NCBI RefSeq assembly: GCF_902459735.1
Contig: NZ_CABPRV010000008.1
Coordinates: 186,001-250,000 of the forward strand
Length of the DNA: 64,000 bases
Origin: Pandoraea capi
GTDB taxonomy: Bacteria; Pseudomonadota; Gammaproteobacteria; Burkholderiales; Burkholderiaceae
Direction of reading: 5' to 3'
This document shows, piece after piece, positions 1-64,000 of the stretch. The position numbers and the translations under genes are program-made. Every line of letters starts with the position of its first letter. Position 1 is the first letter of the stretch. The notes under the pieces are model-generated. The model saw only the letters and a list, made by a program, of their open reading frames with translations, had not been told where the DNA came from and searched no databases.

Positions 1-282
1 CCCTCACGCGTGCGCTACACCGGCTTCTCGCTCGCACGGGAAGTCACGTCGCCGATCTCGGGCGGGATTGCACCGATGATCGCCGTGGCCCTGCTCTCGG
101 CCGGTGAGGGCTCGCCACACCTCGTGGCGTGGTACGTGGTCGCGCTCGGTGTCATCACCGCGATCTCGGTGGCGCTCGGCCCGGAAACACGCGGCCGCTC
201 GCTCAATGACGACATGCACGACGGCACTCACGACGACGCGCACACCGCCCCGGCACGTCCCATCGCCCATCAGTCCCGTTAA
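1..282 (+). CDS. MFS transporter (metabolite:H+ symporter type), C-terminal end, partial
   Basis: The open frame enters from the left edge and gives 93 residues. It begins with a motif of the form RVRYTGFSLAREV, which in metabolite:H+ symporters lies in the loop before the eleventh membrane helix. Two hydrophobic segments follow (about residues 20-37 and 44-63), and then a hydrophilic His/Asp-rich tail. It would be an inner-membrane sugar or organic-acid permease. The next gene, 70 bases downstream, encodes a sugar-acid dehydratase, so the substrate may be a sugar acid such as galactonate; that is inference from position. The start lies outside the window. Confidence 0.8.
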   Translation, partial: PSRVRYTGFSLAREVTSPISGGIAPMIAVALLSAGEGSPHLVAWYVVALGVITAISVALGPETRGRSLNDDMHDGTHDDAHTAPARPIAHQSR

Positions 283-352
283 TCCCCTCAATCCCGTGAA
301 TGCATTGAACGCATTCCCGACAGTTACACAGTCTTTCCACGAAGGAGTCACG

Positions 353-1516
353 ATGAAAATCACGAAGGTCGAGCCGCTTCACGTCGGCCAGTTCATGTTC
401 GTTCGCATTGACACGGACGAAGGCATCACCGGCTATGGCGAAGCCGGTATCTGGGGCCATATCGAAGCGGCAGGAACGGCCATCAAACGCTTTGCCGAAT
501 ATCTGGTCGGCAAGCGCGCGTTCGATATCGAGCACCATTGGAACGTGATGCATCGCTTCAGCTACTTTCAGGGGCTGGCCATCAACGCGGCGATTTCCGC
601 TATCGACATCGCGCTGTGGGACATCAAGGGCCGCGCACTGAACGTGCCGATCTATGAGCTGCTCGGCGGGCCGGCGCGCAAGAAGGCGCGTATCTATGGC
701 CACATCTACGAAAGCAACATCGAAAAGGTGCTGGAGGAATGCCAGCGCAAGATGGAAGCGGGTTTCAATGCTTTCGGGCACATCAATCCGTTCCTCGACG
801 AGGGCAACGACAAGGTCTACTTCAAGACCCACATTCGCAAGATGCACGATGCGATCGACAACGTTCACCGGATGCGTGAGGTCGTGGGCGACCGCGTCGA
901 TCTACTCATCGAACTGCATCGTCGTCTGACGCCGGCGGAAGCCGTGACATTTACGAACGGCATCGAGCAGGACACGCCGATGTTCGTCGAGGATCCGATC
1001 CGCCCGGAGAATGCCGACGCCATGGCGCGCGTCGCCGACCGCATCCGCGTGCCGATCGCCACGGGTGAGCGCTTCTGCACCATCTACGAATTCCAGGCGC
1101 TGCTCGCACGCAACGCGGTGGAGTACGCGCGTATCGACGTGGCTGTCTGCGGCGGGATCACCGGCGCGAAGAAGGTCGCGGCGATGGCCGAGGCCCATCA
1201 CGTTCAGGTCGTGCCGCATAACCCGCTCTCCCCGATCGGGCTGGCCGCGTGCCTGCAAGTGGCCGCAGCGATTCCGAACTTCGCTGTGCAGGAATATGCG
1301 ACGGGGTTCGAAGCCGGCGTGTTCGAATCGACGGGCACCCATCTGGGCAGCGATATCGTCGACAAGGTCCCGCTGCCGGATCAGGGCTTCGTCGACATTC
1401 CCGACGGCCCGGGCCTCGGCATGGCATTGCTGCCCGATGCGCAGAGGATTCGCCCGCCGCTGGTGAAGCCGATTTCGATGCGTCCGCACTACGATGGCTT
1501 CGTGGTCGATCAGTAA
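353..1516 (+). CDS. Enolase-superfamily sugar-acid dehydratase, galactonate-dehydratase-like
   Basis: The protein has 387 residues, the usual length for the mandelate racemase/muconate lactonizing family. It would dehydrate a sugar acid to a 2-keto-3-deoxy acid in the cytoplasm. The metal ligands appear at E187 (LIELHRR), E213 (FVEDP) and E239 (ATGERF). H189 and H289 are in the positions of the catalytic histidines of E. coli DgoD (D183, H185, E209, E235, H285), with the same spacing. The first ligand is Glu rather than Asp. The start is the ATG preceded by GAAGGAG. Upstream is a transporter end and downstream is a convergent LysR gene, so a transport-plus-dehydration pathway is likely. The exact sugar acid cannot be read from sequence. 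Confidence 0.85.
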   Translation: MKITKVEPLHVGQFMFVRIDTDEGITGYGEAGIWGHIEAAGTAIKRFAEYLVGKRAFDIEHHWNVMHRFSYFQGLAINAAISAIDIALWDIKGRALNVPIYELLGGPARKKARIYGHIYESNIEKVLEECQRKMEAGFNAFGHINPFLDEGNDKVYFKTHIRKMHDAIDNVHRMREVVGDRVDLLIELHRRLTPAEAVTFTNGIEQDTPMFVEDPIRPENADAMARVADRIRVPIATGERFCTIYEFQALLARNAVEYARIDVAVCGGITGAKKVAAMAEAHHVQVVPHNPLSPIGLAACLQVAAAIPNFAVQEYATGFEAGVFESTGTHLGSDIVDKVPLPDQGFVDIPDGPGLGMALLPDAQRIRPPLVKPISMRPHYDGFVVDQ

Positions 1517-1557
1517 CCCCTTACGCCCTTCAGCCATCAAGCCCTGAGCATCGAACG

Positions 1558-2461
1558 TCAGGGGGCGGACGCCACGCCCCCGACGACTTCGAGCAACGTG
1601 GCCGCAAAGCGCTGCGCCAGCAGACTTTGCGGCCACGTGCTGCGGTCGCAGCAGATGGGTGGCGAACAGCACGTCCGGCGCGAACGGCCGATAGTCCAGC
1701 CCCCGGCCGACGTACGCTTGCGCCACCGCGCGGCTCACGATGCTCACGCCGAGCCCGCTGGCGACCATCGCACACACCGTCGCTTCGTAAGGCGTTTCCA
1801 GTTCCTTGTGACGCAACTCGATGCCCGCCTCGCGAAAGCGCTGATCGATCTTCATGCGTGTGCCGTCGACCAGCGACAACGCGATGAAGGGCTCGTATTC
1901 CAGGTCGGCCGGCGTCACGACATCGAGCATCCCCAGCCGATGCCCCGTGGGAAACGCGCACACGCCCGCGATCTCGCAGATCTTTGTCGCCTCGATACCC
2001 GACACGTCCCGACTGACGTAGGACGTCACCCCCAGATCGCAAAACTGCGACGCGACCCAGTAGGCCACGCGCGGCGAATCGTTCGTCAGCAGTGAGACGG
2101 CGACCCCCGGGTGCGTTTGCCGAAACCGCCGGATCGCTTCGGGCATCTGGGTCAGCGCCATCGACGGCACGGCGCCCACACGCAGGCGCCCGGTGCCGGA
2201 GCGGCGAATCTGCTGTGCCGAATCCTCCAGACTTTTCAGACTGACAAACGCACGCTCGACATCGCGAAACAGTTCGGCGCCTTCGTCGGTCAGTTGCAGC
2301 CGTCCGTTGATGCGCTCGAACAGCCGGAAACCGGCGCTGTCTTCCAACTGGCCGATCAATCGGCTGATGTTGGGCTGCGACGTGTGCAGCGCTTCCGCCG
2401 CCGCCGTCATCGATCCCGTCTGGATCACCGCCCGGAATGCCTCCACCTGTTTGAATTTCAT
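1558..2461 (-). pseudogene. LysR-family transcriptional regulator with a frameshift near its 3' end
   Basis: The first 275 or so residues are a normal LysR protein: an N-terminal winged helix-turn-helix (MKFKQVEAFRAVIQTGSM onward), then the effector-binding domain. The start has CAGGAG ten bases upstream. Near 1624-1627 the frame slips. Read on in the same frame, the protein would run far into the convergent dehydratase gene, to a stop at 902. Switching frame there gives LLAQRFAATLLEVVGGVASAP and a stop at 1558, for a normal length of about 300 residues; the span is 301 codons plus one base. This is either a real end-of-gene mutation or an assembly error. It is divergent from an amino-acid-type ABC operon, which it may control. 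Confidence 0.8.
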
Positions 2462-2699
2462 CGACGCGGTCTCCTGTGGACGGGCCATCCCCGTTGCGCC
2501 TTGCCAAGCCATACCGCCTAGCAGCAGGGGCATATCAAAAATGTATGGACCCGTATTGTATTGTGATTTTTAAGAATGCCCCTGCCCGGCTACAGTCGTT
2601 CGTATCCCGTCTGCGCGCCATGAGGCAAGGCACTCGCCGCCTCCCGACGCGTGGCCGCCCGAGTCCTCCATGTGCCGTTTTTCGCTTCAGGAGCCTTCG
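2462..2699. promoter_or_regulatory. Divergent control region between the LysR gene and the ABC/lyase operon
   Basis: This stretch of 238 bases holds no gene. It contains an unusually AT-rich patch at about 2536-2575 in an otherwise GC-rich background, which is where promoters and a LysR operator would be expected. No single T-N11-A box stands out clearly enough to name. The Shine-Dalgarno AGGAG at 2689-2693 belongs to the binding-protein gene on the right. Confidence 0.4.
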
Positions 2700-3572
2700 A
2701 TGTCACGCCCTACCCGTTCGTTCGTCGCCGTTCTGGCGACTGCCTCCACCGCCGCCACCCTCATTGCGCTGGCCACCCTGACGGCCCGCCCGGCCCTCGC
2801 CGCGCCGGGCGACTTGCCGCCGGTGCCTGCTGAAATCAAGGCGCAAAGCCAGTTGCGTGTGGGCGTGCGCTGCGACCAGCCGCCGTATGGCTATCAGGAC
2901 AGCAGCGGTGCGTTCGCCGGTGTGGAAGTCGAGATGGGACGCCAGATCGCCGAGTGGGCGCTGGGCAGCAAGGACAAGGCCGTCTTCACCTGCGTGACCG
3001 CAGAGAACCGTGTGCCGCAATTGCTCGGCCGCAAAGTCGATCTGCTCATCGCGACCCTGGGGGTATCGCCCGAGCGCGCTCGCGTCATCGACTTCACGCA
3101 ACCGTATCGTTGGGGGGCGAGCGACGTGGTGGTCCGTCGCGATAGCGGCATCAACTCAATCGCCGACCTCAAGGGCAAGACACTCGTCGCGTTGAAGGGC
3201 TCCGTGCAGGCCAAGTGGTTCGAAGACCACATGCCGGACGTGAAGATGCTCCGACTGAACACCGCCGCCGACGCCATGCAAACCTTCCGCCAAGGCCGCG
3301 CGGACGCCTACACGCACGACGCCGCCACGCTTGTAGTCGCCGCAGCACAAGACCCGTCGGCGAAACTGCTGGGGCAGTACTTCCAGATCTCGGACGCGGC
3401 CATCGGCGTGCGCAAGAACGAAGCGGCATGGCGCGATTACCTGTCCGCCACGATTGCCCGCATGCGCTACGAAGGCCGCTTCGTGCAGTGGGTCAAACTC
3501 AACGTTCCCGAGTCGATTCGCAGCTATTACCTGTCGGTGTTCCAGCAGGGACGTCCGAAGGAAACGCTGTAA
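2700..3572 (+). CDS. ABC transporter substrate-binding protein, polar amino acid type
   Basis: The protein has 290 residues with a signal peptide of about 36 (cleavage near PALA/APGD) and a family-3 solute-binding fold. Motifs are RVGVRCDQPPYGYQD, the core IDFTQPYRWGASDVVV, and IADLKGKTLVALKGS. It would capture a solute in the periplasm for the two permeases and the ATPase encoded downstream. A longer start 30 bases upstream is possible, but the chosen ATG has AGGAG at the right distance and puts the signal peptide at the N terminus. It is the first gene of a five-gene operon. The lyase gene inside the operon suggests an amino acid with an N-linked succinyl or similar group as substrate; this is inference. 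Confidence 0.9.
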   Translation: MSRPTRSFVAVLATASTAATLIALATLTARPALAAPGDLPPVPAEIKAQSQLRVGVRCDQPPYGYQDSSGAFAGVEVEMGRQIAEWALGSKDKAVFTCVTAENRVPQLLGRKVDLLIATLGVSPERARVIDFTQPYRWGASDVVVRRDSGINSIADLKGKTLVALKGSVQAKWFEDHMPDVKMLRLNTAADAMQTFRQGRADAYTHDAATLVVAAAQDPSAKLLGQYFQISDAAIGVRKNEAAWRDYLSATIARMRYEGRFVQWVKLNVPESIRSYYLSVFQQGRPKETL

Positions 3573-3584
3573 GCGGCGGCGGCT

Positions 3585-4250
3585 ATGGATTTCGACGTCG
3601 CTTACCTTCTCGCGCAATGGCCGGCTCTCTGGCGCGGCGCGCTGATGACGCTGGAAGTGTCGGTCATCGCCATCGTCTGCTCGGCGCTGATCGGCATTGC
3701 CGGTTGCGCCATTCGCCTCTTCCGCGTGCCCGTGCTCTCACCACTCGTCACCGGCTATGTGGAGCTCATGCGCAACACACCGATCCTCGTGCAGTTGTTC
3801 TTCATCTTCTACGGATTGCCGGCGGTCGGACTCAGTCTGTCGCTGTTCACCTCCGGCGTGCTGTGCCTGTCGCTGTGGGCCGGCGCGTATCAGATCGAGA
3901 ACCTGCGAGGCGGCATGGCGAGCGTGGGACGCCGCATGTACGAATCGTGTCACGCGTTGTCGCTGCGCCCGTGGCATTACTTCACGCTCATCGCCCTGCC
4001 CATTGCGTTGCGCCATGCGCTGCCCGGCATGCTCAATACCGCGATTTCGCTGCTCAAGAACTCGTCGTACTTGCAGGCCATCGGGTTGATGGAGCTGACG
4101 TTCGTTGCGGTCGACCGCATTGCAACGGACTTCCGTCCGCTGGAAATGTTCGGCGCGATCCTCGTGCTCTATCTGGGCATGGTGGCGGTCCTCTCCCTAC
4201 TCGCGCATCGGCTCTCGGCCTGGATGCAACGTCCGTTCCGAACGCATTGA
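3585..4250 (+). CDS. Amino acid ABC transporter permease (HisM/GlnP type)
   Basis: This is a 221-residue inner-membrane permease with about five hydrophobic helices. Its EAA loop lies near residues 107-130 (SVGRRMYESCHALSLRPW); it is the segment that contacts the ATPase. It starts 12 bases after the binding-protein gene and is followed 13 bases later by a second permease, as usual for heterodimeric polar amino acid importers. Confidence 0.9.
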   Translation: MDFDVAYLLAQWPALWRGALMTLEVSVIAIVCSALIGIAGCAIRLFRVPVLSPLVTGYVELMRNTPILVQLFFIFYGLPAVGLSLSLFTSGVLCLSLWAGAYQIENLRGGMASVGRRMYESCHALSLRPWHYFTLIALPIALRHALPGMLNTAISLLKNSSYLQAIGLMELTFVAVDRIATDFRPLEMFGAILVLYLGMVAVLSLLAHRLSAWMQRPFRTH

Positions 4251-4263
4251 GGCCATCTCTCCC

Positions 4264-4950
4264 ATGCACATCATTCTCGAAAACTGGCGGCTCATCGCCC
4301 AAGGGCTGAGCATGACGCTGGCCCTGGCGGGCGCCGTGCTGCTGTGCACGACCGTGATCTCGTTGGCGCTGGGGGTGCTCGCTACCCTCCCCAACCGATG
4401 GGTCAGAGCGACCATTCACGGCTACGTCGAACTGTTCCGCTCGATTCCGCTGATCGTCAACGTGTTCTGTGTGTTCTTCGTCGCGCCGATGTTCGGCCTC
4501 GATCTGAGCCCGTTCGTCGCCGCCACGGTCGGTTTGTCGCTGTGGGGCGGCGCCAACGGCACCGTGGTCGTGTCGGGCGGCATTCAATCCGTGCCGCCGC
4601 ATCAATGGAAGAGCGCCGCCGCGCTCGGCCTGCGTCGCTGGCAGATCTATCGCTATGTCATCGGGCCGCAGTCGGTCGGCGCGATCCTGCCCGCCTATAC
4701 GGGCCTGCTGACGCTGCTGGTCCAGTCCACGTCGCTTGGCGCACTCATCGGCGTGAGCGAGTTCCTCAAGGTCAATCAGAACATCATCGAGCGCGTCACC
4801 GTCATGCAAGGCCGCAATCCCGCCTTCGAGATCTACGGCCTCGTGCTCATCGTGTATTTCATCGTCTGCTCGGCGCTCAGTGCGCTGTCCCGTCATCTCG
4901 AACGCCGCCTGCAACGCGAGCCCGTTCGGTCTCTTCCCCAACAAGGTTGA
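4264..4950 (+). CDS. Amino acid ABC transporter permease (second subunit)
   Basis: The product has 228 residues and pairs with the permease just upstream. The motif ELFRSIPLIVNVFCVFF is typical of this family, and the EAA loop reads SVPPHQWKSAAALGLRRW. The chosen ATG (MHIILENWRLIAQG) follows the upstream stop by 13 bases. A longer frame reaching back into the upstream gene is not needed. It would form the transmembrane pore in the inner membrane. Confidence 0.88.
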   Translation: MHIILENWRLIAQGLSMTLALAGAVLLCTTVISLALGVLATLPNRWVRATIHGYVELFRSIPLIVNVFCVFFVAPMFGLDLSPFVAATVGLSLWGGANGTVVVSGGIQSVPPHQWKSAAALGLRRWQIYRYVIGPQSVGAILPAYTGLLTLLVQSTSLGALIGVSEFLKVNQNIIERVTVMQGRNPAFEIYGLVLIVYFIVCSALSALSRHLERRLQREPVRSLPQQG

Positions 4951-4952
4951 AC

Positions 4953-6454
4953 ATGTCCACATCGAAAGTCAGTCGCCGGCTCACCGAAGCCGCCGCGCCG
5001 GAAGTCAACGACATCATCTTCAAACCGCGCCTCGACGGTTTCGAAGAGACCTTCCTGCCGCTCGGCGACATCAACAAGGCGCACGTGGTGATGCTGGCCG
5101 AGCGCGGACTCATTCGCCGCGAACATGCGGCAGCGCTGGCGCGCGGCATTCTGGCGATGGAAGATGCCGGCCCTGCCGCCGTGCCGCTCGATCCGGGCCG
5201 GGAAGATGGCTATTTCAACTACGAAGCGCATCTGATGCATCAGGTCGGCGCAGACATTGGCGGACGCATGCATACCGGGCGCAGCCGCAACGACATTCTC
5301 GCCACGCTCGACCGTCTGCGCTCACGCGCCGTGCTGCTCGATCTGATCGAAGCCTTGCTGCGCGTGCGCGAGACCGCATTGACGCAAGCCGCCAACCACG
5401 CCGATGTCGTCATGCCCGGCTACACGCATTTGCAGCCGGCGCAGCCGATGACTTATGGGTTCTATCTGGCGGGCGTCGCGCAGGCGCTCGAACGTGACAC
5501 GCGTCGCCTGATGGACACGCTCACGAACATGAACGTCTCGCCGCTCGGCGCTGCGGCGTTCGCCGGCACCCCGTTTGCGATCGATCGTCAGCGTACGGCC
5601 GATCTGCTGGGCTTCGACACGTTCGTCGACAACGCGCTCGATGCCGTGGGTTCGCGCGACTTCGTGCTCGAGAGCATTGCCGATCTGAGTCTGCTGGCCG
5701 TGCTCTGGAGTCGCGTGGCCCAGGATTACTTCGTGTGGACCACGCACGAGTTCGGACTGATCGAATTCCCGGACAGCGTGGCCACGACCTCGAGCATCAT
5801 GCCGCAGAAGAAGAACCCGGTCGTGCTGGAGTACCTGAAGGGACGCACGGGACAGATCGTCGCCGCCCTGATGGCGAGCGCCATGGCGATCAAGGGCACT
5901 AACTTCACCCACTCCGGCGACGCCAACCGCGAGGGCACGCAAGGCTTCTGGGAGACGGCGCGTGAGGCGGTCCGCTGCCTGAATCTGCTGGAACTCGTGC
6001 TGCGTACGGCGCGTCCGGCGGCCGCCCGCGCCGAACGTCTGGCCGCCGAGGACTTCTCGACGGCGACTGCACTGGCGGACCACATGGTGCGCGAGCACGA
6101 CCTCTCGTTCCGGGCCGCACATCACGTCGTGGGGTCGGTCGTGCGCAGCGCGATGGATCTCGGCGTGAGTGCCGACCGGATCGACGTCGCGATGGTCGAA
6201 GCCGCCGCGCGCGAACAGCTTGGCGCACCGCTCGGCATCGACGCCGAAGCCGTGCGGGCGTGTCTGGACCCTGCGAGCAACGTTGCGGGACGCGCATCGG
6301 CCGGTAGCCCGAACCCCGGCCTCCTGCGCACGCACTTGCAGGAGGCGAACGTCAGGCTGGGCGACACGCGCGCGAGCCTTGCCGACTGGCATACCCGTCT
6401 GGCGAATGCGCGGCAGGTGTTGCAAAACGCCACACGAGCACTGGCGGGGCTGCA

Positions 6455-6458
<4 letters not shown>
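4953..6458 (+). CDS. Argininosuccinate-lyase-like enzyme of the fumarase/aspartase superfamily
   Basis: The protein has 501 residues. The superfamily signature [10 protein letters not shown] is near residue 280; it is the flexible loop with the catalytic serine. Two further conserved blocks are HTGRSRND near 106 and [12 protein letters not shown] near 155. The enzymes cleave a C-N bond and release fumarate. It is about 35 residues longer than housekeeping ArgH and is embedded between the permease and ATPase genes of an importer, starting two bases after one and overlapping the other. That makes a catabolic role on an imported N-succinyl compound more likely than arginine synthesis. EDDS lyase, a relative of about this length, is a precedent. 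Substrate unknown. Confidence 0.8.
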
Positions 6459-7192
<734 letters not shown>

Positions 7193-7206
7193 GCGGCGTG
7201 GCGCCG

Positions 7207-7239
7207 GGCACTCGCTCGGCGGCGCGGCGAGCGAGTGCC
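7207..7239. terminator. Hairpin after the ABC/lyase operon
   Basis: A perfect 11-bp inverted repeat (GGCACTCGCTC / GAGCGAGTGCC) with an 11-base loop lies 15 bases after the last operon gene. There is no T-run, so it may act as a weak or Rho-assisted terminator or protect the mRNA 3' end. Confidence 0.4.
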
Positions 7240-7318
7240 GACACGCTTGACGCGCGCCGCGGGACCTGGCCCGCCGGGCAGCGTCACGATGCCTTGCAAC
7301 GTGACGCCATCGGCGACA

Positions 7319-8326
7319 TCAGATGATCGAGCACGACCGCCGATCCGACAACTTCACCTTACGTCGCGCCACCGCGACAACGCAGAGAAACCCGATCACC
7401 GATACCGCCGCGATGAAAAACCCGGGTGCGGCGCGGTCTTTTGTCGTACTGGTGAGCAGCGATGTCGCAAGCGGTGTGAATCCCCCGAGCAGCGCGGCCG
7501 CGATGTTGTAGGACATCGCCAACCCACTGAACCGAAGGTTCGTCGGGAACAGGCCCGAAGCGAGCGCGCCGAACGTTCCGGCGACGAGCGATGCAATCAC
7601 CGCCGCCAGACCGAACACCGCATACGGGTTGATCGCTCCGCTCATCAGCACGACGTAGAACGGATACCCGCCGACAGCGATCAGCAGCGCAATGAGCGCC
7701 TGATTGAGGCCGACGATGCCGATCGCCGCCACCACTTGCGGTCAATGACGCTGCAGGACTTCAATCGCCGGGAGCTTCGTGCGCTTCTGATGCTTGATTG
7801 CCATGAACAGCGCCGTCTCCCGCAGATCACGACGCATCAACGCCCCGAGCGCCCCAAGTCCGCCGCCGATGAGAAAAGCGATGCGCCACCCGTACGTCGA
7901 CATATCCGCCTCGGCTAATGTCGCATGCAATCCGATGCTCACCAGCGTCGCGAGCAGGCTCCCCGAGTTCACGCACGAGAACATCACCCCGTACGCCAGC
8001 CCGCTGCGCGAGGGCGCTGACTCGACGACATAGGCGATCGCGCCGGGCAACTCGCCGCCGATACAGGCACCCTGGAGAAATCGCAGTGCAACGAACGCAA
8101 TGCTCGCCGTCAAACCGATCGATTGATAACTGGGCATGAGCGCCATACCGGCGGTGGTCAGCGTCATCAGGACGAGCGATATCTGGAATGCCGCCCGGCG
8201 GCCGAACCTGTCGCCGATGTGACTGAGGACCAGCCCGCCAAGCGGTCTGGCGAGGTATCCTACCGCGAAGGCGGCGAACGTCGCCATCATCGACGTGGCG
8301 CCGTTTCCTTCCGGGTGTGGGAGCAA
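7319..8326 (-). pseudogene. Decayed MFS (metabolite:H+ symporter) transporter gene
   Basis: Two pieces in the same reading frame together resemble a symporter. The upstream piece (194 residues, 7742-8326) has the helix 2-6 region with GDRFGRRAAFQ and GGELPGAIAYVVES. The downstream piece (7319-7735) has the last helices with LFPTNLRFSGLAMSYN. They are separated by a TGA at 7742-7744 followed by PQVVAAIGIVGLNQ; a Trp codon is the natural residue there. The first helix is missing. The central part jumps from a helix-7-like segment straight to a helix-10-like segment, so roughly 90 residues also seem deleted. The gene cannot make a working transporter. Confidence 0.75.
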
Positions 8327-8815
8327 ACCACGCCACTACGCTGGCGCGATCGTCATACCCGTTCACAAGAAAAAGCGCGTCGAATGCTGGGGTGGACGCC
8401 CCGCGAACCTCGCGAAGCCATCATTGCTGCGGCACGTAGCCTCGTGGCAAGCGGCAACACCGGGCAGTAGATCGCACGGCAATGGGTCGTCGCACGGACT
8501 CCTCACCGATAATCCCGCCCCCCAGCGCATAGCCGCAGCATTCGGCGTCAGGTAGTTCCCGCGCCACGCACTCATCAATTTATTAGCGGGGGGACCGTAG
8601 GGGGACGAACGGTCAGTACCATCCGCCACAACCAAGTTCGCGCCGTCAGGGGGATATTGACGTTAATCGCGCGAAACGTATGGCAGGAGGGGGACATCGT
8701 CCTCGTGCGCGACAATCGAAGACAACCATTACTTGGCGTCGCACCGGGGTTCAAGCTTTATCGTACGTCGCTCATTCGCATTGGCGTGCTCGTTCCAGAC
8801 TCGTGTCAGATTCGG
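8327..8815. other. Non-coding gap before the exopolysaccharide operon
   Basis: This stretch of nearly 500 bases holds no reading frame that looks like a gene on either strand. The short open frames are Arg/Pro-rich or lack a ribosome binding site. It separates the transporter pseudogene from the polysaccharide operon and probably carries the operon promoter. A TTGACG at 8657-8662 could be a -35 box, but no good -10 box follows at the right distance. Confidence 0.5.
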
Positions 8816-8869
8816 CCCTGTGCGCCTTGTGCGCAGAGGGTGGCACGTCTGCGCGCTATACGAGCAGAC
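8816..8869 (+). promoter_or_regulatory. Two tandem hairpins in the leader of the exopolysaccharide operon
   Basis: Hairpin 1 (8816-8840) has arms CCCTGTGCGC and GCGCAGAGGG around a CTTGT loop, with nine of ten positions paired. Hairpin 2 (8847-8869) has arms GTCTGCGCG and CGAGCAGAC around CTATA, with eight of nine paired. They are six bases apart. The second ends 14 bases before the wecB start, just ahead of its GAAGAG ribosome binding site. They could be a structured mRNA leader or an operator. Function is unproven. Confidence 0.45.
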
Positions 8870-8883
8870 CAGAATGAAGAGCT

Positions 8884-10044
8884 ATGAAAGTCTTGTCCAT
8901 CTTCGGCACGCGTCCTGAAGCGATCAAGATGGCGCCCCTTGTGAGCGCACTGGATCGCGAACCCGGCATCGACAGCGTGGTATGTGTCACTGGCCAGCAT
9001 CGCCAGATGCTCGATCAGGTGATGTCTCTCTTTGACATCACCGCGAAGTACGATCTGGAAGTCATGGTGCCCAACCAGACGCTCAACGGCCTGTTTTCAC
9101 GGGCCGTGCAGCGAGTCGATGCCGTTCTCGAATCCGAGAAACCCGATTATGTGCTGGTGCATGGCGATACCAGTACCGCATCGGCATGCGCGCTCGCCGC
9201 GTTCCATCGCCGCATTCGCATCGGCCACGTGGAAGCCGGACTGCGAACGGGCGACCTGAGCCAACCCTTTCCTGAAGAAATGAATCGCCGGGTAGTCGAT
9301 GCCGTGGGCGACTGGCTGTTTGCGCCGACCGAGACGTCGCGCGCCAATCTGCAACGCGAGAACCTTCACGGTCGCATCGCGGTGACCGGCAATACGGTGA
9401 TCGACGCCCTGGCCTCGCTCACGGCCCGATTGCGTGACAACTCCCCGCTGGCTTCGGAGATCGCCGCGCGCTACCCGTGGATCGATCCCCGCCGCCGTCT
9501 GCTGCTCGTGACCGGACACCGGCGCGAGAGCTTCGGCGATGGCTTCCGGAACATCTGTGCAGCGCTGGCCGAACTCGCGCGACGCGACGATCTGCAAATC
9601 GTCTATCCCGTGCATCTCAACCCGGCCGTGCGAGACGTCGTCATGACAGAGCTTGCCGGTTTCAACAGCGTGCACCTCATCGACCCGCTCGACTACGTGG
9701 ACTTCGTCTGGTTCATGCAGCGCGCCTACATCATTCTGACGGACTCCGGCGGCGTGCAAGAAGAAGCGCCGTATCTCGGCAAACCGGTACTGGTGATGCG
9801 CGACGTCACCGAGCGACCGGAAGCGGTCGATGCGGGAACCGTGGCGCTGGTGGGCGCGAACCGGGAGCGAATCGTCGCGGGTGTGACCCGTCTGCTCGAC
9901 GATCTCGCGTATCACACGTCGTTCTCAAGACGAATGAATCCGTATGGAGACGGCCACGCGGCAGGCCGTATCGTGGACGCGCTGTGCGGGCGTCCCGTCA
10001 GGGAGTTTTCTCCCGGCAATGCGCAAAGTATCCACGCACGCTGA
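8884..10044 (+). CDS. wecB: UDP-N-acetylglucosamine 2-epimerase (non-hydrolysing)
   Basis: The protein has 386 residues, full length for the family. It interconverts UDP-GlcNAc and UDP-ManNAc in the cytoplasm. Conserved active-site blocks are VLVHGDTSTA, GHVEAGLRTGD, PFPEEMNRR and GHRRESFGDG with H212, which matches the catalytic His213 of E. coli WecB. It is the first gene of a long operon with NfrB/NfrA-type polysaccharide genes. In E. coli the NfrA/NfrB pathway (NGR glycan) depends on WecB, so the sugar supplied here is probably ManNAc. No ManNAcA dehydrogenase (WecC) gene is next to it, arguing against a uronate polymer. Confidence 0.93.
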   Translation: MKVLSIFGTRPEAIKMAPLVSALDREPGIDSVVCVTGQHRQMLDQVMSLFDITAKYDLEVMVPNQTLNGLFSRAVQRVDAVLESEKPDYVLVHGDTSTASACALAAFHRRIRIGHVEAGLRTGDLSQPFPEEMNRRVVDAVGDWLFAPTETSRANLQRENLHGRIAVTGNTVIDALASLTARLRDNSPLASEIAARYPWIDPRRRLLLVTGHRRESFGDGFRNICAALAELARRDDLQIVYPVHLNPAVRDVVMTELAGFNSVHLIDPLDYVDFVWFMQRAYIILTDSGGVQEEAPYLGKPVLVMRDVTERPEAVDAGTVALVGANRERIVAGVTRLLDDLAYHTSFSRRMNPYGDGHAAGRIVDALCGRPVREFSPGNAQSIHAR

Positions 10045-10055
10045 AGGCGGCCGCC

Positions 10056-12455
10056 ATGACACCTGAAACGTCCATGACGCCTACCTCGTGCCCGCTTTCG
10101 AGTCCGCCGGCCTTGCCGACATCGTCCAACTCAGTGTCGTCGCCTGCACGCGGCCGCACGTCTACTCACGGAACACCCATGTTGTTGCCTAACGCCATGC
10201 GTAATCTCAGTGCTTTGCGCGGTCATCCCGCGCGTTTCGGCAGACGCCACAAGACGACGATTTCCGCCATTGCGCTCGGTGCGCTGGTGTTCACGGGTGC
10301 CCTGTGCCCGACGGTGTCGCACGCCAGTGCACTGGGTGACGGCGTGCGCGCGCTGGGCTCGGGGGCCAATCTGACGCGCAGTATCGCGCTGTCGGACCTC
10401 GGTATCCTCGCTCCGGTGGTGCTCTCGGGCGACGCCAGTCAGGAGTTCTATCTGCCGGTTCCCAAGGGTCTGCCGCTGGCCGATGCCTCAGTGGCCTTCG
10501 ACGGTCGCTACCTGAAAGGTGCGCCCGGTGCGGCATCGGTCGTGCTGTCCATCGACGGACAACCGATGACCTCGCAGTCCTTTCCCGATGGCGATGGCCC
10601 CGTTCAGCGCAATCTGGCCGTCTCATCGCGTGCGCGCGACACGGGTTTCGTACGACTCGGCGTGAACTGGCATTCCCGCACGGGAACGTACCGCTGCGAG
10701 CCGGATCACTCGATGGCCAACTCGGTCACGATCTCGCCGCAAACCCGCTTGACCTACCGCATCGACCAGAAGTCGGTGACGAGTCTCGACGACGCCTGGA
10801 GCACCCTGCCCGGCGCGCCCGCGCTGCTCGTGGCTGGCAAGACGCTCGATAAGGACGCCTTCGACAGCGCATGGCGCGTCGGGGTGGCACTCGAGCGTAG
10901 CGGCAAGCGCGTAGTCGTGCGTGCGTTGCCCGCGCTTGGCGATGTCGTCGATACGCGAGGCATCGATGTCCCGGCATCGCTTGCCGGGCTGCCGGCATTC
11001 GCAGCGATCAAGGACAATAGCGCGACCCACAAACTGGCCAACGACGCCGAACTCGGCGCATTGCTGGCCGTCGGGGCGCCGTCCGTCAGCGGTGAAATTG
11101 TCGTGGCTGACGCTGCTTTGCGCACGCGTCTGAGCGCCGCCTTCGACGCGTTGCAAAGTCAGTTTGCCAACGACAGCGATGCCGCCGAGGCTTTCAAGGC
11201 GTGGCGTGCCAATCGCGCCCCGCTGGCGGGTGAAGCACTCGGCGCGAAGCAGATTCGTCTGCTGTCGATGGGCAGCCAGTCCGTGATTGCGATCGCCGGT
11301 GACGCAGGGGCACAGGCTGCCGGGCTTTTCGACGACGCGCTGCGCCGTCTGCTGGTATCGAACAACGTAACGGCACCCATCGCCCACACGCCGGATATCG
11401 AAGACAAGACGGTGGTGCGCCTGTCGAGTCTGGGCGGTTCGGCCGACAGTTTCGACGTACTCGCGCGGGGTGACTGGACGCTAAGCTTCCCGCTCTCCGC
11501 GGTGGCCTCCAGTGGTCGCATGCCGGGCGAAATTTCCCTGTATCTGTCGGCAGCGCCCGGACCGGCGACGTCCAAGCCCGTCGCCACGGTGTTCTGGAAC
11601 GGCATTCTGCTCGCCGCCAAGCAGCTCGACGCCAATGGGCGCCCCGAGCAGCTCAAGGCACGCGTGCCGGGCTACGCTCTGGGGGTGAACAACAATCTGC
11701 GCGTCTCGGTGCAACGCCAACCGTATTCAGCCGACTGCAACGAAATTCCGCAGGCGTATCCGGTCAATGTGCTGCCTGCGGCCAGTTATGTGCGCCCGGG
11801 CAAGGCTGAGCCGGACGGCACGTTCGTGGGTCTGTTGCCGCTCATGGCAGGTGACCCCCAACTGATCGTACCGGCGCGCTACCTTGCTTCCGCCCCCGAA
11901 AACATCAAGCGCGTGATCGGCATTGCGGCAGCGAGCGGCGTGTCTCCTTCGCGAGCGGAACTGACGGTTGCCGCCGGTGACAAGCCGGTCAAGCCGAGCA
12001 AGCCGTTCGTGGCGATGGAAGTGCCGGTCGACGGTGCGACGCCCTCTGCAGTCGTGACGGATCGCAAGCGTCTGGAGATCGGTAACAAGGACGCCAAGTG
12101 GCTCGACATCACTGGCCTGCAACGCCTGTCGACCGCGGAAGTCGTGCGTGGCGGTGGTCAGGACGGCTTGCTCTGGTACGCGATCGGCGAGCCGAAGCCC
12201 GACGTGGGCGTGCCGTTCCTGCTCAATCGCGGCAATCTGGCAATCATAGGACCGGCAGGCCCCGTGGCGTGGATCGACACGAGTAACCCCGACGCGAGCC
12301 TGCCGCCAGGGGCCGGTGAGAGTGCGTTCTACGAATGGCGCCGGTATGTGTCGTGGGGCGTGCCTGCCATTGCTATCGTACTGCTCGTGCTGCTGCTGAT
12401 TCTGGTGCTGGCCTTGCGCGCTGGTCGCAAGAGCAACAGCAAAAGCGATCATTAA
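10056..12455 (+). CDS. BcsB-like periplasmic polysaccharide synthase subunit
   Basis: The protein has 799 residues. Near residues 67-88 is a hydrophobic signal segment ending in TVSHA, and a C-terminal membrane anchor (about 767-788) is followed by a basic tail. This is the architecture of BcsB, the periplasmic partner of cellulose synthase. The family pattern is seen in FYLPVPKGLPLADASV near the start of the mature protein. Despite its old name, the family's c-di-GMP site is on BcsA, not BcsB. The chosen ATG is 12 bases after wecB with GAAGGCGG upstream. Starts at 10179 or 10197 would give a more normal signal peptide and are good alternatives. It probably receives the growing polymer from the glycosyltransferase encoded next. 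Confidence 0.8.
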   Translation: MTPETSMTPTSCPLSSPPALPTSSNSVSSPARGRTSTHGTPMLLPNAMRNLSALRGHPARFGRRHKTTISAIALGALVFTGALCPTVSHASALGDGVRALGSGANLTRSIALSDLGILAPVVLSGDASQEFYLPVPKGLPLADASVAFDGRYLKGAPGAASVVLSIDGQPMTSQSFPDGDGPVQRNLAVSSRARDTGFVRLGVNWHSRTGTYRCEPDHSMANSVTISPQTRLTYRIDQKSVTSLDDAWSTLPGAPALLVAGKTLDKDAFDSAWRVGVALERSGKRVVVRALPALGDVVDTRGIDVPASLAGLPAFAAIKDNSATHKLANDAELGALLAVGAPSVSGEIVVADAALRTRLSAAFDALQSQFANDSDAAEAFKAWRANRAPLAGEALGAKQIRLLSMGSQSVIAIAGDAGAQAAGLFDDALRRLLVSNNVTAPIAHTPDIEDKTVVRLSSLGGSADSFDVLARGDWTLSFPLSAVASSGRMPGEISLYLSAAPGPATSKPVATVFWNGILLAAKQLDANGRPEQLKARVPGYALGVNNNLRVSVQRQPYSADCNEIPQAYPVNVLPAASYVRPGKAEPDGTFVGLLPLMAGDPQLIVPARYLASAPENIKRVIGIAAASGVSPSRAELTVAAGDKPVKPSKPFVAMEVPVDGATPSAVVTDRKRLEIGNKDAKWLDITGLQRLSTAEVVRGGGQDGLLWYAIGEPKPDVGVPFLLNRGNLAIIGPAGPVAWIDTSNPDASLPPGAGESAFYEWRRYVSWGVPAIAIVLLVLLLILVLALRAGRKSNSKSDH

Positions 12456-12474
12456 CGCATAGCGACGATTCGAC

Positions 12475-14181
12475 GTGCTCTCCTCGCTCTATTGGCCATA
12501 TCTGGTCGCCGACTACTACCACGGGCTCGAAATCGCGAGCGCGATCGTCGGCGTCATCATTCTGCTATCGAGTGCCGACGACCTGTTCGTCGACCTCTGG
12601 TACTGGGTGCGTCAGGTCTACCGGTCGCTGTTTATCCGGCGACGCTACACGCCCTTGCAGGCATCGCAGTTACGTGAGGTGCGCGAGCAGCCGCTCGCCA
12701 TCATGGTGCCTGCATGGCTGGAGTACGACGTGATTGCGGCCATGCTCGAGAGCATGGTGGGCACGCTCGAATACAAGAACTACATGATCTTCGTCGGCAC
12801 GTACAAGAACGACGACAAGACCAAGACCGAAGTCGAACGCATGCGTCGGCGCTATCGCCAGCTCGTCCACGTGGGCGTGCCGCACGACGGACCGACCTGC
12901 AAGGCCGATTGTCTGAACTGGATCGTGCAGGCGATCTTCAAGCAGAACCAGTTGCAGCCGGAACCGTTTGCCGGCGTGATTCTGCATGACGGCGAAGACG
13001 TGCTTCACCCGTTGGAGCTGAAGTACTACAACTACCTGCTCCCGCGTATCGACTTCATTCAGTTGCCGGTGACATCGCTTGAGCGTGAGTGGTATGAACT
13101 CGTGGCGGGTACTTACATGGACGAGTTCGCCGAGTGGCACACCAAGGATCTGGTGGTGCGCGAGAGCATGTCGAAGATGGTGCCGTCCGCCGGTGTGGGC
13201 ACGTGTTTCTCTCGCAAAGCGCTTGAAGAGCTTGCCGCCGAGACGAGCAATCAGCCGTTCAATACCGACACGCTGACCGAGGATTACGACATCGGCGCGC
13301 GTCTCGCTCGCAAGGGCATGAAGCAGATTTTCGGCAAGTTCCCTGTCGAGTACGTGACCAAACGCACCTCGGTGTTCGGCTTCGGCAAAGAGAAAATCTC
13401 GACGATTCGCATGCCATTGGGCATTCGCGAATACTTCCCCAATACGTTCAAGACCGCTTATCGACAGAAAGCGCGCTGGACACTCGGTATCGGCCTGCAA
13501 GGTTGGGCACAGGTCGGCTGGCATGGGTCGCTCGCAACGAAGTACCTGCTGTTTCGCGATCGAAAAGGGCTGGCGACGTCGTTCGTCGCGATTCTCGCTT
13601 ATCTGCTGCTGCTCAACTTTCTCGGCTTTCTGATCGCGGATCGCATGGGGTGGTGGACCGTCTATTACCCGTCCGTCTTCCCGCCGAATGGCTGGCTCGT
13701 GACGCTCATGGGCATCAACGCGTTCGCATTGGCGCTGCGCGTGATTCAGCGCAGTTACTTCGTGTATCACATGTACGGCTGGGAGCATGCGTTGCTCGCC
13801 GTGCCGCGCATGGTGATCGGCAACTTCATCAACGCCATGGCGGCCGCGCGCGCGTGGCGGTTGTTCATCGTCCATTTGGTGACGGGCAAGCGTCTGGTCT
13901 GGGACAAGACCATGCACGACTTTCCGACGTCCGATCAACTCACACAGCAGCGTCAGCGTCTGGGCGAATTGCTGATGTCCTGGCAGGCCATCGACGAGAC
14001 CAAGCTCGAATTTGCGCTCGGCGTTCAGGCGCGTGAGGGCCGCCCACTTGGCGAAATCCTCATCGAGCGAGGCTGGCTGGACGAAACCACGCTACGCGAA
14101 GCGATTTCATTCCAGCAAGGTGTGCCGGGTATTCCGGCATCCGACGCGCAACCTCCTAACCCAAGTCACGCGGTCACATGA
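12475..14181 (+). CDS. nfrB: NfrB-type family-2 glycosyltransferase with C-terminal c-di-GMP (MshEN) domain
   Basis: The protein has 568 residues and a GTG start. It follows E. coli NfrB closely through the catalytic region: LAIMVPAWLE, the metal-binding HDGED near residue 170, PSAGVGTCFSR, LTEDYDIG near 267, and RQKARW near 330. One membrane helix precedes the catalytic domain and several follow it. The C terminus carries two MshEN-like repeats, RLGELLMSWQAIDETKLEFAL (about 494-514) and PLGEILIERGWLDETTLREAI (about 523-543). In NfrB this region binds cyclic-di-GMP. The first repeat has Gln where the motif prefers Gly. It is shorter than E. coli NfrB, which has a longer tail. It would polymerise UDP-ManNAc at the inner membrane when c-di-GMP is high. 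Confidence 0.88.
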   Translation: MLSSLYWPYLVADYYHGLEIASAIVGVIILLSSADDLFVDLWYWVRQVYRSLFIRRRYTPLQASQLREVREQPLAIMVPAWLEYDVIAAMLESMVGTLEYKNYMIFVGTYKNDDKTKTEVERMRRRYRQLVHVGVPHDGPTCKADCLNWIVQAIFKQNQLQPEPFAGVILHDGEDVLHPLELKYYNYLLPRIDFIQLPVTSLEREWYELVAGTYMDEFAEWHTKDLVVRESMSKMVPSAGVGTCFSRKALEELAAETSNQPFNTDTLTEDYDIGARLARKGMKQIFGKFPVEYVTKRTSVFGFGKEKISTIRMPLGIREYFPNTFKTAYRQKARWTLGIGLQGWAQVGWHGSLATKYLLFRDRKGLATSFVAILAYLLLLNFLGFLIADRMGWWTVYYPSVFPPNGWLVTLMGINAFALALRVIQRSYFVYHMYGWEHALLAVPRMVIGNFINAMAAARAWRLFIVHLVTGKRLVWDKTMHDFPTSDQLTQQRQRLGELLMSWQAIDETKLEFALGVQAREGRPLGEILIERGWLDETTLREAISFQQGVPGIPASDAQPPNPSHAVT

Positions 14182-16418
14182 CGTTCTTCTCCCGTTCTCT
14201 TTGCTGCGCCGCCGTGCTGGCAAGTCTCTCAGCCGGTGCGGTTGCGGCACCTGTGAGCGCAGCGCGCGTCGAAGCGCCGCTCGAGGGGGAGGCATGGCAA
14301 TTCGGGGACGCCGCCTTCAAGGCATACAACCGCAAAGACTACGCAGGCGCCGAAGCGCAGGCCGCGAAAGCGCTGGCGTTGCGCCCGGACGTGACGCGAC
14401 TCTGGTTGCTTCGCATCTACGCGTTGCAGAACATGGGACGTACCCGGCAAGCGCTCGACATCACGGATCAGGCGCTCGCACAGGGGCACCACGACCCGGC
14501 GCTGAACGCGGCGCGCACGAATTTGCGCGCGGCACTCACGCCCGCGACGGCGGGCAAGAACGGGCGTGGCGAGAGCGGGACGATGCAATCGCCCGCGTAT
14601 CGGGCGGGCGACGCTGCGTACAAGGCGTATGCGTCTGGCCGCTATGACGAAGCCGAACGCAATGCACGCGAATCGTTGCGCCTTGCGCCGCAAAACCCGG
14701 ACATGCGAAGCCTGCTTCTTTATTCTCTTGAGCGTCAGGACAAGGTGCAGGAAGCCGCAGATGAGGCCGATGCCGCGCTGCGTCTCACGCCCGGGGACGA
14801 ATCGCTTCAGGCGTTGCGTGATCGCATGCATCGCCGTCTGGCGCCGGCGCCTGCGATGGCCGCCTGGAATGCGTATCGCGACGGCGACTACGCCAAAGCC
14901 GCCGGTCTGGCACGTGAGGCGGTGGGGCAAGCGCCCGACGTTCAGAGCTACCGCTACCTGCTCACTGGCGCATTGCTTAGTGAAGGCCTCTACGCACAGG
15001 CTGACGCCGCCGCATCAGATGCACTCTCGCAGGACGGCGAAGACGCCCTTTCGCTTGCGATGCGCGGCTTCGCGCGTCAGAAGCTGAATCGTCCGGCCGA
15101 CGCGGGGAAGGATCTCGACAAGGCCGAGGCTCAGGACTGGCTGTCCGAACAGCAGCTCTCAACCGTCAAGCGGATTGCGGCGGACACGCGACGTCCCGCA
15201 GACACAAGACGCGCACGCAGTCCGGCCGACGAAGCCCCGGTGGTGTTCTGCACGCCCGACGCGCAGGACGTGTTGTGCAGTCTCCTGCCTGCCGGTTCCA
15301 GCCTCGCCGGCGCGGGCCCCGGGTACGAGGCCGCGTCGCAGGCCTACGCGTCGATGGCAAAGCAGGATTACCGCGCGGCGGCCAAATCGGCTCACGAAGC
15401 CCTCGACGCCGCGCCCGACAATCTCTCTTATCGCTTGTTGCTCGTCAATGCGCTGAGTCTGGCGGGCGACAGGCAAGCCGCTCGCGAAGCCTACGCGCCG
15501 ATTGCGGCACCGGGCAGCGAGGTGCCGCCCGAGAGCCTGCTCGACGCAGCCTATAGCGCACAGCGTCTCTACGACAACAAACAGGCAAGCGGCTGGTTCT
15601 CGCGCGCTATCGATGCCAACGACGAGGGCAAGATCGAGCTTGAGCCACAAGCGCGTCAGAACGTGCGTCAGGCCGTGTCGGATCTGGACCGTACCTGGGG
15701 ATTCAACGCCGCGCTCGGTTACGGCACCGTGGGCGTCATGAACTCGGCGTTCTCGCCGTCGCTAAGTGCGCGCAAGACGTTGCAGTCGTCGGAAGAACTG
15801 TACTGGCGCCCGCCGGTGATCGGCAATCGGGACGGCAGTACGTTCGAGCTGTATGCGCGCCTCAATCAGGCGCTGTACGACGGCACGGGGGGCGTGACCG
15901 GGCTCTCGACCAATCAGGGCGTGCTCGGTGCGCGCTGGAAACCGTTCAGCCGCCAGAATTTCGTGTTCGCCGTGGAGAAATTCGTGCCGCTGGGTAGCAA
16001 CAGTCGAACGGACTGGCTGCTGCGTGCGGCGTGGTCGGAGGGTGAAGGCGGGAGTTTGCGCGTAGACAAGTCGAACTGGCAATACTGGCAGGTGTACGCC
16101 GAAGGCGACTATTTCATCGATCATCCGCAGACGCTTGGCACGGCCGAGGCTCGCTATGGCCGCGCGTTCCGCATGGACGGTATCAACAGCAATCTTGTGC
16201 TCACGCCGTATCTCGGCGCGACAGTCGGTTTCGACAGCTTGCTCGCGCAGCGCTTCACGATGGGAGTTGGCCCCGGCGTGACCGCGCGCTGGTGGTTCCG
16301 CGAAGACAAGTATCACGCGCAGCAATCGTTCGTCGACCTGAACGTGCAATACCGCGTGAGCATTGCCGGCGCCGACCGCTCGCAGGGCATTTTCGCCGGA
16401 CTCTATTTTTCTTACTGA
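14178..16418 (+). CDS. nfrA: NfrA-like outer-membrane exporter with TPR repeats and beta-barrel
   Basis: The protein has 746 residues with a signal peptide of about 23 and then at least four TPR-like repeats (for example AWQFGDAAFKAYNRKDYAGA and YRAGDAAYKAYASGRYDEAE). The last 250 or so residues look like an outer-membrane barrel ending in FAGLYFSY, the terminal aromatic pattern of barrel proteins. This is the layout of NfrA and of other polysaccharide secretins such as BcsC and PgaA: periplasmic TPR scaffold followed by an export pore. Its ATG overlaps the glycosyltransferase stop (ATGA), so the pair is translationally coupled. In E. coli, NfrA exports the glycan used by phage N4 as receptor. 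Confidence 0.85.
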   Translation: MTFFSRSLCCAAVLASLSAGAVAAPVSAARVEAPLEGEAWQFGDAAFKAYNRKDYAGAEAQAAKALALRPDVTRLWLLRIYALQNMGRTRQALDITDQALAQGHHDPALNAARTNLRAALTPATAGKNGRGESGTMQSPAYRAGDAAYKAYASGRYDEAERNARESLRLAPQNPDMRSLLLYSLERQDKVQEAADEADAALRLTPGDESLQALRDRMHRRLAPAPAMAAWNAYRDGDYAKAAGLAREAVGQAPDVQSYRYLLTGALLSEGLYAQADAAASDALSQDGEDALSLAMRGFARQKLNRPADAGKDLDKAEAQDWLSEQQLSTVKRIAADTRRPADTRRARSPADEAPVVFCTPDAQDVLCSLLPAGSSLAGAGPGYEAASQAYASMAKQDYRAAAKSAHEALDAAPDNLSYRLLLVNALSLAGDRQAAREAYAPIAAPGSEVPPESLLDAAYSAQRLYDNKQASGWFSRAIDANDEGKIELEPQARQNVRQAVSDLDRTWGFNAALGYGTVGVMNSAFSPSLSARKTLQSSEELYWRPPVIGNRDGSTFELYARLNQALYDGTGGVTGLSTNQGVLGARWKPFSRQNFVFAVEKFVPLGSNSRTDWLLRAAWSEGEGGSLRVDKSNWQYWQVYAEGDYFIDHPQTLGTAEARYGRAFRMDGINSNLVLTPYLGATVGFDSLLAQRFTMGVGPGVTARWWFREDKYHAQQSFVDLNVQYRVSIAGADRSQGIFAGLYFSY

Positions 16419-16425
16419 CGACGTG

Positions 16426-17145
16426 ATGACGCATACGCTCTCATTCCTCAAACGGGTATCGCGCGCCGGTTCAACGCTGGCCGTCGTAGGGCTGGCGACG
16501 CTGGCATTGCCGGGCGTGCCCGCGCATGCCGCCCCTGCCGACGATATCTCGAAACTGTACGGGTTACCGCCTGACGGTTCTTCGTACGTTCGCGTGCTCA
16601 ACACGAGCAACACGGCGCTCAGCGTGCAATTGGGCGCAGGCGCGAAGGCCGAATCGCTCGCTGCGAACGCCAGAATCGTGTCCGATTACCGAGTGCTACC
16701 GGGCGGTCAGGCATATGCCATCAAGGTCAATGGCCACCCGGTGATCGTCGACGGCAAGGCACCCAAGGGCGGCTTTGTCACACTGGTGATCGACGGTGCG
16801 AAACCGAATGCGCCGGTTAAGGCCATCGTTGACGAAAGCCCGGCTGCCGACGGCTTGAAAGCCGAGTTGGCGGCCTACAATCTCGTGCCCGGATGTACGG
16901 CAAAGATCGGCGTGGCGAATGGGCCCACCGTGTTTCCGGGGATTGCCGACGGGGCTCGCGTCGCGCGAGCCATCAATCCGGTGTCGGCCTCGCTCGTGGG
17001 GGAATGCGCGGGGCACGCCTCGGTAGCGCTGGCGTTGCCGCCGCTCAAAGGCGGCGACCGCTACAGCCTCTTCCTCGTGGGAACGGCCGAATCGCCCGCG
17101 CTGGTCGGCGCGACAAATCGGACTCAGCCTTACCGTGCGAACTGA
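16426..17145 (+). CDS. AlgF-like periplasmic polysaccharide O-acylation protein
   Basis: The product has 239 residues with a signal peptide of about 32 (ending PAHA). The mature part begins DDISKLYGLPPDGSSYVRVLN, which mirrors the LYGP...GSTFVRVYN opening of Pseudomonas AlgF. A second AlgF-like stretch is ARAINPVSASLVGECAG, compared with the INPVKVNL segment of AlgF. AlgF links the membrane acyl exporter AlgI to the transferases AlgJ and AlgX during alginate acetylation. The neighbouring AlgJ/X-like and MBOAT genes fit that role. It is longer than AlgF itself by some 25 residues. A GTG three bases upstream is an alternative start. Confidence 0.72.
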   Translation: MTHTLSFLKRVSRAGSTLAVVGLATLALPGVPAHAAPADDISKLYGLPPDGSSYVRVLNTSNTALSVQLGAGAKAESLAANARIVSDYRVLPGGQAYAIKVNGHPVIVDGKAPKGGFVTLVIDGAKPNAPVKAIVDESPAADGLKAELAAYNLVPGCTAKIGVANGPTVFPGIADGARVARAINPVSASLVGECAGHASVALALPPLKGGDRYSLFLVGTAESPALVGATNRTQPYRAN

Positions 17146-17267
17146 GACGTCCACCGACACATCAGCCGGCACTCGAACCTGGCACGCCGACACGGGTGCC
17201 GCAAGAACACGTGAAACCATCGTCGGGCGTCATCACCGGAGCCTGACCTTCGATCATCGCAAGCCTC

Positions 17268-18251
17268 ATGAAACTGAACGCTGAATTCCCGCAATTTGCC
17301 CGCAAGCTGGTGGCTGGCCTGTTGGTCGCGGGCGTCTGTTTGTCCGCCACGAGTGCCCAGGCCCAAGCGGTACTCATCGGGAAAGACGACTGGTTGTTCT
17401 ACGCACAGGACAACATGACCGATGCGGGCCGCGCCGGCATCGACAACTCTGTGAGTCTGATGCGCTCGGCGCGCGATGCGCTACAGGCGAAGGGCATCGG
17501 TCTGGTCGTGGTCGTGGCACCGCTCAAGGCGCGTTTCTACGAAGACAAATTGCCCGCCGGTACGACAATAGCGCCGGCCGTGCGCGATCGCTATGCTCAG
17601 ATGATCGATAGCCTGCGCCGTGCGGATATCCAGACGGTCGATCTGATGCCCGTGCTCAAGAGCGTGGAGCACGACAACCAGACCGCGTTTCTTCAGAAGG
17701 ATTCACACTGGACCGCATGGAGTGCCGAGGCAGCGGCGGCGGCAACGGCCGACGTCATCAAGAAACACTGGACGCTGACCGGTCAGCCCGGCACGGGCAA
17801 GAAGCTGGGCAACTGGATCAAGGAGCGTCGCTTCGCCGACTTCGCCGAGTTGATGACGGCGGCGCAACGCAAGAGCGTGGGACAGGAAATCTACGTGGTG
17901 CGCTCGACCAAGGCCGATGAGGGTGGCCTGCTCGACGACACGGCGTCGCCGGTGCACGTGGTGGGCAACAGCTTCGTTCAACCGTACCTTGGCTTTCCTC
18001 AGGCGCTGTCGGCCGACATCGATCGTCCGGTGGGCCTCACCTGGAAGTACGGCAACTTCGGCCCATGGGCAGTGTTCGCGCAGTACCTCGAATCACCGGC
18101 ATTTCAGCAGGCGCGCCCGCAGGTGGTGGTGTGGCAGCTCAACGAAGTCCAGATGCTCTACGGCCCGAACACGAGTGGTCAATGGGACGCGGCATCCCTC
18201 ATGACCGATGCCGCGTGGCGCGAACGCGTCGCAGCCGCGATTGCCAAGTGA
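17268..18251 (+). CDS. AlgJ/AlgX-like SGNH-type polysaccharide acyltransferase
   Basis: The protein has 327 residues with a signal peptide of about 33. Its catalytic residues appear as D145 and H147 (KDSHW) and S235 (VVGNSF). That order and spacing match AlgX of P. aeruginosa (D174, H176, S269), where the triad is circularly permuted relative to ordinary SGNH enzymes. The segment IGKDDWLFY near residue 38 is typical of the family. It would transfer an acyl group to the polymer in the periplasm. A second, different copy follows 8 bases downstream. Confidence 0.82.
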   Translation: MKLNAEFPQFARKLVAGLLVAGVCLSATSAQAQAVLIGKDDWLFYAQDNMTDAGRAGIDNSVSLMRSARDALQAKGIGLVVVVAPLKARFYEDKLPAGTTIAPAVRDRYAQMIDSLRRADIQTVDLMPVLKSVEHDNQTAFLQKDSHWTAWSAEAAAAATADVIKKHWTLTGQPGTGKKLGNWIKERRFADFAELMTAAQRKSVGQEIYVVRSTKADEGGLLDDTASPVHVVGNSFVQPYLGFPQALSADIDRPVGLTWKYGNFGPWAVFAQYLESPAFQQARPQVVVWQLNEVQMLYGPNTSGQWDAASLMTDAAWRERVAAAIAK

Positions 18252-18258
18252 CGCCCCC

Positions 18259-19416
18259 ATGAGCTTACCGATGTCATCGCCACAGGCTGTGGCGACACCC
18301 CCCACAGTCACTTCGCATCGCTTGACGGCCCTGTGTTTCGCGCTGTTGATGGTGCTCGGACTGATCTACGGCGTGTGCGAGTCAGCAAGGGCTGGGCTTG
18401 GCGAATACGCACCGACGGCATGGCTGGACGGCACGGCGGGCAAGCGTCTCGATACCACGCTCGCGTTGCCGTATCGCGAGACGGCAGAAACGGCCGACGC
18501 CGCGTGGCGCTATCGCCTGCTGGGGCAGCTCGGCACGCAAGTTCAGCAGGGTTGTCCCGGTTGGCTGTTCTACACCGACGGCCTGCGTGCGCCGGTTGCC
18601 GACGTACACGCTGTCGTCAACGCGCGCATTGCGCTGATGCGACGCCTCACGGCGCAGTTGCGCGCCGAGAATATTCAGGTGCTGGCAGTCACCGTGCCGG
18701 ACAAGTCGCGCATTGCCGCCAACGCGTTGTGCGGCATGACGCGCCCGGCCGATACCATCATGGGCCTCGCGCAGTGGCAACGTGCGCTCGACGCCGCAGG
18801 GGTGGCGCACGTGGATCTGTCCACCGTGCTCGCACCGATGCCCGACGCGTTCTATCGCACGGATGTGCACATGAACCAGCGCGGCGCCGCCGTGGCGGCT
18901 CAGGCCGTTGCAAAAGCGGCGCTGCCTTTGGTCGGTGCGCGCGGACCGTTGCGCTACGACGTCTCTCGCGCCCCACACGCCTCACCGCGTGTTGGCGACC
19001 TGCTGGTGTTGGCCGGCCTTGGCAAGGCACCTGACGGTTGGCGTCCCCCGCCCGACAACTACGTGCAGGAGACATTCACGTTGCCCGCGAGTGGCGGCTT
19101 GCTCGACGACGGCCCGCCGATCGAGGTGTTGCTCGCCGGGAGTTCGAACTCGCGTCGCAGCAACTTCGCCGAGCAGTTGGGGCAGTCACTGGGACAGCCC
19201 GTCTGGAACGAGAGTCGCGACGGCGGCAAGTTTGCTGATGCCCTCGTCCAGGCCATGCAGGATCGCGCGCGCTGGCCCAGGAGCCTGAAGCTGGTGATCT
19301 GGGAGATGTCGGAGATGTCGTTGCTCCAGCCCCTCACCGAACAGGAAAAGGCATTGCTGAACACCCGCCCGAACGCGCAAGTGGTGGCCTCGAAGGCTGG
19401 CGGGGCCGGACGCTGA
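18259..19416 (+). CDS. Second AlgJ/AlgX-like acyltransferase, membrane-anchored
   Basis: The product has 385 residues with one N-terminal membrane helix (about residues 22-40) that has no clear cleavage site, as in AlgJ. A likely triad is D202 and H204 (RTDVHMNQRG) with S296 (LLAGSSNS). The segment CPGWLFYTDGLR near residue 100 matches the family. A longer start exists upstream, but this ATG sits 8 bases after the previous gene. With a secreted-type and an anchored-type copy side by side, the pair resembles the AlgJ plus AlgX division of labour: one relay and one final transferase. Confidence 0.8.
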   Translation: MSLPMSSPQAVATPPTVTSHRLTALCFALLMVLGLIYGVCESARAGLGEYAPTAWLDGTAGKRLDTTLALPYRETAETADAAWRYRLLGQLGTQVQQGCPGWLFYTDGLRAPVADVHAVVNARIALMRRLTAQLRAENIQVLAVTVPDKSRIAANALCGMTRPADTIMGLAQWQRALDAAGVAHVDLSTVLAPMPDAFYRTDVHMNQRGAAVAAQAVAKAALPLVGARGPLRYDVSRAPHASPRVGDLLVLAGLGKAPDGWRPPPDNYVQETFTLPASGGLLDDGPPIEVLLAGSSNSRRSNFAEQLGQSLGQPVWNESRDGGKFADALVQAMQDRARWPRSLKLVIWEMSEMSLLQPLTEQEKALLNTRPNAQVVASKAGGAGR

Positions 19417-19460
19417 CGTTGTGACGACGCGCACGTCATTTTTTTACGGGACATACGCCC

Positions 19461-21359
19461 ATGCCGGAACTGAACTGGTTGCCTCGCTCGCCCGACTGGG
19501 CGAAGCAAGTGGATGCATTACCCAAAGACACCGCGCCCGCATGGCACGAACTGGTTCGGCTCGCCAACGAGAATCTGGACTTCGTGCAGACCGGGAAGCT
19601 CGACAAACGCCTGCAAAAAGCCTATGGCACGCAGCCGCCAGCCGATCTGACGAGCCCACAGGTGCGTCTGGCCCTACTCGGTTCGTCGACCATGGATCAC
19701 CTGCTGCCGGGCCTGAGAGTCGGCGCACTGCGCCGCAATCTCTGGGTGCAGACCTATGTGCCGGACTACGGTCAGTATCTGCGCGAAACGCTCGATCCGT
19801 CGTCCGGTCTGTACGCGTTCGCGCCGAACGTCGCGCTGTGCGCCTTCGACTCCCAGCACCTGATCGGCAGTGAAACCGCCGCGCTGAGCGCTGCACAGGC
19901 CGACGAGAAGATCGCCGCCGCCATCGACAATCTTCGTGCGTTGTGGCGTCGCTTGCGCGAGAACCTCGGTGCGCACGTCATTCAGCAAACCCTGATGCCC
20001 GCGCAAGTGGCGCTCATGGGCAACAACGAACAACGCATGCCGGGCTCGGCGCGCTGGCTCACGCATCGTCTGAACGACGCCCTGCGTCAGGCGGCAGACG
20101 AGGCCGGTGTCGATATTCTGGCGCTCGATGATGCTTGTGAACAGGATGGCGTGAGCGCATGGCACGATCCGCGCCTGTGGCTGCGCGCGAAGCAATACGT
20201 CACCCCTGCCGCTGCGCCCGCCTACGGCGATCTGGTAGCACGACTCGTCACGGCGCGCCGGGGCGGCAGCGCCAAGTGTCTGGTACTCGATCTCGACAAT
20301 ACGCTGTGGGGCGGCGTGATCGGCGACGATGGACTGGCCGGCATCGTGCTCGGACAGGGCAATGGCGAGGGCGAAGCGTTTGCCGCGTTCCAGCGCTATG
20401 CACGCGATCTGACGCGTCGCGGGGTGATCCTCGCCGTGTGCTCCAAGAACGACGAAACCAACGCGCTGGAGCCGTTTCTCTCGCATCCCGAGATGGTGCT
20501 CCGGCGCGACGACATCGCGTGTTTCGTCGCGAACTGGCAGGACAAGGCGAGCAACCTGCGCGCGATAGCGTCGCAACTCAACATCGGCCTCGACGCCCTG
20601 GTGTTTGCCGACGACAACCCGTTCGAGCGCAACCTCGTTCGCCGCGAACTGCCGATGGTGAAGGTGCCGGAGATGCCGGAAGATCCGGCCTTGTACGCAT
20701 CAACCGTCGCCCGTGGCGGCTATTTCGAAGGCGTGACGTTGACCGCAGAGGACCGCGAGCGCGCCGGACAGTATCAGGCCAACTTGCAGCGCGAAGCGCT
20801 GCGTACCAGTCAAAAGGATCTGGCGTCCTATCTGGCGAGCTTGCAGATGGTGCTCGAATGGAACGTGTTCAACGCCACCGATCTGCCGCGCATCGTGCAA
20901 CTGATGGGCAAGACGAATCAGTTCAACCTGACGACGCGCCGTCATACGGAAGACGAGGTGCAGGAGATGATGCGCGATCCGCGTGCCGTGCTGTTGCACT
21001 TCCGTCTGAAGGACAGCTTCGGCGACAACGGCATCATTGCGGTCATTGCCGCACTGCCGGACACGGCGGAGGCACCGGGCGACTGGCGCATCGACACGTG
21101 GCTGATGAGCTGCCGGGTGCTTGGGCGCGAAGTCGAGCCGGCCACGCTCGGCGTGCTCGTCGCGCAGGCACGTGCGGCCGGGGCCAGACGCCTGATCGGC
21201 GAGTATATTCCGAGCGCGAAGAACGGCATGGTCAAGGACCATTATCGAAACCTCGGATTTTCGCCGTTTGCCGAACATGAGAACGCCACCGAATGGGTGC
21301 TGGACCTTGGCGACTTCTCTTCACAAATAGCACCCATGGAAATCAGGAGCATGCAATGA
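19461..21359 (+). CDS. FkbH-like HAD-superfamily enzyme (acyl-ACP loading)
   Basis: The protein has 632 residues. The HAD motif KCLVLDLDNTLWGGVIGDDG places the nucleophile pair at D277 and D279. Later HAD elements are CSKNDE and VFADDNPFERN. An N-terminal region of about 260 residues precedes the HAD domain, and a GNAT-like region ends the protein (IGEYIPSAKNGMVKDHYRNL). Characterised FkbH enzymes take 1,3-bisphosphoglycerate and load a glyceryl unit on a carrier protein. The next gene, overlapping its stop codon, encodes an acyl carrier protein. In this operon the unit is probably destined for the exopolysaccharide; the acyl identity is inference. Confidence 0.82.
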   Translation: MPELNWLPRSPDWAKQVDALPKDTAPAWHELVRLANENLDFVQTGKLDKRLQKAYGTQPPADLTSPQVRLALLGSSTMDHLLPGLRVGALRRNLWVQTYVPDYGQYLRETLDPSSGLYAFAPNVALCAFDSQHLIGSETAALSAAQADEKIAAAIDNLRALWRRLRENLGAHVIQQTLMPAQVALMGNNEQRMPGSARWLTHRLNDALRQAADEAGVDILALDDACEQDGVSAWHDPRLWLRAKQYVTPAAAPAYGDLVARLVTARRGGSAKCLVLDLDNTLWGGVIGDDGLAGIVLGQGNGEGEAFAAFQRYARDLTRRGVILAVCSKNDETNALEPFLSHPEMVLRRDDIACFVANWQDKASNLRAIASQLNIGLDALVFADDNPFERNLVRRELPMVKVPEMPEDPALYASTVARGGYFEGVTLTAEDRERAGQYQANLQREALRTSQKDLASYLASLQMVLEWNVFNATDLPRIVQLMGKTNQFNLTTRRHTEDEVQEMMRDPRAVLLHFRLKDSFGDNGIIAVIAALPDTAEAPGDWRIDTWLMSCRVLGREVEPATLGVLVAQARAAGARRLIGEYIPSAKNGMVKDHYRNLGFSPFAEHENATEWVLDLGDFSSQIAPMEIRSMQ

Positions 21360-21607
21360 CCGACACCGAAATCCTCAACGCGCTGACCGACATTTTTCGC
21401 GACATCTTCGACGACGACACCGTGGTAATCACGCCGCAATCGTCGGCCGCCGATTTCGATGCCTGGGACTCCCTCTCCAACGTCAACATCATGGTCGCGA
21501 CCGAGATGCGCTTTGGCGTGCGTTTCAAGACGTCGGAAGTCGAAGGACTGAAGAACGTCGGCGAACTCATGGCGCTGATCAGAAAACAACTGGCCGCCAA
21601 GGGCTGA
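21356..21607 (+). CDS. Acyl carrier protein
   Basis: The product has 83 residues. The phosphopantetheine attachment serine is in the block AWDSLSNVNIM, about residue 40, within a helical carrier fold. The start ATG overlaps the upstream TGA and has CAGGAG upstream. Because it is coupled to the FkbH-like gene, it is the likely recipient of that enzyme's acyl unit. It may hand the unit to the MBOAT encoded next, as DltC does for DltB in teichoic acid alanylation. Confidence 0.88.
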   Translation: MTDTEILNALTDIFRDIFDDDTVVITPQSSAADFDAWDSLSNVNIMVATEMRFGVRFKTSEVEGLKNVGELMALIRKQLAAKG

Positions 21608-21657
21608 TCGCGCATTCACCGTAAAGTCTTGCGACTTTTTGACACAGATTCCCCGGT

Positions 21658-23250
21658 ATGCTGTTCAACTCCCTGCCGTTTCTCCTGCTGTTCCTGCCCA
21701 TCTCGCTGGGTGGGTATTACCTCGCGGGAGCGTTGCGCCCCATCGCGGCCGCCGCATGGCTGTGCATCGCCTCGCTGGTGTTCTATAGCTGGTGGAACCC
21801 GGTGTTCGTAACATTGCTGCTCGGGTCCATCGCGTTCAACTACGTCGTGAGCCTGGGCATTCTGTCGACGGAAAATCGCCCTCGTCTGCAATCGTGGTTG
21901 CTTGCGGGGGGCATCGTCGCGAATCTCGGGCTGCTGTTCTACTACAAGTATCTTGTCGCGCTGCTCGATTTTCTCGCAGGGTTTGGTCTCGTGTCGCACA
22001 GCGTGAGCGAAATGATCCTGCCGCTCGGGATCTCGTTCTTCACGTTCACACAACTGGGTTTTCTGCTCGATTGCCGTGCGGGCGTGGTACGCGAACGAAG
22101 CTTCGTGAGCTATGTGCTGTTCGTCACGTTCTTCCCGCATTTGATCGCGGGACCGATTCTGCATCACAAGGAAATGATGCCGCAGTTCGCCGACCGTGAG
22201 AGTTACCGGTTCAAGGCGGAGAATCTGTCGATCGGTGCGACGTTGTTCATTATCGGTCTGGCCAAGAAGGTCCTGCTCGCGGACAGCATCGCGCCGTGGG
22301 CCGAGGCGGGCTTCAACGCGCCTGGCGAGTTGCAGTTCATGGCCGCGTGGGGCACGGCGCTGGCGTATGCGCTGCAACTGTATTTCGATTTCTCGGGGTA
22401 TTCGGACATGGCGATGGGGCTGGCGAAGATGTTCGGCATTCGCTTCCCGCTCAACTTCAATTCGCCTTACAAGTCCACCGGCATCATCGAGTTCTGGACA
22501 CGCTTTCACATGACGCTCACGCGTTATCTGACGGCGTATCTCTACAACCCTGTCGCGATGACGATCACGCGGGCGCGCGCTCGCAAAGGGCTTTCCGTGG
22601 GTCGAAAGGCCACGGCGACCGCCCGCGGCTTCGGCAGCATGATCCTGTTCCCGACGGTCTTCACGATGGGGCTTGCCGGTATCTGGCACGGTGCGGGGCT
22701 CCAGTTCCTTATCTTCGGCTTGCTGCATGGAGTCTATCTCAGCGTGAATCACGCATGGCGGCTGTTCGGGCCGAATCGCACGCAACCGGCGACCGGGTGG
22801 CGTCGCGCCGCCTATGTCGTGTTGACGTTCCTCTGTGTGGTGTTCGCGCTGTTGTTCTTCCGCGCACACAGTACGCACGATGCTTTCACGCTGATCGGTA
22901 GCATGCTCGGCCTGAAGGGTCTCGAATCGCTCGCACCGATGCTGTATCCGCTGCAAGCGCTCACGCACGCAGACCCGAGCTGGACGGCGGGCGACCTGAT
23001 GCGTCTGTTTGTCGAGCGATGGAGCCAGGGCCTGCTGATCCTCGGGATGCTCGTGGTGGTGTGGTGTGCACCGAACTCCAATCAGATCATGAACGTGTAT
23101 TCACCCGCACTGGAAGGACCGGCGCCGGGCGCGCCGCGCTGGTTGCAATGGCGCCCAACGCTTGCGTGGACTGTCCTGTCCATGGGGGTGCTGGCCTACG
23201 CTGCGCTCAATCTGCACAAGACCGCCCGCTTCCTTTACTTCCAGTTCTGA
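21658..23250 (+). CDS. MBOAT-family membrane acyltransferase (AlgI/DltB-like)
   Basis: This is a 530-residue inner-membrane protein with about ten to twelve hydrophobic helices. The MBOAT histidine region reads GIWHGAGLQFLIFGLLHG near residue 342. Other family markers are PLGISFFTFTQLGFLLD, FFPHLIAGPI and DFSGYSDMA. It would carry an acyl group across the inner membrane for the AlgF/J/X-like proteins encoded upstream. The donor may be acyl-ACP because an ACP gene precedes it by 50 bases. The alternative is acetyl-CoA, as generally assumed for AlgI. Confidence 0.9.
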   Translation: MLFNSLPFLLLFLPISLGGYYLAGALRPIAAAAWLCIASLVFYSWWNPVFVTLLLGSIAFNYVVSLGILSTENRPRLQSWLLAGGIVANLGLLFYYKYLVALLDFLAGFGLVSHSVSEMILPLGISFFTFTQLGFLLDCRAGVVRERSFVSYVLFVTFFPHLIAGPILHHKEMMPQFADRESYRFKAENLSIGATLFIIGLAKKVLLADSIAPWAEAGFNAPGELQFMAAWGTALAYALQLYFDFSGYSDMAMGLAKMFGIRFPLNFNSPYKSTGIIEFWTRFHMTLTRYLTAYLYNPVAMTITRARARKGLSVGRKATATARGFGSMILFPTVFTMGLAGIWHGAGLQFLIFGLLHGVYLSVNHAWRLFGPNRTQPATGWRRAAYVVLTFLCVVFALLFFRAHSTHDAFTLIGSMLGLKGLESLAPMLYPLQALTHADPSWTAGDLMRLFVERWSQGLLILGMLVVVWCAPNSNQIMNVYSPALEGPAPGAPRWLQWRPTLAWTVLSMGVLAYAALNLHKTARFLYFQF

Positions 23251-23258
23251 GCCAGATC

Positions 23259-23666
23259 ATGTTGACTGCCCTGGGTTGCACTTTTCACCATATCGGGATC
23301 GCGTGTCGCGATCTCGATGCCGAGCAAGCGTACTGGGAAGTTCTGGGTTACTCGCTGGAGTCGCCGGAATTCGAAGACCCGATCCAGCGCGTGCGTGGCC
23401 GCTTTCTGACGGGCCCCGGCCCGCGCCTCGAACTCCTCGCACCGAGCGCAGAGGGGTCGCCCGTCGAAGGCGTGCTAAAACGTCGGACCAAGATGTATCA
23501 TCAGGCGTTCGAGACCCGCGAGTTCGATCGCGCGCTCGCGGCGCTGGAAGACACAGGCGCACGGCGCACCGCGGATCCTGCCCCGGCCATCGCCTTCGGC
23601 GGGCGCCGCATCGTCTTTCTGTTTCTGCCCAACGGAAACATTGTCGAGATCGTGGAAGCCGCCTGA
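23259..23666 (+). CDS. VOC-superfamily (glyoxalase/methylmalonyl-CoA epimerase-like) protein
   Basis: The product has 135 residues built from two beta-alpha-beta modules. It opens with CTFHHIGIACRDLDAEQAYW, which carries the first metal-ligand histidine, and has a second set at YHQAFETREFD and GNIVEIVE. This matches methylmalonyl-CoA epimerase-like VOC proteins. It starts 8 bases after the MBOAT gene and is the last gene of the operon. A role in isomerising or editing the acyl group held on the carrier protein is possible but is inference only. Confidence 0.75.
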   Translation: MLTALGCTFHHIGIACRDLDAEQAYWEVLGYSLESPEFEDPIQRVRGRFLTGPGPRLELLAPSAEGSPVEGVLKRRTKMYHQAFETREFDRALAALEDTGARRTADPAPAIAFGGRRIVFLFLPNGNIVEIVEAA

Positions 23667-23709
23667 GCGCGCCCGGGCGTCCGAGACGGTGCTGCCCAAC
23701 CTCAACACC

Positions 23710-24696
23710 TCAACGCATCGACGATTGCCAATGACGCAGCAGCGCGTGCGCTTGCGGCGTATCGCCGAGCACCCAGGGATCAATTGCGAACGCGATCACC
23801 CGTTGGGCGCCGTATTCGCTCGCGATGTCCCACTGCTTTTGAATGCGTGAAAAGCTGGCTGCGTGTGCCTTGAAGTCGACGCCGTCCTTCTTGCCGTCGG
23901 GAGCGCTCTGGAACAACTCCAGAATGAGATCGAACTTCGTGCCGCGTGAGACGAATAGCGTGCGCAGCGGCGCAAGCACAGCGTAGTTCTCGATGCCCCA
24001 TTCCCCTACGCCGTCCTGAACCATCGGATAGACGTCGACGCGATCGAGCAGCGTGCGCCACATCTCCTGCAACCCCCCCGGCCCGGGGATATGACTGTAG
24101 AACGTGGATATGGTCGGTGCGCGCCCGCAGGTGTCATGCGAGAGCTTCGACAGCGTGCCAAGCCATGCGGCGAGCTTGTCGAGCCGTGCGGGGTCGGACC
24201 AACTATATTGCTCAAGCTCATACGGCAGGTACCATCCCCGGAACGCGGGATGACGGGACAGCGCAGCATTGCGCAGGGCGACGGCGGCGCGCTCGTACGC
24301 GTCGCGCATGTAACTGTCGAGCACACTCGCATCGGTGCTGCCAAGCACGGACCACCAGCGCTCGTCGTATGGCACCCCCAAATGTACCCCGATACCCTGC
24401 GCGTGGCACTCGTCGAGCAACCGCGTAAGAAAAGCGGGGGATGCCTGCCATTCGTTCGCCGTATTGCCGCTGAGCGCGATCCACTGGACGAATATCTCCT
24501 GACAGCCCAGTGCACGCGTCATGGCGATGCGCGCTCGCCATTGCTCGCCCCCCCAATCCAGATGCTCGCGCCACAATTGCAGAAACGTGCCACCGATGCC
24601 CATCCGGGTATCACAGGCGACCAACGGCAGACACGTGGCGAGCGCGGCGGCGCGTAACAACCGTCGACGCATCGGAGAGTCGGGAAGCGCAGACAT
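23710..24696 (-). CDS. Lipoprotein of glycoside-hydrolase-like type (DUF4434-like TIM barrel)
   Basis: The protein has 328 residues with a lipobox (LPLVAC, Cys about residue 28), so it is a probable outer-membrane lipoprotein. The fold markers are those of DUF4434-like barrels: GGTFLQLWREH, IFVQWIAL, the strand GWYLPYELEQYSW with an acidic residue, and a late FDLILELFQ strand with a second glutamate. These acidic residues could be the hydrolase pair. A start eight codons later (MRRRLLRAA) is also possible. It is convergent with the exopolysaccharide operon, 43 bases from its end, and may trim or release that polymer. The substrate is inferred from position only. Confidence 0.65.
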   Translation of the reverse strand: MSALPDSPMRRRLLRAAALATCLPLVACDTRMGIGGTFLQLWREHLDWGGEQWRARIAMTRALGCQEIFVQWIALSGNTANEWQASPAFLTRLLDECHAQGIGVHLGVPYDERWWSVLGSTDASVLDSYMRDAYERAAVALRNAALSRHPAFRGWYLPYELEQYSWSDPARLDKLAAWLGTLSKLSHDTCGRAPTISTFYSHIPGPGGLQEMWRTLLDRVDVYPMVQDGVGEWGIENYAVLAPLRTLFVSRGTKFDLILELFQSAPDGKKDGVDFKAHAASFSRIQKQWDIASEYGAQRVIAFAIDPWVLGDTPQAHALLRHWQSSMR

Positions 24697-24863
24697 TGCT
24701 AAATCACCGAATTATGGGGAAAGGGCGAAGGCGAAACGCAGCATGGCGTCGCAGGCATCTTATCCCGCGGATCCCCGTTTCTGACAGATCTACGGATACG
24801 ATAGCCTTCACCGCAGCACACGAAGTCCGGCACAAGACCGGATTTCGTGAGTTTAATCGGGGA

Positions 24864-25457
24864 TTATTGCTGGCCAAACGCTTCGTAGTTCACATCCGTC
24901 ACGATCCCATTCGGATCGACTGTGACGGTCAGTTCGCGTTTCGATATCTTCAGGTTGAACGCCGACCCACTCGTCGTCACATACGAATACACGAGGGCCT
25001 GTCCTTCCTTGTCCTTGATCATGGGATAGATTGCATACCCTGCCGGACGTCCCAACAGCGCGACGACGTCCGCCCGAGTCGTCTTGCCCTTCACGATGGC
25101 CGAGCGCTTTGCGTCGTCAAAAGCACTGGCATCGTCCTTGAAGGAAGAGACGAACGAGTTCGATACGAGCAAATCTTTCCAGAACGACAGCGCCAGGGAT
25201 CGCGCCGGTATCACGCCCGGTTCCAGCGGCGCTCCCCCTACCGCAGCGTAAGCGTAGGACAACATCTTGACGTCCTCATCGTTTTTCGAGACTGTGCTCT
25301 CGCGATACGGACTCCCGTACTTCGCTTTGACCTCCGCGAGCGTGGTCTTGCCATTTTGCAGCGCCGAATCATCCGGACGAACGAAGTTGGTGCCGGCGCA
25401 TCCGCTCAGCACAATGCTCAACAACGCGCCGAGACAGATCATCGCAACTCGTTTCAT
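24864..25457 (-). CDS. Small lipoprotein with two BamE/SmpA-like repeats, function unknown
   Basis: The product has 197 residues and a lipobox (IVLSGC, Cys at residue 20). Two similar blocks appear: GKTTLAEVKAKYGSP and GKTTRADVVALLGRP. This is the pattern of BamE/SmpA-like folds, in which a short helix leads into a GxP turn. The ribosome binding site is AAGGGGA. Its base composition looks lower in GC than the neighbouring genes, which hints at acquisition. I do not recognise a specific function. It stands alone, with the DUF4434-like gene downstream on the same strand after a gap of 167 bases. Confidence 0.75.
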   Translation of the reverse strand: MKRVAMICLGALLSIVLSGCAGTNFVRPDDSALQNGKTTLAEVKAKYGSPYRESTVSKNDEDVKMLSYAYAAVGGAPLEPGVIPARSLALSFWKDLLVSNSFVSSFKDDASAFDDAKRSAIVKGKTTRADVVALLGRPAGYAIYPMIKDKEGQALVYSYVTTSGSAFNLKISKRELTVTVDPNGIVTDVNYEAFGQQ

Positions 25458-25571
25458 GAAATCCCCTTGAGAAGTAAAAGGCGGTTAGTCATGCGACTTC
25501 ATCGCCAATCGCTTTGCAACGCGCGTGATAGTTTTTGTGTCGCGCGCAATGAATATCGGCAGAAAGGAGGA

Positions 25572-25585
25572 ATTCCTTAAGGAAT
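25572..25585. promoter_or_regulatory. 14-bp perfect palindrome upstream of the small lipoprotein gene
   Basis: The sequence ATTCCTTAAGGAAT reads the same on both strands and lies about 115 bases upstream of the lipoprotein start in an AT-richer stretch. It could be an operator. Nothing else supports it. Confidence 0.3.
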
Positions 25586-25654
25586 CCATGTAGTTTTCTT
25601 AGGGAAAATTGAGCCGCTAACCCAAAGCCGGCGGCGGCACGATTTGCGGCGGAC

Positions 25655-26045
25655 TCATTGGGACGGCACAGTCCGAACGAAGTCGATAAACGCCTTGAGT
25701 GGCGCCGGCACCAGTTGCCGCCCCGAGTAATAGAGAAATGGCCCGGAGAAGGATTGCCACCACGATTCCAGAATCGGTTCAAGCGCACCGGTCGTGAAAT
25801 GAGGGCGCAACCAATCCTCAAATAGATTGATAACGCCAGTTCCGGCGACCGCCGCTTCGACAGCCAGATCCACAGCACCGCCTACATGGACGATGCGCGG
25901 GCCATCGGGATCGACCGCGATCACCTTGCCATTGCGCTCAAATTCCCATGGGTAGATGGTTCCGCTGCTGAAACGGCCACGGATGCAGGCGTGATCCAGG
26001 AGTTCTTTCGGATGTTTGGGGCGGCCGCGTCGATCCAGTTGGCGC
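25655..26045 (-). pseudogene. LysR regulator remnant, C-terminal part only
   Basis: Read without regard to a start codon, this frame gives the second half of a LysR effector domain: HPKELLDHACIRGRF, TIYPWEFERNGKVIAVDP, then FEDWLRPHFTTGALEPIL and LKAFIDFVRTVPSQ before the stop. The DNA-binding domain and the first half are absent. The homology fades out at the terminator of the neighbouring tRNA gene. An 89-codon frame within it starts with ATG, but it would make no functional regulator. The cut next to a tRNA 3' end suggests a past integration or deletion event. Confidence 0.75.
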
Positions 26046-26050
26046 AGAAA

Positions 26051-26079
26051 ACAAAAAAGCCCTTGAAACTCAAGGGCTT
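26051..26079 (-). terminator. Rho-independent terminator of tRNA-Ser
   Basis: On the minus strand a 9-bp stem AGCCCTTGA / TCAAGGGCT with a three-base loop is followed by a run of six T, 12 bases after the encoded CCA. It is a textbook terminator for the tRNA gene. Confidence 0.88.
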
Positions 26080-26090
26080 AATCGTTTGCT

Positions 26091-26181
26091 TGGCGGAGAG
26101 GGTGGGATTCGAACCCACGATACGGTATAACCGTATACCGGATTTCGAGTCCGGCGCATTCGACCACTCTGCCACCTCTCC
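26091..26181 (-). tRNA. tRNA-Ser (anticodon CGA)
   Basis: This is a class II tRNA with a long variable arm. The acceptor stem is GGAGAGG / CCTCTCC, with discriminator G and CCA encoded in the gene. The anticodon stem CCGGA / TCCGG encloses the loop CTCGAAA, giving anticodon CGA for UCG codons. The T-arm reads GTGGGTTCGAATCCCAC. It has its own promoter and terminator and lies next to serS, whose product charges it. Confidence 0.95.
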
Positions 26182-26237
26182 AAGCATTCTTGCTGCTTTG
26201 GTTCGCTGCCTGAGTGGCCTCAAGCAGCGAGAAAGAG

Positions 26238-26265
26238 ATTATAGCCGAATTTCTTTTTCGAGCAA
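26238..26265 (-). promoter_or_regulatory. Sigma-70 promoter of tRNA-Ser
   Basis: On the minus strand TTGCTC (26260-26265) and a perfect TATAAT (26238-26243) are separated by 16 bases. The -10 box lies about 56 bases before the tRNA 5' end, which leaves a short 5' leader for RNase P to remove. Confidence 0.8.
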
Positions 26266-26305
26266 CTCTTTTTTCGAAGTTTTTTACTTCGTCGCGCGGC
26301 CCGAC

Positions 26306-27634
<1,329 letters not shown>

Positions 27635-27887
27635 TCACGTCGGTGAGCCTTGAATTGGGTGTTGGCCGTTGCCTGGGCAATCCCAGTCAACATTTCGTCG
27701 TACAACGGCAATGGCGGGATTTTACCAAACGCGCAGCACGATGACGCGATTTAGCATCTCTCCCCTCGCCAGAAACGCGTAATTGCCGGATTTCCGAGGG
27801 GACGACGCCGGACGCGCGCTGTCATCGGTTCTCCCTCGACGTCATCGGCCAAACCACGGTCGACGCCATTGCTACGGCGTCTACGGC

Positions 27888-29351
27888 TTAACTGGCGTCG
27901 TCGTCAGCAGTCGCGTCAGGAGAGGCTTTTCCGGATGCGGACGGTGGAGAAGATGGGGACGATGAAGACGATGCGGAAGATCCGCTCCCCGCCGCCGGTG
28001 CTTTCGCCGGGGCATCGGATGCCGCATTGGAAGCTTTACGTCCCTTGGAATTGGCGCGACGCCATTCCGCGTCGAGCGACTTCAGCCAGTTGAGCTTCTC
28101 GCCGATTTTCCCCTCCAGCCCGCGCGGCACCGGACGATACCAGCTCTGCGCACGCAGATCGTCGGGGAAATACGTTTCGCCAGCCGCGTAGGCGTCCGGC
28201 TCATCGTGGGCATACCGGTACTCGTGGCCGTATCCCAGTTCCTTCATCAGCTTCGTCGGCGCATTACGCAGATGAATCGGTACCGCGCGCGATTTGTCCT
28301 TGCCGACGAACGCGCGCGCCTGATTGTAGGCGTTGTACCCGGCATTCGACTTCGGCGCGCTCGCCAGATACAGCACCGCCTGCGCCAACGCCAACTCCCC
28401 TTCGGGCGTGCCGAGACGCTCGTAGGTCTCCGCGGCATCGAGCGCGATGCGCGCGGCGCGCGGATCGGCCAGACCGATGTCCTCCCACGCCATGCGCACG
28501 ATCCGGCGCGAGAGATACCGGGGATCCGCGCCGCCATCGAGCATGCGGCAGAACCAGTACAGCGCGCCGTCCGGCGAACTGCCGCGCACCGACTTGTGGA
28601 GGGCGCTGATCTGATCGTAGAAGGCGTCGCCGCCCTTGTCGAACCGGCGCAGATTCTCGGCAAGCACGCTGGCGAGCAGCGCCTCGTCGATCGTCTCCTG
28701 GCCCTGCGATACTGCCGCCTGCGCCACGATTTCGACGTTGTTCAGCAATTTACGTCCGTCGCCGTCGGCCGAGTCGATCAGCCCCTGACGCGCTTCGTCC
28801 GTGAAGCCGATGTCGTCGAGCTCATGCGCGGCGCGCGTGACCATCTCGCCCAGCTCTTCGTCGTTCAGGCTCTTGAGCACGTACACCGCCGCGCGCGAGA
28901 GCAATGCGCCGTTCACTTCGAACGACGGATTCTCGGTTGTCGCGCCGACAAAGATGAAAAGTCCGGATTCGACGTGCGGCAGGAAGGCATCCTGCTGCGC
29001 CTTATTGAATCGATGGACCTCGTCGACGAACACTACCGTCTGCTTGCCCTGCGCGCGCTGGATCTGCGCCGCTTCGACCGCGTCGCGAATGTCCTTCACG
29101 CCGGAGAGCACCGCCGAGAGCGCAATGAAATATGCCTTGAAGGCATCTGCCATCAGGCGCGCCAGGGTCGTCTTGCCCACGCCCGGCGGGCCCCACAGAA
29201 TCATCGAGTGCGGACGGCCGGCCTCGAACGCCACGCGCAAAGGCTTTCCCTTGCCCAGCAGGTGGCGCTGGCCAATCACGTCGTCGATGGTATGGGGGCG
29301 AAGGCGCTCGGCCAAAGGCACCGAAGCCGACAAAGGGGCGTCGTTTGGCAT
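27888..29351 (-). CDS. rarA: Replication-associated recombination protein A (AAA+ ATPase)
   Basis: The protein has 487 residues. It is a clamp-loader-like AAA+ ATPase that acts at stalled replication forks. Walker A is GPPGVGKTT at 54-62 and Walker B is VVFVDEVHRF with D110-E111. The C-terminal tetramerisation part includes YRYAHDEPDAYAAGETYFPDDL. The last 50 or so residues form a low-complexity Ser/Ala/Pro tail not found in E. coli RarA. It stands between lolA and serS in the conserved order. Confidence 0.93.
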   Translation of the reverse strand: MPNDAPLSASVPLAERLRPHTIDDVIGQRHLLGKGKPLRVAFEAGRPHSMILWGPPGVGKTTLARLMADAFKAYFIALSAVLSGVKDIRDAVEAAQIQRAQGKQTVVFVDEVHRFNKAQQDAFLPHVESGLFIFVGATTENPSFEVNGALLSRAAVYVLKSLNDEELGEMVTRAAHELDDIGFTDEARQGLIDSADGDGRKLLNNVEIVAQAAVSQGQETIDEALLASVLAENLRRFDKGGDAFYDQISALHKSVRGSSPDGALYWFCRMLDGGADPRYLSRRIVRMAWEDIGLADPRAARIALDAAETYERLGTPEGELALAQAVLYLASAPKSNAGYNAYNQARAFVGKDKSRAVPIHLRNAPTKLMKELGYGHEYRYAHDEPDAYAAGETYFPDDLRAQSWYRPVPRGLEGKIGEKLNWLKSLDAEWRRANSKGRKASNAASDAPAKAPAAGSGSSASSSSSPSSPPSASGKASPDATADDDAS

Positions 29352-29364
29352 GTTCTCAAGCAGC

Positions 29365-29387
29365 GCGGCCGGGGAGTCCCCGGCCGC
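29365..29387 (-). promoter_or_regulatory. GC-rich hairpin in the lolA-rarA gap
   Basis: A perfect 10-bp stem (GCGGCCGGGG / CCCCGGCCGC) with a three-base loop lies 14 bases upstream of the rarA start. There is no T-run on the minus strand, so it is more likely an mRNA processing or attenuation hairpin than a full terminator. Confidence 0.4.
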
Positions 29388-29514
29388 AGTCAGATAATCA
29401 GATGTCCCATTATGCCAGCCCGATGGCCGGCTCGCCCGTAACGCGTTCAGTGCACGTCAGCGCACGTCAGAGGGCAGGCGCGGACAGAGAAGGCACACGA
29501 GCGTCTGCGCACGT

Positions 29515-30174
29515 TCAGCCCTTGATCACGTCGGCGCCCTTGGGCACCGTGAATTTGAAGTTGTCGGCCGGCAGCGACGGGTTCTTCTGCATGTTGCTGA
29601 ACGTGAGCAGCGTCACGTTGCCAAATGCGTCGTACAACTCCATCGCAGCCAGATTGCCATCGCGAAAACCAATGCCCACGCGCTGGAACTGCGTGTCCTG
29701 CGCCTTCGGACGCAGTTCCACCCAGTCGATACCGTTCTTCACGCCCGCGTCCTTGAGCGTAAAGCTCTTTTCGATGTCGTTGCTGCCGAACAGAATCGCC
29801 GCCGGACTGGCGCCCAGCGAGTTACCCAGCGCGCGCTCGGTGACCTGATTCAAGTCCTTGTCGTAGACGTACAGCGTCTTGCCGTCGGCCTGCAACAACT
29901 GATCGTACGGCTTGCTGTAATGCCAGACGAAGCGGCCGGGGCGCGAAAACTCGAACGTGCCGGACGCCGTGTTCGTCACCTTCAACGTGCCGTCCTGCTG
30001 ACCCTGTTGCTGCTTCACCTGCTTCTGCTCGAAGTCGCCACGCGCCGACTTGACCTGCTCCGCGAACGCCTTGAGTTGCGCCGTCCCACTGGCGTAGGCC
30101 GGGGCGACCAGCATGGCCAGCGTCATCCCGACGGCGCCCGCCATGAGCGGCAAACTGCGCTTGAATCCCAGCAT
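29515..30174 (-). CDS. lolA: Outer-membrane lipoprotein carrier protein LolA
   Basis: The protein has 219 residues with a signal peptide of about 28 (ending AYAS). LolA carries lipoproteins through the periplasm from LolCDE to LolB. Family features include the segment [33 protein letters not shown] and [12 protein letters not shown]. It starts five bases after the ftsK stop with a clear AAGGAAG ribosome binding site, so it is probably co-transcribed with ftsK. Confidence 0.95.
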
Positions 30175-30179
30175 CTTCC

Positions 30180-32501
30180 TTATTCTCCCTCGCGATTCGG
30201 CACCAGAATTTCCCGGTTGCCGTTGCTCGCCATCGCCGACACCACGCCGGACTGTTCCATCTGTTCGAGCAGCCGCGCCGCCCGGTTGTAACCGATGCGC
30301 AAATGCCGCTGCACCAGCGAGATCGACGCGCGGCGCTGCTTGAGCACCACCGCGACCGCCTGATCGTACAGAGGATCGGACTCGCCGCCCCCCTCGCCAG
30401 TTCCACCCGCGGCACCGTCGATACCACCGTCTTCGCCTTCGGTCGCGCCGTCCAGAATGCCTTCGATGTAGTTCGCCTCGCCCTGCTCCTTGAGCCGCTC
30501 GACCACGCGATGCACTTCGTCATCGGCCACGAACGCCCCGTGAACCCGCAGCGGCAACCCGGTGCCCGGCGGCATGTAGAGCATGTCGCCCATGCCGAGC
30601 AGCGTCTCGGCGCCCTGCTGATCCAGAATCGTGCGCGAATCGATCTTCGACGACACCTGGAATGCCACCCGCGTCGGCACGTTCGCCTTGATCAGACCGG
30701 TGATGACGTCCACCGACGGACGCTGCGTCGCCAGAATCAGGTGAATGCCCGCCGCCCGCGCCTTCTGCGCAATCCGGGCGATCAGCTCTTCCACCTTCTT
30801 GCCCACGACCATCATGAGATCGGCCAGTTCGTCGATCACCACCACGATGTACGGCAGACGCTGCAACGGCTCCGGCTCGTCCGGCGTCAGAGAGAACGGA
30901 TTCGGAATATGCTCTTCGCGCTTGGCCGCATCGTCGATTTTGTTGTTGTAGCCCGCCAGATTGCGTACGCCCAGCTTGCTCATCAGCTTGTAGCGGCGCT
31001 CCATCTCGGCCACCACCCAGTTCAGAGCATGGCCGGCCTGACGCATGTCCGTCACCACCGGGCACAACAGATGCTGGATACCTTCGTACATGCTCATTTC
31101 GAGCATCTTCGGATCGATCAGGATCAGGCGGACCTGCTCGGCCGTTGCCTTGTACAGCAGCGAGAGGATCATCGCGTTGATGCCGACCGACTTGCCCGAA
31201 CCGGTCGTACCGGCGACCAGCAGGTGAGGCATCTTCGCCAGATCGGCCACGACCGGCTTGCCGCCGATGTCCTTGCCCAGGGCAAGTGTGAGCAGCGACG
31301 ACGAACTGTTGTAGACCTCGGAGCCCAGAATTTCCGTCATCCGCACCGTCTGACGACGCGGATTCGGCAACTCCAGCCCCATGTAATTCTTGCCCGGAAT
31401 GGTTTCGACCACGCGGATCGACACGAGCGAGAGCGAACGCGCCAGATCCTTCGCCAGATTCACGATCTGGCTGCCCTTCACGCCAGTGGCCGGTTCGATC
31501 TCATAGCGCGTAATGACGGGGCCGGGATAAGCGGCCACCACACTGACTTCGACGCCGAAATCCTTGAGCTTCTTCTCAATCAGACGCGACGTGAATTCCA
31601 GCGTTTCGCCCGATACCGTTTCCTGCGCCACCGGCGCGGCGTCGAGCAACGCCAGCGGCGGGAGGATGGAATCGGGCAGATCGGCGAACAACGGCGCCTG
31701 CTTTTCCTTCTCGACCCGCTCGCTCTTGGGTACGACCTTGACCGGCGGCACAATCTGCACCGGCTCGTGGACTTCCGCCCGCACACGGTTTTGCACCACG
31801 GCGCCCTCACGGGCGATGGCTGCCTCTTCGCCCAGACGCCGGTCCTGGCGTGCCTCGCGGCGGCGGCGGATGACGGTGCCGGTATCGAGAATCAGGGCGC
31901 CGAGCTTCTCGGCGGCGGACAACCAGGAGAAATGGAACAGCAGCGACAGGCCGAACGCGAAGATCAGCAACAGCGCCAGCGTGCCGCCCGTAAAGCCGAG
32001 CGCATGCTGGAAGAAGCCGCCGACGGTTTCGCCGATGACACCGCCGGACGCACGCGGTAATTGGGCCTTGAGGCGATAAAGACGCAGGGATTCGATGCCG
32101 GCGCTCGAGAGCAGGACCATCAGGGAGGAGACGATCTCGACCCAGCCGCCGCTGGCAAGACGCTCGCGCAGCGGGGGCGCTTCACGGCGGGCGGAAATCC
32201 GGCGGTAGCCCGAGACCACGCGGCGCCCGATGAACACCACCAGCCAGTAGGCGGACAGGCCCAGCATGAGCAGCAGCATGTCGGCGACCCACGCGCCGAC
32301 GCGTCCCGCCCAGTTGGCGATACGCTCCACGTGCGCCGCATGTGTCCAACTGGGGTCCAGGCGGCTGTACGAGAACAGCGCCATCAACAGGAACACCATC
32401 AGCGCGACCTGCGCCATCCAGCGGATTTCATGGAAAAGGTGCGTCACCCGATTGGGCAACGACGATCCGGCACCAGCAGAGTAGGAAGATTTCGTCGTCA
32501 T
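30180..32501 (-). CDS. ftsK: DNA translocase FtsK
   Basis: The protein has 773 residues from the chosen ATG ([12 protein letters not shown]). An N-terminal membrane region with four helices anchors it at the septum. A short linker follows, then the motor with Walker A GTTGSGKS (K437) and [13 protein letters not shown]-terminal winged-helix gamma domain ([22 protein letters not shown]) reads KOPS sites. It pumps chromosome DNA and activates XerCD recombination at dif during division. A longer frame reaches upstream without a convincing start. Confidence 0.95.
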
Positions 32502-33760
<1,259 letters not shown>

Positions 33761-33786
33761 GCGCGCCAGCGCCACCGGTTGCCGGC

Positions 33787-33837
33787 GGCGCCCTCGCTGT
33801 GTGATCTCTCATGCAGCGGGGGCGCCGTCCTCGTTTT
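33787..33837 (+). terminator. Terminator after trxB
   Basis: A 13-bp stem (GGCGCCCTCGCTG / CAGCGGGGGCGCC, one G-T pair) encloses a 14-base loop and is followed seven bases later by TTTT. Confidence 0.6.
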
Positions 33838-33976
33838 GCCGCCCGTCTTGCCGTCCGGGAATCGCACAGCTGCCTCGTTCGATGACGCCTGCGAGCCAGT
33901 CGCGTCATACGATCGGCTTGCACCTCCCGCCAGTCCCGCTATCATCGGCTCTGCCCCTCACCTTGTTCGCACGACC

Positions 33977-34660
33977 ATGAGCAAGAAGCCCCCGAAACTC
34001 AGTCTCAGCGATCTCAACGGCCTGCGCGACGCGCTTGCCAGGGAGAGCGCCGCCCGCGAAGCCGAACGTGTCGCTGCCGCCAAGCGTGCCGCACAAGCCG
34101 AACGCGACGCCAACGTGTTCCGCGACAGCATCGGCGACATCGCGCCGCTGACCGGCAAAGGCTCGGCGAATCGCGTCGAACACCCGCGTCTGCCGCCCGA
34201 GCCGGTCGCCCGTCAGACGCAGGAAGACGAAGCGGCCGTGCTGCACGAATCCCTGTCCGACGAATTCGACCCCGAAGCGCTGCTCGATACGGATGACCGG
34301 CTGTCGTACCGCCGTCCCGGCATCAGCCACGACGCCGTGCTCAAGCTCCAGCGCGGCGACTGGGTCGTGCAGGCGCAGATCGATCTGCACGGCATGCGTC
34401 GCGACGAGGCCCGTGAAGCGCTCTCGGCCTTCCTGCACGACGCCGTCAAGCGTGGCCTGCGTTGCATACGCGTGATTCATGGCAAGGGCCTTGGCTCGGT
34501 GAATCGCGAACCGGTGCTCAAGGACAAGGTGCGCGGCTGGCTTGCGCAGAAGAACGAGGTGCTGGCGTGGGCGCAGGCGCAAGGACGCGACGGCGGGGGC
34601 GGCGCGCTGGTAGCATTGCTCCAGGCTTCGCAGTCCAGAGCGTCCCGCTCGGGCGAGTGA
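33977..34660 (+). CDS. Smr/MutS2-domain protein
   Basis: The product has 227 residues. The Smr domain fills the second half, with the DLHG motif at 136-139 and the HGKG motif at 168-171. Smr domains bind or nick nucleic acid. The N-terminal half is charged and Ala/Glu/Arg-rich, probably a coiled coil, as in E. coli YfcN/SmrB. SmrB cleaves mRNA at collided ribosomes; whether this protein does so is unknown. The longer upstream frame would cross the trxB terminator, so the ATG at MSKKPPKLSL is preferred. Confidence 0.88.
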   Translation: MSKKPPKLSLSDLNGLRDALARESAAREAERVAAAKRAAQAERDANVFRDSIGDIAPLTGKGSANRVEHPRLPPEPVARQTQEDEAAVLHESLSDEFDPEALLDTDDRLSYRRPGISHDAVLKLQRGDWVVQAQIDLHGMRRDEAREALSAFLHDAVKRGLRCIRVIHGKGLGSVNREPVLKDKVRGWLAQKNEVLAWAQAQGRDGGGGALVALLQASQSRASRSGE

Positions 34661-34750
34661 GGCCGCATCCGCATCTTCCGCTTCGACGGTGTCACCCGCC
34701 TCGCCTGCTTCATTCGCTTCATCTGCTTCACACGTGGATTCCGCGTCCCC

Positions 34751-34791
34751 CGTTTGTCGCCGTTTGTCGCCGTTTGTCACCCGTTTATCAC
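34751..34791. repeat. Tandem 10-base repeat in the gap before the TRIC-type gene
   Basis: Four copies of a 10-base unit (CGTTTGTCGC twice, CGTTTGTCAC, CGTTTATCAC) follow one another with one extra base. The preceding 60 bases also show a loose CTTCATCTG-like repetition. It is non-coding and looks like slippage-generated sequence. Confidence 0.6.
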
Positions 34792-34818
34792 CCTGATCGC
34801 CGCTGACAGGATTTGCCG

Positions 34819-35451
34819 ATGATTAACGAGATGAGCGCCCAACTGCATACGATCCTGGCCATCATGGAGGCCATCGCCGTATTGTCGTGCGCCATCTCCG
34901 GTTTCGCGGAAGCCCGCAAGCAGCACCTCGACCCCGTCGGCGCCTTCGTGCTGGCCTTTGCGACGGCCTTCGGCGGCGGCACGCTGCGCGACATCCTGCT
35001 CGACCATCGGCCCTTCTACTGGGTCCAGCATCAGTGGTACTCGGTCATCATCCTCGTGCTCTCGCTGTCCACGTCCATGGTGCTCAAGCTGGTGTCGCGC
35101 GTGGCAACCGAGCGGGTGCTACTCATTACGGATGCCATCGGGCTGGGGTTCTTCAGCGCTTCGGGCACGTCGCTGGCGTTACAGACGGACATGTCGGCGT
35201 TCATGTCCGTGATGATGGGCGTGATCACCGGCGTGGGGGGCGGCGTGATTCGCGACATTCTCTGCAACGAGGTGCCGCTGGTGTTGCGCGACACGCGCCC
35301 TTACGCGGTGTGTGCCTTTATCGGGGGATGGATCTACATCGCGCTCACTTACGCGGATCTGGACCCTGTCTACACCCTGTCGATCAGCGCGTTTTGCGTG
35401 ATTTTCGTGCGCCTGCTCACCGTCGCGTTCGATGTCCGGCTCAAGTCCTGA
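34819..35451 (+). CDS. TRIC-type (UPF0126/YadS-like) cation channel
   Basis: This is a 210-residue inner-membrane protein with about seven helices. It contains two similar halves with the glycine-rich repeats GGGTLRD and GGGVIRD, the mark of prokaryotic trimeric intracellular cation channels. ACAGGA precedes the ATG by eight bases; a TTG two codons upstream is possible. It would pass small cations such as potassium, although some relatives have been linked to other small solutes. Confidence 0.85.
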   Translation: MINEMSAQLHTILAIMEAIAVLSCAISGFAEARKQHLDPVGAFVLAFATAFGGGTLRDILLDHRPFYWVQHQWYSVIILVLSLSTSMVLKLVSRVATERVLLITDAIGLGFFSASGTSLALQTDMSAFMSVMMGVITGVGGGVIRDILCNEVPLVLRDTRPYAVCAFIGGWIYIALTYADLDPVYTLSISAFCVIFVRLLTVAFDVRLKS

Positions 35452-35532
35452 TGCCGGTCGGCGTCACGCTCTCATCGCCTTCGTAGCGGTCAGCCCCGTC
35501 AGCCCCGTCAGCCGAAATACGCCCTGAAATGC

Positions 35533-35569
35533 CGAAGGGCGACGCCGCTTGCGCAGCCGTCGCCCTTCG
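35533..35569. terminator. Hairpin between the convergent TRIC and glnB genes
   Basis: A perfect 12-bp stem (CGAAGGGCGACG / CGTCGCCCTTCG) with a 13-base loop sits between the two convergent genes and may serve both directions. There is no strong T-run on either side. Just upstream is a short direct repeat of CAGCCCCGT. Confidence 0.45.
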
Positions 35570-35633
35570 TTGTCGTTCCTTGTCCTGCTCCGCCCTGCGC
35601 CCCGGCACATCCCCGGCGCGTCGCGGGCCGCGA

Positions 35634-36017
<384 letters not shown>

Positions 36018-36079
36018 CTATTGTACCGGTCCGGGGACGGCACGCCGATGACAGCGCGTGCGAGCGTCCCGCCAGGGAT

Positions 36080-38179
36080 TCACGCGTGTGGATCGTCCGG
36101 CACGGTGTCCAGATCCGCGAGCCACACCACCGACTCCGAATCGCTCGGCGCACGCCAGTCGCCGCGCGGCGAGAGCGAGCCGCCCGTGCCGACCTTTGGC
36201 GCGTTCGGAATACACGAACGCTTGAACTGGCTGGTGCGGAAGAACCGGTCCAAGAAGATGCGCAGATTGCGCTTGATCGCCACCAGATCGTAGGCGTTGT
36301 GCGCCTGATGTCCCTCGTCCGGCCAACGCCCGCGAGAAGCATCGTGCCATGCGCTCCACGAAAGGAACGCCACCTTGCGCGGCGCGTAGCCGAAGCGCAG
36401 CGTGTAGTAGAGGTTGAAATCCTGCAATTCGTACGGGCCGATGAAATGCTCGGTGCGCTGCTCGGGCGCGCCGTTGGCCTTGCCGGGTACGAGTTCGGGG
36501 CTGATTTCCGTCTCGAGAATATCGATGAGGACGTTGCGACGCGCAGCGCTATCCTTGCCCGCCTTGGCAGCCTTCGCCGACGCCGCACCGCCCAGTTGCC
36601 CGGTCTCGGCGACCCACCGCACGAGGTGCATGATGAGCGTCTTGGGCACGCTGGCGTTCACGTTGTAGTGCGACATGTGATCGCCCACGCCGTACGTGCA
36701 CCAGCCCAGCGCCAGTTCGCTCAGATCGCCGGTGCCGATCACGATGGCCCCGAGATGATTCGCCAGTCGGAACAGGTGGTTGGTACGCTCGCCCGCCTGC
36801 ACGTTCTCGAACGTGACGTCGTAGACTTCCTCGCCCTTCGCGAACGGATGATCGAGGTCCTTCAGCATCTGCCTGCAGCTCGGACGAATATCGATCTCGC
36901 GCGCCGTGCAGCCCACGACCTCCATCAGCTCACGCGCCTGACGTAGCGTTCGCTCACTGGTGGCGAACCCCGGCATCGTGTACGCCAAAATATTCGTGCG
37001 TGGCAATCCGAGCCGGTCCATGACCTTCGCGCAGACGAGCAGCGCATGCGTCGAGTCCAGCCCGCCGGACACGCCGATCACGACCTTCTGAATCTTCGAC
37101 GACGCCAGACGCTGCATCAGCGCCTGCACCTGGATGTTGTAGACCTCGTGGCAACGCTCGTCACGACGCTGCGCGTCGGACGGCACATACGGGAAGCGGG
37201 CGATGGCGCGCGCGAGCGGCAGTTCCGTGTCGCGCGGCAGCGTGACATCCACCTTGATCGTGCGAAAGCGGGCGACCTCGTCGGCATGACGCCGCACCGA
37301 CACGCCGAACGTCGTCTGGTGCATGCGCTCGCGGGCGAGCCGCTCCAGATCGACGTCCGCGAAAATCAGATGCGACTCGCTGGCAAAACGCTCGGACTCG
37401 GCGAGCATGTCGCCGTTCTCATAGATGAGGGCCTGTCCGTCCCAGGCGAGATCGGTGGTCGACTCGCCCTGCCCGGCGGACGTGTACAGATACGCGGCGA
37501 GGCAGCGCGCCGACTGCTGACCGACCAGTTGATGGCGATAGGCCGACTTGCCGACGACCACGTTCGAGGCCGAGAGATTGACGAGCACGGTCGCCCCGGC
37601 CAGCGCCGCGAAGGACGACGGCGGCACCGGCACCCACACGTCCTCGCAAATCTCGCAGTGAAAGCGCAGCAACGGCTGATCGGCCGCTTCGAAGATCAGC
37701 GAGCCGAACGGCACGTCTTCGCCCAGCAGCGACACGGTATCGACGCCCGCGTCGTCCGCCGCGTTGAACTGACGCGCTTCGTAGAACTCGCTGTAGTTCG
37801 GCAGATACGTCTTAGGCACGACGCCGTGAATACGGCCACGCGCCACGACGACCGCGCAATTGAACAACCGCTGCTGCACGCGCACCGGCATGCCGACGAT
37901 CAGCGCCGCCCCGAGTTCGCGGCTCGCGGTCACGATCTCGGCCAGCGCGGCGTCACAGGCATCTTGCAGCGCGCGTTGCTGGAACAGGTCTTCGCAGCTA
38001 TAGGCGGGAATCCCCAATTCGGGGAAGGCAACGAGCACGGCGCCCTCGGCATCGGCCTGTCGGGCCAGTGCAATCGTCTGCGCAGCGTTGAAAGCGGGAT
38101 CGGCGACGCGGCATTGCGGCACACCGACGGCCACACGCGCGAAATCGTGATTGTAGAGATTGAGGAATCGGTTGGTCAT
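36080..38179 (-). CDS. nadE: Glutamine-dependent NAD(+) synthetase
   Basis: The protein has 699 residues. An N-terminal nitrilase-type glutaminase supplies ammonia with the triad E54, K123 and C178 (EICED), each offset by two from M. tuberculosis NadE (E52, K121, C176). A C-terminal ATP-pyrophosphatase domain (SGGLDS from S371) turns deamido-NAD into NAD. The ATG at [12 protein letters not shown] is chosen because homology begins there; a start 19 codons upstream is less likely. An insertion rich in Ala and Lys near residue 555 ([17 protein letters not shown]) is not catalytic. Confidence 0.95.
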
Positions 38180-38381
38180 GTCGACGGCTATCAGGCATCG
38201 CCCGTGCGCCGCGGCGTCGGCAGGCGGGGCCGCCACGAAAGGGTCGGCCGGCGCGCCCGCCCGGCGCGAGCGGCGGACGTGTAAGACGTGAGGGACATTG
38301 GATTCGCCAGTATATTACGCGCGCCCCGCCCTTGCCCGGCCCCGTATCGGCAGATGCCTGCCTATACCAGCTTAAACCTGC

Positions 38382-39518
38382 CTATGCGACGGGGCGCTTG
38401 AACGGCGTGTGCGCCTCCAGCTCACCGATGTGCTCGTCCATCGCGGACGTCTCCCGGTCAAGAAAATCCTCGATCGCCTGCGCGAATCGCGCGTCGGCAA
38501 TCCAGTGCGCGGACCATGTGGGCGTAGGCAGCAGCCCCCGCGACATCTTGTGCACGCCCTGCGCACCCCCTTCGAAGCTGCGCAATCCGTGCGCAATGCA
38601 GTACTCGATGCCCTGCGCGTAGCACGTCTCGAAGTGCATGCCGGAGACGAAATCCGTGGTCCCCCAATAGCGCCCGAACATCGTGTCGCCGCTCACAACA
38701 TTGAGCGCGCACGCCAACGGTGCACCGTCGCGCTCGGCCATCACGAGCAGCAAGGCGTCAGGCATTGCCGCATGCACCTGCGCGAAGAAGTCTCGCGTCA
38801 GATACGGAGCGTTCCAATGCTCGCGGTAGGTGTTTTCGTAGCACTGGTAGAAAAAGTCGAGCGCGGCGGCGTCAAGCTCGGCACCGCGCAGCCAGCGATA
38901 GGTCACCCCGGCTTCCCGCACGCGTCGCCGGTCCTGCTTCAACTTCTTGCGCTTTTCCTGATTCATCTGCGCGAGGAAGTCGTCGAACGTGGCGAAGCCC
39001 AGATTCTCCCAATGGAACTGCACGCCCTCGCGCAGCATGTAGCCCGCTTCCGTCAGCGCGGCCAGATCGTCGTCGTGCGTGAACAGGACGTGGAGGGAAG
39101 AGAGTTCGAGCTGCTTCGCAAAAGCAATCGCCCCGCGCGCCAGTGCCACGCGATCGGCATGCGTGCGCGCGAGCAGCCGCGGCCCCGTCACCGGAGAGAA
39201 CGGCACCGCGCACAACAGCTTCGGGTAGTACTCGAGACCATGACGCGCAAACGCATCGGCCCACGCGTGATCGAAGACATACTCGCCGCGGGAATGCGAT
39301 TTGACGTAAAGCGGCATGGCGCCCACCAGCACGTCACCGGCATGCATGAGGAGATACGTCGGCTGCCAGCCGGTGCGCTTCGACGCGCAGCCCGTTTCGT
39401 GCAAGGCATGTAAAAACGCGTGCTGCACGAACGGATTGCCGCCCGTGAGCGCATTCCACGCCTCGGCCGACACCTCGTCCAGCGACGGCACTACTCGGAT
39501 GATGACTTCGCTACTCAC
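38382..39518 (-). CDS. GNAT/FemAB-like acyltransferase family protein (DUF482/COG3146)
   Basis: The protein has 378 residues. It fits the DUF482 family (FemAB-like fold made of two GNAT units). Conserved parts are NPFVQHAFLHALHETG, GLEYYPKLLCAVPFSPVTGPRLL, EKRKKLKQDRRRV and FEGGAQGVHKMSRGLLP. The family is widespread in proteobacteria but its substrate is not established; peptidoglycan or amino-acyl transfer has been suggested from the fold. It has no signal peptide. It stands alone between nadE and ppa. Confidence 0.85.
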   Translation of the reverse strand: MSSEVIIRVVPSLDEVSAEAWNALTGGNPFVQHAFLHALHETGCASKRTGWQPTYLLMHAGDVLVGAMPLYVKSHSRGEYVFDHAWADAFARHGLEYYPKLLCAVPFSPVTGPRLLARTHADRVALARGAIAFAKQLELSSLHVLFTHDDDLAALTEAGYMLREGVQFHWENLGFATFDDFLAQMNQEKRKKLKQDRRRVREAGVTYRWLRGAELDAAALDFFYQCYENTYREHWNAPYLTRDFFAQVHAAMPDALLLVMAERDGAPLACALNVVSGDTMFGRYWGTTDFVSGMHFETCYAQGIEYCIAHGLRSFEGGAQGVHKMSRGLLPTPTWSAHWIADARFAQAIEDFLDRETSAMDEHIGELEAHTPFKRPVA

Positions 39519-39713
39519 CGCTCACCTCGTCTGCAATCCAGCCTGCCGGCACGTAAATACCACCGGCAGCGGACGTGAATTTCCCGAACTGTCTGCCATT
39601 GTCGCCGAACTCGGCGCGGCTTTCAGGCGATCCGCACTCGCATCGCGCGTGTTGCCCCGCATGGTGCCTCGCATTTCGCCTGAATGCCACCTGACGACGC
39701 CTGCGCCGCAGGC

Positions 39714-39740
39714 AACAAAAAACCCGGCAGTGCCGGGCTT
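39714..39740 (-). terminator. Rho-independent terminator of ppa
   Basis: On the minus strand the stem CCCGGCA / TGCCGGG with a single-base loop is followed by six T. It lies 45-60 bases after the ppa stop. Confidence 0.82.
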
Positions 39741-39782
39741 CTTGCTGACATCGCGATGCTTTCGCATCCATACCGCTGACGC

Positions 39783-40310
39783 TTACTTCTTGACGTTAGC
39801 GACGCCGTCGAGAATTTCCTTGTGGGCGGCTTCGATGCCTTCCCAGCCTTCGATCTTCACCCACTTGCCCTTTTCGAGCGCCTTGTAGTTCTCGAAGAAG
39901 TGCTTGATCTGGTCCTTGAGGTAGCCCGGCACGTCGTCGATCGACTTCATGTGCGCCGTCATCGGGCAGATCTTGTCGACCGGCACGACGACCAGCTTGG
40001 CGTCCACGCCCGACTCGTCGGTCATGTTGAGCAGGCCGAGGGCGCGGCAGCGCACGACAGCGCCGGCGAGCAGCGGGAACGGCGTGATGACCAGCGCGTC
40101 GACGGGGTCGCCGTCGCCCGACAGCGTTTGCGGGATGAAACCGTAGTTGGCCGGGTAGCGCATGCCCGTACCGATGAAGCGGTCAACCACCAGCAGACCC
40201 AGTTCCTTGTCAGCCTCGTACTTCACCGGATCGCTTTGCGCCGGGATCTCGATGATGACGTTGAAATCGTTGGGAAGGTCCTTACCGGCGGGCACGTTAT
40301 TGAAGCTCAT
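39783..40310 (-). CDS. ppa: Inorganic pyrophosphatase
   Basis: The protein has 175 residues, a family I soluble pyrophosphatase. It hydrolyses PPi and so drives biosynthetic reactions. The family signature DGDPVDALV carries the metal-binding aspartates; [11 protein letters not shown] and the [14 protein letters not shown] end are also present. The ATG of MSFNNVPAG is preferred over one ten codons upstream. Confidence 0.96.
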
Positions 40311-40443
40311 GATGGCATTCCTGTGTATGAAAGAGGGCATGCCGTCGTGCAGCGCGAACCGTCATACGTCGGCATTATTCAGAAATGAATCCGAAATTAA
40401 CCCGCCGGAGACGCCGCGGCCCGACGGCAATCGGGCGCGGGAC

Positions 40444-40449
40444 ATTATA
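40444..40449 (-). promoter_or_regulatory. -10 box of the ppa promoter
   Basis: A perfect TATAAT on the minus strand lies 134 bases before ppa and leaves a leader of about 125 bases. No consensus -35 box is visible at 16-18 bases. Confidence 0.5.
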
Positions 40450-40476
40450 GCGGGTTTGACCGATTTGCCCGTCCCG

Positions 40477-41637
40477 TCACAGCGACGGCAGCTTTGCCAG
40501 CCGCTGCGGCGTGAGGTCGTCCACGCTGGCGCACCCGAGCAGTTGCAGCGTGGTGCGCAACTCGCCCAGCAGTAATTCGAGCACGCCCGCGACACCCTGC
40601 CCGCCGCGTGCGGCCACGCCGTACAGCGGCGCGCGCCCGAGCAGCACCCCCTTCGCGCCGAGCGCCACGGCCTTGGCGACGTCGCCACCGCGCCGCACGC
40701 CGCCGTCGAGGAAGACGGCCATGGCCGGGCCGCCCGCGTTCACGGCATCCACGATCATCGGCAGCGCCTCGACCGGTGCGAGCGTGCTGCCCAACTGACG
40801 TCCGCCATGGTTGGAGACGACGATGCCGTCTGCGCCATGGGCCTGCGCCTGACGCGCGTCGTCGAGCGTCAGAATGCCTTTGACGAGCACTTCACCGGGC
40901 CAGTGACGCCGCACCCAGGCGAGGTCGTCCCAACTGAGCGACAGGTCCATCTGCCGGCTGAGCATCGCCGCGTGACGCGCCAGATCGGCCCGCTCGCCCA
41001 CGCTCTTCGCGATGTTGCGCAGTTGCGGCGCACCGCCCACGAGCATCTGCCAGCTCCAGTGCGGATGCCGCATGCAATCGGCCACCAGTCGCGGCGTAAA
41101 GCGCAACGGCAGCTTGAAGCCGTTGCGCGTGTCGTGATCGCGTTTGCCGTGGACCGGCGTGTCGACGGTCAGCATCAAGGTGCGAAAGCCCGCCTCGCGC
41201 GCCCGGCGCATCATGCTCTCGGCAATGCGCCGGTCCTGCTGCACATACAGTTGCAGCCACAACTCGCCGTCCGGCACGGCAGCGCGCACGTCTTCGAGCA
41301 AGGAGGTGGAGGCCGTCGAGAGCACGAACGGCAGACCGGCGTCGGCCGCCGCGCGTGCCAGCAACTCGTCGGCACGCGGCCAGAACAGGCCATTGAGGCC
41401 CGTGGGACCGACGACCATCGGGGCAGCGGCGGCACGCCCCCATAAGGTCGTCTGACTCGTCGTTTGCGAGATGTCCTGCATCACGCGCGGCGCAAATCCC
41501 CATTGCCCGAACGCCTCGCGATTGCGGCGCAGCGCCTCGCCATCTTCCGCCCCGCCTTCCAGATAATCAAACGCCAGCTTCGTCAGACGGCGGCGCGCCG
41601 CCAGACGGTAATCCTCCACGCAGGAAAACGCGTGCAT
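40477..41637 (-). CDS. FMN-dependent 2-hydroxyacid dehydrogenase/oxidase (LldD/mandelate dehydrogenase family)
   Basis: The protein has 386 residues. It belongs to the FMN alpha-hydroxy-acid family, which oxidises (S)-2-hydroxy acids to 2-oxo acids. The catalytic base is H277 with R280 in SNHGGRQL. Other family blocks are PTGLNGLFWP, LQLYVQQDR, TVDTPVHGKRDHDTRNGF and the phosphate-binding GGVRRGGDVAKA. The start has GGGGGAG upstream. It is divergent from an IclR regulator and close to a hydroxyacid/aldehyde catabolic cluster, so a sugar-acid-derived or aromatic hydroxy acid is possible. Lactate and mandelate are the classical substrates. Confidence 0.87.
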   Translation of the reverse strand: MHAFSCVEDYRLAARRRLTKLAFDYLEGGAEDGEALRRNREAFGQWGFAPRVMQDISQTTSQTTLWGRAAAAPMVVGPTGLNGLFWPRADELLARAAADAGLPFVLSTASTSLLEDVRAAVPDGELWLQLYVQQDRRIAESMMRRAREAGFRTLMLTVDTPVHGKRDHDTRNGFKLPLRFTPRLVADCMRHPHWSWQMLVGGAPQLRNIAKSVGERADLARHAAMLSRQMDLSLSWDDLAWVRRHWPGEVLVKGILTLDDARQAQAHGADGIVVSNHGGRQLGSTLAPVEALPMIVDAVNAGGPAMAVFLDGGVRRGGDVAKAVALGAKGVLLGRAPLYGVAARGGQGVAGVLELLLGELRTTLQLLGCASVDDLTPQRLAKLPSL

Positions 41638-41732
41638 TGCTCCCCCTGTCCTCATGTTCCCAATCGCGCCCATGGGCTTTCGACGTCAGCCCTGCCGTCA
41701 GGGAAAGTTCGCTACTTGGGCACAAACAATTG

Positions 41733-41756
41733 CATTACAATCATAATCATTACAAT
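41733..41756. promoter_or_regulatory. Repeated CATTACAAT operator-like motif
   Basis: Two copies of CATTACAAT (41733-41741 and 41748-41756) lie 15 bases apart in an AT-rich patch between the divergent dehydrogenase and IclR genes. An ATTGCATTACAAT stretch begins just before the first. The position fits autoregulation by the IclR protein. Confidence 0.5.
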
Positions 41757-41777
41757 CCGAACACACTCGCAAACCCC

Positions 41778-42653
41778 ATGCCGCGCTCACCCGCCGGGTC
41801 GTCGCGCTCGACGCACGACACTTCCGCCGCCGCCTCCAGCCCTGCTTCCGCAGCGACTGCGACGGCGCCGTCCCCCTCGCGTTCATCGCTTTTCGTCGGC
41901 TCGACGGAAAAGACGTTTCAGGTGCTGCACGCCTTCGACGGCCCAGCGCGCTACATGACGCTCGGTGATATCGCGAAAGCGGCCGACCTCGACCGCAGTG
42001 CGACCCAACGGCTCGTGCATACGCTCGAAGCGCTCGGCTATCTCTTCCGGGTGCCGGAAACGCGCACCTACGGGCTGACGACGAAGGTGTTGCAGTTCTC
42101 GTACAACTACATCCGCGCGAACGAGCTGGTCGACAAAGCTTCGCCGTATCTGCTCGACATCAGCCGCCGTGTGGGCGAGACGACCAACCTCCAGGAACTC
42201 GACGGCCACGAGATCGTGTTCGTCGCGCGCTTTCCCGGCCAGCATCTCGTGAACATCGACATCGTGGTGGGCGCACGCCTGCCCGCCATGTTCACCGCCT
42301 CGGGCATTGCGATCCTGTCGCGCCTGCCGGATACTCGCGTGCGCGAAATCCTGTCCGGCACGGCACTCGAACCCATTACGCCGTACACGCTGATCGACGA
42401 AAAGAAGCTGCTCGAACGGATTCAGATGACCGCGCGTCGCGGCTACGCCATCGTCGAGAACGAGACCGTGATGGGCGACATTTCGGTTGCCGCGCCCATC
42501 ACCGATCACGACGGTCATGCCGTGGCCGCCATCAACATCTCGGTGCCGACCTCCCGCTGGACGCGTGAGCGCGCGGAAGCCGAACTCGCCCCGCACATTC
42601 AGGTGGCCGCCACCTCGATCTCGAAGTCGCGACTGTCGACGTTCCGACGCTGA
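41778..42653 (+). CDS. IclR-family transcriptional regulator
   Basis: The protein has 291 residues. A Ser/Ala/Thr-rich N-terminal extension of about 40 precedes the winged helix-turn-helix (STEKTFQVLHAFDGPARYMTLGDIAKAADLDRSATQRLVHTLEALGYL). The effector-binding GAF-like domain follows, with the family segments IVFVARFPG, ARLPAMFTASGIAILS and GISVAAPI-like GDISVAAPITDHDG. It would sense a small acid and control the divergent dehydrogenase and perhaps the whole neighbouring catabolic cluster. A start 47 codons upstream is in frame but would overlap the divergent promoter. Confidence 0.9.
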   Translation: MPRSPAGSSRSTHDTSAAASSPASAATATAPSPSRSSLFVGSTEKTFQVLHAFDGPARYMTLGDIAKAADLDRSATQRLVHTLEALGYLFRVPETRTYGLTTKVLQFSYNYIRANELVDKASPYLLDISRRVGETTNLQELDGHEIVFVARFPGQHLVNIDIVVGARLPAMFTASGIAILSRLPDTRVREILSGTALEPITPYTLIDEKKLLERIQMTARRGYAIVENETVMGDISVAAPITDHDGHAVAAINISVPTSRWTRERAEAELAPHIQVAATSISKSRLSTFRR

Positions 42654-42734
42654 ACGTCGACACCGCCTTCGGGCGATGGCGCAACGCGCCGCCGCCCGAA
42701 CAGCATCGACGTCACACCAACGTCACCAACCTGA

Positions 42735-43646
42735 TCAACGTCCTTCGAAAATCGCCAGCTGACGCTTCAGCTCTTCGCGCAACTCGGCCGACAGCGCCGG
42801 TGCCGGCGGCACCAGCGGGGCGAGCATCGCCGGGGCGTTCACACCGATCAGATCCATCACCGACTTCATCGGGCCCGGGTTCGTTTCGGCGAATGCGAGA
42901 TTCATCAGCGGAATCAGCGAGCGGTGCAGTTCCAGCGCATCGGCCGTCTTGCCTTCCGACGCCAGCGTGAAGATGCGTTGCCATGCCGTGGGCAGCAGCG
43001 ACGCCGTCACCACGATCCCGCCGCGCGCACCGGCCGCGATATGCAACGGGAACAGCGTGTCTTCCCCGCTCAGCACCGCAAACGATTCGTCGACACCCGC
43101 CACCGTGCGCAGGAAATGCCACATGTCGGTGTTGCATGCCTTCATGCCGATGATGTTCTCGTGGCGCGACAGCTCGTGCAGCACTTCCGGGGCGATCGCG
43201 ATACGCGTGCGATACGGAATTTCGTAGATGAGGATCGGCAGCGGCGACTCGTCGGCGTAACGCAGGAAGTAGTCGCGGATACCGGCTTGCGTCGGGTTCG
43301 TGTAGTACGGCGTGAGCACCAGCAGCCCGTCGGCACCGGCAGCGGCGAAATCGCGACCGGCCTCGATGGCGTCGTGATACCCCGGATCGAGCACGCCGGC
43401 GATGACCGGCACGTCGCGGCCGTGCGCCTTGACCTCCTGCGCCGTGAGTTCGGCCATGCGCACCCGCTCGGCACGCGAGAGCGCGCCGTACTCACCGGTG
43501 CCGCCCAGCGGCACCACGCCGTCGATGCCCTGCGCCAGCAAGTAGCGCATGAGCGCGCGGGCGGCATCGGCGTGAATCGTGTCGTCGGCGTTCACCGGCG
43601 TGGGGATCGCCGGGAAAATGCCCTTGAGTTGTTCGGAGCGAAGCAT
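42735..43646 (-). CDS. DapA/N-acetylneuraminate-lyase family aldolase or dehydratase
   Basis: The protein has 303 residues. It is a class I aldolase-fold enzyme with the Schiff-base lysine K169 (IGMKACN), the relay tyrosine in YEIPY, and the GGTGEYGAL loop. The arginine aligned with E. coli DapA R138 is kept (YEIPYRTR). Housekeeping DapA makes dihydrodipicolinate. Here the gene is the last of an operon with an ABC importer and an FAD dehydrogenase, so a catabolic keto-acid reaction such as retro-aldol cleavage or dehydration is more likely. The substrate cannot be read from sequence. Confidence 0.85.
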   Translation of the reverse strand: MLRSEQLKGIFPAIPTPVNADDTIHADAARALMRYLLAQGIDGVVPLGGTGEYGALSRAERVRMAELTAQEVKAHGRDVPVIAGVLDPGYHDAIEAGRDFAAAGADGLLVLTPYYTNPTQAGIRDYFLRYADESPLPILIYEIPYRTRIAIAPEVLHELSRHENIIGMKACNTDMWHFLRTVAGVDESFAVLSGEDTLFPLHIAAGARGGIVVTASLLPTAWQRIFTLASEGKTADALELHRSLIPLMNLAFAETNPGPMKSVMDLIGVNAPAMLAPLVPPAPALSAELREELKRQLAIFEGR

Positions 43647-43698
43647 GAGTTAAACGTCCGTGAATCGTGAGTTCGTGGAAATCGGAGACCGCATCGGT

Positions 43699-45510
43699 TC
43701 AGGTAGCCAGGCTGCGACGGCGCAGACGCTCGGCCACCCAGATGAGTGCGGCGATGAAAAGGAACAGGCACGTGGAGACCGCGGCGATCACCGGCGAGAT
43801 CTGCATCGTGATTTCGTCCCAGAATTGCTTGGGCAACGTGGTCGACAAGCCGCCCGACGTGAACAGGGCAATCGTCAGTTCGTCGAACGACGTGGCGAAC
43901 GCGAACAGGAACGACGAGAGCAGACCGGCGCCGAGAATCGGGAACGTCACGCGACGCAGCGTCGCCCACGGACGCGCGCCGAGGCTGTACGCCGCCAGAT
44001 CGAGGCGCGTGTCGTAGTTGCGCAGCACCGCCATCATCGTGATGACGACATAGGGCACGGCCACAACGGTGTGGGCAAGCGTCAGTCCGACGCTGGATCC
44101 GACCAGCCCGACCTTGGCGAAGAAATAGAACACGCCCACGGCCAGGATCATGCGCGGCACCACGATGGGGGCGAGCACGAAGGCGAGCATTGCCGACTTG
44201 CCGCGCATGCCGCCGCGCACCAGCAGGAACGCAGCCGGTGTGCCGACGAGCATCGACAACAGCCCCGCACCGATGCCCACGAGCATCGAACGCGTGACGG
44301 CCTGCATCCACAGCGGCGAATCCCAGATCTGCTGGTACCACTGGAGCGAGAAGCCCTTGGGCGGCCACGCCAGCCCCGAGGCCGAATCGAACGACATCGG
44401 AATCATCAGCAGCGCGGGCGCGGCGAGGAACACGACCAGCAGGAAGACGACCACGCGCAGCAACGGCCCGTCGCCCTGCTCGCCCTTGTGACGCGGCAAC
44501 ACATGCAGCAGCAGATCGGTGGCGCTGCCAAGCGTGGCGAGCACCTTCTCGCCGAGCGAACGGCTCCAGCCGCCGCGACGCTTGCCTGCCTTCGCGTCGC
44601 CCGCGCCGCCGGCCATCGTCGAGAGACCGACCATGCGGTCGTAGACGAAGAACACGACCAGCACCACGGCAAGCAGCAACACGGAAATCGCGCCGGCAAA
44701 GCCCCAGTTCAGCGCCTGCATCACCTGATCGATGATGAGCTGCGTGATCATGGTTTCGTGACGTCCGCCGAGCAGCGTCGGCGTAATGAAGAAGCCGATC
44801 GCGGTGACGAACACCATCAGCGCACCGGCCGCCACGCCCGGCAGCGACAACGGGAAATACACGCGCCAGAAGACCGTACCGGGACGCGCGCCGAGCGTCG
44901 AGGCTGCGCTCGGCAGACGACGGTCGATGTTCTCCATGACGGAGAGCATCGTGAGCACCGCCAGCGGCATGAGCGCATGCACCATCCCCAACACCACGGC
45001 CGGGAAGCTGTAGAGCAGCGAGAGCGGCTGATCGATCAGACCGAGATCGAGCAGCGTGCGGTTGACGACCCCGTTACGGCCGAGCAGCACCACCCATGCG
45101 AACGTGCGCACGAGGAAACTCGTCCAGAACGAGAGCAGCAGCCAGAACAGCAAGCGCTGCTTGCGCGCACCACTGAGCGTGGAGAGCCGATAGGCAATCG
45201 GATAGCCCGTGAGCACCGCGAAGAAGGTCGTGTACAGCGAGACCTTCAGGGTAATGAGCAGCACCTCGACATACACCGACGAGGCGAACAGCCGCTGGTA
45301 CTCGGCGAAAGTGAAACCGCTCTCGCCGCGAATGCTCAGCAGCAGCAACTGGCCGACCGGATAGATCAGCATCACCGCCAGCAGGATGACGATGGGCGCG
45401 GCCATGAACAGCGGGCGCAGACGCGCACGCCACGGCGAGCGACGCGGCGTCGGCTGCACCGGTTGCGAGGGTTGGGAGGACGAAGGGCGAACCACGGCGG
45501 AAGCACTCAT
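43699..45510 (-). CDS. Fused two-domain ABC transporter permease (PotB-PotC type)
   Basis: The protein has 603 residues, twice the usual size. Two MetI-like permease units stand in one chain. The first carries its EAA loop near residue 205 (STLGARPGTVFWRVYFPLSLPG). The second, after a hydrophilic linker with KAGKRRGGWSRS, has YSLGARPWATLRRVTFPILGAG near 520. The fused form replaces the PotB/PotC heterodimer of spermidine/putrescine or opine-type importers. It sits three bases after the ATPase gene and 52 bases before the DapA-like gene. Confidence 0.88.
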   Translation of the reverse strand: MSASAVVRPSSSQPSQPVQPTPRRSPWRARLRPLFMAAPIVILLAVMLIYPVGQLLLLSIRGESGFTFAEYQRLFASSVYVEVLLITLKVSLYTTFFAVLTGYPIAYRLSTLSGARKQRLLFWLLLSFWTSFLVRTFAWVVLLGRNGVVNRTLLDLGLIDQPLSLLYSFPAVVLGMVHALMPLAVLTMLSVMENIDRRLPSAASTLGARPGTVFWRVYFPLSLPGVAAGALMVFVTAIGFFITPTLLGGRHETMITQLIIDQVMQALNWGFAGAISVLLLAVVLVVFFVYDRMVGLSTMAGGAGDAKAGKRRGGWSRSLGEKVLATLGSATDLLLHVLPRHKGEQGDGPLLRVVVFLLVVFLAAPALLMIPMSFDSASGLAWPPKGFSLQWYQQIWDSPLWMQAVTRSMLVGIGAGLLSMLVGTPAAFLLVRGGMRGKSAMLAFVLAPIVVPRMILAVGVFYFFAKVGLVGSSVGLTLAHTVVAVPYVVITMMAVLRNYDTRLDLAAYSLGARPWATLRRVTFPILGAGLLSSFLFAFATSFDELTIALFTSGGLSTTLPKQFWDEITMQISPVIAAVSTCLFLFIAALIWVAERLRRRSLAT

Positions 45511-45513
45511 GAC

Positions 45514-46626
45514 TTACCCCGCGATCGCCACGGCGTCATCGGCGTGCCAGGCGAGGCCCAGCGTCTGACCGATTTCGTAACGGTTACCCTGTCGATGCGT
45601 CGGGAAGGCCGCCACGAGCGACTTGCTCGCGTCGCCGCCCGTCACCGCCGATTGCAGATACAGCTTCGTCATACCGCCGGTGACCATGATGTCGGTGAGC
45701 TTCGCCGAAATCGTGGCTACACCGTCCGCACCCGATCGACCGTCGTGAATGTGCAGGTTCTGCGGACGCAGCATGAGCTTGACCGGACGGCCGCGCTCGA
45801 TCTGCGCGTCGTAGACCATCGCGCCGGCACCACCGGCGGCATCGACACCCGGCATCGCCACGCGCACCTGATCGCCCGCCCGCTCGAGCACCGTGGCGTC
45901 GAGCAGATTGGATTCACCAAGGAAGTCGGCAACGAACACGCTCTTCGGACGGAAATACAGATCGTCCGGCGTGCCCAGTTGCGCGATCTCGCCGGCGTTC
46001 ATCAGGCAGATGCGATCGGACATCGTCATCGCTTCTTCCTGATCGTGCGTGACGTACACGATGGTGGTGCCGAGCTCTCGGTGGATGCGCTTGATTTCGA
46101 GCTGCATGTGATCGCGCAGCTTCTTGTCGAGCGCGCCCAGCGGCTCGTCCATCAGAATGATCGACGGCCGGTAGACCATGCAGCGCGCGAGCGCAATGCG
46201 CTGCTGCTGACCACCCGAGAGTTCGCGCGGATAGCGCTCTGCCACGTGCGGCAGATGCACCATTTCCAGCGCGTTCATGACCATCTTGCGAGCCTCGGCG
46301 GCATCGGTGCGACGCATCTGCAACGGGAACGCGATGTTTTCCGCCACCGTCATGTGGGGGAACAGCGCGTAGTTCTGGAACACCATGCCGATGTCGCGCT
46401 CGTACGGCGCACCGTACGTGACATCGGCCCCATTGATGCGGATGGCGCCCGCATCGGGCTGCGACAGACCGGCGATGAGCGAGAGCAACGTGGTCTTGCC
46501 CGAGCCGCTGGGGCCGAGCAAGGTCAGGAATTCGCCCTGGGCGACATCGAGATCGGTCGGCGCCAGCGCTACGAAATCGCCGTAGCGTTTGGACAGGCCC
46601 GAGACTTGAAGATTGGCAACGGTCAT
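45514..46626 (-). CDS. ABC transporter ATP-binding protein (PotA type)
   Basis: The protein has 370 residues. The nucleotide-binding domain has GPSGSGKTT near residue 35, LSGGQQQR near 140 and IILMDEPLGALD near 158, and is followed by a C-terminal TOBE-type regulatory domain of about 120 residues. It energises the fused permease. It is the second transporter gene in the operon, 45 bases after the binding-protein gene. Confidence 0.93.
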   Translation of the reverse strand: MTVANLQVSGLSKRYGDFVALAPTDLDVAQGEFLTLLGPSGSGKTTLLSLIAGLSQPDAGAIRINGADVTYGAPYERDIGMVFQNYALFPHMTVAENIAFPLQMRRTDAAEARKMVMNALEMVHLPHVAERYPRELSGGQQQRIALARCMVYRPSIILMDEPLGALDKKLRDHMQLEIKRIHRELGTTIVYVTHDQEEAMTMSDRICLMNAGEIAQLGTPDDLYFRPKSVFVADFLGESNLLDATVLERAGDQVRVAMPGVDAAGGAGAMVYDAQIERGRPVKLMLRPQNLHIHDGRSGADGVATISAKLTDIMVTGGMTKLYLQSAVTGGDASKSLVAAFPTHRQGNRYEIGQTLGLAWHADDAVAIAG

Positions 46627-46671
46627 GAGATCAGCACCCCAAAAAACATGAAACGGAACGGCAGGTGAGGA

Positions 46672-47802
46672 TCAGGTCAGGATCCAGCGGTTGAAACGTT
46701 CGAGCGCAACGCTCTGGTTCTGCTGCCAGAACTGGGCGTTGATATGCACGCCGCTCTTCATGTTGTCCGGGAAGGTCGGGCAGTTCTTTGCGATCTCCGG
46801 CTTCACGTAATTGAACGCTTCGGGCTGCGTCATGCCGGCGGGGAAGTACTTGACCAGTTCCGCCTGACGCTTCGGATCGCTCGCGAACTTGATGAACTCG
46901 CGGCAAGCGGCCGCGTTCGGCGTGCCCTTGAGAATCGACCAGTTATCGACACCCCAGATGTTCTGGTTCCAGACGATCTCGACCGGCACGCCGTTGGCCT
47001 GTGCCGACTGCGCACGCGAGGCCCACGTGGCGACCATGTCCACTTCGCCCGAGCCGAGCATCTGCTCGACCTGTGCACCGGTCGTCCACCACACGGCGAC
47101 CTGCTTGGCGATCTTGTCCAGGCTCTTGAACGCGCGGTCGAAGTCGCACGGATACACCGAGCCCGGCGCAACGCCGTCGGCAAGCAGTGCCTGTTCGATG
47201 GTGTCGAACGGATACTTGCGAATCGAGCGGCGGCCCGGGAAGTCCTTCACGTTCCACAGGTCGGCCCACGACGTCGGCGCCTTGCGGCCCTTGAACGCGT
47301 CGGTGCGATAGGCCAGCACCGTCGAGTAGACGTTGGTCCCCACGCCGAACGGCGACATGTACTGCTTCGGGATCTTGGCGATGGTCGGGTCCGACTCGAG
47401 ACCGTGACGCTCCAGATACTCCTTGCCCCCGCCGGTCAGCAGCAGGATCGCGGGCTGGCTGATCTTCGCCATGTCCCACGTGTAGCTGCCGGCTTCGACC
47501 ATGCTCTTGATCTGCGCGGTCGGCTCGGCGTTCGCCTGCACACCGACGACTTCGATGCCCGTCGCCTTGGCGAACGGCTTGTAGTACACGGCGTCGTACG
47601 CCTTCGTGTAAATGCCGCCGTCGTCACGCACGACGATGCGCTTGGTCGCGGCGCGCGAGGGCGTCCACACGAACGGGAAGGCAACGGCGGCCGCGCCGAC
47701 GAGCGCCGTCTTCATGGCCGTGCGACGGCCCGGTTGTGCGAGCGACGCTGCGTTGTTGTCTACGGAATCGAGCGGGCTTGCAGAGGTCTTGCGTTTCATC
47801 AT
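46672..47802 (-). CDS. ABC transporter substrate-binding protein (PotD type), probable Tat substrate
   Basis: The protein has 376 residues. An N-terminal segment with a twin arginine (GRRTAMKTAL) precedes the hydrophobic stretch VGAAAVAFPFVW and a probable cut at SRA/ATK. This suggests export by Tat, though Sec is possible. The mature protein is a family-1-like solute-binding fold (RIVVRDDGGIYTKAYDAVYYKPF). PotD-like proteins bind polyamines, opines or organic acids. Two adjacent ATG codons are possible starts; GGAG lies just upstream. Confidence 0.87.
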   Translation of the reverse strand: MMKRKTSASPLDSVDNNAASLAQPGRRTAMKTALVGAAAVAFPFVWTPSRAATKRIVVRDDGGIYTKAYDAVYYKPFAKATGIEVVGVQANAEPTAQIKSMVEAGSYTWDMAKISQPAILLLTGGGKEYLERHGLESDPTIAKIPKQYMSPFGVGTNVYSTVLAYRTDAFKGRKAPTSWADLWNVKDFPGRRSIRKYPFDTIEQALLADGVAPGSVYPCDFDRAFKSLDKIAKQVAVWWTTGAQVEQMLGSGEVDMVATWASRAQSAQANGVPVEIVWNQNIWGVDNWSILKGTPNAAACREFIKFASDPKRQAELVKYFPAGMTQPEAFNYVKPEIAKNCPTFPDNMKSGVHINAQFWQQNQSVALERFNRWILT

Positions 47803-47932
47803 GGTCTCCGGTCTTGACTGGGAGGGTGGGCGCGGCGACGGACGCGATTTCGGCACAGCCGCCGCGCGCGCAGTTATGGCAAAACAAACAGCAAAACGTG
47901 AAAAACGAAAATGTCGTGGATGTGCCGACCGC

Positions 47933-49369
47933 TCAGGGAACGAGGCGCCCCGGGTTGAACAGCTGGTTCGGATCGAGCGCCGCCTTCACGGTGCGCATCA
48001 GGGCAAGCTCCGCCGGTGCCTTGTAGCGCTGCATCAGCGGCAGGCCCGTCTGGCCGACGCCGTGTTCCGCGCTGAACGTACCCGACAGACGCGCCGCGAC
48101 GTCGTTCACGCAGGCGCGCATCGCGTCGCCCATGGCCGCGCTGTCGGCGAGCGCCGCCCACGCGGCGAACGAGAACATCGGAATGAAGTGCACGTTGCCG
48201 TCGCCCATATGGCCGACGATGGCGATGTCCAGCCCCGGCACGATGGCATGCACCGCACGCGTGGACGCTTCGATGAATTCGGGAACGCTCGACACCGGCA
48301 CGGCGCAATCGGTCGTGAGGCCGATGGCGGCCTTCTTGTTCGCCTCGCTCACGCTGTGACGCACTTCCCACAGGTCGGCGCGCTGTGTTTCGTTCGCGGC
48401 AACGACGGCGTCTTCCACCAGGCCCTTCTCGATGGCGTCGCCCAACGTTTCGGTCAGTACCGCTTCGAGCCCTTCGGCGTCGCGCGTGTCGCCCAGTTCG
48501 ACAAGCACGTGCCAGGCATGAGCGCCGGTAAGCGGATTGCGGCGATTCGGCACGTTCGCCAGCACCAGATCCAGCTGGTGACGATTCATGATTTCGAACG
48601 CGGACAGACGCGAGCCGCAGACGTTCTGGAACATGCCGAGAATCTGCTGCGCGGCAGCCGGATCGCGCGGGGCGAACCAGGCAAGCGCGTGATGCGTGGG
48701 CAGCGGGTGGAGCTTGAGCGCCGCCGCCGTGATGATGCCCAGCGTGCCCTCCGCGCCGATGAACAGATGCTTGAGATCGATGCCGGTGTTGTCCTTGCGC
48801 AGCGCACGCAATCCGTCCCAGATCGTGCCGTCGGCCAGCACGACTTCGAGACCCAGCACGTTCTCGCGGGTGTTGCCGTATCGCAGCACGCTCGTGCCGC
48901 CCGCATTGGTCGAGAGCGTGCCGCCGATCTGGCACGACCCCTCGGCGCCGAGGCTGACCGGGTAGAGACGCCCGACGTCGGCCGCCGCATCCTGCACGGT
49001 TTTCAGAATGCACCCAGCTTCGACGACCATCGAACCGTTGGCCGCGTCGATCTGACGGATATGACGCATGCGCGCCAGATTCAGGATCACAGGGGCCGGG
49101 CCGCCTGTCGCCGGCACCGCGCCGCCGCACAGGCTCGTATTACCACCCTGTGGGAGGATCGGCACCCCGGCAGCCGCGCACAGCTTCACAATGTCGCTGA
49201 CCTGCTCGGTCGACGACGGCAGCACCACGCACAGGGCTTCGCCCCGGTAGCGCCCGCGCCAGTCTTCCGTGTAACCGGCGGTGTCGGGCGCGCTCGTGAG
49301 CACGGCGTCCGCGCCCAGCGCGTCCTGCAACCGGTTCAACAGGGTCTCTTGCGTGACTGCGTCGTTCAT
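47933..49369 (-). CDS. FAD-linked 2-hydroxyacid dehydrogenase (GlcD/DLD family)
   Basis: The protein has 478 residues. The PCMH-type FAD domain contains PQGGNTSLCGGAVP and GCQIGGTLSTNAGGT-like SCQIGGTLSTNAGG. The C-terminal FAD-oxidase domain ends with the metal/substrate block HMGDGNVHF and SGTFSAEHGVGQTG. The family oxidises D-2-hydroxy acids such as D-lactate, glycolate or D-2-hydroxyglutarate. The ATG of MNDAVTQ has CAGGAG upstream; the longer frame is unlikely. It is the first gene of the minus-strand operon, so together with the FMN enzyme nearby the region can handle both hydroxyacid stereochemistries. Confidence 0.88.
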   Translation of the reverse strand: MNDAVTQETLLNRLQDALGADAVLTSAPDTAGYTEDWRGRYRGEALCVVLPSSTEQVSDIVKLCAAAGVPILPQGGNTSLCGGAVPATGGPAPVILNLARMRHIRQIDAANGSMVVEAGCILKTVQDAAADVGRLYPVSLGAEGSCQIGGTLSTNAGGTSVLRYGNTRENVLGLEVVLADGTIWDGLRALRKDNTGIDLKHLFIGAEGTLGIITAAALKLHPLPTHHALAWFAPRDPAAAQQILGMFQNVCGSRLSAFEIMNRHQLDLVLANVPNRRNPLTGAHAWHVLVELGDTRDAEGLEAVLTETLGDAIEKGLVEDAVVAANETQRADLWEVRHSVSEANKKAAIGLTTDCAVPVSSVPEFIEASTRAVHAIVPGLDIAIVGHMGDGNVHFIPMFSFAAWAALADSAAMGDAMRACVNDVAARLSGTFSAEHGVGQTGLPLMQRYKAPAELALMRTVKAALDPNQLFNPGRLVP

Positions 49370-49459
49370 TGCCTGCCTGCTCCTGAATGCGTCGGTTCGA
49401 CTGCCCCGCTGCGTGCCTCGCCGTCTGCTATGACTGTACGCAACGAGCGGTGTTGCCAT

Positions 49460-49537
49460 GCCAGACGCCCGTCTGGCGATTTGTTGTAATCAAGGATAGG
49501 CGAGAAAAAATTGCAATAAAATATCTTTAATTGCAAT
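49460..49537. promoter_or_regulatory. Operator-like motifs between the FAD dehydrogenase and aldehyde dehydrogenase genes
   Basis: Two elements stand out. GCCAGACG-CC-CGTCTGGC (49460-49477) is a perfect 8-bp inverted repeat. ATTGCAAT, itself a palindrome, occurs at 49510-49517 and again at 49530-49537, twenty bases apart, which puts both on the same helix face. They lie in an AT-rich patch between the two divergent transcription units. Confidence 0.5.
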
Positions 49538-49639
49538 GCGCTCATTTTAGGTGTTTATGCGGATGTGACCCATACGGCGGTCAACGCTCTCGTGAGTTAA
49601 GTGATAATGGCTCCACCCTTCACACGAGGTGCCGTCGAC

Positions 49640-51115
49640 ATGCCCGAAGCTACACACTTCATCGGCAATCAGTGGGTTGCCCCCGCCAAACGCGCCGGGG
49701 TTTCCGCCGCTTCCGCAGGTGCCGCGAACACGGTCATTGCTGTCATCGATCCGTCCGACGGTCAGCCGTTCACCGAAATCGCCCGGGGCGACGCCGAAGA
49801 CATCGACCGTGCCGTGCGCGCGGCACGCGCCGCCTTCGACGGCGACTGGGGCCACATGGCCGCTGCCGAGCGCGGGCGCACGCTATACGCCCTATCGACG
49901 CTGCTCGCCAGACATCAGGAAGAACTCGCGCAACTCGAAGCCCGCGACACCGGCAAGCCGCTCAAGCAGGCGCGCGCCGATGCGGCGGCCATCGTGCGTT
50001 ACTTCGAGTTCTACGCCGGCGCGGCCGACAAGCTCCATGGCGAGACCATTCCCTATCAGCAGGGCTTCACCGTCTTTACGGTGCGCGAGCCGCATGGCGT
50101 GACCGGTCACATCATTCCGTGGAATTACCCGCTGCAAATCTTCGGCCGTAGCGTCGCCGCCGCCCTCGCGACCGGCAACGCCTGTGTCGTCAAACCGGCC
50201 GAAGACGCCTGCCTGTCGCTGCTGCGGGTGGCCGAACTGTCGAAGGAAGCCGGTCTACCTGCGGGCGCGCTCAACATCGTGACGGGCTATGGCGCCGAGG
50301 CCGGCGCCGCGCTCGCCCGGCATCCGGGCATCGACCACATCTCGTTCACCGGCTCGCCCGCGACCGGCACGCTGATCTCGCAGATGGCCGCCGAGCACCA
50401 CACACCGGTCACGCTCGAACTCGGCGGCAAGTCGCCGCAGATCGTCTTCGCCGATGCCGACATGGACGCCGTGCTGCCGGTGGTCGTGAACGCCATCGTG
50501 CAGAACGCCGGGCAGACCTGCTCAGCAGGCAGCCGCCTGCTCGTGCAGCGCGACGCCTACGAAACCGTGCTCGCCCATCTGGCAGACGCGTTCGCACGCC
50601 TGCGCGTGGGACCGTCGCAGGACGATCTCGACCTCGGCCCGCTCATCAATGCCCGTCAGCAGCAACGCGTATGGGACTTCCTGTCCGAAGCGCAGCACGA
50701 CGGCATTGCCGTCATGTCGCAGGGCGAAGTGACCGGCAGCGCCCCCGAAGCGGGGTTCTATCAGGCGCCCACGCTACTGCGCGACGTGCCGGACACGCAT
50801 CGTCTGGCGCGTGAAGAAGTGTTCGGGCCGGTCCTGGCCGCCATGCCGTTCACCGACGAAGCGGATGCCGTGCGTCTGGCCAACGGCACGCCTTACGGGC
50901 TGGCCGCCGGCGTCTGGACGCGCGACGGCGGACGACAGATGCGTCTGGCACGCCACATTCGCGCGGGACAGATCTTCATCAACAACTACGGCGCAGGCGG
51001 CGGCGTGGAGTTGCCCTTCGGCGGCATGAAGCATTCCGGTCACGGTCGTGAGAAAGGCTTCGAAGCGCTTTACGGGTTCACGACGCTCAAGACCGTCGCC
51101 ATCCGGCACGGTTGA
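49640..51115 (+). CDS. NAD(P)-dependent aldehyde dehydrogenase
   Basis: The protein has 491 residues. The catalytic pair is E260 (LELGGKS) and C294 (NAGQTCSAG), 34 residues apart as in the family. Cofactor-binding blocks IIPWNYP and FTGSPATGT and the end LPFGGMKHSGHGREKG are present. It would oxidise an aldehyde to its acid, in the style of betaine or gamma-aminobutyraldehyde dehydrogenases. GAGGTG sets the start at MPEATHF. It is divergent from the FAD dehydrogenase/ABC operon and heads a plus-strand set with an SDR and a transporter. Confidence 0.9.
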   Translation: MPEATHFIGNQWVAPAKRAGVSAASAGAANTVIAVIDPSDGQPFTEIARGDAEDIDRAVRAARAAFDGDWGHMAAAERGRTLYALSTLLARHQEELAQLEARDTGKPLKQARADAAAIVRYFEFYAGAADKLHGETIPYQQGFTVFTVREPHGVTGHIIPWNYPLQIFGRSVAAALATGNACVVKPAEDACLSLLRVAELSKEAGLPAGALNIVTGYGAEAGAALARHPGIDHISFTGSPATGTLISQMAAEHHTPVTLELGGKSPQIVFADADMDAVLPVVVNAIVQNAGQTCSAGSRLLVQRDAYETVLAHLADAFARLRVGPSQDDLDLGPLINARQQQRVWDFLSEAQHDGIAVMSQGEVTGSAPEAGFYQAPTLLRDVPDTHRLAREEVFGPVLAAMPFTDEADAVRLANGTPYGLAAGVWTRDGGRQMRLARHIRAGQIFINNYGAGGGVELPFGGMKHSGHGREKGFEALYGFTTLKTVAIRHG

Positions 51116-51180
51116 TCCGCCGCCCCCGACAGTTCTCAGCATCACGCCACCTGAAATAGTCGCAACGAACAGATCGCAGT

Positions 51181-51246
51181 GAAGCGCCAAAGGCTCCCTG
51201 ACCACCGGGCGCTTCGCGTCGAAAAATGCACATCAGGGACCTTTGG
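51181..51246 (+). promoter_or_regulatory. Two interleaved hairpins in the leader of the SDR gene
   Basis: GAAGCGCC (51181-51188) pairs perfectly with GGCGCTTC (51208-51215). A second, longer pairing joins CCAAAGGCTCCCTGA (51187-51201) to TCAGGGACCTTTGG (51233-51246) with one bulge. The arms interleave, so the two structures compete or form a pseudoknot. The 3' arm of the second runs into the GGAGAC ribosome binding site of the SDR gene. Confidence 0.45.
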
Positions 51247-51255
51247 AGACAAGGC

Positions 51256-52014
51256 ATGCGTTTGCAAGAGAAAGTGGCTATCGTGACAGGCGCCGGATCG
51301 GGATTCGGCGAAGGCATTGCCAGGACGTTCGCACGCGAAGGCGCTGCGGTCATCGTGAACGATCTGAATCGCGAAGCCGGTGAGCGAGTGGCGCGCGAGA
51401 TCGCCGACGCGGGCGGACGCGCCGCGTTCGTGTACGGCGACGTTTCCCTCGAAGGCGATCACGTCACGCTGCTCGACGAAGCCGTAACGCGTTTCGGACG
51501 TCTCGACATCGTGGTCAATAACGCGGGCACCACGCACCGCAACAAGCCGTTGCTCGAAGTCACCGAGGCCGAGTTCGACCGTGTCTATGCGGTAAACGTG
51601 AAAAGCATCTTCTGGAGTGCGCGCGCGGTCATCCCCTATTTCCAGCAGCGCGGCGGTGGCGTGATGATCAACATTGCCTCGACGGCCGGCGTGCGCCCGC
51701 GCCCGGGCCTCGTCTGGTACAACGGCAGCAAAGGCGCCGTGATCACCGCAAGCAAGGCGATGGCCGCCGAATTCGGGCCGCAGAACATTCGCGTGAACTG
51801 CGTCAATCCGGTCATCGGCGACACGGGCCTGACCGCTGAATTCATGGGCGTGCCCAACACGCCCGAGAACCGCGCCAAATTCCTCGCGGGCATTCCGCTG
51901 GGACGCTTCTCCACCCCCCAGGACATCGCCAACGCCTGTCTTTACCTCGCAAGCGACGACGCCGCCTTCATCACCGGCGTGTGCCTCGAAGTCGACGGCG
52001 GGCGCTGCATCTGA
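51256..52014 (+). CDS. Short-chain dehydrogenase/reductase
   Basis: The protein has 252 residues, a classical SDR. The cofactor motif is TGAGSGFGEG, NNAG is at about 90, and the catalytic residues are S142, Y155 and K159 (YNGSKG). The family glycine-rich end LEVDGGRCI is complete. The presence of NDLNR after the second strand suggests NAD preference. The start has GGAGACAAGGC upstream. Together with the aldehyde dehydrogenase it suggests an alcohol-to-aldehyde-to-acid or hydroxy-to-keto step in the local pathway. Confidence 0.92.
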   Translation: MRLQEKVAIVTGAGSGFGEGIARTFAREGAAVIVNDLNREAGERVAREIADAGGRAAFVYGDVSLEGDHVTLLDEAVTRFGRLDIVVNNAGTTHRNKPLLEVTEAEFDRVYAVNVKSIFWSARAVIPYFQQRGGGVMINIASTAGVRPRPGLVWYNGSKGAVITASKAMAAEFGPQNIRVNCVNPVIGDTGLTAEFMGVPNTPENRAKFLAGIPLGRFSTPQDIANACLYLASDDAAFITGVCLEVDGGRCI

Positions 52015-52142
52015 GGCGCGCTGCCCGAGCTCTCCCAACATCCGTACGCCGAAGTTCATTGCGTTTCCAGCAGTCGGTAGCACCCGTAGTTGTCACACAA
52101 ACATAACTAGACAACACCTCGTCAAACCGGAGGAGATTCCGT

Positions 52143-53459
52143 ATGAACAGCGTTCCGACGCCCCCCTCGTCAATGTCCGGCGCCCCCCATGCCGACTTCG
52201 AAGCTGCCACGTACCGCAAGGTCGGCTGGCGGCTGATTCCGTTCCTGCTGCTGTGCTACGTGGTCGCGTATCTCGACCGCGTGAACGTGGGCTTCGCCAA
52301 GTTGCAGATGGTCGGCGACCTGCAATTCTCCGAGACGGTGTTCGGTCTGGGCGCCGGCATCTTCTTCATCGGCTACTTCATCTTCGAAGTGCCCAGCAAC
52401 GTGATCCTGCATCGGGTGGGCGCACGCGTGTGGATCGCGCGCATCATGATCTCGTGGGGCATCATTTCCGGCGCGACGATGTACGTCACCACGCCGTCGA
52501 TGTTCTACGTCATGCGCTTCCTGCTCGGCGTGGCGGAAGCCGGTTTCTTCCCCGGCATCATCCTTTACATCACCTATTGGTACCCGGCCTCGCGACGCGG
52601 GCGCATGACGGCGTGGTTCATGACGGCCGTGGCGCTCTCGGGCCTGATCGGTGGACCGCTCTCGGGCTGGATTCTCAAGGACATGAGCGGCGTGAACGGT
52701 CTGGCCGGATGGCAGTGGATGTTCCTGCTCGAAGCGATTCCGTCGGTCGTGATCGGCATTGCCGTGCTGTTCGTGCTCAACGACCGGATTCGCGATGCCA
52801 AATGGCTGAACGATGACGAGAAGGCGCTGCTCGAACGCAACATCGCGAGCGACGTACTGACCAAGGAAGACCTGCCGCTGCGTCAGGTCTTCTCCAGCCC
52901 GCGCGTGTGGATGATGAGCCTCATCTACTTCTCGTTCGTGATCGGCCTGTATGGCGTGGGCTTCTGGCTGCCGACGATCATCAAGAGCACCGGCGTGACG
53001 GACCCGTTGCAGATCGGGCTGCTCACCGCGATTCCGTACTTCTTCGCGGTGATCGCGATGGTGCTTGTGGGGCGTCGCTCGGATCTGCGCGGCGAGCGTC
53101 GCTGGCACATCGCGATTCCGGCGTTCCTCGGCGCCATCGGCCTGTTCCTCTCGACGGTGTGGAGCCACAACACGCAACTCGCAATGGTCGCGCTCACGCT
53201 CGCCACGATGGGCATCATGATCGTGCTGCCGTTGTTCTGGAGCCTGCCCACGGCATTTCTCGGCGGCACGGCGGCCGCCGCAGGCATCGCGATGATCAAC
53301 TCGCTGGGCAATCTGGCCGGGTTCGTGGGCCCCTATCTCATCGGCTTCCTCAAGGACGCGACCCAAAGCACCAACAGCGGCATGTTCCTGCTCACCGTGT
53401 TCATGATTCTGGGCGGGTTGCTGACGCTGGCGGTCCCGGCCCGATTGGTCAATCAGTAG
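52143..53459 (+). CDS. MFS transporter, anion:cation symporter (ACS) family
   Basis: The protein has 438 residues with twelve predicted helices. Typical ACS features are YLDRVNVGFAKLQM at the end of helix 1, the RFLLGVAEAGFFPG segment of helix 4, and ITYWYPASRRGRMTAWFM. These permeases import hexuronates, phthalate-like or other organic anions with protons. A very strong GGAGGAGA precedes the ATG. It ends the catabolic cluster, offering a second uptake route beside the ABC transporter. Confidence 0.9.
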   Translation: MNSVPTPPSSMSGAPHADFEAATYRKVGWRLIPFLLLCYVVAYLDRVNVGFAKLQMVGDLQFSETVFGLGAGIFFIGYFIFEVPSNVILHRVGARVWIARIMISWGIISGATMYVTTPSMFYVMRFLLGVAEAGFFPGIILYITYWYPASRRGRMTAWFMTAVALSGLIGGPLSGWILKDMSGVNGLAGWQWMFLLEAIPSVVIGIAVLFVLNDRIRDAKWLNDDEKALLERNIASDVLTKEDLPLRQVFSSPRVWMMSLIYFSFVIGLYGVGFWLPTIIKSTGVTDPLQIGLLTAIPYFFAVIAMVLVGRRSDLRGERRWHIAIPAFLGAIGLFLSTVWSHNTQLAMVALTLATMGIMIVLPLFWSLPTAFLGGTAAAAGIAMINSLGNLAGFVGPYLIGFLKDATQSTNSGMFLLTVFMILGGLLTLAVPARLVNQ

Positions 53460-53583
53460 CCGTGCCTGTCGGCACGACACGCAGTTCGCTTGTCGAAACG
53501 GCGTCTTGATCGTCGAGACCGAGACGCCACAGGGCGACTGGCCGGGTCGCCACGGTGGGAGTAACATGTTTGCCAGGAATCAG

Positions 53584-53614
53584 GCCGTCCCCGCTCGGGA
53601 CGGCTTGTTTTTTT
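53584..53614 (+). terminator. Rho-independent terminator after the ACS transporter gene
   Basis: The stem GCCGTCCC / GGGACGGC with a five-base loop is followed by TTG and seven T. It lies 125 bases after the stop and closes the plus-strand catabolic unit. Confidence 0.88.
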
Positions 53615-53662
53615 GCTCCCTGAGCGATTGCCTCCCCTGCCCCCTACGCTTCGCAGATTCGC

Positions 53663-55174
53663 ATGCCCGCCAACGACTCACAGACGACGCCGGCCGGCGT
53701 CTCGCTCACGCCCAACGAGGTCAAGTCGATCCTCACCGGCTTGCTGCTCATCATGTTTCTCGGCTCGCTCGACCAGACCATCGTCGCGCCCGCCTTGCCG
53801 ACCATTGCCCGAGACCTCGGCAGCTTCGATGCGGTCTCATGGGTCGTCACGGCCTACCTGCTGTCGTCGACGGCGATTACGCCCATCGTCGGCAAACTCT
53901 CCGACCTGTTCGGGCGACGCGTCGTGATCGCCGTGAGCGTCACCGTCTTTCTCGTGGGCTCGGTGCTGTGTGCGCTCGCGCCCAGCATGCTCGCGCTGAT
54001 TCTTGCACGCGGGGTCCAGGGGTTGGGCGGCGGCGGATTGATCGCGCTGTCGAACACGGTGATTGCGGATATCGTTTCGCCACGCGAGCGCGGCCGCTAT
54101 CAGGGCTATATCTCGGGGATGTTCGCAGTCTCCGGCGTGGCCGGGCCCGTCACGGGCGGCGTGTTCGCCCAGTACCTCAACTGGACGCTCATCTTCTGGA
54201 TCAACATTCCGCTCGGTCTGCTCGCCATCTATCTGAGCGACCGCGCGCTGCGACGTCTGCCGCGTCGCGAGGGCAAGCCGAGCATCGACTATCTCGGCTC
54301 GCTACTGCTGATCGTCGCCACCGTCTGCCTGCTGCTCGCGCTCACGTGGGGCGGGCATCGCTATGCGTGGGTGTCGGCGGAAATCGGTGGATTGGTCGTG
54401 GCCGCCGTGGTGATCGGCGCCGTGTTCCTGCGGCATCAACGTACGGTGCGCGAACCGTTGTTGCCCGTTGCGCTCCTCGCCAATCCCGTGTTTCGCATGA
54501 CCTCGACGATGGCCGTGCTGGTGATGATGGTCAACATCAGCATCGGCATCTATGTGCCGCTCTATCTGCAACTGCAACGTGGTGAATCGGCCAGCAGTTC
54601 CGGGCTGATGCTGATATTGCCGCTGCTCGGTATCGTGGTCGGCGCGCTCAGCGCCGGGCATTACATGCGCAAGACGGGGCACTACAAGCGGCCGCCGCAG
54701 ATCGGCCTGCCGGTGGCATTTATCGGACTCGCGGTCATCACTGCCGGCGTACAGTCGCTGCCGCTCACGGTCATCGGCATCTGTCTCGGGTTGGTCGGGA
54801 TCGGGTTCGGCTCTGCGATGCCGGTCATGACGGTGGCCACACAGAACGCCGTGGCGCCGCGCGACATCGGCATTGCCACGGCAGCGCATGCGTTCTTCCG
54901 CGCGCTGGGCGGCATGATCGGTGTCGCAATGTTCGGCGCGCTGATCGTCGGCCTGCTGGTCTCCGGCGACGACGGTAGCGCTCCGCGCGAACTCACCGAC
55001 TTCCTGCGCCCCGGCGGCGCCCCGGCCGGGATGACGGAACACCTGCGGATCGCCTTCGGCGCGTTCTTCGGCGGCAGTGCACTGATCGCCGCGCTGGCGA
55101 TCGTCGCGCTGGGCCGTCTGCCGGAAATTCCGCTGCGTCAAAGCTCCGGGAACGAAGCCTCGGCCATCGAGTAA
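53663..55174 (+). CDS. MFS drug exporter, DHA2 (EmrB/QacA) family
   Basis: The protein has 503 residues with fourteen predicted helices. Family marks are LDQTIVAPALPTIARDLG in helix 1, GKLSDLFGRR between helices 2 and 3, and the antiporter motif C segment GVAGPVTGGVFAQYLNW. DHA2 proteins extrude toxic organic compounds against a proton gradient from the inner membrane. No EmrA-like adaptor or TetR regulator adjoins it, so it probably works alone. Confidence 0.9.
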   Translation: MPANDSQTTPAGVSLTPNEVKSILTGLLLIMFLGSLDQTIVAPALPTIARDLGSFDAVSWVVTAYLLSSTAITPIVGKLSDLFGRRVVIAVSVTVFLVGSVLCALAPSMLALILARGVQGLGGGGLIALSNTVIADIVSPRERGRYQGYISGMFAVSGVAGPVTGGVFAQYLNWTLIFWINIPLGLLAIYLSDRALRRLPRREGKPSIDYLGSLLLIVATVCLLLALTWGGHRYAWVSAEIGGLVVAAVVIGAVFLRHQRTVREPLLPVALLANPVFRMTSTMAVLVMMVNISIGIYVPLYLQLQRGESASSSGLMLILPLLGIVVGALSAGHYMRKTGHYKRPPQIGLPVAFIGLAVITAGVQSLPLTVIGICLGLVGIGFGSAMPVMTVATQNAVAPRDIGIATAAHAFFRALGGMIGVAMFGALIVGLLVSGDDGSAPRELTDFLRPGGAPAGMTEHLRIAFGAFFGGSALIAALAIVALGRLPEIPLRQSSGNEASAIE

Positions 55175-55352
55175 GACGCGTCGGATCGCCTGGCGTCGAT
55201 CTGAAAAATCATTTCAAGCCCTTCCCACGCGGGGATTTGCAGGTATCGCTCATCCCCGTGCCGTTCTCCGCAATTCGCCGACATTCCCCAAAGTGGTTCA
55301 TCGATAGCCGCCTCACTGTGAGCACTCCTTTCCACGCATCAAGGAGTTCGTC

Positions 55353-56570
55353 ATGGGCGGCACTGGACCACTATCGAGGGCAAAGCCTACGAATCACGTG
55401 CAGTATTCGACATTCGCACCGCAATCGACCGGACAATCATCGGCAGCGGCCGGGACGTCTCAGGCGATTCAGCGCGATCTCAACGCCGTGCGTTCCGCTT
55501 CGCCGGGTTCGACCACGTCAGGCAGCTTCCTCTCCAACATCACGCAACGTGTTTTCGGCACGAAGACGTCCCCCTTCTGCACACCGGACTCGTCAGCGGC
55601 GGAGAAAGCCGCAGCGCGTGCACGCGGTGCCGACACGTTGGCCAAACTCCCGCCGATCCATCAAATGACCGGTGCGGTGTCGGCGTCTCCCACCTCCCAG
55701 CCCATGACACTGGGCGACTTGCTCAACGTCACGCAGGCAAACCGCTATGAAGTATGGCTTTGTCTGACCCACCGGGAAGCCGGTCCAGGCGATACCATGG
55801 CGCCCCCCAAACTGGCGGCATTCGCGAACGCCATCGACCTCTTGCAGGAAGATCATCGACCGCCCGCAGCGGAATTCGTGATCTCGTATCTGCACAACTT
55901 CTACGTCGCCATTGGCAAGCCCGGCGAGTTGGCGACGTATGTCGGCCAGATTTTCAGCGGCATGAAACAACGGGCGAGCGCAACGCCATTGATCGAGGCC
56001 TTTTTCCGACAAACCGCGACCGTATTCGGCAACAAGCAGCATCTGGTCGCGTGGGGAATACAGCGAAATCTCACGGGCTTTAGCACGGCCGACGCCGACA
56101 AGCTTTGGCGCGCTACCGCCATCTGGAAGCTTGAATACATGCGCGCCGAGCAGCGTTACGACGGGTGGACGAAAGCCTTTGAGCGGCTGGATCGCCAATC
56201 CATCGCGTCGACTATCGCCGACATCGCCCTTCACGCCAACGCGATCACACTGATCCCCGAAGGCGAAAACCGCCACCTGGCGGCCAGTCAGCTGGCCAGG
56301 CGCCTGATCGCATCGGCGACGCCATGCGCAACGCCCGCTGCCAGAATTGCGTTCGTTCATGAGGGACTGGCGATGATCGACGACAACGCGGTCCGGGCAG
56401 ACGTTGCCGAAGGACTCATCGAGCACGCACGAGCAGACCGCTCGGCGGCTCAGGAATACATTCATCGCGCCATCTCCGACCGATTCGACTTGTTCGATCC
56501 GGGCACCGGATTCCATCTGCAAAGCGTGCTCAAACGCCTGAACCCGTCGGCCCAATCAGAAAAGCCCTGA
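55353..56570 (+). CDS. Uncharacterised protein with Ser/Thr-rich N terminus (first of three)
   Basis: I do not recognise this 405-residue protein. It has no signal peptide and no membrane helix. Residues 1-60 are Ser/Thr/Gln/Gly-rich and look disordered. Residues 120-400 look mostly helical, with motifs such as FVISYLHNFYVAIGKPGELATYVGQIF and, near the end, FDLFDPGTGFHLQSVLKRL. ATCAAGGAG lies just before the ATG, so it is well translated. A disordered polar N terminus without Sec signal is what type III effectors show, but no secretion gene or hrp-type box was found nearby. The next gene has a similar layout. Confidence 0.7.
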   Translation: MGGTGPLSRAKPTNHVQYSTFAPQSTGQSSAAAGTSQAIQRDLNAVRSASPGSTTSGSFLSNITQRVFGTKTSPFCTPDSSAAEKAAARARGADTLAKLPPIHQMTGAVSASPTSQPMTLGDLLNVTQANRYEVWLCLTHREAGPGDTMAPPKLAAFANAIDLLQEDHRPPAAEFVISYLHNFYVAIGKPGELATYVGQIFSGMKQRASATPLIEAFFRQTATVFGNKQHLVAWGIQRNLTGFSTADADKLWRATAIWKLEYMRAEQRYDGWTKAFERLDRQSIASTIADIALHANAITLIPEGENRHLAASQLARRLIASATPCATPAARIAFVHEGLAMIDDNAVRADVAEGLIEHARADRSAAQEYIHRAISDRFDLFDPGTGFHLQSVLKRLNPSAQSEKP

Positions 56571-56631
56571 CACGAGCGGCAAAGTCTCACGCCGGACAAC
56601 CCGGCACAGTGCGGGCTCCTTCACGATCTGT

Positions 56632-56637
56632 CAGGAG
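56632..56637 (+). promoter_or_regulatory. Ribosome binding site that fixes a TTG start
   Basis: CAGGAG lies six bases before the TTG at 56644. No ATG in the same frame has a comparable site, so it decides the start of the second uncharacterised gene. Confidence 0.6.
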
Positions 56638-56643
56638 TCCGCA

Positions 56644-58083
56644 TTGTTTCCTTCTTCACGTCTGACTCACACCGCATTGCCGGTCGATGCCACCACGACG
56701 TGCAACACGACATCGACGTCGACCACTTGGGTGACGACCGTGCCCCCCTCAAACTCCCCAACATCTACGACGCCCTCGCGCTCCCTTTTCCCTCACGATT
56801 TCTGGCAAGCGTTTCAGGCCCCCCTCAGCCCACCGGCGATGCGCCCCACTGACGACACACTGCCCGCAGTGCCGTCGCCACCTCTCATGGCGTCGCAGCC
56901 ATCGTTGGGCCTTGCGGCCAGCGATTGGCGCGTCGACTTCACTGGCCTGTTCGAACTCCCGTTGTCGACCGACGACGCCACGAGCGTGACGCGCCCTGCC
57001 ATCGGCAAGCGCGACTTCGCTACGGCCCTCGGTGGCGACGACGCCACCCACGCAGCGCACTGGAAGCGTCTGTCCGCCCTGCGCGAGATCCCGGCGCTCG
57101 ACCCCAGGCCATCGACCTCGGGCATGCGTTATCGCACCGGTCCGTCGATTCCGGAGCCTGTGCTGCGTAAGGCCCTGCTTGTGCTCGGCGATCCCGCTGC
57201 GCAGGCCCCCGACTGGTTTGCCACGCTGGCATCGCGCGCCGTCGATGTCGTGCTCGACAAGGGGCACTACGCCGACGCCCGTCATCTGCTCGAAGGGCTG
57301 TTGCGACGTCTGGAGACCGATCAGGCGCTTGCGCATTGGACCACGGCGTTCGAGCGCGTTGTCGCACTCGCGTTGCGCTTCGAGGCGCGTACGGAGGATG
57401 CCGCGCGCGCCATGCTGCTCACTTGCAGCAAGACGTCAGGCGACGGCGCCCAGACGCTGGCGCAAGCGTCGACGAATGCCAGCATCGAACATCTGGTGGC
57501 GCACCGGCTCCATGCGATTGCGGATGGACCAGCCGACGGGCGCGCGAGCGAATGGCGCGACTTGCTAGACGGCATGCAGCGCTCGAGAGCGTGCACGACG
57601 GCGCAACGTCTCGTGCCCCTCGCACGCTTCATCGGCTTGCTGAACGAGGCGGAGCAGACGCCTGCGGCCATGGCGCTCGTCGAGGCGGCATGCACGTTCG
57701 CCGGTCACGGCGGCTGGCGCGAACTGGCGTCCGAACTGCTCGGGGCGGTGCCGTCCGGCGAAATGGCGGCGATTGCACGCTCCCTCACGAGCAGCGACCG
57801 GCGTATGTTTGCCGACGACGTAAAAGCCGTCGTCGAAGCCATCTCGGAACGCATCGACCGCCTGTCCGACGACGACACGCGAGCGCTCATCGAACATCTC
57901 GAACCGATCGTCATGATGCGCGGTGATTTCGACTATCTGGTCTTCGGGCCGGACGAGTGCGCCCAGATGCTCGACGACCTGCGCACGACATGCCGCCGCC
58001 GGGGCTTCGACGATCTGACGAGCCAACTGGACACAACCCTCGAAGCGGTCTGCGACGAGTACAAGCGCACGATGATGGACTGA
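56644..58083 (+). CDS. Uncharacterised protein with Ser/Thr/Pro-rich N terminus (second of three)
   Basis: I do not recognise this 479-residue protein, which starts at TTG. The first 100 or so residues are Ser/Thr/Pro-rich and probably disordered. The rest looks like helical repeats (VDVVLDKGHYADARHLLEGLL; VALALRFEARTEDAARAML). There is no signal peptide or membrane helix. Near the C terminus FDYLVFGPDECAQMLDDLR loosely resembles FDLFDPGTGFHLQSVLKRL of the preceding protein, so the two may be distant duplicates; that is a weak visual match. A hairpin follows the gene. It may be an effector or a surface-independent cytoplasmic scaffold; function unknown. Confidence 0.7.
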   Translation: MFPSSRLTHTALPVDATTTCNTTSTSTTWVTTVPPSNSPTSTTPSRSLFPHDFWQAFQAPLSPPAMRPTDDTLPAVPSPPLMASQPSLGLAASDWRVDFTGLFELPLSTDDATSVTRPAIGKRDFATALGGDDATHAAHWKRLSALREIPALDPRPSTSGMRYRTGPSIPEPVLRKALLVLGDPAAQAPDWFATLASRAVDVVLDKGHYADARHLLEGLLRRLETDQALAHWTTAFERVVALALRFEARTEDAARAMLLTCSKTSGDGAQTLAQASTNASIEHLVAHRLHAIADGPADGRASEWRDLLDGMQRSRACTTAQRLVPLARFIGLLNEAEQTPAAMALVEAACTFAGHGGWRELASELLGAVPSGEMAAIARSLTSSDRRMFADDVKAVVEAISERIDRLSDDDTRALIEHLEPIVMMRGDFDYLVFGPDECAQMLDDLRTTCRRRGFDDLTSQLDTTLEAVCDEYKRTMMD

Positions 58084-58106
58084 CCGCGCTACCGTACGGT
58101 TCATCG

Positions 58107-58132
58107 CGACACCCGCATCGACGCGGGTGTCG
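58107..58132 (+). terminator. Hairpin after the second uncharacterised gene
   Basis: A perfect 10-bp stem (CGACACCCGC / GCGGGTGTCG) with loop ATCGAC lies 23 bases after the stop. A weak T-rich stretch follows. Confidence 0.55.
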
Positions 58133-58237
58133 GTTGTGATTTCCCCTCACGCCGTTCACTCGAACGGATTGTGAAAGACGCGCCTGCGAGGTGTGTCGCA
58201 CAGTACACAGTTCGCCCCCATCAAGGAGAGACTTATC

Positions 58238-58447
58238 GTGCCGCCCGTAACCGGTCCCTCAGACGCTCGCCGGACACCGTCCAACGTCAACGAGACGCGC
58301 CAGGCGCCAACCGACAGTCGCCCGTCGGCAAACACCAGACACACGTTCTCAATCGATTTCAACAATGCCCACCATAGTGCCTTTGCATTGGGGTCAGGCC
58401 CGGGCGCGGCGTTGACGACTGACACGCCATCGTTGCATTCGCCATAA
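58238..58447 (+). CDS. Small uncharacterised protein (third of three)
   Basis: The GTG start has ATCAAGGAGA nine bases upstream, almost the same leader as the first gene of the trio. The product would be 69 residues, Ser/Thr/Pro/Asn-rich with no hydrophobic segment (for example NTRHTFSIDFNNAHHSAF). Nothing else supports coding, but the ribosome binding site and the hairpin right after its stop do. It could be a truncated relative of the two larger neighbours, keeping only the disordered N-terminal kind of sequence. Confidence 0.45.
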   Translation: MPPVTGPSDARRTPSNVNETRQAPTDSRPSANTRHTFSIDFNNAHHSAFALGSGPGAALTTDTPSLHSP

Positions 58448-58478
58448 ACGACAACACCCGCTCGCGGCGGGTGTTGTC
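58448..58478. terminator. Strong hairpin after the small gene, convergent with hemY
   Basis: A perfect 13-bp stem (CGACAACACCCGC / GCGGGTGTTGTCG) with a five-base loop begins at the base after the small gene's stop and ends 24 bases before the hemY stop. It shares the ACACCCGC / GCGGGTGT core with the hairpin about 340 bases upstream. There is no T-run. Confidence 0.6.
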
Positions 58479-58502
58479 GGTCAACCATGGGCGCTCTGTA
58501 TC

Positions 58503-59675
58503 TCAAGCCGTGGCGCAGGCCCGGTAGTGACGATTGGCCTGATCCATCTGCCCCAGCCCTTCGAAGAGCTGCGCCAGCGACAGATGCAGACGCTGCTGCA
58601 AATGCCGGTCGTCGGTGTGACGCAATGCGCCTTCGAGGAACGTCTGCGCCTTGCCCCACAACCGCTGGTGCTGGCACAGCTTGCCCAGCGCGTAGAGCAG
58701 ATCGGGATCGTTCGGATGCCGCTGCTGCCAGGCTTCGGCCTTCTGGATGAGCGGCAGGGCGTCGCCGCCCGCGCACTCGGCGTAGCGACGCAGCAAGCGC
58801 GCGTCCCAATGCTCGGCCAACGCCGCTTCGACGATATCGCGCGCTTCACGCGGACGGTCCAGCGAAATCAGCAGTTCGGCGGCGACATCCGCGATACGCG
58901 CCGACGTGCGGGCATCCGCCGGCAACTCGTGCCAGCACTTGAGCAGCGCATCCGCATCGTGACGATGGTCGCGCAGAATGCCTTCGCTGGCCGTCTGCTT
59001 GAGCTTGGCTGCCAGCGCCGGATGCAACGCTTCACGCTTTTCGAGCATCTTGAGCAGGTTCAGCACCTCGGGCCAGTGCTTGAGATGCTGATGCGCACGC
59101 AATGCCACGAGCTGCGCCTGCATGCGTCGCGCGCCCTGCGCACGCATCTCGGTCAGCGCATCGAGCGCGCCTTGTGCATCACGATTGTCGACACGCAACT
59201 CGGCCGTCTGCAACAAGCGTGCCTCTTCCAGATTCGCGCCCTGCGCTTCGGCCAGCCACGTATCGCGACGCGCGAACTCGCGCATGCGATGCGCCGCACG
59301 CGCACCGATGATCGCGGCCACACCACGATTGTCGTCTTGCTCCGCCGCTTCGCGCGCCGCCTTTTCCGCACGCGTGTAACGTCCGGCGAAGAGGTTCGCC
59401 ACCGCGTCGCGCAGCGCAATGTTCGCGCGACGGCTGCGTTGGCGATTGCGGTACGCGGCGACACGTTCCGGCATCTTGTAGATGTTGCGCAAGATCCGAA
59501 TGATGACGTACAGCGCAACGAACAGGGCCAGCAGCGCCAGCACGAACAGGTTCAGCGATACGTCCACCCGGTACGGCGGCACCAGCATCACCACCTGCCC
59601 GTGATTGAACGTGGCCAGTACGGCAAAGCCGGCCGCCACCGCGAACAGGAGCGTCAACCAGATCAGTCCTCGCAT
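58503..59675 (-). CDS. hemY: HemY-like TPR membrane protein of the heme operon
   Basis: The protein has 390 residues. Two N-terminal membrane helices (about residues 3-22 and 42-62) carry the HemY N-domain, and the rest is TPR-like (for example FLEGALRHTDDRHLQQRLHLSLAQLF). This is the proteobacterial HemY of the hemCDXY operon, not the protoporphyrinogen oxidase of the same name. Its molecular role is unsettled; it probably scaffolds heme-pathway enzymes at the inner membrane. Confidence 0.92.
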   Translation of the reverse strand: MRGLIWLTLLFAVAAGFAVLATFNHGQVVMLVPPYRVDVSLNLFVLALLALFVALYVIIRILRNIYKMPERVAAYRNRQRSRRANIALRDAVANLFAGRYTRAEKAAREAAEQDDNRGVAAIIGARAAHRMREFARRDTWLAEAQGANLEEARLLQTAELRVDNRDAQGALDALTEMRAQGARRMQAQLVALRAHQHLKHWPEVLNLLKMLEKREALHPALAAKLKQTASEGILRDHRHDADALLKCWHELPADARTSARIADVAAELLISLDRPREARDIVEAALAEHWDARLLRRYAECAGGDALPLIQKAEAWQQRHPNDPDLLYALGKLCQHQRLWGKAQTFLEGALRHTDDRHLQQRLHLSLAQLFEGLGQMDQANRHYRACATA

Positions 59676-59685
59676 GCCCGGCTCC

Positions 59686-60849
59686 TTACGGCTTTTCCTT
59701 GACGTCCTTGACCTGACCGATGGCGGTCAGGCTGGCGTCAAGGGTCGGCAGTTCGATGGTGCGCGAGCCTGAATCGACCTGGTCGAGCAACGTTTTGACG
59801 GCGGCGATGCGGCGCGACTTGGCGTCGAAGTACTTGTCGAGCGCGGCCTGCGCGACCAGCACGTCGCTATGCACCGCCGAGGCGTTGCGCGCGAGCAGCG
59901 CCAGTCGGGCGTTAAGCAGGCGCAGCTTGAGGTTCGCACGCAGGAAGGCGCCCTGCTCGGGCGCGACGAGCATCACGTCCGGATCGTCGAGACGCCGCAC
60001 CTGCACCAGTTGCTTGAGGCTGCCGAGCATCTCGCCGGACAGACGGTGCCAGGTGGCCGTCCAGCCGGTCTCGCCGGCACCGCTCGGGCCGCTGGCGTCC
60101 GTCTTCGGTGCGACGCGCTGTTCTTCGGCCTGCAACGGCAACGTGTCGATCATGGCGATGGCCTGATCGAGCTTGCCGGTCAGTTGCGGAAGATCGGCGG
60201 CGGGCACGGCCTTGAGGCGGTCGATGTCCTTCTTCAGGGCATCGCGCACGCCTGCGAGTTGCGGCGCGCCGGTGCGGGCCAGACGCGCATCGGCGCCCTC
60301 CAGCGCGATCAATGCCCCGCGCACGTTGCCCGTCAGTTGCAACTGTTGATTCGCACTCGTGACGATCTGCTCGGTCTCGGCGAGCACCCACTCGTCGCGG
60401 TTATGCGCCAGTTCCTGATAGAGCTGTTCGAGCGCGGCCTGCTGACTGCGCGAGTCGGACACACGGCCTTCCAGCGCGGTGAGCCGGTTCTGGAGGTCGC
60501 GCTGGTTATCGAGCGCCTGCGCGGTGCGCACCTGCGCCTGCATCACCTGCGAGTCGCCCGCCTGCTGACGGCGCGCCATTTCCTGCTGCACGCGGTCGAG
60601 CTTCTGGTTGAGCGACCAGCCGCCGATGCCCGCGCCGGCGGACACCAGCACGAACAGCAGCCACGGCAGCGCCGCCCCCGAACCGCGACGCTTCTGCGGT
60701 GGCTCGGGCGGTTGCCATGCCGGCGGACTGCCGGCGGCGCTATAGGTCGCCCCCGCGGCCGCGCCGCCGGTAGCGGGTGAATTCGCCGTCGTGCCGGTCG
60801 ACACCGACGGGTTCTGGGAAGACTCTGGAACGCGATTATCTGTCGTCAT
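59686..60849 (-). CDS. hemX: HemX-like protein of the heme operon
   Basis: The protein has 387 residues from [12 protein letters not shown] Pro/Ala/Ser/Gly-rich cytoplasmic start leads to one membrane helix (LPWLLFVLVSAGAGIGGW) and a long coiled coil (LDRVQQEMARRQQAGDSQ), and the HemX domain follows. It is often labelled uroporphyrinogen-III methyltransferase, but it has none of the SAM-methyltransferase motifs. Its start overlaps the end of hemD by 14 bases. Confidence 0.9.
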   Translation of the reverse strand: MTTDNRVPESSQNPSVSTGTTANSPATGGAAAGATYSAAGSPPAWQPPEPPQKRRGSGAALPWLLFVLVSAGAGIGGWSLNQKLDRVQQEMARRQQAGDSQVMQAQVRTAQALDNQRDLQNRLTALEGRVSDSRSQQAALEQLYQELAHNRDEWVLAETEQIVTSANQQLQLTGNVRGALIALEGADARLARTGAPQLAGVRDALKKDIDRLKAVPAADLPQLTGKLDQAIAMIDTLPLQAEEQRVAPKTDASGPSGAGETGWTATWHRLSGEMLGSLKQLVQVRRLDDPDVMLVAPEQGAFLRANLKLRLLNARLALLARNASAVHSDVLVAQAALDKYFDAKSRRIAAVKTLLDQVDSGSRTIELPTLDASLTAIGQVKDVKEKP

Positions 60850-61861
60850 GCTTGACTTGAATGGGATCCGCCCATGTTTTGAGTGCGGCCAGCAAGTTGT
60901 CGTCGCCGGGCGCGCACTGCGTAATCCTATCAAACCCCGCCGAGCGCGCGGCATCTGCGATGCGGGTATGCGAAGTAAAGCACGGTGCGGCAAGGATTTG
61001 GGCCAGCACTTGCGGGGTGCCCGGGGTATGCACGCCGTCACGGGTACCATAGCGCGCCGCGAGTAGCGTAGCGAGGTGCCGGACCGCTTCCGAGCTGGTC
61101 AGCACCCAGGCACACCGCTCGGCGCCATCGTGCGAGGCGAGCCGGGCTTCGAGCGCGGCCCAGGCCGCCGCATCGGGCGCGCGCGCACGACGCGTGTACG
61201 CGCTCACGATATCGAGCTGCGCGCCATTCGCCCGCAGCGTATCGGCCAGCAATTCGCGACCGCCGTCGCCCCGAACCAGCAGCACACGTCGCCCGGCAAG
61301 CGCCGGCAGATCGAGCGCCTCGAGCAACGCCTCGGAGTCGAAGCGCGCGTCGGGACCGCCCGGCGGCACGATGACACGATGTCCGGGCGACGCAATGCCG
61401 GCGTCGGCCAGCGCCTGCGCGCTGCCGGGGCCGACCACGGCCACGGGTAACGTTTGCGGCCAGCGCGCCCCCGCTTCACCCGCTCCCCTCACCTCGTCCG
61501 CGTTCGTCGTCCCGTCGCCGTTCGCCGGTTGCAGATACGTCAGTCGCGCGAGCGCATGCATGACAGCGTTGGGTGAGACGAATACGGCCAGCGCGTAAGA
61601 CGACAGCGACGCTAGCGCCGCGTCGAGCGCCGCCAGCGCTGCGGGATCGGCTTGCGCGGCAATGTGCAACAGCGGGAATTCGAGCGTATCGATCCCTTCG
61701 GCGTGCAGCGCACGGGCCAGCGTTTGGGCCTGCCCGTCCGGCCGGGTGAGGATCGCGCACGGTGCGGCGCTCACGGCCACAGTGCGCACGGACGTGGCAG
61801 GCGTACCCGCCGTAGCGGCCGAGTTCGGCGACGCCGGTGGCAGCGGTGCGCGCGGCGTCAA
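60836..61861 (-). CDS. hemD: Uroporphyrinogen-III synthase
   Basis: The protein has 341 residues, longer than E. coli HemD (246) because of an N-terminal Ala/Pro-rich tail of about 30 and an insertion in the first domain ([16 protein letters not shown]). It closes hydroxymethylbilane into uroporphyrinogen III. Family blocks are [55 protein letters not shown] and [12 protein letters not shown]. Its start overlaps hemC by four bases. Confidence 0.92.
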
Positions 61862-62826
61862 ACGGCGGTGTCCTTCGGCTCGGACGGCGGCACCAGCGCC
61901 AACCCGCCCGCGTCGATCAGTTCCTGCGCCACGCGCTGCCCCAGCGCTTCAGCGCCGAACACGTCGCCCTGCGCCACCCGGGCAGAACCCGCCGCGCGCA
62001 GCACCGTCGCGCCGTCGGTCGAGGCGATGAACGCACGCAACGCCAGTTCCCCCTGCGGCGAGAATTCGGCGTACGCCCCCAAGGGCACCTGACACGAACC
62101 GCCGAGGGCACGCGACACGGCACGCTCGGCACTCACGGCCAGCGTAGTGTTGCCATCGTGCAACGGTGCGAGCCATTGCAGGATTTCGGGACGTCCGGCC
62201 CGCACTTCGATGCCCAATGCACCCTGACCGGCCGCCGGCAGGCTCGCATCGGTCGGAATGATCGCTCGGATGCGGCTGGCGAGCCCGAGGCGCTTGAGCC
62301 CTGCTGCGGCCAGGATGATGGCCGAGAAGTCACCCCGGTCGAGCTTGCCCAGGCGGGTATCGAGGTTGCCGCGCAACGGCGCGACCTTGAGATGGGGATA
62401 ACGGGTGCGCAGGCTGACTTCCCGGCGCAGGCTCGATGTGCCCACGACGGCCCCGGCGGGCAAGGCGTCGAGGCTGTCGTAATCGTTGCTCACGAAGGCG
62501 TCGCACGGGTCTTCGCGCTCGAGCACGGCCGCCAGCGTGAAGCCGTCCGGCAATTGCATCGGCACGTCCTTGAGCGAGTGAACGGCGAGATCGGCACGGC
62601 CGTCGGCCAGCGCCAGCTCGAGTTCCTTGACGAACAACCCCTTGCCACCGACCTTCGCGAGCGAGCGATCGAGAATTTGGTCACCGCGAGTGGTCATTCC
62701 GAGAATACTGACGTGACACTGCGGATATAATTTGTGCAGCGCGTCACGAACGTGTTCGGCTTGCCACATGGCGAGGCGGCTCTCGCGTGAAGCGATTACC
62801 AGGGTTTCAGGAGAAGCGAAGTTCAT
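61858..62826 (-). CDS. hemC: Porphobilinogen deaminase (hydroxymethylbilane synthase)
   Basis: The protein has 322 residues. It joins four porphobilinogens into hydroxymethylbilane. The dipyrromethane cofactor attaches to C245 ([14 protein letters not shown]. coli C242). The N-terminal block [17 protein letters not shown] and the arginine-rich [17 protein letters not shown] are intact. It is the first gene of hemCDXY and is divergent from ppc with a gap of 79 bases that must hold both promoters. Confidence 0.96.
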
Positions 62827-62905
62827 TCAGCAACCGCGTGAAGACCAAAAGAAAAAATGGTAACACGCTTGACCGGCCCGAACGGCTGGTCTCGAGAGGA
62901 GCGAC

Positions 62906-64000
62906 ATGAAGAGCAGCGCAAAGGCAAAAGCCCCGAAAGAGGGCCTGGCCAAGTCGGTCGGCAAGACGTCCCCCGCGAAGGCAGCACCCGCGGTTTCATC
63001 CCCCCCATCCCGCTCGCCACGTCCATCAGGTCAATCAAGTCCTGCCAAGACGGCGCGCACGGGTGCGACATCCGCCACAGCGGTCAAGGCCCCCCCATCC
63101 ACGGCAACGCCCAAGGTCCGTCGCTCGCGCGAGGACAAGGACGCCCCGCTGCGTGAGGACATCCGCTTCCTCGGCCGTCTGCTCGGCGACGTACTGCGCG
63201 AGCAACAGGGGAGCGACGCCTTCGATCTGGTCGAGACCATCCGTCAGAACGCCGTGCGCTTTCACCGCGAAGGCGACCGCAGCGCGGCCAGAGCGCTCGA
63301 CACGCTGCTCAACGGCCTGACCAACGAGAAGGCCATTCAGGTCGTGCGGGCGTTCAGCTACTTCTCGCATCTGGCCAATATTGCCGAGGATCGTCACCAC
63401 AACCGCCGCCGCCGCGTGCACGCGCTGGCCGGCAGCCGCCCCCAACCGGGCAGCCTGAGCGCCGCGCTGCAAAGCCTGAAGGACGCCGGGCGCGACGACC
63501 CCGCCACGCTGCAAGCTTTCTTCGCCAGCGCGCTCATCGTGCCGGTGCTCACCGCCCACCCGACCGAAGTTCAGCGCAAGAGCATTCTCGACGCCGAACG
63601 CGAAATCGCGCGCTTGCTCGAACACCGTGACGACGCCCTCACCGAACGCGAGTCGGCGCGCAACACGGAATCGATGCGCGCCTACGTCACCACGCTGTGG
63701 CAGACGCGCATGCTGCGCAGCTCGCGACTGACGGTGGCCGATGAAATCGAAAACGCGCTGTCGTACTACCGCAGCACGTTCCTGACGGAAATTCCCGCGC
63801 TGTATGACGACGTCGCCGCCGAGCTGCACGACGCCGTGCCGAGCGTGCGCTCCGAAGGTCTCGGGCGTTTCCTGCAAATGGGCAGCTGGATCGGCGGCGA
63901 TCGCGACGGCAACCCGAACGTCACCGCACAGACGCTGCAACTGGCGATCACGCGTCAGGCCACGGAAATCTTCGCGCACTACCTCGAACAGGTGCACTCG
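62906..64000 (+). CDS. ppc: Phosphoenolpyruvate carboxylase, N-terminal part (runs off the window)
   Basis: The frame is open from the ATG (GAGAGGAG upstream) to the window edge, giving 365 residues. PPC adds bicarbonate to PEP to refill oxaloacetate. The first active-site block VLTAHPTEVQRKS has the catalytic histidine at H218, and GSWIGGDRDGNPNV follows near 330. The first 80 or so residues are a Lys/Ser/Pro/Ala-rich extension before homology with E. coli PPC begins (REDIRFLGRLLGDVL). Divergence from hemC is a common order in the Burkholderiaceae. Confidence 0.93.
   Translation, partial: MKSSAKAKAPKEGLAKSVGKTSPAKAAPAVSSPPSRSPRPSGQSSPAKTARTGATSATAVKAPPSTATPKVRRSREDKDAPLREDIRFLGRLLGDVLREQQGSDAFDLVETIRQNAVRFHREGDRSAARALDTLLNGLTNEKAIQVVRAFSYFSHLANIAEDRHHNRRRRVHALAGSRPQPGSLSAALQSLKDAGRDDPATLQAFFASALIVPVLTAHPTEVQRKSILDAEREIARLLEHRDDALTERESARNTESMRAYVTTLWQTRMLRSSRLTVADEIENALSYYRSTFLTEIPALYDDVAAELHDAVPSVRSEGLGRFLQMGSWIGGDRDGNPNVTAQTLQLAITRQATEIFAHYLEQVHS

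Follow-up and report, generated by a model that had tools for sequence, protein, structure and literature searches.

The analysis favors, with some reserve, an NGR-type (Nfr) exopolysaccharide operon in Pandoraea capi whose polymer is O-glycerylated by a carrier-fed MBOAT/SGNH relay, and whose nfrA, acyl module and ybcH genes are exchanged as a cassette. What looks new is the carrier-fed character of the module (FkbH/ACP, glyceryl-type) and its being one of two cassette types that are interchangeable within the genus.

Gene Content and Layout of the Operon

The window is a 64,000-nt stretch of P. capi DNA (assembly GCF_902459735.1, contig NZ_CABPRV010000008.1, positions 186,001–250,000, forward strand). 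Profile searches revealed a run of 11 genes, all on the + strand, at positions 8884–23666 (Table 1). The gaps between them range from −4 to 50 bp, with one exception: algF and the algX-like gene that follows it lie 122 bp apart. Apart from this gap, the tight packing described in a sequence-only reading of the window was confirmed. That reading had also proposed an NGR-like operon with its own acylation module, opened by wecB and thereby linked to this gene; family profiles and comparison with E. coli NfrB, NfrA and YbcH agree. The AlgF, two AlgJ/X, FkbH, ACP, MBOAT and VOC proteins it listed were each recovered by their family profile.

Table 1. Genes of the nfr operon and the convergent ybcH homologue (positions in the window).
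Feature	Position	Strand	Evidence
wecB, UDP-GlcNAc 2-epimerase (makes UDP-ManNAc)	8884..10044	+	TIGR00236 468.6 bits; PF02350 398 bits
BcsB-like subunit	10056..12455	+	PF03170 via family alignment; signal sequence and C-terminal membrane helix by eye
nfrB-like processive glycosyltransferase, C-terminal MshEN c-di-GMP domain (residues 495–547)	12475..14181	+	NF012033 924 bits
nfrA-like TPR and outer-membrane exporter	14178..16418	+	PF13283 NfrA_C 189 bits; TPRs
algF-like periplasmic adaptor	16426..17145	+	PF11182 53 bits
AlgX/AlgJ-like SGNH acyltransferase 1	17268..18251	+	PF16822 227 bits
AlgX/AlgJ-like SGNH acyltransferase 2	18259..19416	+	PF16822 208 bits
FkbH, predicted glyceryl-ACP synthase (1,3-bisphosphoglycerate to ACP)	19461..21359	+	TIGR01686 305 bits
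Dedicated acyl carrier protein, 4-bp overlap with fkbH	21356..21607	+	PF00550 21.8 bits (cut-off 20.8)
DltB-like MBOAT, C-terminal FLYFQF acyl-shuttle motif	21658..23250	+	PF03062 70 bits
VOC protein, glyoxalase-I/methylmalonyl-CoA-epimerase type	23259..23666	+	PF13669 60 bits
YbcH homologue (DUF4434), lipobox-like signal sequence, glycoside-hydrolase-like features	23710..24696	-	PF14488 183 bits

Between algX2 and fkbH, at 19421–19446, a stem with a T-run resembles a terminator, and T-runs are found at this place in two of three other Pandoraea operons of the same type (type A, below). The donor genes might thus be transcribed partly apart from the rest. Terminator-like sites across the region are not in excess (14 versus 13.0 in shuffles), and no promoter-like site was found in the operon region. 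The stem would also fit an acyl module that serves another polymer, such as LPS or a capsule, and merely adjoins the nfr genes. This is very improbable: the module comes after nfrB-nfrA in all 18 operons of the cassette tree described below, its type tracks the types of NfrA and YbcH, and its MBOAT is the single MBOAT match in the whole 5.85-Mb genome.

Synthase, Exporter and YbcH

The glycosyltransferase is 43% identical to E. coli NfrB over 539 aa and belongs to the NfrB family, as the sequence-only reading had it, while its score on the NfrB equivalog NF008411 is 569 bits, short of the cut-off of 1170. The c-di-GMP-type synthase proposed there agrees with a match to the MshEN profile NF053729 (55.5 bits, cut-off 38), which predicts binding; L496-G497 of the window protein aligns with L490-G491 of E. 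coli NfrB. The E. coli protein has a C-terminal extension of ~180 residues, which the window nfrB product lacks. Across 19 carrier-fed nfr operons, the first-motif Asp pair and QxxRW are conserved in all, and TEDYDI in 18. Profile searches for a cellulose or PNAG system yielded neither assignment. The PgaC profile TIGR03937 gave 24 bits against a cut-off of 422, and the share of the Bcs system is limited to the BcsB-like subunit.

The BcsB-like label holds for the family and not for the window protein alone. By itself, the subunit matches PF03170 at E=0.09, under the cut-off, whereas 12 of the 15 members of its family alignment (A3) match at E up to 1, with the best E 4.5e-12. A search of solved structures by sequence gave nothing significant (one match, E 0.39).

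The identity of the exporter to E. coli NfrA (26%) is confined to the C-terminal part, and the phage-receptor equivalog NF007302 yields 58 of 1223 bits; together with the NfrA_C match, this is in line with the NfrA-type exporter first proposed. The convergent gene downstream is a YbcH component that was absent from the earlier gene list. Over 186 residues, its product shares 25% identity with E. coli YbcH (E=1e-9), and it scores 59.8 bits on the YbcH profile NF007404, under the cut-off of 344. E160 and E260 are invariant in 15/15 sequences, and a profile match was obtained to 4h41, a putative fucosidase (E 9e-5).

A Predicted Carrier-Fed Acyl Module

The acyl module looks carrier-protein-fed, not AlgI-type. 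An FkbH with the HAD motif and a conserved Cys, which is presumably the acyl-enzyme site, is paired with a stand-alone ACP, and formation of glyceryl-ACP is predicted from this pair. The FkbH motifs DLDNTLWGG and MSCR are intact in all five type A operons. A contribution of other FkbH copies was rejected, since the genome yields one match only at E ≤ 1e-20. The ACP reaches 17 bits on the DltC profile (cut-off 68), and a DltA-type D-alanine ligase was sought in the window operon and is absent. Catalytic residues of the SGNH pair, the MBOAT, the ACP and NfrB are kept in 19/19 carrier-fed nfr operons, including D, H and S of both AlgX-like SGNH proteins and the Ser at the modified position of the ACP.

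The MBOAT scores 174 bits on the DltB profile TIGR04091, under the cut-off of 375, and its closest solved structure is DltB (6bug, E 1.4e-26). The motif F-x-Y-x-x-F terminates 59 of the 60 MBOATs compared. According to the accessible text of PMC12148441, experiments established it as the acyl-Tyr motif in PatA, and in DltX it is the site of the Tyr.

Conventional O-acetylation, in which the MBOAT would use acetyl-CoA, as is thought for AlgI, WssH and PatA, and FkbH and ACP would make an unrelated small molecule, is improbable. Acetylation systems typically include AlgF and AlgX-like partners, acetyltransferase machinery is the wording of Junkermeier and Hengge in the text available, and one locus (L047) combines nfr with MBOAT/AlgX/AlgF and has no ACP detected by tblastn. 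However, 14/14 nfr operons found in Pandoraea carry an ACP and a loading enzyme, with two unrelated ways of loading; 45 of the best 80 among 582 FkbH loci combine FkbH with ACP and MBOAT, compared with a single MBOAT match in the entire genome of the window; and the closest solved relative of the MBOAT, DltB, is carrier-fed. AlgI-type acetylation was dropped as the first choice because the carrier is conserved.

With a carrier-fed relay preferred, the polymer is probably decorated with a three-carbon acid by the module. There is a small but appreciable probability that the acyl group differs from plain glycerate, if the C3 unit is converted by FkbH and VOC or housekeeping enzymes, or if FkbH takes another phosphorylated acid. 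Three other loci have MaoC-SDR fusions (L057, L087) or an SDR (L165) close to FkbH/ACP, which suggests further reactions on the ACP-bound unit, and the VOC protein would be an extra catalyst. Its structure matches are led by glyoxalase-I and lactoylglutathione lyase (E 4e-16), followed by methylmalonyl-CoA epimerases (E 7e-8); the epimerase profile TIGR03081 matches at E 5e-14, yet under its cut-off. Against such a conversion, no dehydratase or reductase was found by profile among the window operon genes, and the FkbH motifs are intact as described above. The VOC protein was not accepted as a proven epimerase partner and is kept as a suggestion only, since VOC genes occur in 8 of the best 80 of 582 FkbH loci and the structure matches favor glyoxalase-I.

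Two Cassette Types in Pandoraea

Among 32 Pandoraea genomes surveyed, 14 encode nfrB, and their nfr operons are divided into four of the FkbH type (A) and ten of the DltA type (B). In type B, the genes behind a closely related synthase encode a different exporter and an acyl module in which a DltA-like ligase takes the place of FkbH. These ligases score under the DltA profile cut-off; the best match to a type B ligase elsewhere in the genome of the window shows 33% identity. In one operon (L073), the ACP and the ligase are on the opposite strand. An FkbH-type operon with VOC and YbcH was also found in an Alcaligenaceae bacterium (L086).

The synthase tree needs five changes of type label (shuffled mean 4.6), of which its starred branches force at least four. 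The cassette tree (18 operons) needs one (100/100). The 80–82% DNA similarity between the window and type B operons ends at 14124–14140, inside the end of nfrB, in 3/3 comparisons. The synthase trees mix the types, the cassette trees separate them, and the similarity ends at the nfrB end; thus, export and decoration were apparently exchanged as one cassette. The putative junction at the nfrB end rests on this tree conflict and breakpoint.

Two pairs of A-type and B-type operons share the same flank (L039/L041, 97.6% over 1,879 bp; L035/L036, 94.6% over 1,876 bp). Their synthase genes are 79–84% alike, below the flank similarity, and therefore replacement there probably involved the whole operon. 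The sole match of the flanks of the window operon to those of 13 other Pandoraea nfr operons is 312 bp at 70%, adjoining wecB. The MBOATs of A and B cassettes are 58–60% identical despite their differing predicted donors, so the MBOAT sequence gives no indication of which donor is used.

Proposed Mechanism

In the proposed scheme, WecB would supply UDP-ManNAc, and c-di-GMP bound to MshEN would turn on NfrB, which would polymerize ManNAc across the inner membrane with the BcsB-like protein as its periplasmic partner. NfrA would export the polymer, and O-acylation by the relay would take place during export. FkbH would load the glyceryl unit of 1,3-bisphosphoglycerate onto the dedicated ACP; the MBOAT would carry it through the membrane to the Tyr in the FLYFQF motif at the C terminus of this same protein; and from there the AlgX-like SGNH proteins, with AlgF, would pass it to the sugar. 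A possible role of the VOC protein is to epimerize the glyceryl thioester. Sister species would run the same relay with FkbH replaced as loader by the DltA-like ligase. The block of NfrA, acyl module and YbcH would have moved between synthase lineages as one cassette joined at the nfrB end.

Comparison with Known Systems

The E. coli NGR system NfrBA-YbcH, in the accessible text of its descriptions (PMC8669469, PMC8669472), has an NfrB glycosyltransferase with MshEN, NfrA, WecB and YbcH in common with the window. In E. coli K-12, nfrBA-ybcH neighbors cusS and envY, and no BcsB-like subunit or acyl module is annotated there, unlike in the window. ManNAc in the polymer is the authors' proposal, and the same text gives no nfr polymer chemistry as known (PMC8669469, PMC8669472). 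The sequence-only reading regarded a modification module on this polymer as undescribed. This is only partly right, because the linkage of wecB to nfr operons and one acetylation-like module appear in Junkermeier and Hengge 2021 (PMC8669469, available text): the nfr cluster of Simplicispira suum contains alginate-acetyltransferase-like genes, so that acylation genes within an nfr cluster are common to it and the window. The authors relate that module only to the alginate acetyltransferase complex, and the passages available name neither a carrier protein nor FkbH nor a DltA-like ligase.

The MBOAT, SGNH and AlgF parts are common to alginate AlgIJFX and cellulose WssHIFG. These systems are taken to use acyl-CoA without a carrier protein, as are MBOAT/SGNH systems except Dlt in general to be carrier-less (PMC12148441, available text), whereas FkbH and ACP are the predicted donor supply here. 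Dlt, which D-alanylates teichoic acid, resembles the window in the transfer from a carrier protein to a DltB-like MBOAT and in the acyl-Tyr motif, and the sister cassette adds a DltA-like ligase. The window differs in having FkbH for the ligase, the acyl-Tyr motif fused to the MBOAT for the DltX peptide, AlgX-like SGNH proteins for DltD, and a polysaccharide for teichoic acid. Glyceryl-ACP (glycerate-utilization) operons of polyketide pathways share FkbH and a stand-alone ACP; there, the product is a tetronate or methoxymalonyl unit, whereas in the window it is predicted to go onto an exported polymer via the MBOAT.

Among the matches listed from the open-access literature, the only case of FkbH and MBOAT together concerns peptide biosynthesis (PMC10143770, seen in part), and nothing relevant turned up for NfrB with an acyl carrier protein; NfrB in Pandoraea returned none. 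MBOAT genes are reported in another kind of EPS cluster (PMC3684757, in part). Gellan bears a glycerate substituent (PMC6796983, in part), and among the matches listed no gene for it turned up.

Implications

A carrier-fed module, if true, breaks the rule stated in the accessible text of PMC12148441 for MBOAT/SGNH systems outside Dlt. A glycerate or aminoacyl module of this kind is a concrete chemical prediction for NGR-type glycans, and glycerate substituents on bacterial polysaccharides may originate from the FkbH-ACP-MBOAT set, which recurs across loci. The cassette exchange indicates that glycan export and decoration evolved as a unit, separately from the synthase. Since related species swapped the module for another kind, these bacteria may be changing their surface chemistry.

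NGR-type glycans are phage receptors in E. coli, and phage N4 recognizes such a sugar. A broader reading has about an even chance of being right: the acyl decoration carried by a surface glycan under c-di-GMP control would be a modular trait exchanged by recombination, in which a single synthase backbone is joined to alternative export/decoration cassettes loaded with an amino acid (DltA-like) or glycerate (FkbH), and FkbH-ACP-MBOAT would be a widespread undescribed route for glycerate onto exported polymers. The swap would then alter a glycan of the phage-receptor type and its exporter, like a serotype switch, and may help the bacteria to escape phages or recognition by immune systems.

Operon Composition and Prior Descriptions

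The window operon comprises eleven genes, all on the plus strand and head-to-tail, separated by gaps of −4 to 50 bp with a single exception of 122 bp. Profile searches identified WecB, an NfrB-family glycosyltransferase with an MshEN domain, an NfrA-type exporter, AlgF, two AlgX-like SGNH proteins, FkbH, a carrier protein (ACP), an MBOAT protein and a VOC protein, and thereby bear out the synthesis, export and acyl genes named in the sequence-only reading. Assignment of the glycosyltransferase to a cellulose or PNAG system was checked and is ruled out, since the profiles place it in the NfrB family. It shows 43% identity to E. coli NfrB over 539 residues, and its L496-G497 are aligned with L490 and G491, which are altered in E. 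coli mutants described in the literature. Control by c-di-GMP is predicted from the MshEN domain alone. The BcsB-like subunit proposed earlier stands only through its relatives: the second protein of the operon gave no family match above the cut-off on its own in the profile search, but 12 of 15 relatives matched BcsB. The earlier inventory of eleven genes left out a convergent gene for a YbcH homologue just beyond the run.

A terminator-like stem followed by seven T lies between algX2 and fkbH, and the genes for the acyl donor may therefore be read partly as a separate transcript. T-runs are present at the equivalent place in two other FkbH-containing operons, L035 and L039, and none was seen at this position in the locus L034.

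Homologues of nfrB were reported by Junkermeier and Hengge from 406 species beyond E. coli, and the linkage of wecB to nfr was already pointed out (PMC8669469). An alginate-acetyltransferase-like cluster within one nfr cluster is also described there; an acyl module in an nfr cluster is therefore not new, and the earlier claim that no such module had been described for this polymer does not hold. Section 11 of that account includes no carrier protein.

Coordinates of the features (window positions unless a locus or contig is named)
Feature	Location	Strand	Remarks
Eleven-gene operon	8884-23666	+	
nfrB	12475-14181	+	
Terminator-like stem	19421-19446		
DUF4434/YbcH homologue	23710-24696	-	profile and E. 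coli YbcH homology
DUF4434/YbcH homologue	L084:1592-2482		
VOC, MBOAT, protein without Pfam match, ACP and FkbH in a row	L166:4981-10860		S. meliloti pSymB (model symbiont)
FkbH and ACP close to MaoC-SDR fusion	L057:7967-11585	-	
FkbH and ACP close to MaoC-SDR fusion	L087:9986-17867		
FkbH and ACP close to SDR	L165:8983-13463		
FkbH, ACP, Antibiotic_NAT-family acetyltransferase, VOC and methyltransferase	L058:9372-13663		adjoin flagellar genes
Large NRPS-like cluster, window's own genome	G000:C6:115157-158160		frames of 9469 and 4610 aa, adenylation domains repeated

Predicted Function of the Acyl Genes

The genes fkbH and ACP overlap by 4 bp. The closest match of the window MBOAT, in both profiles and solved structures, is DltB, the carrier-fed teichoic acid enzyme, and its C-terminus, FLYFQF, fits the acyl-shuttle motif F-x-Y-x-x-F. 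All 19 operons classed as carrier-fed keep the catalytic Asp, His and Ser in each of their two SGNH proteins, together with His and Tyr of MBOAT and Ser of ACP. On these grounds, O-glyceroylation of the exported polymer is predicted. The architecture probably represents carrier-fed acylation of the nfr polymer, and glycerate is the favored, though less secure, candidate for the acyl group.

Among solved structures, the window VOC protein resembles those of glyoxalase-I (E 4e-16) and of methylmalonyl-CoA epimerases (E 7e-8). The NCBIfam model that fits it best is that of the epimerase, with a score below the cut-off. Four residues, which we take to be metal ligands, are kept in all seven aligned VOC proteins of FkbH loci. 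The VOC protein may epimerise the glyceryl thioester.

According to PMC12148441, the Tyr of the shuttle motif is acetylated in PatA, and MBOAT/SGNH pathways except Dlt are without a carrier protein. The window module has both a fused shuttle motif and a carrier.

The YbcH homologue has a lipobox-like LVAC after its signal sequence. All 15 aligned DUF4434 proteins, including E. coli YbcH, have an invariant Glu at two positions that lie 100 residues from each other, E160 and E260 in window numbering. Against solved structures, the DUF4434 profile matched a putative fucosidase (E 9e-5); the match to an endoglucanase (E 0.16) was not significant. It is a reasonable guess that the homologue is a glycoside hydrolase with the polymer as its substrate. 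E. coli YbcH, termed a putative scaffold in PMC8669469, may likewise be an enzyme.

Two Types of Acyl Cassettes in Pandoraea

Among 32 genomes of the genus (the window's own and 31 others), nfrB was found in 14 and full-length fkbH in four. The operons can be divided into type A (n = 4), with the gene order of the window, and type B (n = 10), which has wecB, the bcsB-like gene and nfrB in common with type A at 77-91% amino acid identity. The type B NfrA differs (~30% identity to type A), and identities are 43-51% for the AlgX-like proteins, 58-60% for MBOAT and 39-43% for AlgF. The type B cassette has a different kind of ACP, and a DltA-like ligase where type A has FkbH and VOC. The MBOAT DNA of the window still aligns with that of type B at 71-74% in three comparisons, and the cassettes are therefore old relatives.

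The ligase of the type B operon L036 scored 327 bits against the DltA model, short of the 476 required; among solved structures, the ligase matches DltA (3e7w) best. In this alignment, the DltA segment FMFCGEVL corresponds to FVFGAESL, replacing Cys, presumably a pocket residue, with Gly; the amino acid may thus differ from D-alanine.

Distribution outside Pandoraea

From surveys of relatives (101 genomes) and of the order (399 genomes), 22 nfrB loci outside the genus were fetched and searched by tblastn with window and L036 proteins, a search that divergent genes could escape. Type B modules were found in four (L048, L071, L072 and L073); L047 has MBOAT, AlgX and AlgF, with the carrier undetected, and 17 yielded no acyl gene in the stretch examined. 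A type A operon is present in an Alcaligenaceae bacterium (L086). NfrB is 565-585 aa long, ending after one MshEN domain, in the carrier-fed operons of Pandoraea, L071-L073 and L086. It is 660-890 aa in most module-free operons (among L047-L056 and L071-L082) and also in L047 and L048, and 480-540 aa in L056, L077 and L081, all module-free.

A search of named genomes with FkbH gave at least 582 relatives. Among the best 80, 73 have ACP in the stretch examined, and in seven all four of the partners looked for are missing. ACP and MBOAT occur together in at least 45 of these 80, two of which are nfr operons (L085 and L086); 45 is a lower bound because contig ends cut many stretches and MBOAT pieces were detected by tblastn in two further loci, L100 and L161. 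A Rhodobacteraceae plasmid carries a set similar to that of S. meliloti pSymB, with ACP, FkbH, MBOAT and VOC. The loci with SDR or MaoC-SDR proteins possibly assemble a different acyl unit on the same carrier, and the set adjoining flagellar genes is a candidate for glyceryl-type modification of the flagellin glycan.

A tree of 59 MBOAT proteins places those linked to nfr, from type A and type B alike, in one group (83/99, below the strict threshold) that excludes the other FkbH-linked MBOATs. This suggests an exchange of the loading enzyme while MBOAT remained with the nfr system.

Exchange of Cassettes between Synthase Lineages

At the DNA level, the window is ~80-82% identical to three type B operons through nfrB, and this similarity stops at 14124-14140, ahead of the nfrB stop codon at 14181. 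Trees were built for the same 18 operons from the synthase proteins (WecB, BcsB-like and NfrB) and from the cassette (AlgX1, AlgX2, MBOAT and AlgF). The cassette tree needs one change of type (100/100), whereas the synthase tree needs five, not fewer than with shuffled labels (mean 4.6), and at least four on its well-supported branches alone. The synthase nearest to that of the window is from the type B operon L037 (100/99).

Two pairs of type A and type B operons from different species have common flanks: L039/L041 (97.6% over 1,879 bp) and L035/L036 (94.6% over 1,876 bp). Their synthase genes are only 79-84% identical, and therefore the replaced tract there probably spanned the entire operon. 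Apart from 312 bp at 70%, the flanks of the window operon have no match at any of the 13 other nfr operons of the genus.

The types of NfrA and YbcH track the cassette type; identity to the window YbcH is 72-81% inside type A and 51-58% across types. Given this tracking, the conflict between the trees and the loss of similarity at the end of nfrB, export, decoration and YbcH behave as one block, separate from the synthase.
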